Positions 1 through 64,000 of a DNA stretch of 64,000 nt are shown here, piece after piece. Under the pieces are notes generated by a model. The model did not search any database, was not told the DNA's origin, and worked only from the letters and a program-made list of their open reading frames with translations. Source of the DNA: Trichobilharzia regenti. Taxonomy: Eukaryota > Platyhelminthes > Trematoda > Strigeidida > Schistosomatidae. A program made the position numbers and the translations under genes. How positions within the stretch are numbered: position 1 is the stretch's first letter; each line of letters begins with the position of its first letter. The DNA lies in NCBI GenBank assembly GCA_944472135.2, contig OX235263.1, forward strand, positions 29,255,379-29,319,378, read 5' to 3'.

Positions 1-305
1 AGGTGACTTGCTATCATGGTGCACTCTGAATTGTTGCTATTATACGGTTACAGACAGTCAGCAGGAAGCCTCCTACCCAGGTTTCGTGTTTGTTGGCACT
101 CTCAGTCTGCATAAAACAAATGATAAGACGGATGACACCAGTTACTACCTGGTATCCAATCAGGAGGTCAGTCGTGGGTCCGAAAACCTTGGCAGTAACG
201 ACTCTGAAACACTGAGGGACATGTGTTCAAGTCACAGACTTACTTCAGGACTGCAGATGTGCCTTAGTAACATAACCAACAGGCATGAATCCTAGGTTCA
301 GGGCT
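1..305 (+). repeat. Decayed tRNA-headed retroposon, family D
   Basis: A tRNA-like head can be seen at about 180-245: an A-box-like stretch near ggcagtaacgactctg and a B-box-like tgttcaagtcaca. It is followed at once by a hammerhead-like segment and the tail aggcatgaatcctag, which recurs near 17,335 as aggcatgaagcctag. The open frame at 8-295 is a chance reading through this repeat and resembles no protein I know. The left edge lies outside the window. Assignment to one family with the 17.2 kb copy rests on the shared tail and order of parts. Confidence 0.4.
247..305 (+). ncRNA. Decayed hammerhead ribozyme, family D
   Basis: CTGCAGA stands where CTGANGA is expected (A6 changed to C). TGTGCC and GGCA can form stem II around an enlarged loop. 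GAAT replaces GAAA, and stem III would be the palindrome CCTAGG, ending in the cleavage-type triplet TTC. Two core changes make it inactive. The call depends on comparison with the 17.3 kb copy. Confidence 0.35.
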
Positions 306-1149
306 TCCAACTGATTGCTTCCAAACATATAATAGTAACAACAAGCTTAGGTTTCTTTTTAAATTTAAGCTAACTAGACAGTGAAATTCTATCAGATAAC
401 TAAGTCAAATTGGCGTTATTTACATCGAATTCATTAGCTTTCCTTATCAAAAAACCACCAAATACTGGGAAATGTTCTGTCTATTTTATATTTGGACAGA
501 AATTTTTGTGGATAGATTGTAGCTGTTAAAAGTACAAAAGGCTTCATTCAAATTGTATATATAATTACAGAGTAAGGGCAACTGGAACATCTTTTGCATG
601 GATGAAAAAACTTTTGATCATTGGTGTTATTGGATAGTTCCCCATATTGTCATTCAGTCATTTGAAAGTAACATCACCATAGATGATCAAATGAATGCAC
701 CACCGTATCCTCTGTGAAGCAAAAAATCAAATACAAACTAGATGTCTAAGATAAATCAAAGTATCAGTCTTTCTCAAATGCAGTTTCGATACACGAACTT
801 CCAAGTTATTTTCCCTGTATTTGCACAAAAGGTGAAAATGATTCAAGTATTATAATGCATTCATCATAACTTTTCGTTCCTTTAATACTGTTGATGAAAT
901 TAAAAGTGACTCAATACTGAAATTCTTACAGCTTTCAGGACTGCTGAAAAACAAACTGCTAACAGACGCATGAAAACTTCCATCCATTACTGAACAAGGA
1001 ATTATTATTATTAGCCTTATATTAATTGATCAGAGCAACAGAGGACTTGTAATTCGGAAATAAAATGAGATAAGCGAATTATTGATCCAGTTAAATTTTT
1101 TAATACAAAACCCCACTGAAAAGTTGATCAAGGACCCAGTTATAAAACA
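306..1149. other. No recognisable gene or repeat
   Basis: AT-rich sequence with no long frame, no tRNA-like boxes and no similarity to other parts of the window that I could see. Confidence 0.5.
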
Positions 1150-1790
1150 TTTTTTATTATCATTATTATTATTGTATCCTTTAATTCCTAGACGAACATA
1201 GGGCTTCAGCTACGCATCTCCATTGCCTTCGGTTTTCTGCCAACTTTTTCACCCCGATCCAAGTCTGAGCACATGCTTTCATCTCCTCCTCACATCACCT
1301 CCTCCAAGTCACCCCACTCTCGGACGACCAAGTCGCCGCCCGCTTCCCTTTCGGGTTCCACTCGAGCGATGGCCTGGCGTGTGATGTCACTTGATGGTTT
1401 CCTCAGCGTATGCCCAGCCAATCCATCTCCATTTCTTCCTGCCTATTTGTTTCACAATCGGTTCCTGGCTGGTTAGTTCGCTCGTTGCCAGAGATCCCTG
1501 TTCCTGATCTTTTCTGGCAGGCCATCTGATCTTGAGTGTTATTGAGCGAAGACAACTGTTAATGAATGTCTGAAGTTTGTTTGAGATGCTCTTTATGACG
1601 CGCTGGCCAAGTCTCTGATCCGTATAGTGAGTAGCACTGACTGACTTCACATTGGAGTTGAAAATCCGGACGGATGTTATTTTTGATGGTGAGTGCTGTT
1701 GGCTTCCACACAGACTTGAGAGTAATGAAAGCTTGTCTTGCTTTTCCGATTCTGGCTTTGATATCCTCGTCAGTTCCGCCTGCAGTTTTA
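1150..1790 (-). mobile_element. RTE-type retrotransposon, 5'-truncated 3' end
   Basis: On the minus strand this encodes the C-terminal end of an RTE-type reverse transcriptase polyprotein, then a tail running into an ATT-rich microsatellite at 1,153-1,174. The best frame (1,387-1,650) reads VIKSISNKLQTFINSCLRSI and QIGRKKWRWIGWAYAEE, a block shared with the copies near 16.5, 21.8, 25.2, 38.4, 44.9 and 59.2 kb. The frame breaks after this block and continues in another frame to the tail. It has no endonuclease or catalytic domain, so it is a dead 5'-truncated copy. Confidence 0.8.
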
Positions 1791-3074
1791 ATTAACTACC
1801 AGAAAGTATATTTACCATATTCTTTCTAACCATAGAACTTATGAATGACATTGTGCTATCTCAGTTCCTTGCATTTCAGATGGAACACTGGGTTCCAGGA
1901 CTTGAAGTTTCAGTAGCAATGGTGATTTCTTACGGGATAAGGTTGTTATTCCCACGTCCAACCTTCCTTCTTCTCTCAGCTTGCTACCTCCTAGTAAACT
2001 AGATGTAATTTAGAAGTGCATCAATCAGAAAGTGACCACTTTACCACCGGACTACATTGTGCTTGTAGACTTCAAAAATTTATCAGTAGTTAGCATAAGG
2101 CTTCGGTTTCATGTTAATAGCAGTCACCGACAGTGGATTATCTCCAACTCTGATGAAACTGATGGTCATATCATATTCGAACTTAAATTATCCAGTGTGA
2201 GAGTTACATAATTAATCACCAATCTATGATGAAGAGCTATGCATGCGCCTTGGTCATCATACAATAATTGATTCGCATACACTGTGATCTAATGGCAATA
2301 CAAAGTTCTAATAAAGTTCCTGTGATTGCTTAATGATTTTTTTACATGTTCAAAATTATTTTCAATGCACCACGGCATCTAATGCAGAAAATTTTTAAAT
2401 TATTTCAAATTCTTAAGAATTTTTCTCGATTCCACTAAAAACTTCTATTATGCATGAGTTATTTATTGATTTTTTAATTCCACTAAATCTGAACACTGTT
2501 CATGTACTAATCAGTCTTTCTCTCAGTTAGATTTAAAATATTTATAACTCGTCTAAACAACCAACTGAAATCAATATTTAACTAAATCATAATTTATATT
2601 AATAACACATTGCCTCAGCTTAACTATCGGTCAGACTGAGCAAATTTTTATAACGAAGATCAATAGAATATTGATTGCAGTGTCCATCACTCCATCGGAA
2701 TAATTTGTATATCTAGTCTAATTTAAAAGAAGTGAATTAAAACAACGATCACATAGTTATGAATTTATTAAAAATAGCCCCCTTTTTAAGCCAGTGCTAA
2801 GAAAGTTGTGAGATGCTAAGTTGACAATTTCACATCAAAGTACTGAAGAGGATTTATAGTTCCGATAGATGTTTTTCTATTGTTGTCGTTTCCTCTAAGC
2901 CGAGAACAAGAGATCAACAGAAATTAGAAAAGTTTTGAAAGCATCACGCTGTTTTTATTAGTTAAAGAGTTTTATAACATCCATCCACATTTATAGTTAC
3001 TTCTTGAAGCCTCTCAATATAAGAATAAACATGTTGAAATGATAAAAAAAGGTGTGTAACTTAGGCGGATGACT
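1791..3074. other. No recognisable gene or repeat
   Basis: AT-rich DNA without a convincing coding frame. Nothing here matched the retroelement families of the window by eye. Confidence 0.45.
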
Positions 3075-3975
3075 TTCAACTACAACAACTAGTTAGCTCA
3101 CATGGCCCCACTATCATTGACAGCATAGAGGTTGAAAATACATCCAATGTCAAGTAACTTGGGCTGAGTTTTTCCACCGATCTTTCCTGGTCCTCCCACA
3201 TCTTGCTAGTTACTAGAAAGATTTTTCGCTTAACGTTCTACATAAGGAAATTTAGGCAGTCTGGCATAAAGCAGTCTTTGCTTTCTCAGTTTGTAAATTC
3301 TTGTATTCTACCCATCCTCCTTTACTGCTCCCCATTAATCTTTCCTGGACTACTTAATAAAGACTTTGCTTTGCTGAGAAGGGCACTAAAAGCCGTTAGT
3401 AGGGCAAGTGGGATAGCGTTAAACCAACTGGTTAACACTATTGTGGATAGACATATAATGTCATGTAAGAAACTAGCGAATACAATATTGTCAGACCCCG
3501 AGGATCCTCTCTATATGCAGCTCTCTCCTTGCATTTCATCTGGTAGAACTAGAAGCAGCTATAGGAGGCTATATGCTAGGACTACCAAGTACAAAAACTC
3601 CACAAAACCATATCTGGCACAGCTGTTATGTGATGAGAAATCCGTTGGGTATGACACGATCAACTTACTGTGGCACTCTAGAAAATAGTCCCATTAGTTT
3701 TTGTTTTCCTTTCCTCGTTACTATTGCACTGTTGTTCTTATCTTCTAGTATACACCAATCTTATACTTGATATTCTGTGGTGCATTGTTTAAAAGGTAAA
3801 CGCAACGTTGTTGTTTTTATTTTTTTATTTATGTTTTTTTTGCGTTGCTTTTCGATTTTAAAATCTCATAAAATTTATGAGGTAATTAGAGGCAATATAT
3901 TGTAATGCACGCTTAAAATTCCATACCTGTACCACAATTACTGTTTGGAATAAAGCTGTTATTATTTTTACATAA
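3075..3975 (+). mobile_element. CR1-type retrotransposon, 3' end with UTR
   Basis: A 5'-truncated non-LTR element: the end of the reverse transcriptase reading frame (to 3,688), then a roughly 290-base 3' untranslated region ending in aataaagctgttattattt, which holds an AATAAA signal and a short ATT-type tail. A related coding piece lies on the minus strand at 62.8-63.2 kb. The untranslated end, from aaaattcc to the tail, resembles the 3' end of the tRNA-headed family C SINEs at 17.6, 19.5 and 32 kb. The clade call (CR1 in the broad sense, like schistosome SR1/Perere-3 elements) comes from protein style only. Confidence 0.65.
3203..3688 (+). pseudogene. CR1-type reverse transcriptase, C-terminal fragment
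   Basis: About 160 residues of the post-catalytic region. It begins near KIFRLTFYIRKFRQSG, continues with FVNSCILPILLYCSPLIFPG and ends at LLWHSRK. A preceding frame (from about 3,120) supplies the upstream piece that reads like KYLG and DLSW, so a frameshift lies just before 3,203. Palm motifs are absent because of 5' truncation. The related minus-strand frame at 62,813-63,187 carries the same YLGV, DLSWSSHI, RLTFYIKK and LYCSPLVFPG blocks, which makes the family call secure even though the clade is less so. Confidence 0.7.
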
Positions 3976-4905
3976 TTGTATTCTCTGAGCTGGTTGATTT
4001 AACTGCGAAGCTTTCATCGTCTTTCTGGACATCTTCAGCTCAGGTTTTAGTTTGAATTCTTCATGAATGATATAATTGTGTCTCTTGGCAAGCATTGTCG
4101 TGATTGTTTGTTAATTTACATCTTTACTGATCATTTTTATTGACTTGGGATTTGAACTTTCCTATTGTGTGATTTAATTTTTATTCGTTGTTAATAGTAT
4201 ATCCGCCTGAGTATCAGGCTTCTAGAAATTCCCTGGCATTTTTCGGGTTTTCTCTGTCTTTAGAATGTCTGCATTTTCCCAATCAAATTGGTGTCCATAA
4301 TTGTCTGCGTGCATCGATATGAAAGAATACATATTGTGTCTTTTCACAGCTAATTTATATTTATGAATTCCGAGCGGAAGGAGACACCCACTTTGACCAA
4401 TGTAGTATTTACCGCAGTTTATACAATTTATTTTGCAAACAGTATTGACATTATTTTCTTTCACTATTGAATCCCCCGACCTACACAGTACTGAATGAAG
4501 GGACTGTGTTGGCTTGTGTGCTATGTCTTTTTCAAATAGTCCTAATATTCTAGGCGTTATTTCAGAGATATTCTTTACATATGGTAGAATGGATTCTCTT
4601 GCCGTCGTTAGGAACGGTTTCACGTTGGTATTTTGATTTGAGTTTAAACATTTTTCGACGAGACTGTACGAGTATTCATTCTCTTTGAAGACGGTTGGTA
4701 GATATTTCTGCTTAGCATTGGAGTGCTGCAAGTCATGACAAAGGTTGTCGGGAGATACAATTATATTACTAATGGAGCATTGAAACAAGTTCACTTCATA
4801 TTAAATCCTGCGTTGAATATATTGTTTAGAAGGATAATGGAAGCTTTGCAATCAAATAAACCATCTCGAAGAACACAAACAAGTCAAAATAAGGATTTTA
4901 TGTGA
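3976..4905 (-). mobile_element. Penelope-like element, 3' half
   Basis: Minus-strand PLE remnant with a GIY-YIG endonuclease frame (4,222-4,794). The downstream segment at 3,976-4,095 holds a signature end, agctttcatcgtctttctgg on the plus strand. A similar signature occurs in opposite orientation at about 4,829-4,890, so the copy is flanked by short inverted terminal parts as in other PLEs of this window. The same signature follows the plus-strand PLEs ending near 21.4 and 24.3 kb, which places all three in one family. It abuts the CR1 3' end directly. Confidence 0.7.
4222..4794 (-). pseudogene. PLE reverse transcriptase tail plus GIY-YIG domain
   Basis: A 190-residue frame. The C-terminal half carries the zinc-binding-like Cys pattern CKINCINC and the GIY-YIG core KYYIGQSG, followed by HKYKLAVKRHN and HADNYGHQFDW, which are standard PLE endonuclease landmarks. 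The upstream part contains LPYVKNISEITPRILGLFEK, the linker also seen in the plus-strand copy at 23.7 kb. In PLEs this endonuclease nicks the target for reverse transcription. The RT palm is missing, so the frame is a fragment. The frame is open across 190 codons but ends early at GNF, so it is probably truncated. Confidence 0.75.
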
Positions 4906-5424
4906 ATCTATCTGAGGAACAAACCAATGATTTATTCAGTTTGCAAACTTTTTAATGAAAATGGCAGTTTGTTTTCAGCTGGTTTTTAAAATTATTTTTA
5001 TACTATTTGGAAACCATTACTGTAATGTGCAAATTTTTCTCGAAAAGCCCTCCTGGACGATCTATTTATACTGTTTATACTTATTTAGACATTTCTACTA
5101 ACTTTGTAATTATTATACGTATTTCTCCTGGGCTGTGTATCAGTAATTTGACATTTGCATACTGCATGTTGATTTCTGATCTTTATTATTCGCGACCTGC
5201 TTAAATCATTGGGCTACCGAAATTACTTTCCTTCAGAATGCCTAATTTCATCTAGATTTATCATTGTTTTAATCGTCCAGTTATATCAAATGACATATTC
5301 ACTAACTTGCGCGATGATTTAACTTGCTCCCAAGTAAACGCTGTACAATTCTTCAACGAAATGAAGATATACTTCAGATTATTACTTTACATGTGAATCC
5401 TGTGTGAAGAAAACAGTACTTTGG
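4906..5424. other. No recognisable gene or repeat
   Basis: AT-rich. A short frame at 5,007-5,204 has no similarity that I recognise. Confidence 0.45.
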
Positions 5425-5505
5425 AACTGAATACGCTGAAAATTTTTGTACCGTATATTCGCATACTGTCTTAAATAAAGCTTTGCCATTATTATTATTA
5501 TTTAA
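5425..5505 (+). repeat. CR1-type 3' tail fragment
   Basis: The stretch from gctgaaaatttttgtaccg to aataaagctttgccattatt matches the style of the CR1 3' end at 3.9 kb and of the family C SINE tail: a gtacc block, then AATAAAGCT and an ATT run. Only the tail remains. Confidence 0.45.
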
Positions 5506-6544
5506 TCTTTAACTGCAATACTTCTTTGTGGTTGTGTGTATATTGACAATGTGTTGGTTAACAATATAAGTTTGTTTGAGTGAATGAAGGTGATTCGACC
5601 CGGAAAGTCTTGGTGCTTGATTTTTGTGGGCAGAGATCTTGATCCTACCTTATTGGGAATATTCTTCTTGATTCCAAGTTACCTTTTACAGCTAAACTTT
5701 AATCACCTAATTTTGTCTTACAGTAACTGTTGTGTATTTAGAAACATGCCTTGCCCGTATAACTGCCTGTTGTAATTATTTGTAATAGTAGTATTAGTAT
5801 TTCGAGATGACCGAATTACAAGAATTCAACCGAAACACAGAGAGGGGTGAATTCAGGAATTTGTATTTGGCGGAATTATTATTCGATTCATAATAGAAAT
5901 ATATTAACAAGCAACAGTAAGTATTTAAACAATACAGAGATAGAAATTGTCAATCACCAGACTGCCTTGTGACACTGCTGAGGTAATTTTGACTTCGACA
6001 TTATTGTTATTTATTAGAACCGCTAAAATATTGGAGAACAGTCGTCTTGATCCTGCCTTTGAAATGTGTTTTGATAGCGCATGTCTCATCAAAGTTTTTT
6101 TCTCGGTAGAATTTAGTTTTTTACATTCAGACGATAGTAGAATAAATTTGCTCGCTACAATTACTGCGCTCCAACGACATTATAATTCAGTTTTTATTTT
6201 GACCGCTTTAATTTCTGTTATTCTCTTTTAAATAAACAACTTAAATTACTGAATGCCTCTGTTTATCTTTTAATTACTTTTCATATAAAAAAAATAATTA
6301 TAAGAGACGTATTTTTGCGATAGCTAGTGGGTGTAATTGTTTCCCCTATAAAAAACGAAGACAGGAGTAATTCTCAGTATCATTGCCGACTGTGTTGTTC
6401 ATTAATTAGTTAGCGCCTAACTTATGCTCTGGGTTCATGAGTTTTGTCACACATTATTATATTACTGTGCTAATTAACTGCTAGAAGATGTTGTAATTAA
6501 AATTTCATAGTAGGACAGAGAGTATTGGTGTAGAATTAAATAAC
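5506..6544. other. No recognised gene; two short frames
   Basis: Frames at 5,584-5,775 (63 codons) and 5,947-6,231 (94 codons) are hydrophobic, AT-driven and show no motif. I do not consider them genes. Confidence 0.4.
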
Positions 6545-6744
6545 TATGTTATTATTATTTTTTATTATTGCTCCTTGGGTTCCTAGTGGAACATAGGGCT
6601 TCAACTGCACGTCTCCATTTTCTTCTGTCCTATGCGGTACTTTTCGCCTACATCCATGTTATTCCATACTGTTTCAACTCCTCTTCACACGATCTCCTCC
6701 ATGTCACCCTTGGACGTCCCTCGCCAGATACTAGCTTGCTAGGC
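6545..6744 (-). mobile_element. RTE-type retrotransposon, short 3' end
   Basis: From the ATT-rich tail at 6,549 through the typical gctccttgggttcctagtgg end on the plus strand, this is the last 200 bases of a minus-strand RTE element. It belongs to the subfamily with the ccaagg-type end also seen at 13.3, 14.8 and 48.8-49.1 kb. Confidence 0.65.
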
Positions 6745-6870
6745 TACTAGCCTACTAGTTTTCTCGCCGGTCCCAAGCCCGGGTAAAGAGGGAGGGTTGG
6801 GGCGTGGTGCTGGCAACTCCACCCCTGTAAAACAACCAAATCTCTACAGAAACTTCAACGAATAAATATA
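6745..6870 (+). repeat. RTE 5'-UTR-like module
   Basis: The segment around gccggtcccaagcccgggta, then ggcaactccacccctgtaa and gaaacttcaa, recurs in the two short chimeric elements at 46.1 and 54.4 kb and, in weaker form, at the 5' end of the long minus-strand RTE copy (52.87-52.96 kb). Here it is directly joined to the 3' end of an oppositely oriented RTE. Confidence 0.5.
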
Positions 6871-7454
6871 TTAAAAATAACTATGTAGTAAGAATGAAAT
6901 AAGATTTTGTAACTGGGACAACAAAGAAAAAAAGACTTTGTGTTGGTTTCTATTTGAGCCCATAAAATTAATCTTAAAGGTGTGACACACTCAGCTTCAG
7001 TATATGTGAAATTTGAGTTGATCTACTTTGTGGGTTTTACAGTAGCTCCTCTATTTTCCCATCAATGAAATACCACGTTGAGTTGGATATAAAACATCAA
7101 CATTAGCTTACTTTGGTGATCATATTTGCTTCAATCTATTTGGTTCTTCTAAACTCAAAAGGTTTCATCTTCTAGCTTATCATTCTAATTTAATAAAATA
7201 GCTTTTGTGGTCAGTCATCATTTATAGACTGTTAGAAGAAGGCTAATAACACACTGAAGTTTTCTACATCACTTACTCCAAACTGTGGCGTCTGAATTGG
7301 ATTTTGCGGTTACTTTTATAGTTGGAAACGAATTCTCTTTATTTATAGATATCAGAAAAAAGTATGTGTAAACTAGGTGGTTCGTTTGAAACAAGATGTT
7401 ATATCCAGTTGGATATTTAGGCTTCATGAAACTGAAAAAAGTTTAAAGGTTGAT
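6871..7454. other. No recognisable gene or repeat
   Basis: AT-rich sequence; nothing seen beyond short homopolymer runs. Confidence 0.45.
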
Positions 7455-8495
7455 CACTTATTATTATTGTCCTTTTAGGTTCCGAGTAGAACATAGGGCC
7501 ACAACAACACATCTCTCGTTTGTTACATTTTCTCCTGTCTTACTTAGCTGGGCTCACGATTGCCCGTTACCTCTTATCTCTTCTTCACACTATATCCTTC
7601 CTTTCCTCCATGGTCTCTCCACTAGTCATTTCGCATTCGGATTCCATTCGGTGGTCTAACACGCGATATCATTCGATGATCTCCTCAATGTATATCCGAC
7701 AAATCCATCTCCCTTTTCTCCCTACATATGTGTTGAACGAGAGGCTCTTAGTTAGTTTGCTCCCACAGATTCTTGTCGCTAATTCTTTCTGAACAACTAA
7801 TGTTCAATAATGGAGCCAGCGAAGAGGGCATCTGTTGATAAAAGTCTGCACTAGCCTGTTGGAAATGATTATCGCAACGTGCCAAGTTTCTGACCCGTAT
7901 AGAAGGAGTGACTGACTTCACATACGTGTTGAAAATCCGAGTCATGTTGTATGTGCTGTTGAGTGCAGATCTTAAAACTAGTTTCAGAATAATGAAGGCA
8001 TATCTTCCCTTTAAGACTCTGGTTTTCACATCTCCCGTGCCGCCACCCTGTAGATGAAATGATACTGCCTGGCAGGATAACTAAAGGAAGTGATCTCTTT
8101 CGGATTAATTCCGTTGACAGTGACTGGTTGATAACCTTCTTGACCTTCATCTTTTCTATGCTCATCTGGAATACTGTCTCCGCTGACTATCTATTCATCC
8201 AGTTTTTTGGGTTTCGCCTGCAAGCAATTGAGTCTGTGTGATATTAGACGTAAATCACCTGCGAAATCCACATCTTCTAGAGTCTTTTTTTCTGTCCAAT
8301 GTCTTCTTCTCTTCTCGCTCCCAACTCACAGTCTGACGCATAACCCAGTCCACCACAAATAAGAATATCATCGGTAATAATAGGTAGCCTTGTCTTACTC
8401 CTGTATTTACTTCAAAAGCCTCACCAAGTTTTCCGTTGTGGATCACTTTACATATGCCACTGTCATACTGCTGTTGAATGAGCTTAATAAATAAG
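7455..8495 (-). mobile_element. RTE-type retrotransposon, truncated in RT domain
   Basis: Minus-strand element running from its ATT tail (about 7,458) back into the reverse transcriptase. The frame at 8,255-8,446 holds MIHNGKLGEAFEVNTGVRQG, the thumb-side block that precedes the SPMIF-type motif in this family. Further 3', frames at 7,869-8,165 and 7,748-8,029 cover the region between RT and C-terminus. Several frameshifts. Part of it (7,740-7,920) is almost the reverse complement of 19,090-19,270, so the two copies belong to one young subfamily. Confidence 0.75.
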
Positions 8496-8554
8496 ATTAC
8501 TTACACAATGAAATACTCTCCTCGTTTTCACTTTAATAATTGTATTGTATTATT

Positions 8555-8795
8555 TATGGGACTTGCCAGTGCAACGCATAATAAAATGATACTAATTGAT
8601 CGGATAAAACTGGTAGGTAGCCCTTAGCCTACGTTCCATGCCTTTTGACATTCGTCAGTAAGGCATATCTACAATCTTGCAAGAACTCATATCCTCTCTG
8701 AGATTTGGACCCAGGTCATCCAGTGCTACAATCAGAGACGTCATTGAGCTATTTGGGTTCACGATTGACCTGCTGATTATTTTCAGCAAGCTGTG
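8555..8795 (-). repeat. tRNA-derived SINE, decayed
   Basis: Read on the minus strand, the head at 8,705-8,765 has an A-box-like tagctcaatgacgt and a B-box-like gggtccaaatctc, about 30 bases apart, as in tRNA-derived SINEs. Downstream comes ctgacgaatgtcaaaagg then gcatggaac. This resembles a hammerhead core (CTGACGA, an ATGTC/GGCAT stem), but GAAA is not preserved. A similar decayed copy is at 14,485-14,660. Confidence 0.45.
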
Positions 8796-9079
8796 TTAAC
8801 AAAACTTTGAATTTTAATGCTAACAGAGAAAGACGTCTCTGAAACTGGTGTAAAACTAATTAATAATTTACAGATACTTGCCAGCGTGAATAAAAATAGT
8901 CACCTCTAAAGGGCTATGAGCTGAACTGTGACATCAAACTGTCTCAGGCTTTCATAGGTTTAAGGCAAATCTTCTATATCTTGTGCAATCATCTTTGGGA
9001 AATATTTAGGGATTCATACATAACCCAAAGGATATTTTCCCAACAAAATAAGGCGTCGTTGAAGGGTTTTTAATTTTAT

Positions 9080-10080
9080 ACAAATGTTAACAAAGATTGA
9101 TCATTTTGGTGCAACAAAATTAACCAGCTGGAGAGGATGCAAATAATTTCTGATACCCAGTGCATAGGATGTGGCTGAGGTAGCATAGTCTGTCTGCCTG
9201 CTTTCGACATAGAACTTTGCACAGATGTGCGCCAGTTCAAGTCACCACACTCCCTCCTTGTAGCACACAAAGCAAGAGAAGAAAGTACAAGAAATGCATA
9301 ATAGAGACAATAAACAGAGGTGTGAGACAAAGGAATAGTAATAGCGAAGAACTAAACAGTTTCATTGAAAATCATAAGTCACAAGGAGTGGATACATCTG
9401 CACCAGCCATTGAGAACGATCTCTTTGAGCCATGTCACCAATTGTTTCCAGCTTCCATTGGTTTTTACCGTCTCGAGGACCCCAACCAGTCAGGAAGTCT
9501 ACACCTTCTTCCTACGTGGCTTAGACTAACTGTTGTAGATTTCATTAACTGGTGAGGCCATGTTTTTGTTTGACCTCCGCTAGCTTTTTTCCAGCCTGAC
9601 CCTATATCCACTAACATTGCTCGTAGAGGAAGGTGATGACTAGGCATACATAACACATGTTCTAACCATCTCAGTCCATGTAACTTCACAACTCTGTCGA
9701 TTGATTTCCCCTGTTTACCTAGAACTCGATGCCTAACCTCAATATTGCTCACCTTATTATACCAATTCACACGGGAGATAGAACGCAAGCACATATGATC
9801 AAAGACAGTTAATCTTTTCATGTATTCCACTCTCAGTGGCCAAGTCTCACTCACAGTGATAAAGGAGGACGGAGTGGACTGATGAGTAGTACATCCGCCC
9901 TCTGGTCGATAGTCGGATATCTCGTCTACGCCGGAGATGGCGTAAACCGGCAAATGCGAAACTGGCCCTCAATATCCGTGCTAAGATTTTGCCAGAGATC
10001 AACCCGTTGGAACTGGCAGATGGTACTTGCCAAATAAGTGAAGCAGACAACTTGCTCTACCACTTTGCTCCCTATTTCTA
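9080..10080 (-). mobile_element. Second RTE-like lineage, 3' half
   Basis: A minus-strand element distinct from the IGRKKWRWIG family. It carries SASSNGLISGKILARILRA-type sequence near 10,000, then a CETWPLRVE-like block, then LHGLRWLEHVLCMP and GGQTKTW. The 3' untranslated part (9,080-9,440) contains an atagaactttgcac block that has a counterpart in the copy at 24.4-25.0 kb. It is 5'-truncated with at least one frameshift. Confidence 0.7.
9465..9953 (-). pseudogene. RTE-like RT C-terminal region (second lineage)
   Basis: A 162-codon frame: SETWPLRVEYMKRLTVFDHM, then RVLGKQGKSIDRVVKLHGLR and HVLCMPSHHLPLRAMLVDIG, finishing with [18 protein letters not shown]. The same order of blocks appears at 24,585-24,970. 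This is the end of the retrotransposon polyprotein, downstream of the polymerase active site, so the fragment has no catalytic residues. The upstream piece continues in another frame at 9,847-10,050. Confidence 0.7.
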
Positions 10081-10087
10081 ATCTAGG

Positions 10088-10215
10088 AGTCAGTGTAGCA
10101 CAGTGGACTAGTCAGCAATGATTACATGTTTGAAACGACGGATGTTGGATTTGAATCTCAATGGACGTAACGTGTATTGTGTTTTCCACTGGTAGTCACC
10201 ATCAGCCAAACAACA
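10088..10215 (+). repeat. Decayed hammerhead-SINE relative, family A type
   Basis: It has an A-box-like gtagcacagtggactagt and a B-box-like ttggatttgaatctc, then ends in tccactggtagtcaccatc, close to the family A end tccactgctagccaccatc at 18.8 kb. The ribozyme region between them is eroded beyond recognition. Confidence 0.4.
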
Positions 10216-10704
10216 ATATAGAATTTGTTTTAAATGAAATGTTCTATCAATATAAGCTTGATAAATAGCACATGGAAAGCAGAGAGTATACAATTTTATA
10301 TCATTGCATTAAAGTATATTTATTGTTCTGTAGGTTCTCACTTTTGATAATTTCTAGGTGCTGAAATAAATGAGAAAGTTTTCTCTAAATTTTGATATAT
10401 GAGGTGACTTTTTACAGACTGATGTGCTGAACTTGGTACAATTCATATAGGTTTACGTGATTCAATTTATTTTGAACCTTTTCAAAATTACAGATTTAAA
10501 GGGGGACAGTATTCAAAGAACATATTCATGAGGTGTTAAACTATTTGTACGACAAAGTTTAGCAATAAATAATGTAATCAAAATGTAGAAATTTCATCTG
10601 TTAATTTTTTCTAAGATTATCTGTTTGTCTGAATTTGTTTTGCGTAGTTATTTATGCCTAGGGTTGATTAAACAAGACTGCAAAACAACCAACCAATATT
10701 GTCT
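10216..10704. other. No recognisable gene or repeat
   Basis: AT-rich DNA; nothing seen. Confidence 0.45.
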
Positions 10705-11125
10705 GCTTAATTCATTTTAGATTTTGCCATCGATTGTTTGAACCGAAGTGTTCGGTCTCAGGTAGACATATCAGCTCCATATGCAGATGCTTTGACGATG
10801 TCTGGGCATGTAACTTGAAGCTAATTGGTTGATGGTGGCTATCAGTGGAATTCAGGATACACACCTTGTCGGAAAAATTAAAACTGAATTAAATAACTAA
10901 TAAGACCCACTGGACAATAGGTGGCGCTCATGGTCCAGGTGGTCTAGTGGGCAATGCTTTGGGATTTGAAACTATGGGTTCGAGTCTCGGTGGGAACAAC
11001 ATCACTCACTCACTGGGGAATGCTGGTACATTCAGCCGACGAATCCCAAATCGGACAGAGTGAGCCTTCTGGATTCCACTGCTAGTCACCATCAACCAGT
11101 TAACTACACTATTGTTTACCTTTAC
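10705..11125. mobile_element. Decayed inverted (foldback) family A hammerhead retroposon
   Basis: A minus-strand unit (about 10,705-10,877: tail, then the start of the ribozyme region) meets a plus-strand unit (from about 10,875: ggtggcgctcatggtccagg, tRNA-like head with gggttcgagtctcgg, ribozyme, tail ending caccatcaacca). Order and sequence match the better preserved foldback at 18.1-18.8 kb. The flanks atattgtctg and ctattgttta may be a worn target duplication, but this is not convincing. Confidence 0.65.
11028..11083 (+). ncRNA. Decayed hammerhead ribozyme, family A
   Basis: CCGACGA replaces CTGACGA (U4 to C), and GGACAGAG stands where GGAC followed by GAAA is expected. Stem I halves (ttcag and ctggatt) are still visible. 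Predicted inactive. Confidence 0.55.
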
Positions 11126-11614
11126 TTGTCCTAAGTCTATACTCTAATCAGAGCCGGAATCTGCAAGTAGTTTCCTTAGGGACTACCATTATTATCTTTT
11201 ATACTTCCTAAGTGAAATTGATCTCTAGTGACTAATACACTTCTCACCTAGTCACATATTAGCAAATTTCTCCTTCACTGGACTTTTATTTTCAGCCTTA
11301 CTTTGAAGCACATCATCTGAAACATTAACATTTGAGATAGTTAATTGACAGGGAGTAATCAGTAGAACATCTTGATTTAGCCAAATACCACACTTTTGTT
11401 ATTCATAATCAAGGCGTATCATTTCAAAAATAATATCTTCATTCTTGAAAAAATGTTTATATATAGTATGGAATTTTCAAAGCGTTCTAGCGCAAAATTT
11501 TAATCATTGTATAAGAACTGGTTAAATAATAATTGATAGTAAGTATATCATACCGATGTAAAATCGCTCGATCTAAAACGCGTTTCAACGCGTCACGATA
11601 TTATTTCATCAAAA
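11126..11614. other. No recognised gene
   Basis: AT-rich. A 63-codon frame from 11,533 runs into the PLE and its inserted SINE, and is not a gene. The true 5' or 3' limit of the neighbouring PLE terminal region may lie here. Confidence 0.4.
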
Positions 11615-11677
11615 AATACTTAACAGTATCATGGAATGTACACATTTTTATCACAGGGAATAAAAAGACAGTTGTAG

Positions 11678-11693
11678 CTAAAAGTTTTCTTTT
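11678..11693 (+). repeat. Target-site duplication, left copy
   Basis: ctaaaagttttctttt, 16 bases, is repeated exactly at 12,078-12,093 on the other side of the foldback. The uninterrupted PLE copy at about 29,030-29,050 has one related stretch at this place. Confidence 0.8.
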
Positions 11694-11784
11694 CAAGTAT
11701 TGGTTTTGTAGGGATTTTTTTTGACAGTATGGAGGATTTCACCATGAGCTGACATCAGTTAGAGAACCACTGGAAAACCTGAAA

Positions 11785-11830
11785 GTACTTGACAGCTGTT
11801 TCGTTCTAGTTTGAGACTCTTCAGCAGTAC
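11785..11830 (-). ncRNA. Hammerhead ribozyme, family B, core intact
   Basis: On the minus strand: CTGAAGA core (position 7 is free in hammerheads), GAAA core, palindromic stem III ACAGCTGT, and the cleavage triplet GTC. Stem II (GTCT against GAAC) has one mismatch, and stem I (GTACTG against AAGTAC) has a mismatch beside the cleavage site. Activity is uncertain. Confidence 0.7.
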
Positions 11831-11974
11831 GCACCCACCGGGGTTTGAACTCAGGACCTAAACTGGCAGAAATTAGAATTCATGGGCTGGCCATTGAATC
11901 CTGTCCCATTGGCTCAATGGTCTACGAGCTCGCCTTGTAACCAGAAGGTCCTGGGTTCGAACCCCGGTTGGCGC

Positions 11975-12020
11975 GTACTGCCGAGGAGTCCCAAACTAGG
12001 ACGAAACAGCTGTACAGTAC
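11975..12020 (+). ncRNA. Hammerhead ribozyme, family B, mutated core
   Basis: CCGAGGA replaces CTGAGGA (U4 to C). Stem II GTCC/GGAC, GAAA and the ACAGCTGT stem III are kept, and the cleavage triplet is GTA. Stem I is GTACTG/CAGTAC. The U4 change should abolish activity. Confidence 0.7.
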
Positions 12021-12077
12021 TTCCAGGTTTTCCAGTGGTTCTCTAACTGATGTCAGCTCATGGTGAAATCCTCCATA

Positions 12078-12093
12078 CTAAAAGTTTTCTTTT
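12078..12093 (+). repeat. Target-site duplication, right copy
   Basis: Exact partner of 11,678-11,693. Confidence 0.8.
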
Positions 12094-12486
12094 TGACGAA
12101 ATAATCAACTAGGCTGTACATTCGAATATTTATAATAAATGGGTAGGAAAGTTCCAGAGTAGTTTTTGGTCAACGGTTAGATTAATAAAATTATAATTAG
12201 GAATTAAAATGCCATAATAAACAGGGGGACGAATATAGCTCAGACAAAGTAGCATTATAATTACTGAGAAGATTGACATATTGTGCAATTAGGAGTTAGA
12301 AATATAGAAATAACAAAAATAAACAGGATATTTGGATAGAAAATCTAGTGGGATCATAACTAATGGGACGAATAATTGTTTATGCAGTCGGAGATTAAAT
12401 ATGTAGAAATAATAAAATAACATGAATAAAAAGGAAGTTTGGATAAGAAAGTCAATGGGATATTCACTATAAGAAGAATTACCTGT

Positions 12487-12720
12487 TTATGATGGCCACG
12501 ACAGGGACAAGGGTTGAACGTATTTCTTTTGGATACATAGAGTGGGTTTGAGCTTTTGGATGGCTAGTGACTCGGCTATGCCCAGATGTGTTAATTTTAC
12601 TCCCTTTGATAGGTTTGATCGAATCTTGTATACTATTTTAAAGGATTTTTCGAATGGCGCTGAATATCTTGAACTGACCAGATGTTCTGTCATTATATTG
12701 AAAACTACATAAAAATGCAA
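12487..12720 (-). pseudogene. PLE C-terminus
   Basis: A 77-codon minus-strand frame: MTEHLVSSRYSAPFEKSFKI, then IRSNLSKGVKLTHLGIAESL and the hallmark end KPTLCIQKKYVQPLSLSWPS. This is the segment after the GIY-YIG core. It is nearly the same as the end of 30,357-30,746, so both are copies of one PLE family. The endonuclease core itself is not present here. Confidence 0.75.
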
Positions 12721-12725
12721 CTGAG

Positions 12726-13307
12726 TGCTGAGAACACACCTAAGAGTTAATTAAATAGTTAAAACAATTTGAAATGGAGCAAGTTTAATGTATTATGCTG
12801 CATGGGAAATCGATTGGCACTTTGGTAAGTTATTGATAAGACATAGGGTTATGAGTGATGTGATATTTCAACACATTCTAATGTATTAAAATAACCTAGC
12901 AACATGTCATGTACTTTCAGTTGAAAAATCATATGATCTAACGCAAGACATTATCTGAGCAAATAGATTACAGCTGAGATAGTGGAGCTCACTATACACG
13001 TTGTCCTGTCAGAAGATTGGCCACTGTATTATCTCAGTACTCAAATAAAATTGCTGCAGGATCAGGTTGAAAATAATGATAACAACCACTTGGGAACTTC
13101 TATTGTCATTTTACTTGGTTTTTTAAATTCTCAGTGAGTTCCACTACACCATGGTCAGACATGGAGTCCTGAAGATTGTTGCTTATGACCGCAGTACAAT
13201 GCAGTAACTAGTATTCTAGTTTAGTAAAAACGTGATCAATAGAGCACTATCCGCCCAGGATATTGGTTGCCAATCCGTTAAATGTAGACTTAACATAGGC
13301 TACGTCA
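12726..13307. other. No recognisable gene or repeat
   Basis: Nothing seen beyond AT-rich unique-looking sequence. Confidence 0.45.
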
Positions 13308-14163
13308 ATAAATATTTATTATTATTGCTCCCTTGGGTTCCTAGTGGAACATAGGGCTTCAACTCCACGTCTCCACTTGCTTCTGTCTTCCTTCTGCTGT
13401 ACTTTCCACCTGCATCCATGTTAGTTCATACTTTTTCAACTCCTCTTCACACAATCTCCTCCATGCCACCCATGCACCAACGACCCACTCGCCGCTTCCC
13501 TTTTGGCCTGTTCCACTCGAGGGCTTGACGCGCGATATCACCCAGCGGTCCCCTCAGCGAGTGTCCGATCCATCTCCACTTTCTCCTGCATATTTGTTGG
13601 GCGATTGGTTCTTGCTTTGACTCTTCACATAGTTTCTTGTTGGTGATTCTTTCCGACCCGGCCATTGGATCTTCAGTATAGAGCGAACACAGTTGCTGAT
13701 AAACGTCTGGTCTGCAACAGGCTGTTGGAAATATTCTTTGTGACCCGCCCGCCAAGTTTCTCATCCGTATAGAAGAACTGACTGACTTGACGTTGTTTGT
13801 ATTGAAAATCTGACTGAATTTGTTGTTGATGCTGGCTGAGTGACGAAGATTTCCAGATTGTTTTCAGGTTGATGAATGTGTTTCTCGCCTTCCCGATTCT
13901 CGCTCGATTTGACGTCCTCGTCCGTTCCGACTGCGTGTAGTTGAGACAATGCTCAATGCTAGATAAGTGAATAAAGTGACCTCTTTCAAATCCCTCCCGT
14001 TGATGGTGATTGATACTGGATGTTGCTGTTGTTGTTGGCTGGTTGTTTGGTTGTTTTCATCACCTCCGTCTTGTCTATGTTCACTTGGAGTCCTGTCTTC
14101 GCCAGCTGCTTCTTCAACCAGTTTGTCGGTTTTCGCTTGTAAGTCTTCGATTTTATGTGACAA
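13308..14163 (-). mobile_element. RTE-type retrotransposon, 3' part
   Basis: From the ATT tail (about 13,312) through gctcccttgggttcctagtgg-type end into the coding region. Frames at 13,447-13,764 (PIAQQICRRKWRWIGHSLRG) and 13,864-14,163 (HKIEDLQAKTDKLVEEAAGE) give the C-terminal block and the segment just after the polymerase active site. Reading is interrupted at 14,163 and resumes at about 14,842 after an insertion. Confidence 0.75.
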
Positions 14164-14796
14164 TAATAATTATAATAAATATTGATGAAACTTTATTTAG
14201 AAGTTATGAAGATATTCCACTCTGTTTGATCTGCTTTCATATTGAACTTTAAATCTGCCTTAAATCTTATTTTAAAAAGAATCATAATTCAAGTAGATTA
14301 ATTCTCAACCTTTGAATTCATTTCTTACTAAAAATATATGAATTGATTTTCAAAGAAATGAAACAGTTCTCATTATTTTACAGTGTAAAATATAGTTTTT
14401 GAGTTTTTCGAATTATCGATCAGTATTTAGTTTTACGTTAAAAAACATTCAATCTAAATAATACACTTAGTTATAGTATGTCACGATTTCCGACACCCAT
14501 ATAATGTCCATTGGGTAGTTTGGTTGCCTTAACAGTTTCACATTCGTCAGCAACGTGTACCTGCAAATTCAATGAAACTAATGGAATCGGCGTCATCCAG
14601 AGCATTGTTTTCAGACGTTATCACTGGGCTATTCGACATCAGGGTAAAAATACTGAAAGTTTTCATTATAATTTTACGTGACAAACTTAGAAAATGATTC
14701 TGATCACTAATTCTTCAGTGTTTACGCTAGTTTAATGAAGAAGATGGGAGTGAATTTCATTAAATTTGATTAGTACATGGTCTCATATGATTCACT
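14164..14796. other. Insertion splitting the RTE element
   Basis: About 630 bases of AT-rich DNA without coding sequence, beginning with aataataattataataaat. It holds a decayed tRNA-headed SINE on the minus strand (about 14,485-14,660), similar to the one at 8.6-8.8 kb. The host-element sequence taagtcttcgatttt occurs both just before it (14,139-14,153) and after it (near 14,845), as a target duplication would. Confidence 0.5.
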
Positions 14797-15545
14797 CATT
14801 ATTATTATTGCTCCCTTGGGTTCCTGGTGAAACAAAGTAAGTAAGTCTTCGATTTTGTGACAGTGACATCAAACATAAATCATCCACGCGCGAAATCCAG
14901 GTCTTCTAGGTTCTTCGCGTTGGTCGGTCCAGGATATCCCTGTCTTCCCGTTTCCCACTGTCTGACGCATAATCCAGTCAGTCCACGACAATTAGGAATA
15001 TCATCGTGGGTGGTAGATAATATGCACCCTTGTCTGACTCCTGTGTTAACTCCAAACGCCTCGCTGAGTTTTCCGTTATGGATCACTTGACATGTTCCGT
15101 TGTCGTACAGCTGTTGAATAAGATTGATGAATATTTGGGCGCTGCTCTCCGTAGTACTCGAGTAGTTTCCAAATTACTTCGCGGTCAACGCTGTCTGTCG
15201 AAGGCTTTCTCAAAGTCTATAAAGTTGAGGTAGAGGTTTGATTGCCATTCCATGCTTTGTTCTGTGATGATGATGCGTAGAGTTGCAATTTGGTCAGAAC
15301 ATGATTTGCCTTTCCTGAATCCAGCTTGTTCTGGTGGGGCGGAGTTCTGTCTCCGGTGCGTCCTTTAATCTCTCCAGGATGATGCGACTCAGGATTTTAG
15401 TTGGCGTCGACAGGAGCATGATTCCTCGCCAGTTCTTGCAGACTGAGTCCTAAGTCGCCCTTGTTTGGTAGTTTCATGAGGTAACCTTTCCTCCAGTCAG
15501 TAGGATTCACTCATTAGTCGACCACGACTTTGCAGAAGATTTAAA
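14797..15545 (-). mobile_element. RTE-type retrotransposon, RT part
   Basis: It starts with a 40-base RTE 3' end (ATT run, then gctcccttgggttcctggtg) that jumps straight into taagtcttcgattttgtgac, the exact place where 13,308-14,163 stops. Frame 14,880-15,086 reads MIHNGKLSEAFGVNTGVRQG, the RT block before the polymerase core; the FADD-like motif region follows as DLDFARG. The region to about 15,545 covers upstream RT sequence with frameshifts. Confidence 0.7.
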
Positions 15546-16009
15546 AAGAAAGTTTTAATGTTATTTATTCCATATGAACACTTTTCACTTAGGCAAGTTC
15601 TTTTACTTAATGTTCAATTACATGTTTTCACTTATGATGAAAACCAAAAGTAAACCTCAAAATAACCATATTCCCATAGTTTTCCAAAAGATTAGAGGAC
15701 AATAATAATGGTAATAATAATAATAATTCGGGAAGTAGATAATAACTTGAAGGGATCTTATATTTGGAAATTATTTAATGCTGAACCCTACATGTTATCC
15801 TAGCGGAGAATGCATGTTTATATCTTGGGAATTTATTAAATTTCACTCAAAAGTATCTCATAAATCTTACTGGGAACCACTTTTAATGAAACCAAAACAA
15901 TACATATCCACAACTTTTAAGGACTGGTTAGCAGAGACTTCATTAAGTACTGGTTTATCACCACGAACCAACTTCAGTTAGACAGCCTTGGATGTTCATG
16001 TTACAAGGC
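15546..16009. other. No recognised gene; one unexplained short frame
   Basis: A 67-codon frame at 15,778-15,981 (MLNPTCYPSGECMFISWEFI, then KPKQYISTTFKDW) has mixed composition and no hit I can name. I see no clear splice sites around it. Confidence 0.35.
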
Positions 16010-16230
16010 GAAGTTATTGGTCATTCAGTCATTTGGACGGAATCCAGTCGCCCATCGATTATAACGCTTTGTGGTCTTGTACCTTGAAGATATTGGGTTC
16101 GATCTCCGGTGGAGTCATGGGGACATACTGATGAAGTGTCCTCAACTAGGATGAAACAGTTATCTAGTGATTCCTGGTCTTTAGTGGTTCTCCAATTGAA
16201 GTCACTTCGTGTTCAAAACTTAGTATCCAG
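16010..16230 (+). repeat. Decayed family B hammerhead retroposon
   Basis: tRNA-like B box gggttcgatctccgg at about 16,089, followed by the ribozyme region and the end ttagtggttctccaattgaa, matching the family B body ccagtggttctctaactgat. In the ribozyme, ATGAAGT replaces CTGANGA while GATGAAAC keeps the GAAA. Inactive. I see no foldback partner. Confidence 0.6.
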
Positions 16231-16417
16231 AATGTACTATTAAGACAAATTTGCATTTACTGGAGTACTAGCTGCCTTTAGGGGAACAGTAACTGAAGGA
16301 CTCTAATAGTGGTATCCAGGGTAAATAGCCATAGAGTTTACAGTTTATCATTCAGATGTATACATATATTCATTCAAGTGAAAACTAGTGTTTATATTAC
16401 AAATAAAAATCACTATT

Positions 16418-16835
16418 CGACTTGGCGAGTCATAAAGAGCATCTCAAACAAACTCCAAACCTTCATTAACAGCTGCCTCCGCTCAATACTCAAGATCAGA
16501 TGGCCAGAAAAGATCAGGAACAGGGATCTCTGGGAGCGAACCAACCAGGAACCGATTGTGAAACAAATAGGCAGAAAGAAATGGAGATGGATTGGCCATA
16601 CGCTGAGGAAACCATCAAGTGACATCACCAGACAAGCCCTCGAATGGAACCTGAAAGGGAGGCGGCGAGTTGGTCGTCCAAGGGTGACTTGGAGGAGATC
16701 CTGCGAGGAGGAGATGAAAGCATGTGGACAGACCTGGAGCAGGGTGAAAAAGTTGGCAGAAAACCGAAGGCAATGGAGGTGCTCAGCTGAAGCCCTATGT
16801 TCCTCTAGGAACTAAAGGATACAATAATAATAATA
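16418..16835 (+). mobile_element. RTE-type retrotransposon, 3' end with long open frame
   Basis: Plus strand, 5'-truncated. It ends at cctctaggaactaaaggata and an AAT run at 16,825-16,842. Coding is open from 16,418 to 16,815 (about 132 codons of element sequence): VIKSISNKLQTFINSCLRSI, then QIGRKKWRWIGHTLRKPSSD, RQALEWNLKGRRRVGRPRVT, and ends EALCSSRN. It is one of the least damaged C-termini of this family here. The in-frame extension upstream to 16,309 is not part of the element. Confidence 0.8.
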
Positions 16836-16842
16836 ATAATTC

Positions 16843-17214
16843 GACTCTTTGAAATCTAGGGTGATGCATAGTAGTTTATTAAGGCACTGTAGTCATCTCA
16901 CATTCAGCAAGTATCACTGATTACTGAGATTTCTATATAAAAGTCAAATTGATCTACTTTTTTTCCCTATGCGCTTCTGTACATATTCCTTGATATTTTC
17001 TGTGGTGATATCTTGACCTGGACCAATACGGGTATCCATTGTGATATAGCTATTTGTTGTACTGATTGCTAGGGGTACTATCCTGTAGTGTAAGCAATTT
17101 CATGTATATCTTGTTCAAACTACTTTGATTTTTTTACTTCTCAAACATGATCTGCTAGCGACTTGAGAATACACACATTCACTTTTGGGCGTAAAGTATA
17201 TATTTAAATTTTGG
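16843..17214. other. No recognisable gene or repeat
   Basis: AT-rich; nothing seen. Confidence 0.45.
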
Positions 17215-17400
17215 GAATACTTTCGGCTCAGTGGTAATGCCACTGGCTGTTACAATAGCTGATATGGGTTCGAATTTCTGACGGAATGTCAGTTCTTTCT
17301 AGGTAGTCTATATGCTTAGTCAGCAGGTGCTAATAGGCATGAAGCCTAGATCCAGGGGTTCCTGGTGTTTCTCCCCAACCATCCATAGCACAGTTCTCTT
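17215..17400 (+). repeat. tRNA-headed retroposon, family D
   Basis: A-box-like ggctcagtggtaatgcc and B-box-like atgggttcgaatttctg at the proper spacing, then about 40 bases, a hammerhead-like segment and a tail tagatccaggggttcctgg. This is the better copy of the repeat at the window start. Confidence 0.55.
17311..17360 (+). ncRNA. Decayed hammerhead ribozyme, family D
   Basis: GTGC and GCAT can pair as stem II across taatag; then GAAG (for GAAA), a CCTAG-type stem III and the cleavage-type triplet ATC. The CTGANGA half is damaged (gtcagcag). The parts are in the right order at the right spacing, but activity is excluded. Confidence 0.4.
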
Positions 17401-17575
17401 CAAATTATTAACCATCTCTCTTTATTTTATTTGGGACAGTTTCAGCTTATCTAAATTCTGAAGCACGCAAGGATTTTGTTTTAATTTCATTCTTTCACAG
17501 TCTTTCAGAAAAACGAATTACTTATACCACGACTATTTCTTATAATTTACTCATATGCTATTCATTTTCTTCTTC

Positions 17576-17715
17576 AGAAATCAGTCCAGTGCGTCGGTAG
17601 CACTCTCACGCATCATGCACATGGTCCGGGGTTCGATCCCCTGCCAACTCACACCTGATGTCAATGGTAGGCCTGAAAACTTTGAGCTACCGATATCGCA
17701 TGGTGAAAATTTTTT
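17576..17715 (+). repeat. Family C tRNA-derived SINE, plus copy
   Basis: Head with ggtagcactctcacgc (A-box region) and ggggttcgatcccctgcc (B box), then the body cacacctgatgtcaatggta and ctaccgatatcgcatg. The 3' end is truncated just before the CR1-like tail. It lies tail to tail with the next copy. Confidence 0.7.
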
Positions 17716-17734
17716 TACTTTATTTTTATTTTTG

Positions 17735-17912
17735 ATTACAGCTTGATTCTACACTGTATTTTCGGCACAAGTATGGAATTTTCAGCATGGATATCGGTAG
17801 CCTAAATTTTGCCGGCCAACCATAGATATCAGGTGTGAGTCGGCAGGGGATCGAAACTCGGACCATGTGCATGGTCGGCGAGAGTCCTAACCACTGTGCC
17901 ACCGAAATAAAA
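17735..17912 (-). repeat. Family C tRNA-derived SINE, minus copy
   Basis: Full unit on the minus strand: head with gcacagtggttaggactctc and gatcccctgccgactcac, body, and the tail ggaatcaagctgtaatc-like, written on the plus strand as gattacagcttgattctaca. The tail resembles the end of the CR1-type element at 3.9 kb. Confidence 0.7.
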
Positions 17913-18092
17913 TAAATAATCTCCCATGTGTTACATTGGCATTAAGAACTCATTAGCAGATATATTCGGTTATTTATTCAGTAGAACTCTGGTCTTGAAC
18001 TTCAAAGGTGGGTGGTTAAAATAACTCAGTGTATTCAAGATTAAATAGCTCAGATAATCCACCTTAATGTAATTATGCCACCTATTTTAAAC

Positions 18093-18104
18093 AGAGATAA
18101 CCGG
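18093..18104 (+). repeat. Target-site duplication, left copy
   Basis: agagataaccgg is repeated exactly at 18,825-18,836 around the composite hammerhead retroposon. Confidence 0.8.
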
Positions 18105-18251
18105 TTATTGAATTGAATTCTTGATTTTCCCGTCGATTGATTGGACCGAAGTGCTCGGTCTCAGGTTGACATGTCGGCTTCTTGTGCAGATGCTTCGACG
18201 ATGTCTGGGGATTTTGATTTGTATACAATTGGTGGATGGTGGCTAGCAGTG

Positions 18252-18302
18252 GAATCCAGGATGCGCGTTTCGTCCTAATTGGGACTCGTCAGCTGGATGT
18301 AC
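18252..18302 (-). ncRNA. Hammerhead ribozyme, Sm-alpha-like, core intact
   Basis: Minus strand: stem I ATCCAG/CTGGAT, core CTGACGA, stem II GTCC/GGAC closing CAATTA, core GAAA, stem III from CGCGCAT with one mismatch, cleavage triplet ATC. All conserved core bases are present. The layout is that of the schistosome hammerhead used in structural work, with its very short stem III. Confidence 0.85.
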
Positions 18303-18744
18303 CTGCATTTCTCAGTGAGTGATGATGTTCCCACCGAGGCTCGAACCCAGTGCCCATAGTTTCAAACGCCAAAGCGTTATCCACTAGACCACTTGGGCCA
18401 CGAGAGCCACCTCTTGTGCGACGGGTCATATTAATTATTGAATTGAATTCTTGATTTTCCCGTCGACTGATTGGACCGAAGTGCTCGGTCTCAGGTTGAC
18501 ATGTCGGCTTCTTGTGCAGATGCTTCGACGATGTCTGGGGATTTTGATTTGTATACAATTGGTGGATGGTGGCCAATCAATCGACGGGAAAATCAAGAAT
18601 TCAATTCAATAATTAATATGACCCGTCGCACAAGAGGTGGCTCTCGTGGCCCAAGTGGTCTAGTGGATAACGCTTTGGCGTTTGAAACTATGGGCACTGG
18701 GTTCGAGCCTCGGTGGGAACATCATCACTCACTGAGAAATGCAG

Positions 18745-18796
18745 GTACATCCAGCTGACGAGTCCCAATTAGGACGAAATGCGCATCCTGGATTCC
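18745..18796 (+). ncRNA. Hammerhead ribozyme, Sm-alpha-like, intact
   Basis: Stem I ATCCAG/CTGGAT, core CTGACGA, stem II GTCC/GGAC, core GAAA, perfectly self-complementary stem III ATGCGCAT with no loop, cleavage triplet ATC with the cut expected after 18,787. The loopless stem III means single-unit cleavage should be weak and paired RNA molecules more active, as known for Sm-alpha hammerheads. Confidence 0.88.
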
Positions 18797-18824
18797 ACTG
18801 CTAGCCACCATCCACCAATTGTAT

Positions 18825-18836
18825 AGAGATAACCGG
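18825..18836 (+). repeat. Target-site duplication, right copy
   Basis: Exact partner of 18,093-18,104. Confidence 0.8.
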
Positions 18837-19477
18837 ATTGTTGGCGATCTTTCTTAGTGATTTCGATGGAAATATCAGAATATTTATTAAGTATAAATAG
18901 GTACCAACGTTTGAAGGAGGTGACTTCCTTCACTTATCTAGGAAGCATTGTTTCAGCCACAGAAGAAGGTGACGAAGACGTCAAAGCCAGCCAGAATCAG
19001 AAAGGTAAACTACGCCTTCATTAATCTGAAACCAGTTTGAAAATCTACGCTCCGCAGGATAAACACAAATGTGAGGTCAGTCACTCCTTCTATACGGGTC
19101 AGAAACTTGGCACGTTGCGATAATCATTTCCAACAGGCTAGTGCAGACTTTTATCAACAGATGCCCTCTTCGCTGGCTCCACTATTGAACATTAGTTGTT
19201 CAGAAAGAATTAGCGACAAGAATCTGTGGGAGCAAACTAACTAAGAGCCTCTCGTTCAACACATATGTAGGGAGAAAAGGGAGATGGATTTGTCGGATAT
19301 ACATTGAGGAGATCATCGAATGACATCGTGTGCCAGACCATCGAATGGAAACAGAATGGGAAGCGAAGAGTGAGGAGGGTAACGTGAATCAGATGGTGAG
19401 AGGACGAAATGAGAGATAATAGGCAGTTGTGAGCCCAGCTAAATAAAACAGAATAAAATGTAACAAACGGGAGATGT

Positions 19478-19720
19478 AAGCCGCCATGCGTATTTGTTCG
19501 CATGGTGGCTTTTTGTGCGTCGGTGTCACAGTGGTTAGGACTCTCGCCGACAATGCATATGGTCCGAATTTCGATCCCCTACCGACGAAGCACACCTGAT
19601 ATCTGTGGTCGGCCTGCAAAATTTGGTCTACCGATATCACATGCTGAAAATTCCACACTTGTACCAAAAATACAGTATGGAATCAAGCTGTAATCAAAAA
19701 TAATAAGAAAAATAAATATA
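19478..19720 (+). repeat. Family C tRNA-derived SINE inserted in RTE 3' end
   Basis: Head gtcggtgtcacagtggttag and B box atttcgatcccct, body with atatctgtggtcggcctgc, CR1-like tail gtatggaatcaagctgtaat and an A-rich end. agatgt is duplicated at 19,472-19,477 and 19,721-19,726. The undisturbed RTE sequence at about 7,500 shows the empty site. A leader hairpin precedes the head. Confidence 0.75.
19480..19509 (+). repeat. Hairpin before the family C head
   Basis: gccgccatgcg pairs with cgcatggtggc (11 bases with one G-T pair) around the loop tatttgtt. It is part of this SINE copy only; the other copies that I can compare have different or eroded sequence here. Confidence 0.7.
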
Positions 19721-19775
19721 AGATGTGTTGTTGTGGCCGTATGTTACACTCAAAACCCAAATGAATAATAGTAAT

Positions 19776-20399
19776 AACAGTTACTACTCACTGAACTGCT
19801 TATTATCGTAGAAATTCGTACAAAGGCACACTTCGGAAAAGCACGGATAAAAATAAACGATGGTGTAATGAAACCACAGTGAATAAAAGCGTCTGGATAA
19901 AGTTAAGTAAACATTTGAGAATCGAGTTGTTGATAAGGCGTAAATATACTTGGATCATTTCACTCATAGTCACTAACTAATGATACACAAATCTCAAAAA
20001 TCCCATAAAGACAATTAACACCTCCCTCCTTGACTGAAAAAGACAGTCGAAAACTTTGTGGACTGGTAACATTTTTTTGTATTACCATTCAACGAGAAAA
20101 ACGTTAATCGGTTATGCCGGTGATTAAACAGAAAAAATTCAATACTTAACTTACTAGTCAATGACAAAACACCTGAAAACCAACGAACACAAAGAACGTT
20201 ACTTGCTAACAAAGGAAGAACCACAGTATTTGTGCAGACAGAAAACTGTACCAAAAAAGATACTAACGTACGCCAGCAGCCCACTAAAGGTCTTACGCAG
20301 ACACTAAGTAGTCGCATCCAAAGACCTTCAAGCAAACTTATGAAATCAAGACAAATAACGAAGCCAGATCATTGACGAATGAAATCTGACTGACCCACT
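19776..20399. other. No recognised gene
   Basis: Unrecognised sequence that may contain the decayed upstream end of the following PLE; I could not anchor any motif. Confidence 0.4.
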
Positions 20400-21480
20400 T
20401 TGCCCTGATTTTAGAGTAGACATAAGACACACATATCAGAAATCTCTCTACTACTGATCCTTTCACCTTCAGGAACTCCAGAGTACAATTTATCCCTTTT
20501 CAGATGTCTTGGACAAGAAAATAAGTGAAATCATTTGAAACAGAAGCATACTGAAAGTTAACTCGCACAGACCAAATATCCGCTCATAATGGCAAAGTCT
20601 GAGGTTACGAGAAAGAAACTGAATACAGACATTATTCAAAACAGCCAAGACACACGTCAACACTAATCTCCTCAAAAAAGCGGAGAAGCAGATAACTGTC
20701 GTCTTTCCAAAAATCAGTACCCACTCAATCTCATTAAAAAATGTCTGCACTCTTACGAAACGACCGGCAAAAAAAACACTCTTCGAAAACTACAAGTGGG
20801 ATTATTCTAGCATAAATCAAGAACATTACTTAAACCATTGTTAGTATTCTGAAATCCTTTGGAACAGGTATTAATCACAAACTAGCAAGATAACGTCAAC
20901 TCACATTATATCAGCCGACAGCAAAGAAATACGGGGAGAAGATAAAACCAGCATTATCTGTAAGGCAAATTGCAGCAAGTGTGAAAACATTATATTGGTC
21001 AAAGTGGGCATTCACTTTGTCTTCACACCCATAAACACATACTAAAAAAGCCATTTCGATTGAGAAAGTGTACAAGTCTTAAGTAGAGAGAACATCGATA
21101 GTCCCATAGAATTCACTGAAGCCAAGTACTTATATGAATCTACAACCAACAGACGTATTGATACAGAGAACAATTCATGTGGACAAAATGTTAAACATCA
21201 TTAAATAAAATGACTCATTCATAAAAGAATGAAAAAGAGGATGGGGAATTTTCGGAGACAACCAATCACGTTAAAATTCGTAAATAGAGATGATTATTGG
21301 GCTCGTAGAGAAATTGATTATCTCGCTTAATTTGGAGTTAGCACTGAAAATGCTTCCCAGAAAGATAATGAAAACTCCGTACCTAAAATTTCCAGTTCAC
21401 AGAGCGTTACAACATCAAAAGAAAACAAAATTTTACTCCATGAAATTACAATGCCTTTTGTTATTTTATGTTGACTAAGT
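20400..21480 (+). mobile_element. Penelope-like element, heavily decayed
   Basis: Plus-strand homologue of 23,311-24,395 in the same order: cttcaggaactccagagtac (counterpart of the EEESENKIPFLD block), cgcacagaccaaatatcc (THPDQIL), the endonuclease Cys region at gcaaattgcagcaagtgtga, then tatattggtcaaagtgggca (the YIGQSG core), and the terminal signature gaaaatgcttcccagaaaga. No frame stays open for long. Confidence 0.65.
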
Positions 21481-21496
21481 TCTTTAGCTACGACTA

Positions 21497-22125
21497 CAGG
21501 CGGAACTGACGAGGATATCAAAGCCAGAATCGGAAAATCAACGCAAGCTTTCATTACTCTCAAGTCTGTGTGGAGGTCAACACTCAGCACTCAGCATCAG
21601 AAATAACATCCGTCCGGATTTTCATCTCCAATGTAAAGTCAGTCAGTGCTACTCACTATACGGATCAGAGACTTGGCCAGCGCGTCATAAAGAGCATCTC
21701 AAACAAACTACAGACCTTCATCAACAGCTAGCTGTCTTCGCTCAATACTTCGCTCAAGATCAGATGGCCGGCCAGAAAAGATCAGGAACATGGATCTCTG
21801 GGAGCGAACCAATCCAGCAGGAACCGATTGTGAAACAAATAGACAGGAAGAAATGGAGGTGGATTGGCTGGCCATACGCTGAGGAAACCATCAAGTGACA
21901 TCACCAGACAAGCCATCACTCGAGTGGGACCCGAAAGGGAAGCGGGCGGCGAGTTGGTCGTCAGTGCAAGGGTGACTTGGAGAAGGTCATCTGAGGAAGA
22001 GATGAAAGCATGTGGGCAGACTTGGAACGGGGTGAAAAAGTCGGAAGAAAACAGAAGGCAATGGAGGTGCGCAGCTGAAGCCCTATGTTCCTCTAGGAAT
22101 TAAAGGATGCAATAATAATAAATAA
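21497..22125 (+). mobile_element. RTE-type retrotransposon, 3' end, young copy
   Basis: Plus strand from ggaactgacgaggatatcaa to an AAT tail. The last 540 bases are almost identical to 24,972-25,512. Frame 21,864-22,103 (79 codons) holds HTLRKPSSDITRQAITRVGP and ends CSSRN; the preceding WRWIGW block is in another frame, so one shared frameshift separates them in both copies. Confidence 0.8.
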
Positions 22126-22130
22126 TAGTA

Positions 22131-22984
22131 AGTTCCTTAGCTATATGGTGTGATGACGCTCATTTTAATTCTAGTTTTTGTTTGGTGAGATGATATGTTC
22201 ATAGGACAAATTACTGCATTTATTTTTAAAAGAAATAACTTGTTCGCCAGTGGCATTTATAGCCATTCAGCGTCAAATCTAATTATTAGTTCTTTAGCAA
22301 CTGTAACTGTGAAGAAACCTAAAATGAATGAAATGCAAAAAACACTTGCTACTCAAATATGAAAGGATTTATGACTCACTATAGGGCCATACTGTGAAAC
22401 GTATCTGGTAGTGACTTGTTAAACAGAGTAGATACTGAATTCTGAAAGTTATCACCTCAAAGGTTTTAACTTTCCTATAACTTCCTTTATCAGATGTGGT
22501 GCTTTGACACTTCATGCAACTTGGTTGAATGAGTACACTGTAAAACGAATCAATGAACTGTGACGTAAACTTAGAAGTTTATAAATACGCTAATTACGTT
22601 TTTGTGACTATATTTCCCCTAGAATAGTACAGAAGTTTAAAAAAGAAATAAGACGACACTCTCATCCAAAATATATCAAACCATTTTGATAAAGTCAAAA
22701 CAAAAAAGGCTTTTATCTTTACCTCCTTAACTTGTTTATATCTTCCTCCAAAATTTTGATTGTTATTGTTGTTATGACTATTTTGCGTGAGAGAATTACA
22801 ACAAAGGCACGTCTTATTATTATTGATTAGAAAAATGGTTCAAACACATGTTTTGGTTTTGTTAGCTTAAAAATGATAAATCGCCAAATATATGGTGGTA
22901 TCGCTATTCTCAGAGTTGGTAGAAACTAGAATTTATGGATTATTAAAGCTGACACTTCTTGTTAGTGGTAATGTATTATATCAA
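22131..22984. other. No recognisable gene or repeat
   Basis: AT-rich; nothing seen. Confidence 0.45.
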
Positions 22985-23310
22985 ATGACCTCTCGCATGT
23001 CACCCTTGAACGTCTAAATGACTGCTACCCATTTCGGGGTTCCATTAGAGAGCATGGTGTGCGATGTCACTTCTCAGTCTTTTCAGCGTAAGTCCGGTCA
23101 ACCTTCACTTCCTTCGGTATATTTGTTGAACAACAGGTTCTCAGTTGGTTCATTACCACAGTTCCTTGTCATCTATCCCATCTGACTGGCTATTTCATCT
23201 CTAGTATAGAGCCATCAAGGCAGCTATTTATATAAGTTTGCAGCCTGTTAGAAATGCTTTTATTGACACACCAATTCTCTGGATCATATACATTCACTGA
23301 TTTGACATTA
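22985..23310 (-). mobile_element. RTE-type retrotransposon fragment
   Basis: Minus-strand C-terminal region without tail; the plus strand shows ttccattagagagcatggtg and atttgttgaacaacaggttc, counterparts of the RQ-type and QPIVQQI-type blocks in other copies. It is joined at about 23,310 to a plus-strand PLE. Confidence 0.6.
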
Positions 23311-24308
23311 GTTTTTAACATCAAATTCACAAGAGAAGAGGAATCCGAGAACAAAATACCATTTTTGGACGTCTTAGTCAGGCGAACAACTACAGGACAA
23401 TTAGAAACTCAAGTTTATAGGAAATCAACTCACCCAGACCAAATACTGAATTACAACAGCAACAACCCAATAACACACAAAGGAATTGCATACAAACACT
23501 ATTCAAGAGAGCAAGGACTCACTGCAGCACTCCCACCTTAAGGAAAATTGAAGAAAAGTATCTCATGGACGTCTTCCAAAAGAATGGATATCCACGGAAT
23601 TTCATCAAGAGACATATACCCCCAAGCCAACCTACCAAAGCAAAAACCACCAAGGAAAGCACAAAGAAAATTGCCTTACCATATATAAAAGATATCTCAG
23701 AAATCACTACAAGACTCTTCAAACCTTTAGGAATTGACGTCGTACACAAACCAACAAAGTCGCTGCACTCAATTCTATGTCAACCAAAAGACTCAACAGC
23801 GAAAGAAGACAAAACCAACATCATCTACAAAATAAACTGTAACAACTGCGAAAAACACTACATTGGTCAAAGTGGACGTCCCCTTCGTCTTCGTATCCAC
23901 GAACATAAGCTAGCCGTCAAAAGACATGATATCCACTCCCTCATTTCACTACACACATACAACCACGGACATCAATTCGACTGGGACAACGTTCAAATAT
24001 TAGACAAAGGAAATAACAAGAATGCTAGAGAATTTTTAGAAGCTTGGCATTCCAGTGAATCATCAATCAATAGACACATCGACATAGACAAAATTTATCA
24101 ACCAATAAGGAAGAAACTTCATACACAAAGGTTCAAAGTTCAAGGCAAAGAAACAACCGGTTCCAATGCAAGTAACCTAGAAGGTGTGAAAATACACACA
24201 AACAACCAATCACGTCCAAGGTCACCAGGAGAGATGATTAATAAACTCGTGGAGAAATCTAAAAGCTCACTTCAAATTGAAGTATGCGCTGAAGATGTCA
24301 CCCAGTAA
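23311..24308 (+). pseudogene. PLE RT tail, linker and GIY-YIG endonuclease
   Basis: First piece (to 23,541): FTREEESENKIPFLDVLVRR, then QVYRKSTHPDQILNYNSNNP, the RT segment after the YxDD motif. Second piece (23,565-24,308, 247 codons): linker ALPYIKDISEITTRLFKPLG, Cys pair KINCNNCEKHYIGQSG with the GIY-YIG core, RLRIHEHKLAVKRH with the catalytic-type Arg, YNHGHQFDWDNVQIL, and REFLEAWHSSESSINRHIDI with the conserved Glu region. All endonuclease landmarks are present in one open frame. Only the frameshift at about 23,540 and the missing palm spoil it. Confidence 0.82.
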
Positions 24309-24395
24309 GGTGATGAAAGCTTCGCAAACTAAACATCCAGCTCAGAGAACAAAACCACATCAAAATCATCCACCTGAGCTACAAATCTTCTCTAT
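23311..24395 (+). mobile_element. Penelope-like element, C-terminal half and 3' end
   Basis: Plus strand, 5'-truncated within the RT C-terminal region and running through the GIY-YIG domain to the terminal signature gaagatgtcacccagtaagg at 24,291. One frameshift lies near 23,540. Same family as the copies at 4 and 20.4-21.5 kb. Confidence 0.8.
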
Positions 24396-24970
24396 CATAT
24401 TAGTTTTTAAAATCCGAACTGTCTGGATTCAACATAGAACTTGGCACCGAAGTGCAGCAGTTCGAGTTGCCACCTTCCAAATAGCACACAGAGGTAGACA
24501 AGAAGATGAGTGAAGAGAATTTATAGAGTTTGACAAATATAAGAGTGAAACAGAATGGGTAATGGTAGAAAGGAATATGAAAGATTACAGAGATTGAATA
24601 CATCTGCGCCATTGACAACGATTCTGAGCCATGTCACCTATTGTCTGCAGCCATTGATTCCTAGAGTCCCGAGGACCCCAACCCGGGAGTCTGCATCTCC
24701 CTACCTGACTCAGTTTAACTGTCAAGGATTTCATGGATTGATGCCATGTTTTTGTTTGGCCACCACTGGCTCTTTTCCAACCTGAACCTGTATCAGCTAA
24801 CAATGCCCGTCGGGGGAGGCGGTGGTTAGGCATGCGCACCACGTGACCTAGCCATCTTAGTCTATGTAACTTTATAGCCTCGTCGATTGATTTTCCCTGT
24901 TTGCCCAACACTCTACGCCTAACGTCAACATTACTTATCTTGTGAAACCACCTAACGTGAGACAGAGATC
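24396..24970 (-). mobile_element. Second RTE-like lineage, 3' end
   Basis: Minus-strand copy of the family at 9.1-10.1 kb, with 3' untranslated part at 24,396-24,590. It stops abruptly at about 24,970, where an oppositely oriented RTE of the first lineage begins. Confidence 0.7.
24585..24970 (-). pseudogene. RTE-like RT C-terminal region (second lineage)
   Basis: CLRSLSHVRWFHKISNVDVR, then [40 protein letters not shown] and [14 protein letters not shown], ending in DMAQNRCQWRRCIQSL. The frame is open to the stop and better kept than the 9.5 kb copy. No catalytic motifs are included. Confidence 0.75.
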
Positions 24971-24971
24971 G

Positions 24972-25512
24972 CAGACAGCAGCACTCAGCATCAAAAATAA
25001 CATCCGTCCGGATTTTCATCTCCAATGTAAAGTCAGTCAGTGCTACTCACTATACGGATCAGAGACTTGGCCAGCGCGTCATAAAGAGCATCTCAAACAA
25101 ACTACAGACCTTCATCAACAGCTAGCTGTCTTCGCTCAATACTTCGCTCAAGATCAGATGGCCGGCCAGAAAAGATCAGGAACATGGATCTCTGGGAGCG
25201 AACCAATCCAGCAGGAACCGATTGTGAAACAAATAGACAGGAAGAAATGGAGGTGGATTGGCTGGCCATACGCTGAGGAAACCATCAAGTGACATCACCA
25301 GACAAGCCATCACTCGAGTGGGACCCGAAAGGGAAGCGGGCGGCGAGTTGGTCGTCAGTGCAAGGGTGACTTGGAGAAGGTCATCTGAGGAAGAGATGAA
25401 AGCATGTGGGCAGACTTGGAACGGGGTGAAAAAGTCGGAAGAAAACAGAAGGCAATGGAGGTGCGCAGCTGAAGCCCTATGTTCCTCTAGGAACTAAAGG
25501 ATACAATAATAA
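24972..25512 (+). mobile_element. RTE-type retrotransposon 3' end, near-identical duplicate
   Basis: Almost the same sequence as 21,580-22,120; the 79-codon frame at 25,258-25,497 encodes the same protein as 21,864-22,103. It differs in the 5' truncation point and in a few bases at the tail (gaactaaaggatacaataat against gaattaaaggatgcaataat). Confidence 0.8.
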
Positions 25513-25609
25513 ATAAGGCAATTGATGGCGATTTGGACGAAAATTAAAGGTGAAAATTTAGGCTCCTTGTTGATGACCACGCTACAGGAAAAGATAATAT
25601 TCTAGCTAT

Positions 25610-25935
25610 TCGCTTTACGAGCGAACCAACCAGGAATCGATTTTGTACCAAATATGTGGAGTGAAATGGAAGTGGATTGACCATCCTCTGAGAAGACCAT
25701 CAAGTGACATCACACGTCAGGCCATTGCTCGAGTAGAACCGAATGGAAAGTGGCGAGTTGGTCGTCAGTGCGAGGGTAACATGGAAGAGGTCATGTAAAG
25801 AGGAGATAAAAGCATGTGAGCAGAGGTGGAGCCAGGTGAAAACGTTGGCAGAGAACCAAACGCAATAAAGATGTTCGGATGAAGTCCTATGTTCCTCTAG
25901 GAATTAAAGCGAACAATAATAATAATAATGATAAA
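25610..25935 (+). mobile_element. RTE-type retrotransposon, short 3' end
   Basis: Starts near cgagcgaaccaaccaggaat and ends in an AAT run at 25,917-25,930. More diverged than its left neighbour, with several indels in the coding part. Confidence 0.7.
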
Positions 25936-26929
25936 ACGAAGCTTGTGTTATGTATTTTGTTGATATCCACTTCTAAATGCATATGAAGACACGTAGAATT
26001 TCAATACTTCAGGAATATTAGGTTATTTATAAGATGTCTGCGGTAGACAGATTAGAATCCCTTCATAACTAAATTAATACTTAACATACATAAGTCTTCC
26101 TAAATAATCATGAACTATGTGAGAAGTTTTGGTAATATTCAGCATACGAAATAAATTCTGTGAAGTCCTCAGGCAAACTGACTTAAAATCTGTTGAATCA
26201 AATAACATGAAGTTAACCCCAAATCATCATCTAAGACGCATTTGCCTTTACACCTAAAATGATGACAGAGTGTTGAGGAATATAATCTACAGTGCATCCA
26301 AAGATCTAAATGATCATCAGTCAATAGCGAAGCAACTTAGTGAGTGAGCTCTTTGATTTCTTACCACTGAATTGTTCACTGTGATTTAAAATTGATCAAA
26401 TATCTTCAGATTAATGTTCACTACAATCAAACTTTATTTCTTAAAGAGAAACGAATAAATGAAAACAAAACACGTAGATCATCGAAGAGTCTCTTTTAGG
26501 TGGTTTCATTTTCTTAGCTGTACAATCGCAAATATATATGCATTGTTTTGTATGTATGTGGACATTAATTTTGTCAAAAAATATAGACAATTAGTTCAGG
26601 TTATTTTAACTAAACAGGTGAAGACTGGTTATGCAAGTCAAGAAAATTAGGTGCTAATGAAATTAGGATTGTAAAAAAGGTGATGAGTTGTCACAAACAG
26701 TTGTTAAAAAAGAAGTTATGTAACAATATGAATAGCTTGATGAGTGAGTTTTACTCAAGGTGCACATAGGAACAATGTAGATAATACGAAATTACGTAAG
26801 AGTTCTGAATGAATACGTGAATTTTAAGCAATTAAAGAACAGGCAAAGAAACAAAATTAAGTCATCAAAATCAAAAAAGAAAACTCAAATCAAATCAAAA
26901 CAAAAAATTGTTACCATGACATTAGAAGT
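25936..26929. other. No recognised gene
   Basis: AT-rich; a 63-codon frame at 26,459-26,650 shows no motif. Confidence 0.4.
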
Positions 26930-28260
26930 GGTTGAGTAATCTTCTTTTGTATGCACAGCTTCGGTTTTTCTATGTAAATGGCTAGAGGTTCAGTGATACA
27001 AAGAAGACGAAACCGTATTGCCTTTGATAGGTTTTTCTTGACTCTGTAGATCACTTTGAAGCAGGAGGCGTTTGTTTAAATGGAATGATTAGTGTTAACC
27101 AGGTGTTCAATTATTACACTCCTTATTGCACCACTATTGCCGTTTCGCAACCATGCTGGATAGTGTTCTTGAATCCTATTGGACAGGGTGTGCGTCAAAC
27201 GACCGGTGTACCTGGCTCCACATCAGCAGGTGAACTGATATATGCACATAGAAGTGGTCAGATGCGGGGTCTTGTCCTTGAGGCTTCTGCAGATCAGTGG
27301 ATGACTGGAGAACAATATTCTTAGCGTTGCTGCAAAGAATGTTCTTCTCAGAGATGATGTGATCCTTCTCTTGAGAATATCGCTTGCTAAATTTCCCTTG
27401 AAATTCAAGTTCATGTAGAGTTTCTTTTTAGACGCAGTTAAAGTTTCGTTTCTCAGAGTTATTGGTTTTATATTTTTGTCGATGAATCTTATTGGGTATC
27501 CATTTTGATGAAGATTTCTCTTAGAATATCTAATTCTGTTTCCAGAACGTCGGGACTACAGATGTGTCGGATGCGGGTGGCAAGTGATTTAATTAAATTC
27601 CGTTTTTGTTGAATGGGTACCCAGCTATAGAAGCTTCTAAGTTGACCATTCCAGGTAGGTTTTCTATGGATCAATCTTTTTAGACTCCCATCAGTTCTTC
27701 TTGTTAGTTCCACATCAAGAAACGGTATTTTTGACTCGTTTTCTATTTCAAGAGTGAATTTTATTGCTGGATTGAAACTGTTAAATGTCTTCAGCAGTAG
27801 ATTGAGGTCGTTGTTGTTGTCACAAACAATGAAAATGTCGTCCACGTATCTTTTATACAGTGGTAAATTGTTAATGCTTGGTTTTAGTGGACCTCTCTCT
27901 CGAGGCTTGGCACGAAGCAATCTGATAGTAGTGTACCCAACAGAGATCCCATTGCAATACCATCTTTTTGTCTCTAGATAGTGTCGTTGAATGTGAACTG
28001 GACGTTCAGAGTGCATCTCAATAATAATTCTTTTCAATATGTTGTTGGTATTCCAATAATGAGATGTTTATCATCTATACATTTGTATATAAAGCCAACC
28101 GTTTCCATGAGTAGGACATTGATGAAAAGTGACTCAATGTCGAATGACAACATAATTTTATTAGATACATTCATGTCTTGTATGCAGTCGACGAACTGAA
28201 ATGTGTCTCGGAGCGAGCATGCACTGACTGAAAGTCGAATACTTAGCCTGTAGCATATGC
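26930..28260 (-). mobile_element. Penelope-like element with RT palm
   Basis: Minus strand. From the 3' side: C-terminal KPKLCIQKK-type end near 26,950, remains of the GIY-YIG part at about 27,130-27,420, and the reverse transcriptase at 27,489-28,260. The plus-strand start ccggtgtacctggctccaca at 27,202 is the counterpart of the YVGRT/C-C endonuclease core. Several stops and frameshifts. Confidence 0.75.
27489..28199 (-). pseudogene. PLE reverse transcriptase, palm and thumb
   Basis: The long frame (27,489-28,037) carries the catalytic motif C in LYKRYVDDIFIVCDNN, then AIKFTLEIENESKIPFLDVE, RKPTWNGQL, VPIQQKRNLIKSLATRIRHI and LDILREIFIKM. The upstream piece in another frame (to 28,199) gives SFDIESLF-type motif A sequence with its Asp. 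Between them the GxP-type motif B region is damaged. PLE reverse transcriptase copies RNA onto a nicked target. This is one of three YxDD motifs in the window. Confidence 0.8.
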
Positions 28261-28562
28261 TAACAAAGGATTATAAAGTAAACCACTGGATCACGTATTA
28301 AAAGAAGGTTTATTTCAGGAACTTACGAACTGAATGTCGTAAAACACGTAACACACCTTTGCCAAGATTTATCTTAACTGTTTAGAGATAGAAGATTCGA
28401 AAAACACAATAAGAACATCTTTTGTAGGACTCATCTTATTCTGCAAAAGCTGCTCTTATCACGTCATTCAAGATTATCCAGGGAAACAGTATCATCAAGC
28501 AAAGGATTGTTAATTGACCAAGATACCACGTAAAAATTTCTTAGACTGAAGCTTATATTTAC
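28261..28562. other. No recognisable gene or repeat
   Basis: Nothing seen. Confidence 0.4.
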
Positions 28563-28576
28563 ATATATATTTTAAG
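28563..28576 (+). repeat. Target-site duplication, left copy
   Basis: atatatattttaag, repeated exactly at 28,661-28,674 around a mini-foldback. AT-rich content lowers its weight. Confidence 0.65.
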
Positions 28577-28660
28577 TATTGATTTTGTAGGGATTTTGTT
28601 TGATTGCATGGAGGATTTAATCATGAGCTGACATGAGCTCAGCTCATGATTAAATCCTCC
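28577..28660. mobile_element. Mini-foldback made of two family B tails
   Basis: Only 84 bases: the family B tail in minus orientation (tattgattttgtagggattt, then ggaggatttaatcatgagct), followed at once by the inverted inner part of the tail (agctcatgattaaatcctcc). No head and no ribozyme. It has the same left end as the 11.7 kb foldback and is enclosed by its own 14-base duplication. Confidence 0.75.
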
Positions 28661-28674
28661 ATATATATTTTAAG
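28661..28674 (+). repeat. Target-site duplication, right copy
   Basis: Exact partner of 28,563-28,576. Confidence 0.65.
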
Positions 28675-29249
28675 CAACTCATTTAGAGAGTAGAAGATTC
28701 ATTACTGGTGAAATTGATTTCTGAAATTCTGTAGTTACAGAGTTCTATCTATTCCAAAAAGACAAAAGTCATTAGCTAGGAAATACAGAAAAATTTAGAT
28801 AAATGGTATACTGACTCAAAGAAAGGGCCACCATCTTATTCTGACTTACCTCATCACTAATCAACATTGTAGTGATAGACTTGGGAGGGGGGAATATAAA
28901 TACGATTGTATATCGTCAGAGAATATTATGCAACGGAGAAAATCTATTCGCTTAATTGTTTGTTTCTGTGCTCGGAATAACCATTAATAAAAGCATGTTT
29001 ATAGGAGTAAATAAGAAGACAGTTGCAGCGAAGAAAATTTTCTTTTCGATGAAGTCATCATCTAGGCTGTACATTCGTGTATTTATATCAAATGGATGGG
29101 AAAGTTCCAGAATAATATCCGGTCAAGGGTCAAATTAATAAAAATAAAAATTGGGAATTAGAATGCCATAATAAACAGGGGGATGGATAAAACAAACAAA
29201 GTAGCATTATAATAACTAAGAAGACTGACATTGTGCAATTAGGGATTAG

Positions 29250-29261
29250 AAATGTAGAAAT
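29250..29261 (+). repeat. Target-site duplication, left copy
   Basis: aaatgtagaaat is repeated exactly at 30,119-30,130. Confidence 0.85.
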
Positions 29262-29320
29262 TGCATGGAGGATTTAATCATGAGCTGACATCAGTTAGAG
29301 AACCACTGGAAAACCTGGGA

Positions 29321-29366
29321 GTACTGGACAGCTGTTTCGTCCTAGTTTGGGACTCCTCAGCAGTAC
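29321..29366 (-). ncRNA. Hammerhead ribozyme, family B, intact
   Basis: Minus strand: stem I GTACTG/CAGTAC, core CTGAGGA (the free position 7 is G), stem II GTCC/GGAC closing CAAACTA, core GAAA, loopless palindromic stem III ACAGCTGT, cleavage triplet GTC. All invariant bases are present. Confidence 0.85.
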
Positions 29367-29978
29367 GCACCCACCGGGATTCGAACCCAGGACCTTCTGG
29401 TTACAAGGTGAGCTCGTAGACCATTGAGCCACTGGGACCCGATCCAATGGTCCTTGAATTCTAACTTCTGCCAGTTCATGACATAGCGCGACCACTTCGC
29501 AATGTCTTCTTCGATGAGTTACTGCCTCATCTTCGACCTGCTGTACCCTACTGGTCACGGCTTCCCACTAGAACCCCAGGTTAACTGCCTGAATAAGGCC
29601 AGTCACTAGTGACCATCAGATGAATTTTCAAGTATTGGTTTTTCGTAGGGATTTTGTTTGATTGCATGGAGGATTTAATCATGAGCTGACATCCCTACAA
29701 AAAAAACCAATACTTGAAAATTCATCTGATGCTCACTAGTGACTGGCCCTATTCAGGCAGTTAACCTGGGGTTCTAGTGGGAAGCCGTGACCAGTAGGGT
29801 ACAGCAGGTCGAAGATGAGGCAGTAACTCATCGAAGAAGACATTGCGAAGTGGTCGCGCTATGTCATGAACTGGCAGAAGTTAGAATTCAAGGACCATTG
29901 GATCGGGTCCCAGTGGCTCAATGGTCTACGAGCTCACCTTGTAACCAGAAGGTCCTGGGTTCGAATCCCGGTGGGTGC

Positions 29979-30024
29979 GTACTGCTGAGGAGTCCCAAAC
30001 TAGGACGAAACAGCTGTCCAGTAC
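29979..30024 (+). ncRNA. Hammerhead ribozyme, family B, intact
   Basis: Plus-strand twin of the 29.3 kb ribozyme, identical in core and stems. The cut is expected after 30,018 (GTC then CAGTAC). The tRNA-like B box lies about 20 bases upstream. Confidence 0.85.
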
Positions 30025-30118
30025 TCCCAGGTTTTCCAGTGGTTCTCTAACTGATGTCAGCTCATGATTAAATCCTCCATGCAATCAAACAAAATCCCTA
30101 CAAAAAACCAATACTTGA

Positions 30119-30130
30119 AAATGTAGAAAT
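30119..30130 (+). repeat. Target-site duplication, right copy
   Basis: Exact partner of 29,250-29,261. Confidence 0.85.
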
Positions 30131-30356
30131 AACAAAATAGACAGGATGTTTGGATAAAAACTAATGTGATGAATAATTGTTAATGCAATCAGGGATTAAA
30201 TATGTAGAAATAGTAAAATGACAAAATAAACTCTAAGTTCGGGTGTGAAAATATGGTAGTGTAAACAGGGATTAAGAGAAACTTGAAATAACATGAATAA
30301 ACAGGAAGTTTAGGTAAGAAAGGCGATGGGATGGTCATTACTAAAAAATTACCTGT

Positions 30357-30746
30357 TTATGATGGCCATGGCAAGGACAGGGGTTGGACGTATTTCTTTT
30401 GTATACAAAGCGTGGGTTTGAGCTTTTGTATAGCTAGCGCCTCGGCTATGCCCAGATGTCTTGATTTTACTCCCTTTGATAGGTTTGATCGAATCTTGTA
30501 AATGATTTTGAAGGATTTTTCGAATGGCGCTGAATGTCCTGAATTCACCAGGTGTTCTGTCATCGAACTATTTACCCGTTTTCGTTCTCCTTTTACTAGC
30601 CAGGCTGGATAGTGTTCACGAGCGCGTTTTTCAAGTTGGCGCATGGTACGGCCAACGTACTCAGCTCCACAAGAGCAAGTAAACTGGTATATGCACGTTG
30701 AGGTGGCCCAATGCGACAGCTTGTCTTTCGCGTTCTGGCTGAACAT
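30357..30746 (-). pseudogene. PLE GIY-YIG endonuclease and C-terminus
   Basis: A 129-codon frame: CIYQFTCSCGAEYVGRTMRQ holds the Cys pair and the GIY-YIG core (EYVGRT), then KRAREHYPAWLVKGERKRVN, MTEHLVNSGHSAPFEKSFKI and the end KPTLCIQKKYVQPLSLPWPS. All parts of the PLE endonuclease are in one frame. A frameshift at about 30,740 separates it from upstream sequence, and the element is truncated at about 30,785. Confidence 0.82.
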
Positions 30747-30790
30747 GTTTTTGAGAGGAGTTCACATGACTTCGATTCTAGATACAATGA

Positions 30791-31359
30791 ACATATCAGA
30801 ATTTTTATTTTTAGACTTTAATTTGAGGGAATTGACTTTTTTTAGTTTTGATTTCTTCATAAAATGACGCCATTTAGGGTTACCGAAAACCAGGCAGCAC
30901 CAGACAGATTTTTTTAACTCCGTCTGAGATTTCTCAGCAATATCGACACATAACCTCAAAATCCTTAGTTTGTTAGTCAAGTACCTGTTCCATTCAAATT
31001 TCAGATTGAAATCCAATTTTATTTAAAACTCTGTCAGTGGCTGCCATACAGTGTGGCTATGAGAAGTGATCGCTATGCTCTGTTACCAGGTCTTTAAGGG
31101 TTCTGTAAATGACGTAGGTACTTGGCGAATCTGGGAGTTGAGGAATTTAAATACAATGGTCGTTTAGTGGGAACACTAAGTGACATAATTTCTGCTCTAT
31201 GAGAAGACCTTCGTTTCGTTTCTTATCATAGATATGATTCTGTGACAAACGCTTACAATAAAAAGTGGTCTTAAGTCTTTTTTCGATTGCATCTGATCAC
31301 CCGTGGTTAAAATTTTAACCTACCCTTAATTTAGCTAAATATTTATGAGAATAGCTAAG
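30791..31359. other. No recognised gene
   Basis: A minus-strand frame at 30,762-31,016 (84 codons) is not similar to any family here. Otherwise nothing seen. Confidence 0.4.
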
Positions 31360-31500
31360 TAGTAATGTCCCTGACGTGGTTTCTAACATTATAATGGACA
31401 CCTGTTCCTTCTCGATTTCAGATACCCTTTCCAGATGACTGCCTGTAAACACAAAACCCTACTCACAGAATTTCCTACCGATGCCTTCAACCATCTAAAC
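31360..31500 (+). repeat. Fragment shared with 61.5 kb (family E)
   Basis: tttcctaccgatgccttcaa and ccatctaaact resemble tcctaccgatcacctccaac and tatctaatatc at 61.53 kb. The tRNA-like head is not recognisable here. Confidence 0.3.
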
Positions 31501-31914
31501 TTTATAGGAATTTATTTTGAAGACAGATAATATATACCAAGTACAGGGGGCTAGCTCACTAATAATGGAATTAGAGCATATAATACTATGGTTTCTATCT
31601 ACATGATATAGAACAGCATGCAAATCCTACAGTGAAAATATGATTTAAATCAATTTTGTCCGTTCAAATAAAATTACAGGTCAGTTGTTTTCGCGACGTT
31701 TTTCGCATAACCCTATAGGCTGATATTTAGTTTTGACTGAAGCATGTATTATATTATGGAACTCATACTTTTTATGTCCTTTAGCCTACTGGTTCAGATT
31801 TCATTATTTCAATATGCGAACTTAACCAGGATTTTAGAGCGTATACTGATGCAGAATAAATATCTAAAATAGTTATTCAGCGACTTTTAAAATTTCGATT
31901 GTCAACATTTTTGC
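31501..31914. other. No recognisable gene or repeat
   Basis: Nothing seen. Confidence 0.4.
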
Positions 31915-32105
31915 TTTATTTTTGATTACAGCTTGATTCCACACCGTATTTTTGGTACAAGTATGGAATTTTCAGCATGTAATATCGGTGGCCCACATTT
32001 TGCAGACCAACCATAGATATCAGGTGTGCTTCGTCGGTAGCGGATCGAACCCCGGGTCATATGCATGATCGGCAAGAGTCATAACCGCTGTTCCACCAAC
32101 GCACA
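31915..32105 (-). repeat. Family C tRNA-derived SINE
   Basis: Minus strand, near full length: CR1-like tail (plus strand attacagcttgattccacac), body with atcggtggcccacattttgc, B box region ggatcgaaccccgg, head ending caccaacgcac. It is older than the 19.5 kb copy. Confidence 0.7.
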
Positions 32106-32324
32106 TGACGGTGGAGTGAAATGACACTGGTATTCTCAAGTATATTCCCTGTAATTCTTTCTGGAAGATTAGTGCCACAGTTATAATTCAGTAAATAAAT
32201 GCCTAAGACTTTGAAACAAACGACAGTAGAGTCTGTTTAATGCAGTGTTGACTCCCCAACTAAACCTTAAAAGAAAATTCTGTTTGTTGAGCATAAACTA
32301 TAAGTCTAACAAGACATAAAATAT

Positions 32325-32625
32325 TCAAGTGTTGGTTTGTAGGGATTTGATTGGTTACGGGATTTCATCATGAGCTGACATTAGTTACAGAACTATTGAA
32401 AAACCTTGGAGTAATGGACGGCTGTTTCGTCATAGTTTGGGACTCTTCATCAGTACTCACCCACCGGGATTCCAACCCAGGACCTTCTGGTTACAAGGCG
32501 AGCTCGTAGACCATTAAGCCACTGGGACCCGATCCAACGGCCGACCCATGAATTCTAATTTCTGCCAATTTATGACATAGCGCGACCCCTAGTCAATGTC
32601 TTCGGCGAGTATTTGTCCTCACAGA
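32325..32625 (-). repeat. Family B hammerhead retroposon, single orientation
   Basis: Minus strand from the tail (ttggtttgtagggatttgat) through ribozyme, B box (gggattccaacccagg on the plus strand), A box region and part of the body. No inverted partner and no clear target duplication found. Confidence 0.7.
32411..32456 (-). ncRNA. Hammerhead ribozyme, family B, mutated core
   Basis: ATGAAGA replaces CTGANGA (C3 to A) and stem II has a mismatch (GTCC against TGAC). GAAA is kept and the GTC triplet is intact. Predicted inactive. Confidence 0.6.
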
Positions 32626-33834
32626 GCTTCATAACACTGTGATAGCGAATTACTGCAATTAATGATGTTTTAGGAATAGTTCACCGTATAATATATGGCC
32701 AGCAATAAGCACCACAAATATTTAACGGCTGAAATCAAATAATGGTTTATTTTATTTCTAATTTTGCTTAATCCGTATTAAAGTAGCTTCTGCATTGATA
32801 ATGCGACGGCGGTAAACTAACATGAAAATGCTTTTTAATATGTCAGAAATTACCAAACTGTTAATGAAATTCTTCAGTCAAAACGCAAGACCTTATTTTA
32901 CTTTAGTTATACTATTTAGTGTAAAAGAAACTACAATTGTGATAGGCACGACCAACCTTCGGTTTAAACTTTATTCGAAAAAAGCCTTTCCTGAGAGTGT
33001 ATGTGAGAAGGGTTCATGCATACGTTGTACTTTAAAATTCTGCTGTTTAGACAGTACTAGGAAATTCATTTTAATTTGCATTGTCCTAATTATAATTGAC
33101 ATGCAGCTTATTTCGAAGTTGTCGCTTCATTTAAATGTGGCCAAATGGTTAATTAAATAGCTAAGCAGATTCGAATGAACAGAGGCGTGAATGACAGAGT
33201 AGGTATTCAAAAATGTAGGTGGTTAGTAAACCTAGTTAGTTTTTGTTCTCCATTCATTTGCATTATCTGTACTTATCGAAACTGAAAGTAGATCAATTAG
33301 ACTGGTCAATAATAACATGAAATTGATTCAGTCATCTTACTTGTTCTGTATTCTTTCTTGTCTTTGAACTGTTTCATGTAGTATTGATAGTTTATAAGTT
33401 GTTTTGTAAAACACAATGTATGCTTAACTTTTCTCCCCATTATATTTTTTGACGGTATAGTATCCAATCTTTTGATCACATGTGACTAAGTTGCATTATC
33501 ATTTCTGTATTGTAAGTGATTTAACCATACACTTTGTCTTGATATATCAGAATCTGTAGGTTTGCAGAGAGCGAAATAGTCTATAGCTTCTCTTACAATA
33601 TTCATAGTTTTGTACAGATTCACTATCTACAACAATGCAGTGACATTGAACAAAATATAATAAACAATGAAGCCATTTGTGTAAAAGCAAGCTATGATGA
33701 GAGTGACTTCCTTTTAATTGCCTGTCATCTGATTTTACTTCATTTTACCGAATTGGCTGTTGTTGTGTAAATACCTTAGATATGATATTTTTAAGGCAGT
33801 GTATTCTCCCTTTTCAGGGTTATCATGGATTGCT
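32626..33834. other. No recognised gene; one 112-codon frame
   Basis: Frame 32,822-33,160 (plus) begins MKMLFNMSEITKLLMKFFSQ, has a Cys cluster CEKGSCIRCTLKFCC and a hydrophobic stretch KFILICIVLIIIDMQLI. I recognise no family and see no splice sites. It may be chance in AT-rich DNA. Confidence 0.35.
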
Positions 33835-33846
33835 ACACTTGTAAAT
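33835..33846 (+). repeat. Target-site duplication, left copy
   Basis: acacttgtaaat, repeated exactly at 34,921-34,932 around the PLE. Confidence 0.8.
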
Positions 33847-34920
33847 TAAAACAATTAGTCCCATTTGATAAATTTGAATAAGACATTAAGAGGACAAATT
33901 TCGCGAGATATCATTTCGCAGTCTCTTTACAACCGCTTTACAACTAACATGGTTAACAATAATAAAATAAAGGTCATGACAATTACTCAGTTAAATAATA
34001 TATATATATCTTCATTTTACCAGTTTTGTTCCTATCCAGTATAAACGTTCCCTAGTGAAATGTTTGTTCTCAAGGGCCCGAAAAATATGCCTGAGTGACA
34101 CACTGACGGATGAGCTTCGACATATACTTTCAGTTTTATTAGCTAATGGTTATCCGGAGAGCTTTATCACTCGTCACAGTAAAGAAAAACCACATCTCGA
34201 AAAGACAGCTTCTGTACCAAAGAAAGCTATCTTTATTAATCTACCATTCAACGGCGACCAGATTATGCAGTTGACAACTCAAAAACTTCGGTCAGCCATC
34301 AAACGCACATTCTACGCTGCATCTCTTTTTCTCACTTGCCGAACATTTTCGATCCCTGTACCTACGATTAAAGGACGAAATTCTGTGGACTCTACTTCAA
34401 ACTGTATCTACAAGTTCACCTGCAGCTGCGGTGACACCTATATAGGTAGAACTAACAGAATGTTCCAATGTCGTCGAAAAGAACATGTTCCAAAATGGTT
34501 ACTAAAACATATAGAAAATCCAAATACAGTTTATCTGAATAGAAATCTAGCATCATCCATTGCAAAACACTTATTAATGTCTGGTCACAAAATAAATATT
34601 AATGACTGTTTCACAATTATTTCACATAACTCTAATTCAAGGTTGGTTATTGAAGGTGATGGAAGCACTTTGGATTAATCACATACAGCCTAAACTGCGT
34701 GTACAAAAATCAATAGACTTCAATCTTCCCCTACCATGAACTGACTACCTGACCTATCTAAATATGATTGGTCATTAGTATGTACTTTTGTTTCTTATTT
34801 AACTGAGTATTTGTCATGAACTTTATTTTATTATTGTTAACCATGTTAGTTGTAAAGCGGTTGTAAAGAAACTACGAAATGATATCACCTCGCGAAATTT
34901 GTCTTCTTAATGCCTTATTC
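33847..34920 (+). mobile_element. Complete short PLE insertion with inverted terminal arms
   Basis: From left: a 28-base extra tail, an inverted arm (33,875-33,997), a 5'-truncated coding part in plus orientation, and the matching inverted arm (34,796-34,918). Arms share, for example, caaccgctttacaactaaca on opposite strands and differ at a few places. A 12-base target duplication bounds the insertion. This is the PLE layout with pseudo-LTRs in inverted orientation. Confidence 0.85.
34013..34678 (+). pseudogene. PLE RT thumb, linker and GIY-YIG endonuclease
   Basis: From about 34,030: the VPIQYKRSLVK-type thumb, then LTDELRHILSVLLANGYPES, KAIFINLPFNGDQIMQLTTQ, then SNCIYKFTCSCGDTYIGRTN with the Cys pair and GIY-YIG core, RKEHVPKWLLKHIE and SIAKHLLMSGHKININDCFT. 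A single frameshift near 34,650 separates it from the C-terminal HIQPKLRVQKS end. Apart from that it is an open frame of over 200 codons and the best kept endonuclease in the window together with those at 23.6 and 30.4 kb. Confidence 0.83.
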
Positions 34921-34932
34921 ACACTTGTAAAT
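34921..34932 (+). repeat. Target-site duplication, right copy
   Basis: Exact partner of 33,835-33,846. Confidence 0.8.
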
Positions 34933-34974
34933 GTCATTCTTTTCTGTTTTTGATAATTATTTGAGAAAAGGTTA

Positions 34975-35670
34975 GTTACAAAGATAATTCTGACGTACTT
35001 AATACGGGTCTGGAGAATTTGTAGTGAAGATATTGTTGATGAGGAACTGAAATAAGTGGAAGAAACCCTCATAGATAACGGGGATTCATTACGCTTCATA
35101 GAGGTCAATGGCAAATTACGTGGGAGAAACACATAGATTGGTAAGGTAACTACAAATGTGCTGCACCTAAACTTCAGATTTAGGGGTGACACTGCGAGTG
35201 AGATACTTAGAAATCATCTGAAGAGATTATTGAGAAGAACGTTTTTTACTGCTACTTTACGAATAACCTAGTCTAGTCATCCACAGGTGCACCATAACGT
35301 CAAGGAAAGGTTACCTCAACTGTCTAATTCCATATGCATGTAGATTTTCACCTACTCTTGCGGATGTAGGTACATAGGACGTTCGTCAAAAAGCAAATCT
35401 CATCGCGTTCCAAAGCACCTCCCAGTTTCGCTGAGCAAAGGAGAATGTAGAGATATTAGTTCATCAATATTGTAGCATTTTGTAGATACTGACCACGCAG
35501 TATCTGACACATCGCTTAATATAGTCTACAAAGTTCAACAAAGCTTGACAAAAAGGACACGAATGCATTTGCATCGTAAAGTAGGAGGCCGTGGCAATAA
35601 ATAACATCAAGCCAGAACTTTGTGTATAAAAACAGTTTGTACTATCTCTTTTTTTACCATGGTCTTGATT
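34975..35670 (+). mobile_element. Penelope-like element, decayed
   Basis: Plus strand, broken by many stops: gatattgttgatgaggaact (thumb), gataacggggattcattacg, then tgagaagaacgttttttact, the Cys/GIY-YIG region at cttgcggatgtaggtacata, and cagaactttgtgtataaaaa (the LCIQK end). It lies just right of the preceding PLE but belongs to an older family. Confidence 0.65.
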
Positions 35671-35917
35671 CAACTGTGTAATTCACATTAAAACTTTGTT
35701 ATCCTTCTTTATTCCATGTTCCATTTTTATTTTCCTTTTTTATAACTTTATGTTATTACATTGTAACAGTTTATCTAGTCTACTATTCTGGTAATATTTA
35801 ACCTATCCTATATCTCCATTATATTATATTCAAATATTCACCTTTCCGAATGTAATTTATTTTCCTATCATATATTTCACACATATCTGTTGAACTTTAG
35901 GATGACATCAACTCAGA
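35671..35917. other. AT-rich stretch, nothing recognised
   Basis: No motif seen. It may include the 3' untranslated region of the PLE to its left. Confidence 0.35.
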
Positions 35918-36153
35918 TAAAGCAGTAAGAAGACGTAATTTGTCTAAATCGTATAATGTATTTGCGGAACACATTTCGAACAATCTGATCACACACAGAC
36001 TTGTCATAGGAATATATATGAAATTAATAAAGAGTTAGGAGGTGAGAAGATAAACTTAGGTCAAGTTAAAAGAACATACTGAAGGTCAAAATAACAATGA
36101 AGATCACTAAACCAAACATGAGAGGTAATAGTACACCTGCCCCGGTATGAAAA

Positions 36154-36680
36154 CTAAGTTTTCCAAGGAAGGTGGTTTAGTGTGATGACGAACTGCTTTT
36201 GAACGCATAAAGATGGTTTGAACATCCCAATTACTAGGGCTTCCACAAACTTTAGGATACACTCCAAACACGTTTTATAGATAGGTTTAAAAGATCTGTT
36301 AACATCAATTTTATGTCCTGTCTCTATAATATGTTTCACAATAGAGGAGGTAGGTCTTCTGTTCTCATTTTTATTGGATTCTAGGGATTCTATTTGCTTC
36401 TGAAACCATTTAGGAATATGCTCTGAAGCCCACCCTTACTTGCAGAGATCGATAAGTTCTTCCTAGGTATGGGCAGTCCCGCGTAAATTCAAATTGGTAA
36501 ATACAGTGGGATGTGAGGTCATTTTTCGCATGTTCGAAGGGCTTAGATAGATATAATGACTTTACATTCCCTACTATTATGATATTAGCTGCATTAAAAG
36601 TCTTTTTAACCGCAGCGTTCAGTCTCTGTCTAGTTATCAAGCTGCTTTGATGCCCCATATAGGGTAGCTTGATGTACACG
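36154..36680 (-). pseudogene. PLE endonuclease and C-terminus, left arm
   Basis: Frame 36,410-36,679: MYIKLPYMGHQSSLITRQRL, then KTFNAANIIIVGNVKSLYLS, CIYQFEFTRDCPYLGRTYRS with a damaged Cys/GIY-YIG core, ending early. Frame 36,154-36,339: KHIIETGHKIDVNRSFKPIY and MFKPSLCVQKQFVITLNHLP. Two frameshifts. Confidence 0.7.
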
Positions 36681-37235
36681 TCTTTCTTAGGGGCGAGTTA
36701 AAGAGTGGGTCTTGGTGTTCTGTCTACTTAATATCTCCTGATGAACTTGTCTGGATAGTTGTTATCAACCAGAGTTTGTGTCAACTTTCTTTCTTCTTCA
36801 TCAAGTGTGTCTTTGGTGCATATTCGTTGGATTCTACTGAAGAGGCAACTTACTAAGGCTCTTTTATACCGAACAGGGCAGAAACTGTGGTAATTAAGAT
36901 ACTGTCTTGTTTAGTTATTCATTCATATAACTAATCAATTGTGACTCATAATCCTACACACCAATATTATTACATATTGTAATATGAATTGTAATCATAA
37001 GTGATATGCCTTGTTGTGCCACCTCAATTTTAAATCGAGTAAATGAAGTTCAGATTGACATATCACTTACGCCTGTAGCATAGGAAGACGACAGTTTATC
37101 TTTCCTAGACATTTTGCTTAGTCGACGGCTTGATAGATCAATAAAACTATCTATTTATAGAAAACCTACCTAGACAGTATGGTATCATAATTATCACAGT
37201 TTCTGCACTGTTCGGTACAAAGAAGCTTTATTAAG

Positions 37236-37511
37236 GTGCTTCTTCATATTCCTAAATGGTTTCAGAAGCAAATAGAATCCCTAGAATCCAATAAAAATGA
37301 GAACAGAAGACCTACCTCCTCTATTGTGAAACATATTATAGAGACAGGACATAAAATTGATGTTAACAGATCTTTTAAACCTATCTATAAAACGTGTTTG
37401 GAGTGTATCCTAAAGTTTGTGGAAGCCCTAGTAATTGGGATGTTCAAACCATCTTTATGCGTTCAAAAGCAGTTCGTCATCACACTAAACCACCTTCCTT
37501 GGAAAACTTAG
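37236..37511 (+). pseudogene. PLE C-terminus, right arm
   Basis: A 91-codon frame: LLHIPKWFQKQIESLESNKN, then KHIIETGHKIDVNRSFKPIY and KPSLCVQKQFVITLNHLPWK. Its last 61 residues equal the left-arm frame at 36,154-36,339, showing how similar the arms still are. It lacks the GIY-YIG core. Confidence 0.75.
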
Positions 37512-37849
37512 TTTTCATACCGGGGCAGGTGTACTATTACCTCTCATGTTTGGTTTAGTGATCTTCATTGTTATTTTGACCTTCAGTATGTTCTTTTAAC
37601 TTGACCTAAGTTTATCTTCTCACCTCCTAACTCTTTATTAATTTCATATATATTCCTATGACAAGTCTGTGTGTGATCAGATTGTTCGAAATGTGTTCCG
37701 CAAATACATTACACGATTCACACAAATTATATTCTCTTATTGCTTTGTCTTAATATTATTATAGCATAAATGTCACTTTAGTATTTCCACTCACTGTCAA
37801 ACTGCCACACGCAGACACAAGAAAATTAATCGTTGTTGAAATCGTTGAC

Positions 37850-38800
37850 AGATAACGGGCAAAGCGGAAACAGGAATAAAATGGACTCACACGAAAAGAG
37901 ACTTGGAGGATCTGGACTTCGCACATGATATATGTCTGATTAACCATAAGCTGGAAGATATGCAAGTGAAAAGCAACAAGCTGGCTGAAGAAGCATCAAA
38001 GATAGGACTTCAATTCAGGTGAACATAGAGAAAACAGAGGTGATGAAGATTCCTGGACACATCGACAACAACAGACAACAATCAGCCAGCATAAATGGGA
38101 GGAACCTGAAAGAAACAACCTCCTCCACCTACCCACCTACTTGGGAAGCATCCTTTCAACTACAGGTGGGCGGAACTGACGAGGATATCAAAGCCAGAAT
38201 TGGAAAATCAACGCAGGCTTTCATTACTCTCAAGTCTGTGTGGAGGTCAACACTCAGCACTCAGCATCAAAAATAACATCCGTCCGGATTTTCAACTCCA
38301 ATGTGAAGTCAGTCAGTGCTATTCGCTATACGGATCAGAGACTTGTCCAGAGCGTCATAAAGAGCATCTCAAACAAACTTCGGAACTTCATTAACAGCTG
38401 TCTTCGCTCAATACCTTGCTCAAGATCAGATGGCCGGCCAGAAAAGATCAGGAACAGGGATCTCTGGCAACGAGCGAACCAACACAGCAGGGACCGATTG
38501 TGAAACAAATATGCAGAAAGAAATAGAGATGGATTGGCTGGGCATACGCTGAGGAAACTATCAAGTGACTTCACTAGACAAGCCATCACTCGAGTGGAAC
38601 CCGAAAGGGAAGCGGGCGGCGAGTTAATCGTTCAGTGATGGGGCGACTTGGAGGAGGTCATGTGATGTGGGGTGAAAGCATGTGGGTAGACATGGAGTTG
38701 GGTGTAAACTCTAGCAGAGAACCAAACGCAGTGGAGACGCGCAGCTGAAGCCCTATGTTCCTCTAAGAATTAAAGGATATAATAATAATGTTAATAATAA
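37850..38800 (+). mobile_element. RTE-type retrotransposon, from RT core to tail
   Basis: Plus strand. It begins near the polymerase motif C region (WEDLDFAHD-like; an FADD-type box with His in place of Asp), continues with KLEDMQVKSNKLAEEASKIG, EDIKARIGKSTQAFITLKSV, the KSISNKLRNFINSCLRSIP block and the C-terminal part, and ends in an AAT-rich tail at 38,780-38,810. Frames at 38,019-38,276, 38,240-38,503 and on to 38,740 overlap because of frameshifts. Confidence 0.78.
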
Positions 38801-38810
38801 TAATAATAAG

Positions 38811-39635
38811 AAATCGTTGAAAGGGGAATTTTCTTCACTAAATTCTTTGTGTTTTATGAAATTTCATTTCAAAGAAACTTAGTTTTTTGATTTGGCACTT
38901 CATTATAAACGCCTGTTATTGGTTGGAACTTATGTCCTAGAAACAAATTTTGGGATGTAAGAAGGTATGAACCAAACTTATTGCATGAGAAATGATGAAA
39001 CTCCCCAAGTTGTTCATTCGGAGGTAGGTGAAATAGTTTTAGAACCGGATGGCAGCTGGCTGGTAGTCGACGGCTTACTCCAATAGTGGTATATCTGTTA
39101 TTGACATGAGTTTAATATAAACACTGGTCCACGCGCAACCAGTTGCCTTTTAGACACTTTTTGCCCATCTTTAATTGCTTTGCTTTCTGAGTGGAACATA
39201 GAGCTTAAAGCTTTGAATTTTAATTATCAGTTGTGTTATTTTACGGGGCTCGACTGCTAGTCTCAGACCCAATCTGTCTATTTTTAGGGCTTGCTACAGC
39301 CTAGTAAAATAGACAAGGTCTTGGAATTCATCTAATCTGGACCTCAGGCATATTTGTGCCCATTATCTATATTCATTAATTATGATTCATCTATGTATAA
39401 GTTGAGAACATTTAATAAATACACATTCGCAAGTTATCACAATTCTCAAAAGAATGGATAGTGAACAAAGAGTACTCTTTTCGATAACCCCTTCATCCTC
39501 ACGCTCAACATTTATACGTACATTATAGTGAATGAATGATTTAGTGTTGTGAACGACATTAATGTTGTTTAAATAACATCGAATCAATAATATTGATGGA
39601 TTACAGCTGAATCGCATCAACATAAAATAAGCTGA
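38811..39635. other. No recognisable gene or repeat
   Basis: Nothing seen; a 78-codon minus frame at 39,387-39,623 has no motif. Confidence 0.4.
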
Positions 39636-39639
39636 ATGT

Positions 39640-40935
39640 CAGAAGAATTAGGAAGGATGATATTACAAATTCATGAGTTTATAGTTTCTACTAAAGGCCA
39701 GGGCAATATTAGCGGCTGGACTTGCTTCTCTTGGATACAGAGCGCCGGTTGTTTGAGGCGAATCGCAATAGACTCTGGTGTTTGGAGCCTGCGGTGCTTC
39801 GATGTTTTTGGTAATTTATTTGGCACCCGGTATAATATAGAGAAGGATTCATCTACGCTGGCTTTGTGGCCGGTTTGCACCAGATGTTCCAATATCGAGC
39901 TGTTCACTACACCTTTACTTAGCCATGCTGGGAGATGCTCTCGAGGTTGCACGAAAAATCGAGTTCCTAGAGCAACGGCCAATATAACTGGTTCCCCTAC
40001 AAGCTCAGTTGAATTGGTAGATACAATTTGAAGTGGCTAGTCTAGGAACTTCATCTTTCAGTCGAGGAATCACCATCGGTCGTGTAGAGAATAATACGTG
40101 TAGTTCGCCAGCATTAAAATTTATTTGAACTGATTTTTTTAATTTCTTCGCAATTATCTCGCTTTGTATATCGCCCATGAATTGTAGTCGTATATAAAGA
40201 GGCTTCTTTTTTACAGATAGTGAGTAGTCCTTTTCCGTTTTCTTTGTCATGTGTTTCTTGATAAATTTGTCGGGATAGCCATTTTCGATCAAAGTATCAT
40301 ATACAATGCTTAATTCATCTTCAATTACTTCTTCTGAGCATATAGCTCTAACTCTGTGGCTGAGGTTCTTCAATAAGTTTCTTTTATACTTGATAGGAAC
40401 GAAGCTTTGAAAATGTGTATATTGTCCTGTCCAAGTGCTTTTTCTATCCAAATATCTTTTTATGCCACCATCTGGTTTTCTTGTAAGTAGGACATCCAGG
40501 AAGGCAATTCTGTCTTGGGATTCCTCTTCGCATGTGAATTTCATAGCCGAATGTACTTCATTGAATTCAGTAATTATTGTACTCTTATCAGAACCATTAT
40601 CACAAAGAATAAAGGTATCATCCATATATCAGCAATAAAATGAGAGCTTACTGATAAGGTTGTTCAGAGGTCCATTTTCTAGCTTACTTAGAAAGAAATC
40701 AGCCGAAATGGGGTCCAATGGGGAGCTCATCGCCACCCCGTCCACTTGTCTGTAAAGCATGCCGTTAAATTTGAAATTTACATTCATGGTACATCTTAAT
40801 ATCAATTCTTTTAGGATCCCAGTATGTGTGCCGATGTTTATCGACAGCTTCTCCACTTGTTCACCTATGTAATTACCTGTTTCTATTAAAAGTACATTTG
40901 TGAATAATGATGTTATGTCCAGAGATATCATGGTT
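39640..40935 (-). mobile_element. Penelope-like element, most complete coding copy
   Basis: Minus strand, covering RT motif A through palm, thumb, linker, GIY-YIG region and C-terminus in about 1.3 kb. It is 5'-truncated at about 40,935. I see no inverted arms directly at its ends. Confidence 0.82.
39671..40931 (-). pseudogene. PLE polyprotein (RT plus GIY-YIG), three lesions
   Basis: Motif A: MISLDITSLFTNVLLIETGN with its Asp. Motif B: GMLYRQVDGVAMSSPLDPIS (the GxxMGSPLSP-type box). Motif C: YMDDTFILCDNG, just after an in-frame stop at about 40,625. Then EEESQDRIAFLDVLLTRKPD, RKSTWTGQYTHFQSFVPIKY, LIENGYPDKFIKKHMTKKTE, GDIQSEIIAKKLKKSVQINF and SNCIYQFN. A second stop follows this, and the YIGR-like core is read through a frameshift near 39,990. 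The end is REHLPAWLSKGVVNSSILEH, ALCIQEKQVQPLILPWP. Over 400 codons with about three lesions, the best RT in the window. Confidence 0.85.
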
Positions 40936-41170
40936 TTGTCCTTGATTCGTTGAATGTTATTTTCATTATTATTTACACAATGTTGTATATAATTATTTGT
41001 ACTTTGTTTAACTAAAACAAAATGTGGGCACTGAAAAATACCTGATTTCGAATGTTTTACTTCTCTATAGCAAATGAGTCTGATCGATTAACCTGAACAC
41101 TATAGTATTATGGTGTAATGTGCTGAATTTTGTTATTTCCATTCTGTGTTGACATCTCTCAACAATTTTC

Positions 41171-41183
41171 AAAAATTATTTTA
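41171..41183 (+). repeat. Target-site duplication, left copy
   Basis: aaaaattatttta, repeated exactly at 42,229-42,241 around the PLE insertion. AT-rich, but both copies sit exactly at the element ends. Confidence 0.72.
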
Positions 41184-42228
41184 AAAGTCAATCTGAACAA
41201 AGAATATTCTCCTCAATAATTTCTCTTCAGGTTCTTACAATTATAAAATATAATATTTGTGGTCGTCACAATAATGGCCAGTTATGTGGCGGATACATTT
41301 TTAACGTAGAATAACAGACTAGTAATGAGGTGTCAAAATAGATAGTCGTATTTGTAAAATGAGAGACAATGGTGGTGATTAGTCATAATAGATTTGTAAA
41401 GTGTGGGGTAGAAAAATTGACAAGTCATTTCAAGGTTATAAAACGTATCAGGTGAGTGGCTAGTACAAAGCGGTATGTATTAAACCAGAGATAATAAGAC
41501 TGCAATGAGAGGTTCATCATAAAATAGCGAACGTGTGAAACGAAACAGATGGAGGCATATGTTGAGAGAAGAGATATTATCACCAGTAACAAGTTCGGAT
41601 AGTATAAATAGAAAATTCGACAGTACTGGGAGAATGTTTGGATGAAGGGTATATATTATGAGGAATATTAATAATAATAATTGTAATAATAAATATTATA
41701 ATAATAAGCAAAGGGAAAAAATGACCAAACGGGTTAAGGAGGAGAAGCACTCTTAATGAAAAGAAGAATCATCAGTCCAAGTTTGGTCACGGTAAAAATC
41801 AACGTCTGGACGTGTTCGTTTTGGATACAAAGTTACAGTTTAGTCGACCTTACTGCAACAGCATCAGCTATGTGTAGGAGACGTAAGCGAATCATCAATC
41901 CAAGTTTGTCAATTTTCCTACCTCACACTTTACAAATCTATTATGACTAATCACCACTACAATTGTCTCCCATTTTACAATATTTTGTATTTGACTTAAG
42001 TCTAGCATGTTTGTCACACAAATATGACTATTTATTTTGACACCCCATAACTGATCTGTTATTCTACGTTAAAAAATGTATCCGCCGCATAACTGGCCAT
42101 TATTGTAACGACAACAAATATTATTATATTTTATAATTGTAAGAACCTGAAGGGGAGAAATTATTGAGGAGAATATTCTTCGTTCAGATTGACTTTTAAT
42201 TCATGATATGGGAATATTTCAAATTATT
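41184..42228 (-). mobile_element. PLE insertion with long inverted arms and tiny coding remnant
   Basis: Inverted arms of about 250-290 bases (41,184-41,430 and 41,905-42,199) share, for example, aatctgaacgaagaatattc and gtatccgccgcata on opposite strands. Between them is an extra arm part (41,431-41,560, equal to the 47.8 kb unit) and a minus-strand remnant of the PLE C-terminus (plus strand acgtgttcgttttggataca at 41,808, counterpart of CIQNEHVQ). A 5' tail of about 30 bases lies on the right at 42,200-42,228, as expected for minus orientation. Confidence 0.78.
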
Positions 42229-42241
42229 AAAAATTATTTTA
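42229..42241 (+). repeat. Target-site duplication, right copy
   Basis: Exact partner of 41,171-41,183. Confidence 0.72.
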
Positions 42242-42964
42242 CTTTTCAATAACTCATACACTTTTCTGGTGATAGGTGTTTAATTTCTGTATTCAGTACG
42301 GTTAAATCTAATCATTTGACCTATATTTGCATGTATACACCCTGATATAGCTTGAATTTTCAGCCTGATATTCGTTTACCGGTGGTTATTATTCGCATCT
42401 AGAGGTTTTACTTCTTCATATGATGCAAAACGAGGTATTACATGAAACTCAGATATAACAGGAACCGACAATTTTAACAATGTGTAAAACTGAATATCCA
42501 CATTCAAACTGAAATGTGAGGTTCACATTCATCAAAAATGATATGCATCACTACCTATGATAAATGTAGGTGATCAAATTAAAAACCTTGTATTAATATG
42601 AGGTTATAAAATCACACCATTGTAGAACGCATAACATTAACAATGAAGGAGCCTTTTTTTTAACTATAACAGATTACAGTTTTCACTAGTGTTTAGGACA
42701 TTTGAAATTAGTTATGCAATAAAAATTACCGGGTGAGATTACACGCAACTAAGTTTGATAACGTAATAAGGACAAAAAAATGAATATATTTGACAATAAA
42801 AATGTACGGAGAGAAAGAGCAGGAGTTCCCGTAACACTTGTGGAACTAATATGTTTGGTTTAACAGTTGTGACATAAACGTGTTTCTTCCTCCAGTGTTG
42901 TGGATTCGGGCTACGTGGATACGGAGGACAAATTATTGAATGATGTAGATAAATTTAACGTAAA
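42242..42964. other. No recognisable gene or repeat
   Basis: Nothing seen. Confidence 0.4.
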
Positions 42965-42975
42965 TGATTAAACAC
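42965..42975 (+). repeat. Target-site duplication, left copy
   Basis: tgattaaacac, repeated exactly at 43,368-43,378. Confidence 0.72.
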
Positions 42976-43367
42976 TGATTACAGGATTTCATCATGAGCT
43001 GACATTGGTTAAAGAACCATTAGAAGGCCTGGGAGTAATGGACAGCTGCTTTGTCCCAATTCGGGACTCTTCAGCGGTTCGAATCCATAACCTTCCCAAT
43101 ATAAGGCCAGCTTGTAGACCATTAAGTCTCTGGGACCCCATCCAGTGGCAAGCCCATGAATTCTAAAATCACGACAGAGTGCGACCACTAGCCAATGTCT
43201 TCGGCAAGTATTTGTCCTGACGGCCTACCTGCTGTACCCTACTGGTCACGACTTCCCACTAGAACCACAGGTTACCTGCCTGAATATGGCCAGTCTCCAG
43301 TGAGCATGATGATGAGCTCATGATAAAATTCTGCAACCAATCAGTCAAATCCTCACAAATCAATACT
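42976..43367. mobile_element. Asymmetric foldback of family B hammerhead retroposon
   Basis: A nearly full minus-strand unit (42,976-about 43,300: tail, ribozyme, decayed head, body to aggttacctgcctgaatatgg) is followed by a short plus-strand tail (43,308-43,367: gatgagctcatgataaaatt to aatcaatact). The two outer ends are again the same tail inverted, and one 11-base duplication encloses both. Confidence 0.75.
43033..43078 (-). ncRNA. Hammerhead ribozyme, family B, mutated core
   Basis: Minus strand: CTGAAGA and stem II GTCCC/GGGAC are kept, and the palindromic ACAGCTG-type stem III is nearly intact, but GAAA has become AAAG. Predicted inactive. Confidence 0.6.
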
Positions 43368-43378
43368 TGATTAAACAC

Positions 43379-44804
43379 CGAACTTGTACCTTGAATATGA
43401 AGACCTAAATGCATAGTTCTTGTTGTTGTAAGAATATACTTTTCGTCGCGCTTCCGGACTTCTTGTTCTTCTTCGTGCGCTTCAGTGTGTCTCAGTGGTT
43501 GGTTGGTCAATGTGTGTGCTGTTTCCTGTTTTATACGTGAAACTGCTCCCCAAGGTCCAGTTGTCCTTACAATTTGTAACGACCATAACCAACTCGTTGT
43601 GCTCTGAACACAGGGGAGCTATCTTTGCGTCCTACTGTGTAGCTGACAAGGCTTCCTTAAGTAAATCTCAGTCACAAAATGCTCTAAAGACAGCAAAAAA
43701 ATGATTATTTGTCGATAGATTTGTAGTTGCATTCAAAAAATATTACATCAAAAACTCAACAATGCTTCACTGATGCTGTTGGGCAGCTGTAAAGTTCGTC
43801 TAATTTTCTAAGCTCAAAACAAGTACTATAGAAAAAAATTAGTTAACTGAAATTCAACCGTAAAAAGTACCTTAGAATCAAGTGGAATATTTCCAACAAG
43901 GCAGGATCAAAACTTTATCCATAGGTATCACGCACCAACAACTCCATGAAGACAGTCAAAGGTCAGAATGACCTGTATTCACTCAAACAAAATTACATCT
44001 CAAAACAATTCATCATCAATACATCACACTACCACAAAGAGAAGAATTAAAATTAGAAGTCAAAAACAAAGACAAAGACAAATAATACGGATAAGGTCAA
44101 CGTATGATATGAAATGCAAATGTCAGGACAGCGATATCCAGTCTGGGATAAAAAGGTTAAATATAAACTGTTTAAATAACTATGTCCACTATAAATCTGA
44201 TGAGTGGATAAATCTTTCTTTTATGCCAGACGAAATATTCTGAAATGGAAGAAAAGTAAACGAGTATTTAAAAAAATACTGGATCATTTCAGTAGACAAA
44301 TGTTATGACGTTCAAACAATGTAAGCTTTAAGGCTTAAAGTACAGGAGAGTTCTCATAAGAAGCAGGAGTTTAGCATCATAGGAAGCTTATCATATGATA
44401 TAATCGAACTTTCTTAAATTGTTTTTAGCGCACAGTTTCATTTAATATATAACTTATTATGCATTACCTCTCTAAGGAAATGTAGGATAAAAGAGGTTTA
44501 CGGTTGTTTGTAATTCACTCCACTGAAATGATCCAACTGTTTATATATGGTACAAGCTGTATGTACCAATCACCCTATGACATTTGAAAACATAATATTT
44601 GTACTAATCACGGTTTTTTTGGTTGACTATATGAATTACAGTCGTCATTATTTCAACTGGCTGATGTGTTGAAGCATTAAAACAATCCACTTGTGCAAAT
44701 ACAATTTAAACTAGCCGAGTGACTTTAGTTTTCTGAGTGATAAATGTAACGTGATCTCTTCCCTTCTTGTTTATGATAATTTTCCTTTTATGTTTCTGTT
44801 GTCC
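43379..44804. other. No recognised gene; basic frame of unknown nature
   Basis: Frame 43,968-44,243 (91 codons) contains the Lys/Arg-rich KRRIKIRSQKQRQRQIIRIR and no recognised domain. Frame 43,495-43,704 is likewise unexplained. The rest is AT-rich. Confidence 0.35.
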
Positions 44805-45180
44805 TCACTCAGTACTCAAGATCAGATGGCTGGCCAGAAAAGATCAGGAACAGGGATCTCTGGCAACAAGCGAACCAACCAGGAACCGATTGTGAAACAA
44901 ATAGGCAGGAAGAAATGGAGATTGATTGGCTGGCCATACTCTGAGGAAACCATCAAGTGACATCACTAGACAAGCCATTGCTCGAGTGGAACCCGGTTGG
45001 GAAGCGGCGGCGAGTTGGTCGTCCGAGAGTGGGGTGACTTGGAGGAGGTCATGTGAAGAGGAGATGAAAGCGTGTGGTCAGACTTGGAGCCAGGCGAAAA
45101 CTCTAGCAGAGAACCAAACGTAATGAAAACGCGTGGCTGAAGCCCTATGTTCCTGTAGGAATTAAAGGAAATAATAATAA
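44805..45180 (+). mobile_element. RTE-type retrotransposon, 3' end
   Basis: Plus strand from tcactcagtactcaagatca to the AAT tail. It holds the blocks QEPIVKQIGRKKWRLIGWPY and, in a second frame, AGHTLRKPSSDITRQAIARV and EEEMKACGQTWSQAKTLAEN. 5'-truncated. Confidence 0.75.
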
Positions 45181-46082
45181 TATAATATGTTTCTGTTGTC
45201 TGAGTATAACTCACTGTATTATGACGCAACTTACTGTCTACATATTATGAACTCATTAATTTTTTGTCTTGATTATTCAACTCTCTTTAAAGATATCTAT
45301 AACTTCTTTTAGAATTTTTAAATTTCTGTGTATCAGTGACATAAGTGTGATTCCTGAGTACTTTTATTACTTCAGAGTCTCCTATTAACCGATATCATGT
45401 GGTCTTTGAAAAAAGCTTTGCAAAATTTCTCTGTGTATATGTTTAATAAATTTTTTATAAGTTGTATCTGGCTGACTAAGAAATGGACAAAGTAGAATCG
45501 TATCACCTCATTTAGCTCAAAGCGTTTCTATTTTACTTTATCTTTTAAAAACTTTCTTGTTTCATTTTTAGAGCTATTAGTCTACATATCATAGACAGTT
45601 TATAAAAGAAGATCAGGTATTGTTTAGCTGAAAATCACGCCATTCATTTGTTCGGAAGAACTATGCTTTATGTAAACAACTTTTAGTGAAAAACGTCTAT
45701 TTGCGATGGACTTATGTTCATTGTGATAAACTTGTGTTAACCCATCATTTTTAAAACTAAGAATGCATTACATAAATACGAACTGAGAAATGAATTGCTC
45801 GTCAAAGGGAAGTTACAGCTCCATTCGCCAATGCCCCATTTGATGGCATCAGAAAAATACCAGTGGCATTTGTGATATAATAACATATATATAATATAAT
45901 AAGCATGTTGGCTATTTATCGTAAAGAGACAAAGCAGTGGTGTTTGGAATTTGGACTGATACATATCACCGAGATGAGGTTGGATTTTAAGTTCTAAATT
46001 GCAAACCATCATACAAATGATGTAATTAGATATTTCAACCAAATCTATAAATCAAGTGATATAAAAATTTTAGGAAATCATG
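45181..46082. other. No recognisable gene or repeat
   Basis: AT-rich; a 101-codon minus frame at 45,737-46,042 has no motif. Confidence 0.4.
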
Positions 46083-46310
46083 AACTCAGTGATAAAACGC
46101 TCGCCAACCACGCACGTTGTCCAGGAGTCGATCCTCGCCTGACTCACTCCTAAACCTCGATAGGTCGGTTGTAGGACCAGTAAAGAGGGAAGGTTGGGCT
46201 TGTGGCTAGCAACTTCATCCATTAAAAATAAAAGCCACTGCTACCGAAACTTCAGAGCTCTACCTTGAAAACTTATGTTCCATTTAGGACGTAAAGGAAT
46301 AAAAAAGAAT
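46083..46310 (+). repeat. Chimeric SINE with tRNA-like head and RTE ends (family F)
   Basis: Head with ctcagtgataaaacgctcgc and B box caggagtcgatcctcgc, middle module aagagggaaggttgggcttg (the RTE 5'-UTR-like piece), then gaaacttcagagctctacct and an RTE-like 3' end acttatgttccatttaggac. The short 3' end could let it use RTE machinery. Confidence 0.6.
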
Positions 46311-47658
46311 AGGTGAACTCCACAATCAACCTTGTTAATTACCTAGGGGAAATGGTAAACACTTAATCTTTGCTTATCCGATAAATGTCTTAGAACAAGG
46401 TGTGTCTAAATGAAGGTTAGTCGAATCTTAAAATACATCCATAACTGAAAGACAGTCTTTTAAAGAGTGTTTAACTTTATTTTGTTTATTTATACTAATC
46501 AAAATTTATCTGTAAACATGAAGTAACTGAATATTACCAGTGAAGATGGATAAAATTACGAATAGATATCTTGTTCTTTTAAAGGTGGTGACTAACTTCT
46601 TACACAACTCTTCATTATGCGTGCCTATTTGTTGCTATTAACAAACAGAATTGGTAATGTAGAACAAATATTAGCTCTGGTTTTATGAGGGTGGATCAGT
46701 TAACTCCATTCTTCACATTCTGGAACATATTGTTTGCATACTGTTGTTTAGGTGACTGATGGTAGGCTTAAATTAACAAAGATTTTCGATGACTATGTTT
46801 GAATCACGTAACAGAGTCACAGTCTATTAAAAGCAATTCTGCACTGTACATACATCAAAACAGTCCATTAAGGATATTCATATTTTCTATTTAAAAGTAT
46901 TAATATGAAAGTAAAACAAGATGTATAGTGATGAAATTGAGGAAGTTTATGGTTCAGAATGTCAACCAGATTTTCAACTACGACTAGAACCACCCGACTG
47001 TCTACATGATATCTTTCCGAAAAATCAATGCCTCCAAGAGAGAGGAGACCTGTTTAAGTACACAAATATCATAAATATCTAGGAAAATAATGTGTATAAG
47101 GCAAAATTTAGTAGAATTGAGTAGCATAGTTTGTTATTTTACAAATGATATGTTGTGGCTGAAAAATACAGAAACCTTAAATTGAAATTTTGCGTTTGTA
47201 AAAGTTCATTGTATACTGTTTCTTTTGGCATACTTTCATTATTTCTGTATTTTTCCACAAGGATCTTTCATTTTTTTGTCCTGTTTGTAGCATTAATTAC
47301 CTGTTACTTTTCTACTCAAGATTCTTAAAGTAGATATAACACAAAATCAACTAATAATAAATTCTTGTCAGTAGCTCACGTCACACTTTAAATATCCCTT
47401 CAACTTCACTAAAGATATTTATTGACAAAGGAATTAGACATACGATTCTCTTAAACTTAAGAAGTAGTTTAATGTACATGCGAACGGAAATTTTTCAATG
47501 TTAAACAACTGAATACTGAACTAATTTAAGAAAGCGCTTAAATCAACAGGATCGTTACAAAATTTACTGAGTTGACCGAAAGATCTATTGCTAAAATAGA
47601 AAAAAGAACTTACTGAAGATTGTTCACAACAATATACTGAACAGTGAAGTTACTAAAT
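46311..47658. other. No recognised gene
   Basis: Mostly AT-rich. It contains one short frame with gene-like composition, listed separately. Confidence 0.4.
46921..47082 (+). CDS. Short acidic frame, unknown
   Basis: 53 codons from ATG to TAG: MYSDEIEEVYGSECQPDFQL, then RLEPPDCLHDIFPKNQC. The composition is less AT-driven than in other frames of this stretch. An upstream in-frame stop lies at 46,912, and an ag just before the ATG could be a splice acceptor. No family recognised. A host exon is possible but unproven. Confidence 0.15.
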   Translation: MYSDEIEEVYGSECQPDFQLRLEPPDCLHDIFPKNQCLQERGDLFKYTNIINI

Positions 47659-47670
47659 TGTCAAAAGAAT
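47659..47670 (+). repeat. Target-site duplication, left copy
   Basis: tgtcaaaagaat, repeated exactly at 48,112-48,123 around a solo PLE terminal unit. Confidence 0.78.
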
Positions 47671-48111
47671 AGTGTGAAATATTCCCATATTATGAATTAA
47701 AAAGTCAATCTGAACGAAGAATATTCTTTTCAATAATTTCTCTTCAGGTTCTTACAATATATGCCTCCACCTGTTTCATTTAATATATTCGTTATCTCAC
47801 TATGAACCTCTCATTCCAGTCTTACTATCTCTGGTTTAATACATACCGCTTTGTACTAGCCACTCACCTGACACCTTTTATAACCTTGAAATGACTTGTC
47901 AATTTTTCTACCCCACACTTAACAAATCTATTATGACTAATCACCACGACTGTCTCCCGTTTTACAATATTTAGTAGTCGATTTCAGCCAACTAGCACGT
48001 TTGTCACACAAATATGACTATTTATTTTGACACCCCATAACTAATCTGTTATTCTACGTTAAAAAATGTATCCGCCGCATACCTGGCTATCTTTATTGTA
48101 ACGACCACAAA
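47671..48111 (+). mobile_element. Solo PLE terminal unit (no coding sequence)
   Basis: Same family as 41,184-42,228. It starts with the 5' tail (gaaatattcccatattatga), then the arm end aatctgaacgaagaatattc, then jumps to the internal arm part (gcctccacctgtttcattta) and runs out along the arm to tattgtaacgaccacaaat. No ORF. A 12-base target duplication shows that it inserted as such and did not arise by recombination of a longer copy. Confidence 0.75.
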
Positions 48112-48123
48112 TGTCAAAAGAAT
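48112..48123 (+). repeat. Target-site duplication, right copy
   Basis: Exact partner of 47,659-47,670. Confidence 0.78.
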
Positions 48124-48811
48124 GTTTAGATACTAATTTGAATTAAAAAGGGCTTATACATGATGGTTTCTTTGAATATTGGAAAAATGTATTGTCCTAC
48201 ATCGTACAAACTCAAAGACAGCTTAATAGCATACAGTAAACCAGTCGGTACTCAAACAGAACTTCATTTAAGAAACATGGAAACACAGACGTGGTTTGAA
48301 GTTTACTTTGAAAAAATCAACTAACCAGACAAAAGGTAACAGATCGATCAAAGTTCGCCATCGTGGCACCAAAAATACCACAGTTTCCTACACATTGAAA
48401 TGTGATGCCAAAGTCTAATGTGACTTAGATCTTCAACCCTACTCTTAATAAGATAAAATTCAAAGGATTGGAGGTGTGTGTGGCTACATAAGTGTCTTTG
48501 TAACTCGTATATATATATATATATATACATAGATCACTTCTGAGTGAAGTTACTACCGGTGAAAATGTCTTGAAATAAAGCAACTATGGGAGTATTTCAG
48601 GGCCCTGAGAATTCCAAATACTTCGAAGATGCCGCGTGTTACAGATTTTTTGAATAATAGTACAATAACATTTGCTTTACACACTGTAAATGGAAACGCT
48701 TGATTCATATCTAGTCAGGTGACTTGATTATTTGTTCGGTATGATTTGTAGCATATGATGTAGTCTGAGTTCATGTTCATTACTTATTGATTTGCATAAC
48801 ACTACGGTTAA
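48124..48811. other. No recognised gene; a TA microsatellite
   Basis: A run of TA dinucleotides at about 48,509-48,526. Nothing else seen. Confidence 0.45.
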
Positions 48812-49118
48812 ATCGCCAAACAAATATGCAGGAGAAAGTGGAGATGGATTGGATACTCGCTGAGGAGACCGCTGGGTGACATCGCGCGAGCATCAGGCCA
48901 TTGCTTGAGTGGAACAGGCCGAAAGGGAAGCGGCGAGTGGGATGTCAGTGCAAGGGTGGGTGACATGGAGGAGATGGTGTGAAGAGGAGTTGAAGGAGTA
49001 TGGACTAACATGGATGCAGGTGGAAAGTACAGCAGAAGGAAGACAGAAGTGGCAAGTGGAGACGTGGAGTTGAAGCCCTATGTTCCACTAGGAACCCAAG
49101 GGAACAATAATAATAATA
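48812..49118 (+). mobile_element. RTE-type retrotransposon, short 3' end
   Basis: Plus strand from gccaaacaaatatgcaggag through agtggagatggattggatac to ccactaggaacccaagggaa and an AAT tail. It belongs to the subfamily with the cccaaggg-type end. Confidence 0.75.
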
Positions 49119-49845
49119 CGGTTAAATCGTACCTTTTTCATAACTATAACAGGTCAAATTTTTGAAATTTAATATTCACATATATCATGCCCATTTAGTA
49201 GTTATTGAATGCACTCGTTTGAAAACCTGCCCAGACAGTTAAATGCATAAATGAATAGATAAATAGCCCTTTAACTTCATTAATTCTAAAAGGTCCGAAA
49301 GCCTTTTGATTCACATAGTTTGTTTCACAAAGCAGTGAGCACTGTAGTTCTGAATGTCAGCAGTGCATTTTTGATGAGAGATAACATTGTGCGTCCACAT
49401 GTAAGCAAGTATCAGTTTTAAATCAATATGCTTTAACTTCATCATAAAACATATGTATATAATCACACTTGTCGTAAACTAAATTTGGATAATAAAACAC
49501 AGTTGATGAAAAAATCTATCGAAAATGCTGTAATGAAGACTAGCCTTTGCTAACTGCTTCCAGGTATCTGCAGGATTTACTTTTTATCTTTGGTAAGCAA
49601 ATAATTTATCAAAGACTAAGAATTTCATTATACAACACAACATTATTGTCATTTTATGTAAATAATCCTTTTCTAGGAGGAAATTACCATCCTCTGAACC
49701 TTTTAATATTTTCACCGATATGTAAAATGTTGTTTGACGAGTTTTAATTTTTGTAGTATTTTGTTTCCTGAAGTGGGGCTTCAGAAACACATTCCCATTC
49801 CACTGTTATCTGCAATCCTCTTAAGCTAGCTGTATGAATGATCAT
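49119..49845. other. No recognisable gene or repeat
   Basis: Two short overlapping frames (49,547-49,747 plus; 49,584-49,790 minus) without motif. Confidence 0.4.
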
Positions 49846-50064
49846 AAGCAGTCCTCTCATTCATATCACACTCAGATGTCCAACTCGCCTTTCTCTATTC
49901 AGGTTTAATTCGAGAGATAGCCTGACGCGCGAAGCCACTCAACAGTCTCCTCTGTGTTTGTACGATCCATCACAATTTACTTCGGGATACTCGTTTAGCA
50001 GTAGGTTCTCGATTAGTTCAATCTCAAAGTTTCTTGTTGCCAATTCTTTCTGACCTTTTGATTT

Positions 50065-50619
50065 TCAGTATCGATCAAAGTCAGCTGTTGATGAAAGTTT
50101 GCAACATGTTGTAAATGCTTTTTGTGATGCTCGCTCTAAGTTTCTGACCCATATAGACGAACTCATTTCATATTTGTGCTGAAAATTTGAATTTTGTCCT
50201 TTCTGCTGAGTGCTAAAGACTTCCAAAGTGATTTCAGACAGATAAAGGTATATCTTGCCTTTCCGATTCTGGCTGGCTTCGACATATCCATCCATTCCTC
50301 CTGTAGCTAAAATGGTGCTTCCTAGGTAAGTAAAGGGAGTTACCTCTTTCTCCTGTTGATTGTCACTGGTACTAATTGTTGGTGCTGTTGACTGGTTACC
50401 TTTATCAACTCCATCTTCTATGTGTTCACTTGGAGTCCTATCTTCACAGCCTACCTCTTCAACCAGTTTGTTGGTTTTTACCTGTAAGTTTTCGAGTGTG
50501 TGTGACATTGAACATAAGTCATCCAAGAAATCCAGATCTTCTAGACTCTTTTTATCGGTCCAACGTATTTCTGTCTTCCCCTCCCTGTGCACAGCTGGAC
50601 GCATAATCCACTCCATCAC
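50065..50619 (-). pseudogene. RTE reverse transcriptase motif C and downstream region
   Basis: A 184-codon frame: MMEWIMRPAVHREGKTEIRW, then SLEDLDFLDDLCSMSHTLEN with the catalytic box as FLDD, LQVKTNKLVEEVGCEDRTPS, EVTPFTYLGSTILATGGMDG and ASQNRKGKIYLYLSEITLEV. The second and third positions that matter (the two Asp) are retained. Upstream RT sequence is in other frames with motif-A-like remains near 50,820. Confidence 0.78.
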
Positions 50620-51949
50620 GATTAATAATACTCATCGGTGATAATAGACAGTCGTTTTATACTCCAGTATTCACTTCAAAGGCTTCTCTCAGTTTTCCAC
50701 TGTGGATCAACTGGCACGTGACACTAGCCGATAGCTGTCGAACAAGGCTGAGAAAGATATGAGGCACTCTACAATGTCAAACTAGTTTCCAAATCACTTC
50801 GTCGTCAGTGCTGTCGAAGGCGTCTTCAAAGTCGATGAAACTGAGTTAGAAGTTTGACTGCAATTTTATGCTTTGTTCTATGATGGGCATGCCTAGAGTT
50901 GCAATTCGATCAGCATATTATTTGCCTTTCTTGCATCCAGCTTATTTTGAGGCCGCGGAGTTCTGTATTCAGTGCATCTTATATTCTCTCTAGGATGATG
51001 TGGTTAGAGGCTTTGCTTGATGTGGACAGGAGCATGCTTCTACGCCAGTTATTTCAGAGGTCGAAGTCACCCTTCTTTAGTAGCTTGATAAGGTAGCAAG
51101 CCTTTTTCCAATCAGTAGACACCATTCCTTCATTCCAAACGTTTTGCAATATTGGCGTCAGATTATCCTCTGTGGTATCAGCGTCCGTTTTTAGTGCCTC
51201 AGATCTGGTCCCGCCGCCTATCCAGACTTCCGTAGCTTGATTGTTATAAAGACTTCTGCTTTTGTTGGAGGGTTGGTGTCCACTGGTAATTCAGTGGCTG
51301 TTTGTGGTATTCCTGGACGAGTTACAGGTGATGGTTGATTAAATAGTCCTTTGAAGTGATCTGTCCATTTTTCTTTACTTTTTAGTAATTACGTTTCCTT
51401 GACCAACTTTATTTGCTCCATCTGCGTTGACCTCTTCCCAGATAGCAGCCTGCTTATCTGATATAATTTTTTGAGGTCTGTTTTACCTGCATCCTATTCA
51501 GCTTCATATGCCAGTGTGTCGTAGAATTGTCGTTTGTCTTTTCTGGCACTCTTCCTCACTTCTTCATTCAGTGCAGTGTCCATTGAACTCAGCTTCTCCT
51601 TCTGTTGTTCGTCTTGGCATTGAATCATCTTCTCTTTCACCATCCTCCTCTCCTCGATTAGCTTCCAGGTGGTGTCCGTTGACCATCATTCCTTTTCTTG
51701 TCTCTTCCTTCTTCCTAGAACAGTTGTACATTTTTCCCTGAATATCGTTTTCAGAGAGCTCCAATGTTCTTTCACACAGGTTTCCTCAGTGATGTCATGT
51801 AGTGCATGTGACTTTGCTCTCATCTGATTTGTAGTGAAGGTATCCCTTGTAGTTTTGTCCTTCAATTTCTGAATGTTGAACTTGAGTTGTGTTCTGTCTC
51901 CAGTTGTTTTCATGGATTTCAGCTTCACCTTGAAGTTCCTTGAACTAGA

Positions 51950-52673
51950 TGATGGTCTGAGCCTACATATGCTCTCCTTCTCGACTTTGTATCCAGTAGG
52001 CTGGTGGCGTTTCCACTTCCTTGAGATTGATATAAAATCTATTTAGTTTGTGGTATGTCTGTCAGGCGAAATCCACGTTGCTTTGTGTATATCTTTGTGT
52101 TTCTACACGCTCCCTCCGATCACCAAATCATTGAAATCCTAAAAGTGCGCAAAGAATTCTGCATTCTCATCCATTTCTCCGAGAGTTTCCTGAGGCACGA
52201 CGAGTGCTCCTGCCGTATTGTCTGGCCCAAATCAGCCTGACATTCATAAGGTTCATTAAGATCTTTGTGTCGTATTTGGCTTTCGTGCAGTCCATTACTC
52301 TTTACATTTGTCTGTAAAGTTCGCTCTTCTTCTCTTGGTTTGAGTTGTCTGCAGGTGTGTAGCACTGCATGATGGTAACCTTCCTACCCTTTGAGTTGAA
52401 TTTTGCCGTCATTATCGTGCAGGTGGAGACTGGTTACCACTGCATAAGAGTTTTAGCTTCTGTTGGTGACATCGTGATAGACAGTGCCTCGGTCTGCTTT
52501 TGGTTGTGGTCTCGGTGATCGGAGCAAATTATCGCCTCTACTGTTGACAATCTGGATAGTTCACATCCATTCCATCTGACCTCACAGATTTCTAGCAATC
52601 CTATAACGTATCTCCTCATTTGATTGACAACCTTAGAAGCTTTCCCAACCGGTTTCGAATGTCGTAGAAACAT
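51950..52673 (-). pseudogene. RTE endonuclease (CFDP2-like) domain, broken
   Basis: First piece 52,434-52,673: FLRHSKPVGKASKVVNQMRR, then YVIGLLEICEVRWNGCELSR with the Glu of the LxxxEVRW motif of apurinic-type endonucleases, and HNQKQTEALSITMSPTEAKT. Later pieces (52,120-52,365 and on) give the GDFN-type region in broken frames. This domain would nick target DNA for priming. Several frameshifts make it nonfunctional. Confidence 0.7.
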
Positions 52674-52960
52674 TCCACGTCCACGAGCTTATTTTAGGTT
52701 TCAACGAAAGAAGACACGTCTGCTGACAAGGTTCGGAGGGTTTTAACCATCCTCTGTCATTTCGTCTTTCTGATTCCAAAGAAGGATAAGTTCATTTTTA
52801 TGTTCTGATTGTATTTTGAAATTTCTGCAGCAACTAGATTGATCTTTCGGAGCATAGTGGTTAGCCCTAAGCTCGATCTTCCCTCCTTTTGTTGGCCTAG
52901 GACCAGCTAGGAAACTAGTGAACTAGTGAGTTTGGAGAGATTTTCCTGTTCACGAACCTA

Positions 52961-53680
52961 TACTCCATTGGCACCATAGAAATTAGATTCTTTACAGGAC
53001 TTGAATGGGTTCATGAATAATCAGAAATATACAACACTGAATGTAAATGTATGTAGGTATGTCTGTCGAACAGTTACACTCCGCGTATATAATAAGGAAA
53101 TGGGTACCTCAAAGATACACGCACATGCATGTTAATGTTAATATATTGCATGCGTACGCATATGACGTTAGAAATATGTACAAACTTGAAAAATAATATA
53201 TGTATTTATATATATATCACTGTGCACTTTCTGTGAATGGCATGTGAGCATTCACAAGGTCAGAGTCTTATGATCACTATGATCTTCTGTGAATGTTTTC
53301 TCTATAAGTAATCGCTCTTTTCACAGACGGCTTTTATGCCTAGTAGGGCAACTTTGTTGCATTTATTTAGAATGAAAGGAGATTAAGAAAGTGCAAGATG
53401 AAATTATGGATTAGAAGCATACTCGAATATTGTCTTGTTAAGTTTTGTGTTACTGTTTTATTTACTCTGATATGAATAGCATAATTGCAGAGCTTTCATT
53501 GACCCTCTAGACATCGTTAGAACTAACTTTAATGTGAGTTTATCTTATCACTGAAGTCAACTCTGGGGGTATCAGTAGCCTATTGGAAATTAATACACAT
53601 GATTCAGTATTTGTTCAATGATTACCTGTAAGCTGTTTTACTTCTTTATTACTTATGGCAAGCGTTCCTGTTGTAATATA
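52961..53680. other. No recognisable gene or repeat
   Basis: AT-rich, with a short TA run near 53,200. Nothing else seen. Confidence 0.4.
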
Positions 53681-54030
53681 GAGTTTCAGCAGTACATCCG
53701 TCCTCCACTTGGTTGTCTACCATCGTCCCCAGATAGCTCAAAAACTGCTCACAAGCTTTCATCTCATGCACACACACGATGTCTTTCATATTACCCACAG
53801 ACGTTCGACTCATTCTTTTCCATTTGGATTTCACGCGACAGCCACATTTAGTGGGCAATAGCTTCTTGGTTGGTTCTCTGGCAGAGTTCTTTGTTGCTGA
53901 ACAGCCACCTAATCTACAATGTAAAGTACAGGTTGATTCTGAAGAAAGTTTGCAGTAGACCGTTGGAACTGCTTTAAGTGACGCGTGCGTCAAGTTTCTG
54001 AACCCCTTACAAGTACTGACTTGACATTAG
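53681..54030 (-). mobile_element. RTE-type retrotransposon fragment, old
   Basis: The minus-strand frame 53,649-53,993 contains HEMKACEQFLSYLGTMVDNQ and TAETLYYNRN, worn forms of the EEEMKACGQTW and AEALCSSRN blocks, preceded by TKKLLPTKCGCRVKSKWKRM. Highly diverged. Confidence 0.6.
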
Positions 54031-54384
54031 TGTTAACAAATTGGAACCTTAAGATTTAAAGTGTTAAAATTAAAATCAGTTTTTAAAAAAAATATATTTT
54101 ACCAAACTTAGCATTATGATACTGCACTTATTGCCTAGCCAAACTCACTGCATTTACCAGATTTTGTCTGCTTGTACTAAGTTCCTCCGATGGGTATATT
54201 TAAAACAGCTACTGTGCGTGTAAACCAGTCTCATAATCTGCTTACAATTGAAATGCGTTAGGAAATAAGAATTTATACGGTTAATTAGAGAAAAAATAAC
54301 TAATGTACGGAAATTCTCACTTTTTGTGATGACCGTATTATTGTTAATAATCATAAGAGAAGTGTAGTAGAAATAGTTGCTGAG
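54031..54384. other. No recognisable gene or repeat
   Basis: Nothing seen. Confidence 0.4.
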
Positions 54385-54620
54385 ATCTTATTTAATGTGG
54401 CTTAAAGGTAGAATGTTTGCCAGCCACTCAATTCCCGGCAGACACGCTTTCAAATCTCTCTTAGCTAATAACAAGCCCGGCGAAGAGGGAACGTTGGGAA
54501 TGGGACTAGCAACCCCACCCCGTAGAAATGAGACCAATACTACCGAAACTTCAAAGCTCTAGCTTGAAGCCCTATGTTCCACTGGGAACATACAGGAATA
54601 AAATGAAATAATAAAATACA
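54385..54620 (+). repeat. Chimeric SINE with RTE ends (family F)
   Basis: tRNA-like start ggtagaatgtttgccagcca, module acaagcccggcgaagaggga and gcaaccccaccccgtag, then gaaacttcaaagctctagct and the RTE 3' end gaagccctatgttccactgg, ending acaggaataaaatgaaataa. Better kept than the 46.1 kb copy. Confidence 0.65.
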
Positions 54621-55206
54621 AATGGCAAATATTTTTTAAAGTTAATAGAAGAAAAAGGAAATCAATTTTTCAAAGGAAATGTAGTTGATTTCTGCTAGTA
54701 TTTTATTTTTGGCATGATTCGTTAGTGAATTTATTACTTCTTGGAATGTCATTAATTTCACTCACAGTTTTAGATTAATAATCATTATTTAATACAAGCA
54801 AAAGAAAAGGAAAAGATTTCTGCCTAAGTTACATTGACAGTGCCACTACAAGCATGTGAAATAACCTATGGTAAACCACAAGGAAATACAATGATTTTGA
54901 CCTTGTTTCTTGTAAGTTGTTTTATTAATCGTGCATATGTTCGTAAAAGCGGGCGTGTGTGAGTTTACACACACACACACATACACCTTGGTGTGTTTTA
55001 CTGTCCAAAACATTTTTTTTCACACCTCCTATACAGAAATCTTTGATTTTGGGTATTTTTCCGGAATTATTTCACAAAGTGTTGTTATCGCATACTTTGA
55101 TATGCAGTTCCATTTATTACAATTACCATAACTATTTAAGTTACTGGAATTCTCACCAGGCATCTGTGCGAAAAGTTAGTCTACTCAACAGCCGAAAAAC
55201 AAATTT
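54621..55206. other. No recognised gene; a CA microsatellite
   Basis: A run of CA dinucleotides at about 54,967-54,982. The two overlapping frames here (54,931-55,131 and 54,959-55,243) read through it and are not genes. Confidence 0.45.
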
Positions 55207-55460
55207 AAGTGTTGGTTTGCAGGGATTTCATCTGATTAGTTAGAGAACCACTGGGAAACCTGAGGGTACTGGACAACTGTTTCGTCTTAGTTTAAGAATC
55301 ACCATGTGGTAGGACAATCCCGGGTTCGAAACCCCGTAGTTGGGTGCTTCTGAAGAGTCCCAAACTAGGGCGAAACAGACGTTCAACACTGTTAGGTTTT
55401 TTAGTTATCCTCTAACCTATGTCAGCTGATAATAAAACCCTGTAACCAGTTAAGAAAGAA
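55207..55460. mobile_element. Foldback of family B hammerhead retroposon, both arms short
   Basis: A minus arm (55,207-about 55,305: tail and the 3' half of the ribozyme) is joined to a plus arm (about 55,306-55,460: B box gggttcgaaaccccg, ribozyme, tail). The arms meet inside the head and ribozyme. I did not find a convincing target duplication. Confidence 0.65.
55344..55390 (+). ncRNA. Hammerhead ribozyme, family B, core intact but altered stem III
   Basis: CTGAAGA core, stem II GTCC/GGGC, GAAA core and a triplet TTC. Stem III (ACAGACGTT) is no longer a clean palindrome, and stem I needs a bulged C. Activity doubtful. Confidence 0.55.
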
Positions 55461-55526
55461 ACCATACAATCGTAGTAGAATTCACTAAATAAGTCATTGC
55501 ATCGACTGTTTTTCGCTTCATTCAAA

Positions 55527-55540
55527 GAGCAGTATTATTC
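55527..55540 (+). repeat. Target-site duplication, left copy
   Basis: gagcagtattattc, repeated exactly at 57,268-57,281 around the PLE. Confidence 0.85.
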
Positions 55541-55662
55541 TATATATGTCCAAACCAATTTCACTTCCAACGGTTTGAAAAAATTTGGGCATTGGGTATA
55601 TGATATTCATTATAATAAAGGTTTTTGTATTTCCCAATGAATGAAAAACAAAACGAGATTGT

Positions 55663-55708
55663 TTTTACTGACGTTTCGCTATTTAACGCTAATAGCTTTC
55701 TCAAAGTA
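55663..55708 (-). ncRNA. Hammerhead-like motif in left PLE arm
   Basis: Minus strand: TTGAGAA stands where CTGANGA is expected (changes at positions 3 and 8), stem II GCTAT/ATAGC is perfect, then GAAA, an ACGT stem III and the triplet GTC. This layout is typical of hammerheads reported in PLEs, but the core is altered. Confidence 0.45.
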
Positions 55709-55997
55709 TTATTAAACCGGAATTTACAAAATCTCAGCATATATATAACAAAGAGTTAGGGGGTGAGAAAAAATATAGACTTAGTTCAACTTAAAAGGGT
55801 ATATTGAAAGTCAAAATAACAATGAAGATCGTTCAAACCAAATATCAAAGGTAATAGTATATCTGTTATTATATCAAAACAAAGTTTACTAACTTGACCA
55901 TCGTTCGTTAGTCTGGGGTCATTTTCGGTTGTCAAGTTGTAGAATTGGTAAAGATAACAAAATCGAGTATAGATTGTGATTGATTATCGTCGCCGAT

Positions 55998-56330
55998 CTT
56001 CACATGAATAAATTCGAAAATAATATCTTTCCAAGCATACTCCCTCCTAAAATATGGTTAAGATATGTGGATGATACTTTTGTAGTACTAAAATGAGATC
56101 TACACAATTCATTCCTGGAGAAAATAAACTTTGTATCTCCCAGAATCCAGTTTACTTCGCAAGCAGAATCAGACGTCGGTGAACTACCATTTCTAGACTG
56201 CCTAGTTAAGAGGAGGGAAAACGGACATTTTAGTATATCTATATTCATGAAGGAAACCCACTCCAATATATATTTAGACTTCAAATCATCACACCCCGTC
56301 AGCGCAAAGATTTCAGTTGTTTCAAGTCTT
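55998..56330 (+). pseudogene. PLE reverse transcriptase, motif C region
   Basis: From atgaataaattcgaaaataa: a short frame with WLRYVDDTFVVLK (motif C) ending in a stop at 56,095, then in another frame NFVSPRIQFTSQAESDVGEL, PFLDCLVKRRENGHFSISIF and KISVVSSLLRRAHSL. A microsatellite-like ATT run (56,350-56,380) interrupts the coding part after this. The frame reported on the opposite strand here is a chance reading. Confidence 0.75.
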
Positions 56331-56479
56331 CTTAGAAGAGCACACTCTCTTATTATTATTATTATATTATTATTATTATTTTCTTCAAAATATCGGACAC
56401 ACTTCAAAGGAACCTTGTCCATATAAAAGACCAAATTCCTAAAGATTCTCTATCTAATTGTGTCTATAAAATAAAATGC

Positions 56480-56836
56480 TTGGAATGTGATGCGATCTAC
56501 ATCGGACAAACATCTCAAGAAATCAAAATCAGAAGAAATGAACACCGTAGAGCATCTCTTCGACCACCAAGAAATCCAACTGAACTAGAAAAACTTCAAA
56601 ATTCATCAGCCATAGTCTGTCTACATGCTATAGAATCAGGCCACAAAATTGATTTTGACAATATTGAAATAATCCAGAAAAACTTCAGAAACCACAAAGA
56701 ACGTCTAACATCATCAGAAGCACTTCATATCAAGTGGAATTTAAATTGCCTGAATAGGAATGACGGACTCAAACAGAATCTGACCTGGCTACAACACCCC
56801 CCTCCCCATGAACTGGCAAAATCAAAACAAATGTGA
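56480..56836 (+). pseudogene. PLE GIY-YIG endonuclease
   Basis: ECDAIYIGQTSQEIKIRRNE with the GIY-YIG core and the following Arg, HRRASLRPPRNPTELEKLQN, SAIVCLHAIESGHKIDFDNI and SSEALHIKWNLNCLNRNDGL. The first Cys of the Cys pair is in the upstream KIKCLEC piece at about 56,470. It stays open to the stop at 56,836. This is a PLE lineage distinct from those ending in LCIQKK. Confidence 0.8.
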
Positions 56837-57165
56837 TAAGCAAGTTCACTATGAAAACACACACTACTTTCATAATTCTACACACTGATAAAATCCAACA
56901 ATCTATACTCGATTTTGTTATCTTTACCAATTCTACAACTTGACAACCGAAAATGACCCCAGACTAACGAACGATGGTCAAGTTAGTAAACTTTGTTTTG
57001 ATATAATAACAGATATACTATTACCTTTGATATTTGGTTTGAACGATCTTCATTGTTATTTTGACTTTCAATATACCCTTTTAAGTTGAACTAAGTCTAT
57101 ATTTTTTCTCACCCCCTAACTCTTTGTTATATATATGCTGAGATTTTGTAAATTCCGGTTTAATA

Positions 57166-57212
57166 ATACTTTGAGAAAGCTATTAGCGTTAAATAGCGAA
57201 ACGTCAGTAAAA
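57166..57212 (+). ncRNA. Hammerhead-like motif in right PLE arm
   Basis: Same motif as in the left arm, in plus orientation: TTGAGAA, stem II GCTAT/ATAGC, GAAA, ACGT, triplet GTC. Two core positions differ from the consensus. Confidence 0.45.
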
Positions 57213-57267
57213 ACAATCTCGTTTTGTTTTTCATTCATTGGGAAATACAAAAAACCTTTATTATAAT

Positions 57268-57281
57268 GAGCAGTATTATTC
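57268..57281 (+). repeat. Target-site duplication, right copy
   Basis: Exact partner of 55,527-55,540. Confidence 0.85.
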
Positions 57282-57889
57282 ACCTAGAATGTTGAAAGAT
57301 TATGCTAGATTTATTATTAACCAAGTAAATTTGTTTCATACATGGTGGCTTTTTTCCTCTTATTGGTTAGAAGGATTACACAACCAGTGACCATGACGTT
57401 TTAGTCACTGATTTTAAGTCTGAGTAGGTGTGACAAGATTCGTAAATACTGAAATGACACTTCTCGATTAGGGGAAAACATTCGTTTTGGCTCCTACTCT
57501 CAAAAGGCATTTGTCCTACAGTTTTTCACATCATTGGGATTCATTGCGTTATTACGAAAAAAAATAAATTGAATTACGTTTATTCTAATATATTTTCGAT
57601 GAAATAAAGTGTTCAGTTATACTACTTTCCACTTTATCGGTCTGTTCGAAATCATATGAGTTAGGCTGTGTGGAAATAAAGACATAACACCATGAATTCA
57701 AAAGTAGTACACGGAATGATTCAAATAAAAAATTAGGACAGTTAATAAAAAAGTCCTATAGAATGTTTCAGAAATAGATTTCCTGTAGGAAACAAACAAT
57801 AGTAGTTATTAATCTTCCTTCGACATGTTATGGAATGGTATGACGAGGACGGTTGAAAGTAATTCCTTTCCTGAAAGAAATATTTCATT
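57282..57889. other. No recognisable gene or repeat
   Basis: Nothing seen. Confidence 0.4.
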
Positions 57890-58275
57890 TTCAAGTATTC
57901 GTTTCTGAGGATCCCATTGATTGGTTACAGGATTTCATCATGAGATGACATCGGCTAGACAATCATTGGAAAACCTGGGAGTACTGGACAGCCAGCTGTT
58001 TCGTCATAGTTTGGGACTCTTGAGCAGTACGAACCCGCCGGTGGGGTTCGAACCCAGGGCCTTCTGGTTTCAAGGCAAGCTCATAGGCTATTAAGCCAAT
58101 GGGAACCGACCCAATGGCTCATGAGTTCTAACTTCTGCCAATTCATGACATAGCGCGATCACTGGCCAATGTCTTCGGCGAGTATTACTTCTCGCACTCG
58201 ACCTGCTATACCCTACTGGTCACAACTTCCACTAGAACCACAGCTTAACTGCCTGAATAAAGTCAGTCACTATCG
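57890..58275 (-). repeat. Family B hammerhead retroposon, single full unit
   Basis: Minus strand, nearly full length: tail (ttcaagtattcgtttctgag and tggttacaggatttcatcat), ribozyme, B box (ggggttcgaacccaggg on the plus strand), A box region, body to gaataaagtcagtcactatc. No inverted partner. Confidence 0.75.
57981..58030 (-). ncRNA. Hammerhead ribozyme, family B, mutated core and longer stem III
   Basis: CTCAAGA replaces CTGANGA (G5 to C). GAAA is kept. Stem III is extended to CAGCTGGCTGT by a short duplication, and the triplet is GTC. Predicted inactive because G5 is essential. Confidence 0.6.
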
Positions 58276-58925
58276 CTGCTTCACTATCATCGAAAATATA
58301 AGGTAATTCAGAAGCTATGAAGTACATTGTTCCTGAAATAAGCATTCATAAGGATCAACATATATTCAAGTATCTCCATGATAGAAAGTAAAGCTACAAG
58401 GAATAAATCTGTTATTACCGATTTTTCAGTGATATAAAATTGTTGAAAAAAAAACCCATTTCATATCTACTTAAATAAAATAAAATCTTTAGATGTTTCA
58501 AATGTGTCTAAAAGTTGTCCAACACTTAAACAATGAACTATTGCGTCAGATTTCTTTTAAACAAATTGACACATTTACATTATGTATTTGTTGAATAAAT
58601 AACAGAGTTTGAAAGAAGACTCTTACACAGAAATAATATTCCTTTCTGTTTGAAATACTGATGTCACTTTAAAATCATGTGTTAGTCGAAATGTTACCAT
58701 ACTTATCTATTTATCATTGAATGTTCATAAAATGTTTACTACAGATTGACTATGCCTTAGATACATACTTTGTCTCACTTCTACTAATATTTAATCGATA
58801 ATTGTGAAACAAACAACCAGGGTTTCAAATGAAGTTATGTAAAAAAAACAGCAGTCAATAGTCAGTCGACTTTACTTTCACAAAGTCCATAAAAGAATTG
58901 TTGAGTTATTTAATATGGATGGAGT
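58276..58925. other. No recognisable gene or repeat
   Basis: AT-rich; nothing seen. Confidence 0.4.
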
Positions 58926-60188
58926 ATTTTATTATTATCATTATTATTATATCCTTTAATTCCTAGAGGAACATAGGGCTTCGGCCACGCGTCTCCACTG
59001 CATTCGGTTCTCTACTAGAGTTTTCACCTGGCTCCAAGTCTGCCCACATGCTTTCATCTCCTCTTCACATGACCTGACGACCAACTCGCCGCCCGCTTCC
59101 CTTTCGGGTTCCACTCGAGCAGTGGCTCGTCTAGTGATGTCACTTGATGGTTTCCTCAGCGTATGGCCAGCCAATCAATCTCCATTTCTTCCGCCTATTT
59201 GTTTCACAATCGGTTCCTGTTTGGTTAGTTCGCTCATTGCCAGAGATCCCTGTTCCTGATATTTTCTCGCCAGCCATCTGATCTTGAGCGAAGTATTGAG
59301 CGAAGACAACTGTGAATAAAGTTCCGAAGTTTGTTTGAGATGCTCTTTATGACGCGCTGGACAAGTCTCTGATCCGTACGGTGAGTAACACTGACTGACT
59401 TCACATTGGAGATGAAAATCCGGACGGATGTTATTTTTGATGCTGAGTGCTGAGTGTTGACCTCCACACAGACTTGAGAGTAATGAAAGCTTGTCTTGCT
59501 TTTCCGATTCTGGCTTTGATATCCTCGTCAGTTCCGCTGGCCTGTGGTTGAAACGATGCTTCCCAGGTAGGTAGGTTGGTGAAGGAGGTTGTTTCTTTCA
59601 GGTTCCTCCCATTTATGCTGGCTGATTGTTGTCTGTTGTTGTCGCTGTGGCTATTGGTGTTAGCCAGGAATCTTCATCACCTCTGTTTTCTCTATGTTCA
59701 CCTGAATTGAAGTCCTATCTTTGATGGTTCTTCTTTAGCCAGCTTGTTGCTTTTCACTTGCATATCTTCCAGTTTGTGGGAAATCAGACATATGCATATC
59801 ATCGCCGAAGTCCAGATCCTCCAATTCTCATTTTGTGTGAGTTCATTTTATGCCTGTTTCCTCATTGTCCGTTGTCTTTCTGTCGCATTATCCAGTCTAC
59901 TGCGATCAGGAAGATCATTGGCGATAATATACAACCTTGCCTCACTCCTGTCCTCATTTCGAAGGCTTCCATAAGTTTCCCGCTGTTGATTACTTGGCAT
60001 GCAGCATTGTCGTATAACTGTTGGATGAGGTGTATAATTGTCGATGGGACCCCGTAGTAGCGAAGTAGTTTCCAAATCACCTCTCGATCGACGCTATCGA
60101 AGGCCTTTTCAAAGTCGATGAAGTTGAGTGAGATAGAGAGGTGACTGCCATTCCAAGCTTTGCTCAATGATGATCCGTAGTATGGTGT
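58926..60188 (-). mobile_element. RTE-type retrotransposon, from RT core to tail
   Basis: Minus strand. 3' tail at 58,930-58,952, C-terminal frame 58,956-59,174 (HTLRKPSSDITRRATARVEP), middle frame 59,234-59,467 (VIKSISNKLRNFIHSCLRSI), motif C region near 59,810 (LEDLDFGDD-like), RT block 59,862-60,167. Truncated at about 60,188. Same subfamily as 38 kb. Confidence 0.8.
59862..60167 (-). pseudogene. RTE reverse transcriptase, motif A and B region
   Basis: SLNFIDFEKAFDSVDREVIW carries motif A with its catalytic Asp, then KLLRYYGVPSTIIHLIQQLY, VINSGKLMEAFEMRTGVRQG and CILSPMIFLIAVDWIMRQ with the RQGCxLSP motif B. An intact 100-codon window of the polymerase fold. Upstream fingers are lost by truncation. 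Confidence 0.82.
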
Positions 60189-60504
60189 TGATTTAAAGAA
60201 AACTTGTGAATGCTCTGAGCATGTTTATACGGAATATTGAAATGCCTAAATAGTGAAGGAAATGAATGGAGGAAGTTTAAAAAAAGTGAGCACTTAGAAA
60301 CCATGTTGATGATCCATTAAGTTCTCTTTGGTTTTGAAAGAAACTGATCAAAAGGCATTTTGGTAGATTTAAACAGTTCTGAATTAACAGTCAATGTCAT
60401 AGTTAGCGTTACTTGGATATTTAAAGACTAAATATTTAGTTTTCATTAATTTATCTTTATGAAATTACAAGATAACAAGACGTTGAAGTTAATTACTACT
60501 TTCA
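60189..60504. other. No recognisable gene or repeat
   Basis: Nothing seen. Confidence 0.4.
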
Positions 60505-60960
60505 GAAAAAAGTTTATTCCAGAGACTTTTTAGGAGTATACGAAGAACGTTTTACACAGCACATCTATGTTCATCATTCTCTAGCCAAGGAATGATTACG
60601 ATGCAAACGAAGGATAAGCTAGACAGTTTTACCACATCTATGTGCATTTATCAATTCAACTGCATCTGCGGTGACAGTTATGTTGGCCACACTACTACTA
60701 GACAGCTTAACCAACGTGTTAGTGAACATCTCCCATCGTGGTTAAGCAAAGGACAGACAAAACAATCAGTAGCTCAATTCTGTCACATCTAATTGATAGT
60801 GGTCATGTAGCTAAGAAAATGAAAGCATTCAGAGTAATTCATCGTGCCCCACCGAATCTTTTCAACAGACTTCGTATTCTTCTACTAGACACAATTGAGG
60901 CGATAGGCATTCGGATTATTAAACCTAAACTATGCATTCAAAAGTAGTTCGTACAGCCAT
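60505..60960 (+). mobile_element. Penelope-like element, GIY-YIG part and 3' end
   Basis: Plus strand, truncated at about 60,505 (tttattccagagactttttagg, RT/linker end). It carries the endonuclease and C-terminus with one frameshift near 60,780. No inverted arms found. Confidence 0.75.
60592..60947 (+). pseudogene. PLE GIY-YIG endonuclease and C-terminus
   Basis: TTSMCIYQFNCICGDSYVGH with Cys pair and GIY-YIG core, then RQLNQRVSEHLPSWLSKGQT. After a frameshift: SSILSHLIDSGHVAKKMKAF, RVIHRAPPNLFNRLRILLLD, AIGIRIIKPKLCIQK, with a stop right after the LCIQK hallmark. Two open pieces cover the whole domain. Confidence 0.78.
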
Positions 60961-61440
60961 TATCCCTCCCTTGTTAGCCTATTAAGACATAACCAACTAA
61001 AGACTTCTACACCATCCCTTATTTATATTTTCAATTCCTTTCTTATCATCCCTTAATCTTATCACATCTTCATCAAAAACGTGTTTCATTTCCTTCCCTT
61101 ACAATCTAGTATTACTTGGTCGGTTCATTTGGTTTTATTAGCCTTCATCGACAACTTCTACCTGAACATTTGTTTGTTTAATCATGCTGTCTTTCATTAT
61201 TCGTGTTATCACAGACTGCCTCACTTTTTCATCCTTATTATTGATAAAACGATTATTATTATTATTATTATTACTATTATGATTGCTACTATTATGACTA
61301 ATTGCACAATTTATATTCACCATCTTATTATCCTATAGACAAAACGCCATGATTGGTTTATATTTTAATTTTAATTTGTAAAGTTATGTATATTAGAGTT
61401 AAGCCTGATAAAATCTAATTGAAAACAACAGAACTGAGTG
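60961..61440. other. AT-rich stretch with ATT microsatellite
   Basis: An ATT run at about 61,253-61,273. It probably includes the 3' untranslated region of the PLE. Two overlapping frames here are hydrophobic or Asn-rich chance readings. Confidence 0.4.
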
Positions 61441-61600
61441 ACATGGGTTCGAATTTCAAAAGGGTCATGAATTCCTTCACGGTCGCAGATACGCTTTGCT
61501 GATGACGAATCCAAGGTCAGGCAAGGCTTCCTACCGATCACCTCCAACTATCTAATATCATCAAATCAATATGCACCGTGATGGTGAGCTACCTAGAATG
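61441..61600 (+). repeat. tRNA-headed retroposon with hammerhead-like middle (family E)
   Basis: B box atgggttcgaatttca, then about 50 bases, then tttgctgatgacgaatccaa and ggcttcctaccgatcacctc. CTGATGA is present, but neither a clear stem II nor a GAAA follows. The last part recurs at 31.45 kb. Confidence 0.4.
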
Positions 61601-62225
61601 GTGGCCACATTGCGAAACCTGACTATTAGAATTCAGTCAGCACCAAAGAAAGGACTAAACACATCACACTAGTTACTAGTGTCCATTGAAAACAATATGG
61701 TTTGCTTAAATATGTTGTTACAAATTTTACTATGGGAATATTTAGTAAAATTCAGATAAAAGTATTTTTCTATTGAATTAGGTGTTGAATAGACGCTAAA
61801 TTAAGATATATCATGAAGACACTCTGATATACATTAATAAATAATTAATATTTATGGAATTCTAATTATGCATAAGCATGATCATACAACAGTCTACTGC
61901 GATCAATATTTAGCTGGGTCAATAAAAAGAATGATATTTATAAACACGTGCGTTTGATGCCAGAACTAACAGCAGTTTGTAGCACCTAATGATAGGAAAT
62001 TCTATCACAATGATCCCAATGACCTAATCTAATTTTTGTGCAGTCTATAATGATCTGTAGATAAAGCTGATAAACACACAAAACGATGAGAAAATAATTC
62101 TTCACAACATAATATCTTTAAAGTCATGATAAATGTTTTTATTATTTTTGATATTACTAACTGCTTGTGAGTAGTGGAAATCTAGTCCAAAATTATTCAG
62201 AACTTGGCTTGTGAATCTGATTAAT
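61601..62225. other. No recognisable gene or repeat
   Basis: Nothing seen. Confidence 0.4.
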
Positions 62226-63187
62226 TATAATAATAATGATAATTGCTTTATTCCAAAACAGAACGGAATTCTCAGCATTTCACTACAGTATTGCATCGAG
62301 TTAGTAAGTAAAGAATAAAATAAAATTCTACATAGATTAAGGAAATATCAGTTCATTATGACAACAACATATTGGTATGTCGGTAGCAAAGCCAAAATTA
62401 AACAGTGTTTGAAGCTGCTAGAAAAGTAGGTTCTGGCATATTTACTGGCGTAAGCAGAAGAAAGAAACGAAGCTGCACATAACAGAAAAAAAGAGAGAGA
62501 AAAAAGGAAAAGAAAGAAAGAAAACGTTGTATCTATAAGTGATATGAGTTGGAAAGACGAGATCCAGTTGTTCTACTGACTATTTAATAAGTTATAGGTA
62601 TCACGCCTAATGCTTTCTTTATCGCACAGAACACGAGCTAAGTAGGGTATGGTTGAGTTTTTGTACTTGCTAGTGCGAGCAAATAGTTTTCTATATATGC
62701 TTCTGGTCCTACCTGATAAGTTTTGAATGAAGACCGTGGTGTGAGTTATATAGATTTAGCCCATTTTTCACATGAGTAGAAGTGCCTGTCAACCAGAATA
62801 TTAACAAGCTGGTTAAGTGGCACGTTGCTTACCCTGCTGACAACCTTCAACATCCTGCGTAATAAAGTAAAGTCTTTCTTCAGTAGCCAGCCCTGGGAAA
62901 ACTAAGGGGGAACAATAGAGAATAATGGGCAGAATACGGAAGTTAACAAATTGTAGGAGTAAGGGTTGGGTTACACCAGAAAGTTTTAACTTCTTGATGT
63001 AGAAGGTAAGACGGAATATTTTCTTGGAAATCGTCAAGATATGAGACGACCAGGAAAGATCAGAAGATAGAGTGACGCCTAGGTATTTAACATCCGACTT
63101 GGTTTCAATTTCAGTGCCATCTATGTTGCACACCTCATGAGTGTGTTGTTTTAAGAATAATTTTTCATATTGGAGGTGCTTCCACAC
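62226..63187 (-). mobile_element. CR1-type retrotransposon, 3' end
   Basis: Minus strand: 3' tail with ATTATT run and aataaagc (plus strand gctttattccaaaacagaac at 62,245), long untranslated or decayed part (62,310-62,810), and coding end 62,813-63,187. It is related to 3.1-4.0 kb but from another subfamily. Confidence 0.65.
62813..63187 (-). pseudogene. CR1-type reverse transcriptase, C-terminal fragment
   Basis: A 124-codon frame: NIDGTEIETKSDVKYLGVTL, then SSDLSWSSHILTISKKIFRL, TFYIKKLKLSGVTQPLLLQF and VNFRILPIILYCSPLVFPGL, after which the frame is lost. The YLGV and DLSWSSHI blocks are typical of the region after the polymerase core in CR1/jockey-type elements. No catalytic motif included. 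Confidence 0.72.
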
Positions 63188-63199
63188 TAACCGTTGACT

Positions 63200-64000
63200 G
63201 ATTAATCAGTTACTTTTAACCAAATTTCAAAATTCGTATGTCCAGAAACAGTGTGCACTCTGTTTTTTAACCAGGTTTTTTGTTTTATTACAAAGACTCA
63301 TTTCCTCTCCTAATTCTAACTTGGATGGCATTGGAAAGTTTTTCCCAAGATTGTCTGAGATAATTTCATGTTTGTAGATGAACAGTCGTGTATGAGTTTT
63401 TCAACTTTCTGTATCACTCCGCTGTTCAAAGATTTTTTCAAACACGACAGGTGTTTGTGCTTTCGAGTGCCAAATTATCACACACACACTATGTAGTTAG
63501 CTGATATCTTCCTACGCCTTAATAATTTTATAGAAAAAAAAGTAATGTGATAGCTACTCGTACTTAGATTGTGTAGTTAATTTAACATCTTGGCGCTGAA
63601 ATGCAACTCTAAAAAATGGATCAGCAAAATGCATAACAGCAAATTATCCAAATTATATTCTAGCATTTAGGAATTGATGAGAAATGTCCACCAGTTTAAC
63701 TTTAAACCAGTCCAGAATATCTTTACTAGAAGGAGTTAAATCAGAAATTTATCATAAAGGTTTTCATTCTGTGACTGGACTTCCATTTTGTTAATTTTCA
63801 CGGGAATAGTTTTGTACTTCAATCCATAAGATAATGCTTCCAACTGTAGTTGGGATATAGTGCATGTAGATAAATTAATTATATGTTTGTGGATATCTTG
63901 AGGAAATTTCAAAATATGATTCGAGTCTTTCAAAGATTTTGTTAATTTTTGTTCGGTGGAACTTATGGTCTTTTTTACCATATCATTGCAAAATACTGTG
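63200..64000 (-). mobile_element. Penelope-like element, N-terminal region (continues past window)
   Basis: Minus strand; decayed frames from 63,736 outward to the window end. It is joined to the CR1 end at about 63,190. If the element continues to the right, its 5' part lies outside. Confidence 0.45.
63736..63981 (-). pseudogene. PLE N-terminal segment, likely
   Basis: An 81-codon frame whose middle, HIINLSTCTISQLQLEALSY and GLKYKTIPVKINKMEV, is similar in style to the NLS...LT..Q...L..GL.F.P segment that precedes the PLE reverse transcriptase. This is a weak, family-knowledge-based call. A following piece (about 63,640-63,720) would fit the helical region after it. Confidence 0.4.

Follow-up and report, generated by a model that had tools for sequence, protein, structure and literature searches.

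In Adineta vaga, Penelope-like elements (PLEs; Pen2a and others) carry head-to-head inverted pLTRs within 8–10-bp target duplications, and that report describes a 31-bp tail as optional on one inverted pLTR and one inverted pLTR as 37 bp shorter; self-priming was tentatively proposed there for the palindromes (PMC3846280). The purified PLE protein of Anolis (Poseidon) cuts and extends both DNA strands, with cutting in AT-rich DNA; its cDNA begins at either of two neighbouring internal sites, one at each limit of the tail. In vitro, the start site did not differ between strands and insertion was unaffected by hammerhead mutants (PMC11167929). PLEs are also regarded as strong candidate mobilisers of animal retrozymes, because the two co-exist and have type I hammerheads and tandem copies in common (PMC7229834, PMC7761336). 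Inverted-pair anatomy and both-strand priming have been published for PLEs, and we did not find such a report for hammerhead retroposons: the open-licence literature, searched mostly at the level of listings, yielded none on inverted pairing, the passages of PMC8490949 that cite the descriptions of schistosome alpha elements (Ferbeyre 1998; Laha 2000) mention no inverted paired insertion, and the word "inverted" is absent from the main text of PMC7229834.

We analysed a 64-kb stretch of Trichobilharzia regenti DNA (the window), in which two hammerhead retroposons had been predicted to form a palindrome near 29 kb. This pair (P3, 29262–30118) consists of two near-identical 401-nt hammerhead units placed head to head, with their 5′ ends inward and 3′ ends outward. 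The palindrome is real: self-comparison gave near-perfect inverted arms of 384 nt (29260–29643 and 29702–30085; 99% complementary), rather than the ~370 bases originally given, and a second alignment gave 382 nt with 2 mismatches (99.5%). Both hammerheads are full length and lie above the gathering score of 34; cleavage in the right unit presumably falls between 30018 and 30019, following hammerhead rules. Terminal direct repeats are present in the left unit (33 nt, 29260–29292 = 29661–29693) and in the right unit (29691–29721 and 30094–30122). The putative "tRNA-like head" of the original prediction corresponds to motifs that look A- and B-box-like by eye, whereas ARAGORN called no tRNA. ORFs of 110 aa or more all lie outside 29250–30130, and the 401-nt unit (GC 49%) is without RT and GIY-YIG coding. 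One segment of P3 (29641–29705, 30094–30110) varies among its three copies (CCCTACGAAAAACC, CCCTACAAAAAAAACC, and CCCTACAAAAAACC), and these differences are either copying errors or later changes.

Table 1. Features of the window. Long and short refer to outer 3′ ends with and without the extra tail.
Feature	Position	Strand	Details
P3 target duplication, left copy	29250..29261	.	AAATGTAGAAAT, 12 nt
P3 left hammerhead unit	29262..29693	-	432 nt, one 401-nt period + ~31 nt; outer 3′ end short
P3 left type I hammerhead	29321..29366	-	Rfam RF00163, 53.5 bits
P3 left B-box-like motif	29377..29387	-	by eye
P3 left A-box-like motif	29421..29431	-	by eye
P3 inner joint	29691..29693	.	3-nt overlap (ATC) of the two units
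P3 right hammerhead unit	29691..30118	+	428 nt, one period + ~27 nt; outer 3′ end long
P3 right A-box-like motif	29914..29924	+	by eye
P3 right B-box-like motif	29958..29968	+	by eye
P3 right type I hammerhead	29979..30024	+	Rfam RF00163, 53.5 bits
P3 tail	30084..30118	+	35 nt, right outer end only; 28/35 bases A or C
P3 target duplication, right copy	30119..30130	.	AAATGTAGAAAT, 12 nt
PLE endonuclease-region fragment beside P3, host element	30360..30836	-	match to Trichobilharzia proteins
PLE endonuclease-region fragment near ~12.3-kb empty site	12490..12693	-	match to Trichobilharzia proteins
P1, 401-nt family	11678..12093	.	left arm long, right short; tail 34 nt; 16-nt duplication; arms 92% alike
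P2, 401-nt family	28562..28674	.	left long, right short; tail 32 nt; 15-nt duplication
P4, 401-nt family	42965..43378	.	left short, right long; tail 28 nt; 11-nt duplication
P5, 401-nt family, old	55205..55445	.	left long (by eye), right short; no duplication seen
P6, Smalpha-like hammerhead family	18093..18836	.	left long (468 nt), right short; tail 118 nt; 12-nt duplication
P11, older Smalpha-like pair	10715..11102	.	left long, right short; tail 107 nt; no duplication seen
P7, PLE pair	55527..57281	.	inverted pLTR-like repeats around RT/GIY-YIG-like coding piece; tail 68 nt, left end only; 14-nt duplication
P8, PLE pair	33835..34932	.	inverted pLTR-like repeats around PLE coding piece; tail 29 nt, left end only; 12-nt duplication
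P9, PLE head-to-head pair, exception	35915..37750	.	arms 98% alike; no duplication or tail difference (by eye)
S1, single 401-nt-family unit	32324..32620	-	long end; no duplication seen
S2, single 401-nt-family unit	57891..58272	-	long end; no convincing duplication

A single target duplication encloses P3, as had been proposed, although a few of its nucleotides could equally belong to the element at either end. When the boundaries, read by eye first, were used as anchors, a match of at least 12 nt arose in 4 of 20,000 random placements; in a looser test, in which any match up to 160 nt outside the BLAST ends was accepted, 1.3% of 1,500 placements matched by chance. The empty site also proved correct: the joined flanks of P3 align to 12255–12385 in the PLE paralogue, which has a single copy of the site (at ~12300) with one base different, and P1 is reciprocally missing from the paralogue at ~29.03 kb. 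The endonuclease-region fragments near P3 and near its ~12.3-kb empty site, which belong to related PLE copies, are 87% alike in DNA over 279 nt. One duplication and an empty site bear out the part of the original prediction that both units entered in one event.

P3 is not a lone oddity, since the window contains five pairs of the 401-nt family, and PLE copies are arranged likewise. We resolved nine further head-to-head pairs, namely four of the 401-nt family, two Smalpha-like pairs, and three PLE pairs. The family at 18.1–18.8 kb, with a period of 330 nt, presumably resembles Smalpha in sequence. The five 401-nt-family pairs stand against two resolved single units (S1 and S2) and one fragment (16076–16217), which was excluded as too diverged for end placement. 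When 16 arms (17 if the diverged fragment is counted) were placed at random, the mean number of head-to-head neighbours was 0.33, and seven or more occurred in 0 of 100,000 simulations. P1–P5 were found by a self-comparison separate from the inverted-repeat listing, which skips palindromes matching across their own centre and is thus not a full census. The ten pairs leave out P10 (41181–42199) and P12 (3962–4892), whose ends were not placed, and P13 (17719–19710; spacer 1.6 kb), whose arms have no hammerhead match and whose spacer contains P6. The P10 inverted repeat is 78% alike, lies near PLE coding at 39674–40730, and has a low-complexity 13-nt candidate duplication, AAAAATTATTTTA (looser-test chance 0.007); that of P12 is 67% alike and overlies an ORF that is GIY-YIG-like by eye only.

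A single target duplication of 11–16 nt was found in seven of the ten resolved pairs (401-nt family, 4/5; Smalpha-like, 1/2; PLE, 2/3). The looser-test chance was 0.005 for P1, P2, and P7, 0.013 for P3, P6, and P8, and 0.023 for P4, values that are not negligible for any one pair alone. The duplications are richer in A+T than the window (74% vs 63%). No duplication was recognisable in P5, P9, and P11; the arms of P5 and P11 are diverged (71% and 79% alike), whereas P9 has none despite well-matched arms. For the anchored test, arm alignments, and tail sequences, boundaries were set by hand after reading, at the duplication where present; the unit-end comparison and the looser test used BLAST ends, except for P5 in the looser test, which was hand-set.

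In nine of the ten pairs, an extra tail is present at only one of the two outer 3′ ends; the ends of P9 are equal (by eye). Under free choice of ends, the probability of at least nine long-and-short pairs in ten is 11/1024. Within the 401-nt family, the outer 3′ ends lie at two sites, with one of each per pair. Six of the seven long ends (those of P1–P4, S1, and S2) map to unit positions 397–402 by BLAST, and the seventh was placed by eye, since an internal deletion in the left arm of P5 stops the BLAST match short of the long end; the short ends of P1–P5 all map to 355–364 (5/5, BLAST). Long ends lie no more than about 4 nt from where a CAAYACTTG motif stops (GAATACTTG for S2), and short ends lie inside or immediately past CCTCCATGCA or its subfamily variant, CCTGTAAYCA. 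Arm alignments gave tails of 28–35 nt in this family, a range that omits P5 because its internal deletion blocks measurement. Visual comparison of the RNA folds of four tail regions revealed no structure shared among them, and the outer-end sequences examined have neither a poly-A nor a simple-repeat tail. No motif common to retroposon and PLE ends was visible either, so the driver cannot be assigned to an individual PLE.

In contrast to the outer ends, which cluster at two sites, the inner ends differ in all five 401-nt-family pairs, the shortest arm being the right one of P2 (24 nt) and the longest the left one of P3 (432 nt); both P2 arms are strongly 5′-truncated (61 and 24 nt). In P3, the two units overlap by 3 nt and the matching arms are separated by 58 nt. 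Because the inner ends vary in this way, the palindrome was very probably made at the site and not copied as a cassette. Past the predicted hammerhead cleavage point, P3 continues for 65 nt to its left outer end and for 100 nt to its right outer end. A linear monomer cut there would extend no further, and the longer cDNAs would therefore have to derive from uncut or religated RNA. The P2 arms and the P4 right arm are too short to show reading through the cleavage point. The overruns past one period are similar in the two arms of P3 (~31 and ~27 nt), whereas that of the P6 left arm is 138 nt. Since more than one unit was copied in P3 and P6, a circular or tandem template would be needed, and the window contains no direct tandem of full units, only terminal overlaps of 33, 31, and 139 nt. 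Read-through of the cleavage site and copying of more than one unit are compatible with the circular RNA of retrozymes, and the near-equal overruns in P3 suggest that each cDNA was extended around a circle until it came back to where it had begun, although P6 differs.

An RT followed by GIY-YIG in one protein is a PLE hallmark. We call the coding pieces in the window PLE because of their RT/GIY-YIG-like homology to Trichobilharzia proteins and this known anatomy: one T. regenti match (P0008) is a single protein with both an RT portion and a GIY-YIG-like portion, and the window pieces match both. The PLE-like ORF at 33995–34675 is 84% identical to a T. regenti "GIY-YIG domain-containing protein" over 57% of its length, which points to an avian schistosome or near relative as the probable source of the window, and none of the 16 protein matches bears the name Penelope. 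Both arms of P9 contain PLE coding directed away from the centre (36157–36910, minus; 37018–37508, plus). Pfam at its default cut-off, run on 30 of the 37 listed ORFs, returned one LINE-like RT only; with E up to 10, nine ORFs gave GIY-YIG and RT matches that were only sub-threshold and lay amid chance names. The LINE-like RT fragment lies at 59865–60224. A second PLE coding fragment (34966–35665) is directly downstream of P8 in the same orientation. A dispersed repeat of ~635 nt occurs in both orientations (1155–1786, 21493–22131, 24979–25512, 38169–38803, 58927–59537, and others); these five copies are 85–99% alike, the LINE-like RT fragment adjoins the 58927–59537 copy, and no inverted pair of this repeat with a spacer under 1 kb appears in the window's inverted-repeat listing. 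A weak type-P1 twister ribozyme match lies at 6744–6800 (37.5 bits vs a gathering score of 67.2), and a hammerhead pattern scan of viral and prokaryote contigs gave 0 matches.

We consider it quite probable that the hammerhead retroposons are non-autonomous animal retrozymes of schistosome alpha-element type and were inserted by Penelope-like machinery that primed from both sides of one staggered cut. PLE machinery is put forward as the inserter because the anatomy of P3, with a 35-nt tail at one end only, matches published PLE anatomy; two PLE copies of this window, P7 and P8, are built like the hammerhead pairs. The account starts from what can be read directly in the DNA, namely one duplication, an empty site, head-to-head order, two sites for the outer ends with each pair using both, variable inner ends, read-through of the cleavage site, and copying of more than one unit in P3 and P6. 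Beyond this, we infer a PLE protein that would cut both strands of AT-rich DNA with a stagger of ~11–16 nt, after which the freed 3′ end on each side would prime reverse transcription of retroposon RNA, presumably circular or tandem, at either of two internal sites (28–35 nt apart in the 401-nt family). The two cDNAs would extend toward each other and stop at variable points, their 3′ ends would be joined over little or no homology, and filling in of the stagger would leave one target duplication around a head-to-head pair. The differences between the ends and at the joint of P3 fit such a pair of separate cDNAs primed at two sides of one cut. Against PLE-type insertion, P9 is head to head with closely matching arms and yet has neither tail difference nor duplication, the diverged pairs P5 and P11 also lack a visible duplication, and the tails of the Smalpha-like pairs (107–118 nt) and P7 exceed the published 30–40 nt, a length that fits the 401-nt family and P8 but not P6, P7, or P11.

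The Anolis assay leaves the one-of-each rule unexplained, because its start sites show no strand difference, and it gives the ribozyme no role in insertion, because an active hammerhead was not needed there (PMC11167929). A tentative and rather doubtful extension of the both-sides priming model is that two PLE enzymes, acting as a pair, hold a single circular hammerhead RNA that serves as template for both arms of each pair. If the first primer started at the inner (short) site, its cDNA would grow away, and the second primer would then start behind it at the still-free outer (long) site; if the long site were used first, the short site would soon be covered, and a single copy without target duplication would result. 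If true, this would account for the one-long-one-short rule, for the similar ~30-nt overrun in both P3 arms (P6 differs), and for S1 and S2 both being long-ended and without duplication.

Among other explanations, self-priming would have an antisense RNA or a single cDNA fold back and prime itself, with the inverted repeat then being inserted. This would agree with the published description of PLE inverted copies as often palindromic at the junction (PMC3846280) and with the centre of P2, which is nearly symmetric with ~7 nt between the matching arms. However, self-priming predicts near-symmetric inner ends and a small loop, whereas the gaps are 58 nt in P3 and 98 nt in P6, and it does not predict fixed sites for both outer ends within one target duplication; we regard it as improbable. 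Twin priming by LINE machinery, known from L1 and the SINEs that depend on it, is a still poorer candidate. Twin priming does use both strands as primers, the duplication length is compatible with it, and the window contains a LINE-like RT fragment, but its product is a single copy with one part inverted, not two copies. Here, both arms contain the same sequence, each P3 arm being a full unit, the outer ends examined lack poly-A or simple-repeat tails, and the two alternative ends match PLE behaviour. We therefore set this mechanism aside, as the original prediction had done, because the arms duplicate the unit instead of splitting it.

The original prediction held that the two units entered as a foldback. 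A mobile foldback cassette, meaning a ready-made palindrome that is replicated and integrated whole, would give one duplication around both units and near-identical arms, but it would retain one inner joint. In the 401-nt family, inner ends instead differ in 5/5 pairs, while outer ends are confined to two sites and, within each pair, only one of them has the tail. We rejected the cassette, which we consider highly improbable, because the inner joints vary among these pairs; in P3 itself, the 35-nt outer tail difference, the 58-nt gap, and the 3-nt overlap, together with the varied inner truncations of the other four pairs, speak against foldback entry. Palindromes do occur in long reads and the P3 arms are 99.5% alike, but an unsplit palindromic read would produce neither a target duplication nor two unlike outer ends, nor would it leave paralogues with reciprocally empty sites; arms have also diverged in other pairs (P1, 92%; P11, 79%), while two unrelated adjacent insertions would leave two duplications instead of one with empty sites, so that an assembly or library artefact and two independent events are both scarcely credible.

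Which enzyme moves animal retrozymes is the question that this end anatomy touches, as it would tie two hammerhead families to PLE-type insertion. As support for PLEs as retrozyme mobilisers, it is more direct than shared features or co-existence, and it is still indirect. The one-long-one-short rule also bears on how PLEs make inverted copies, for which self-priming was tentatively proposed in the 2013 Adineta paper (PMC3846280), and it can be counted in any schistosome assembly.

With schistosome alpha elements (Smalpha/Sjalpha), the retroposons share a SINE-like structure, a hammerhead, and a schistosome host, and the period of the P6 family is close to the 335 bp reported for W36.2/SMalpha (PMC8490949); the 401-nt family is a separate sequence family. 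Like the metazoan non-LTR retrozymes described in the cited passages, the 401-nt unit is a short non-coding repeat with a type I hammerhead whose template was copied past one unit, with a period of 401 nt against retrozyme RNAs of ~170–400 nt and a GC of 49% against values below 45–50%; those retrozymes form direct tandem repeats, whereas the copies here are mostly inverted pairs with at most about one unit per arm (PMC7229834, PMC7761336). P3 resembles the Adineta PLEs, as far as these are described, in its head-to-head repeats, one short duplication, and ~30-nt extra tail on one end (PMC3846280), and the Anolis Poseidon PLE in its hammerhead, its AT-rich target, and a tail delimited by two sites of RT initiation (PMC11167929). 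In these descriptions, the Adineta and Anolis PLEs are autonomous and encode an RT-endonuclease, whereas the 401-nt unit has no long ORF and carries putative Pol III-like boxes, and, unlike the published PLEs, both arms of a 401-nt hammerhead pair may be full length.
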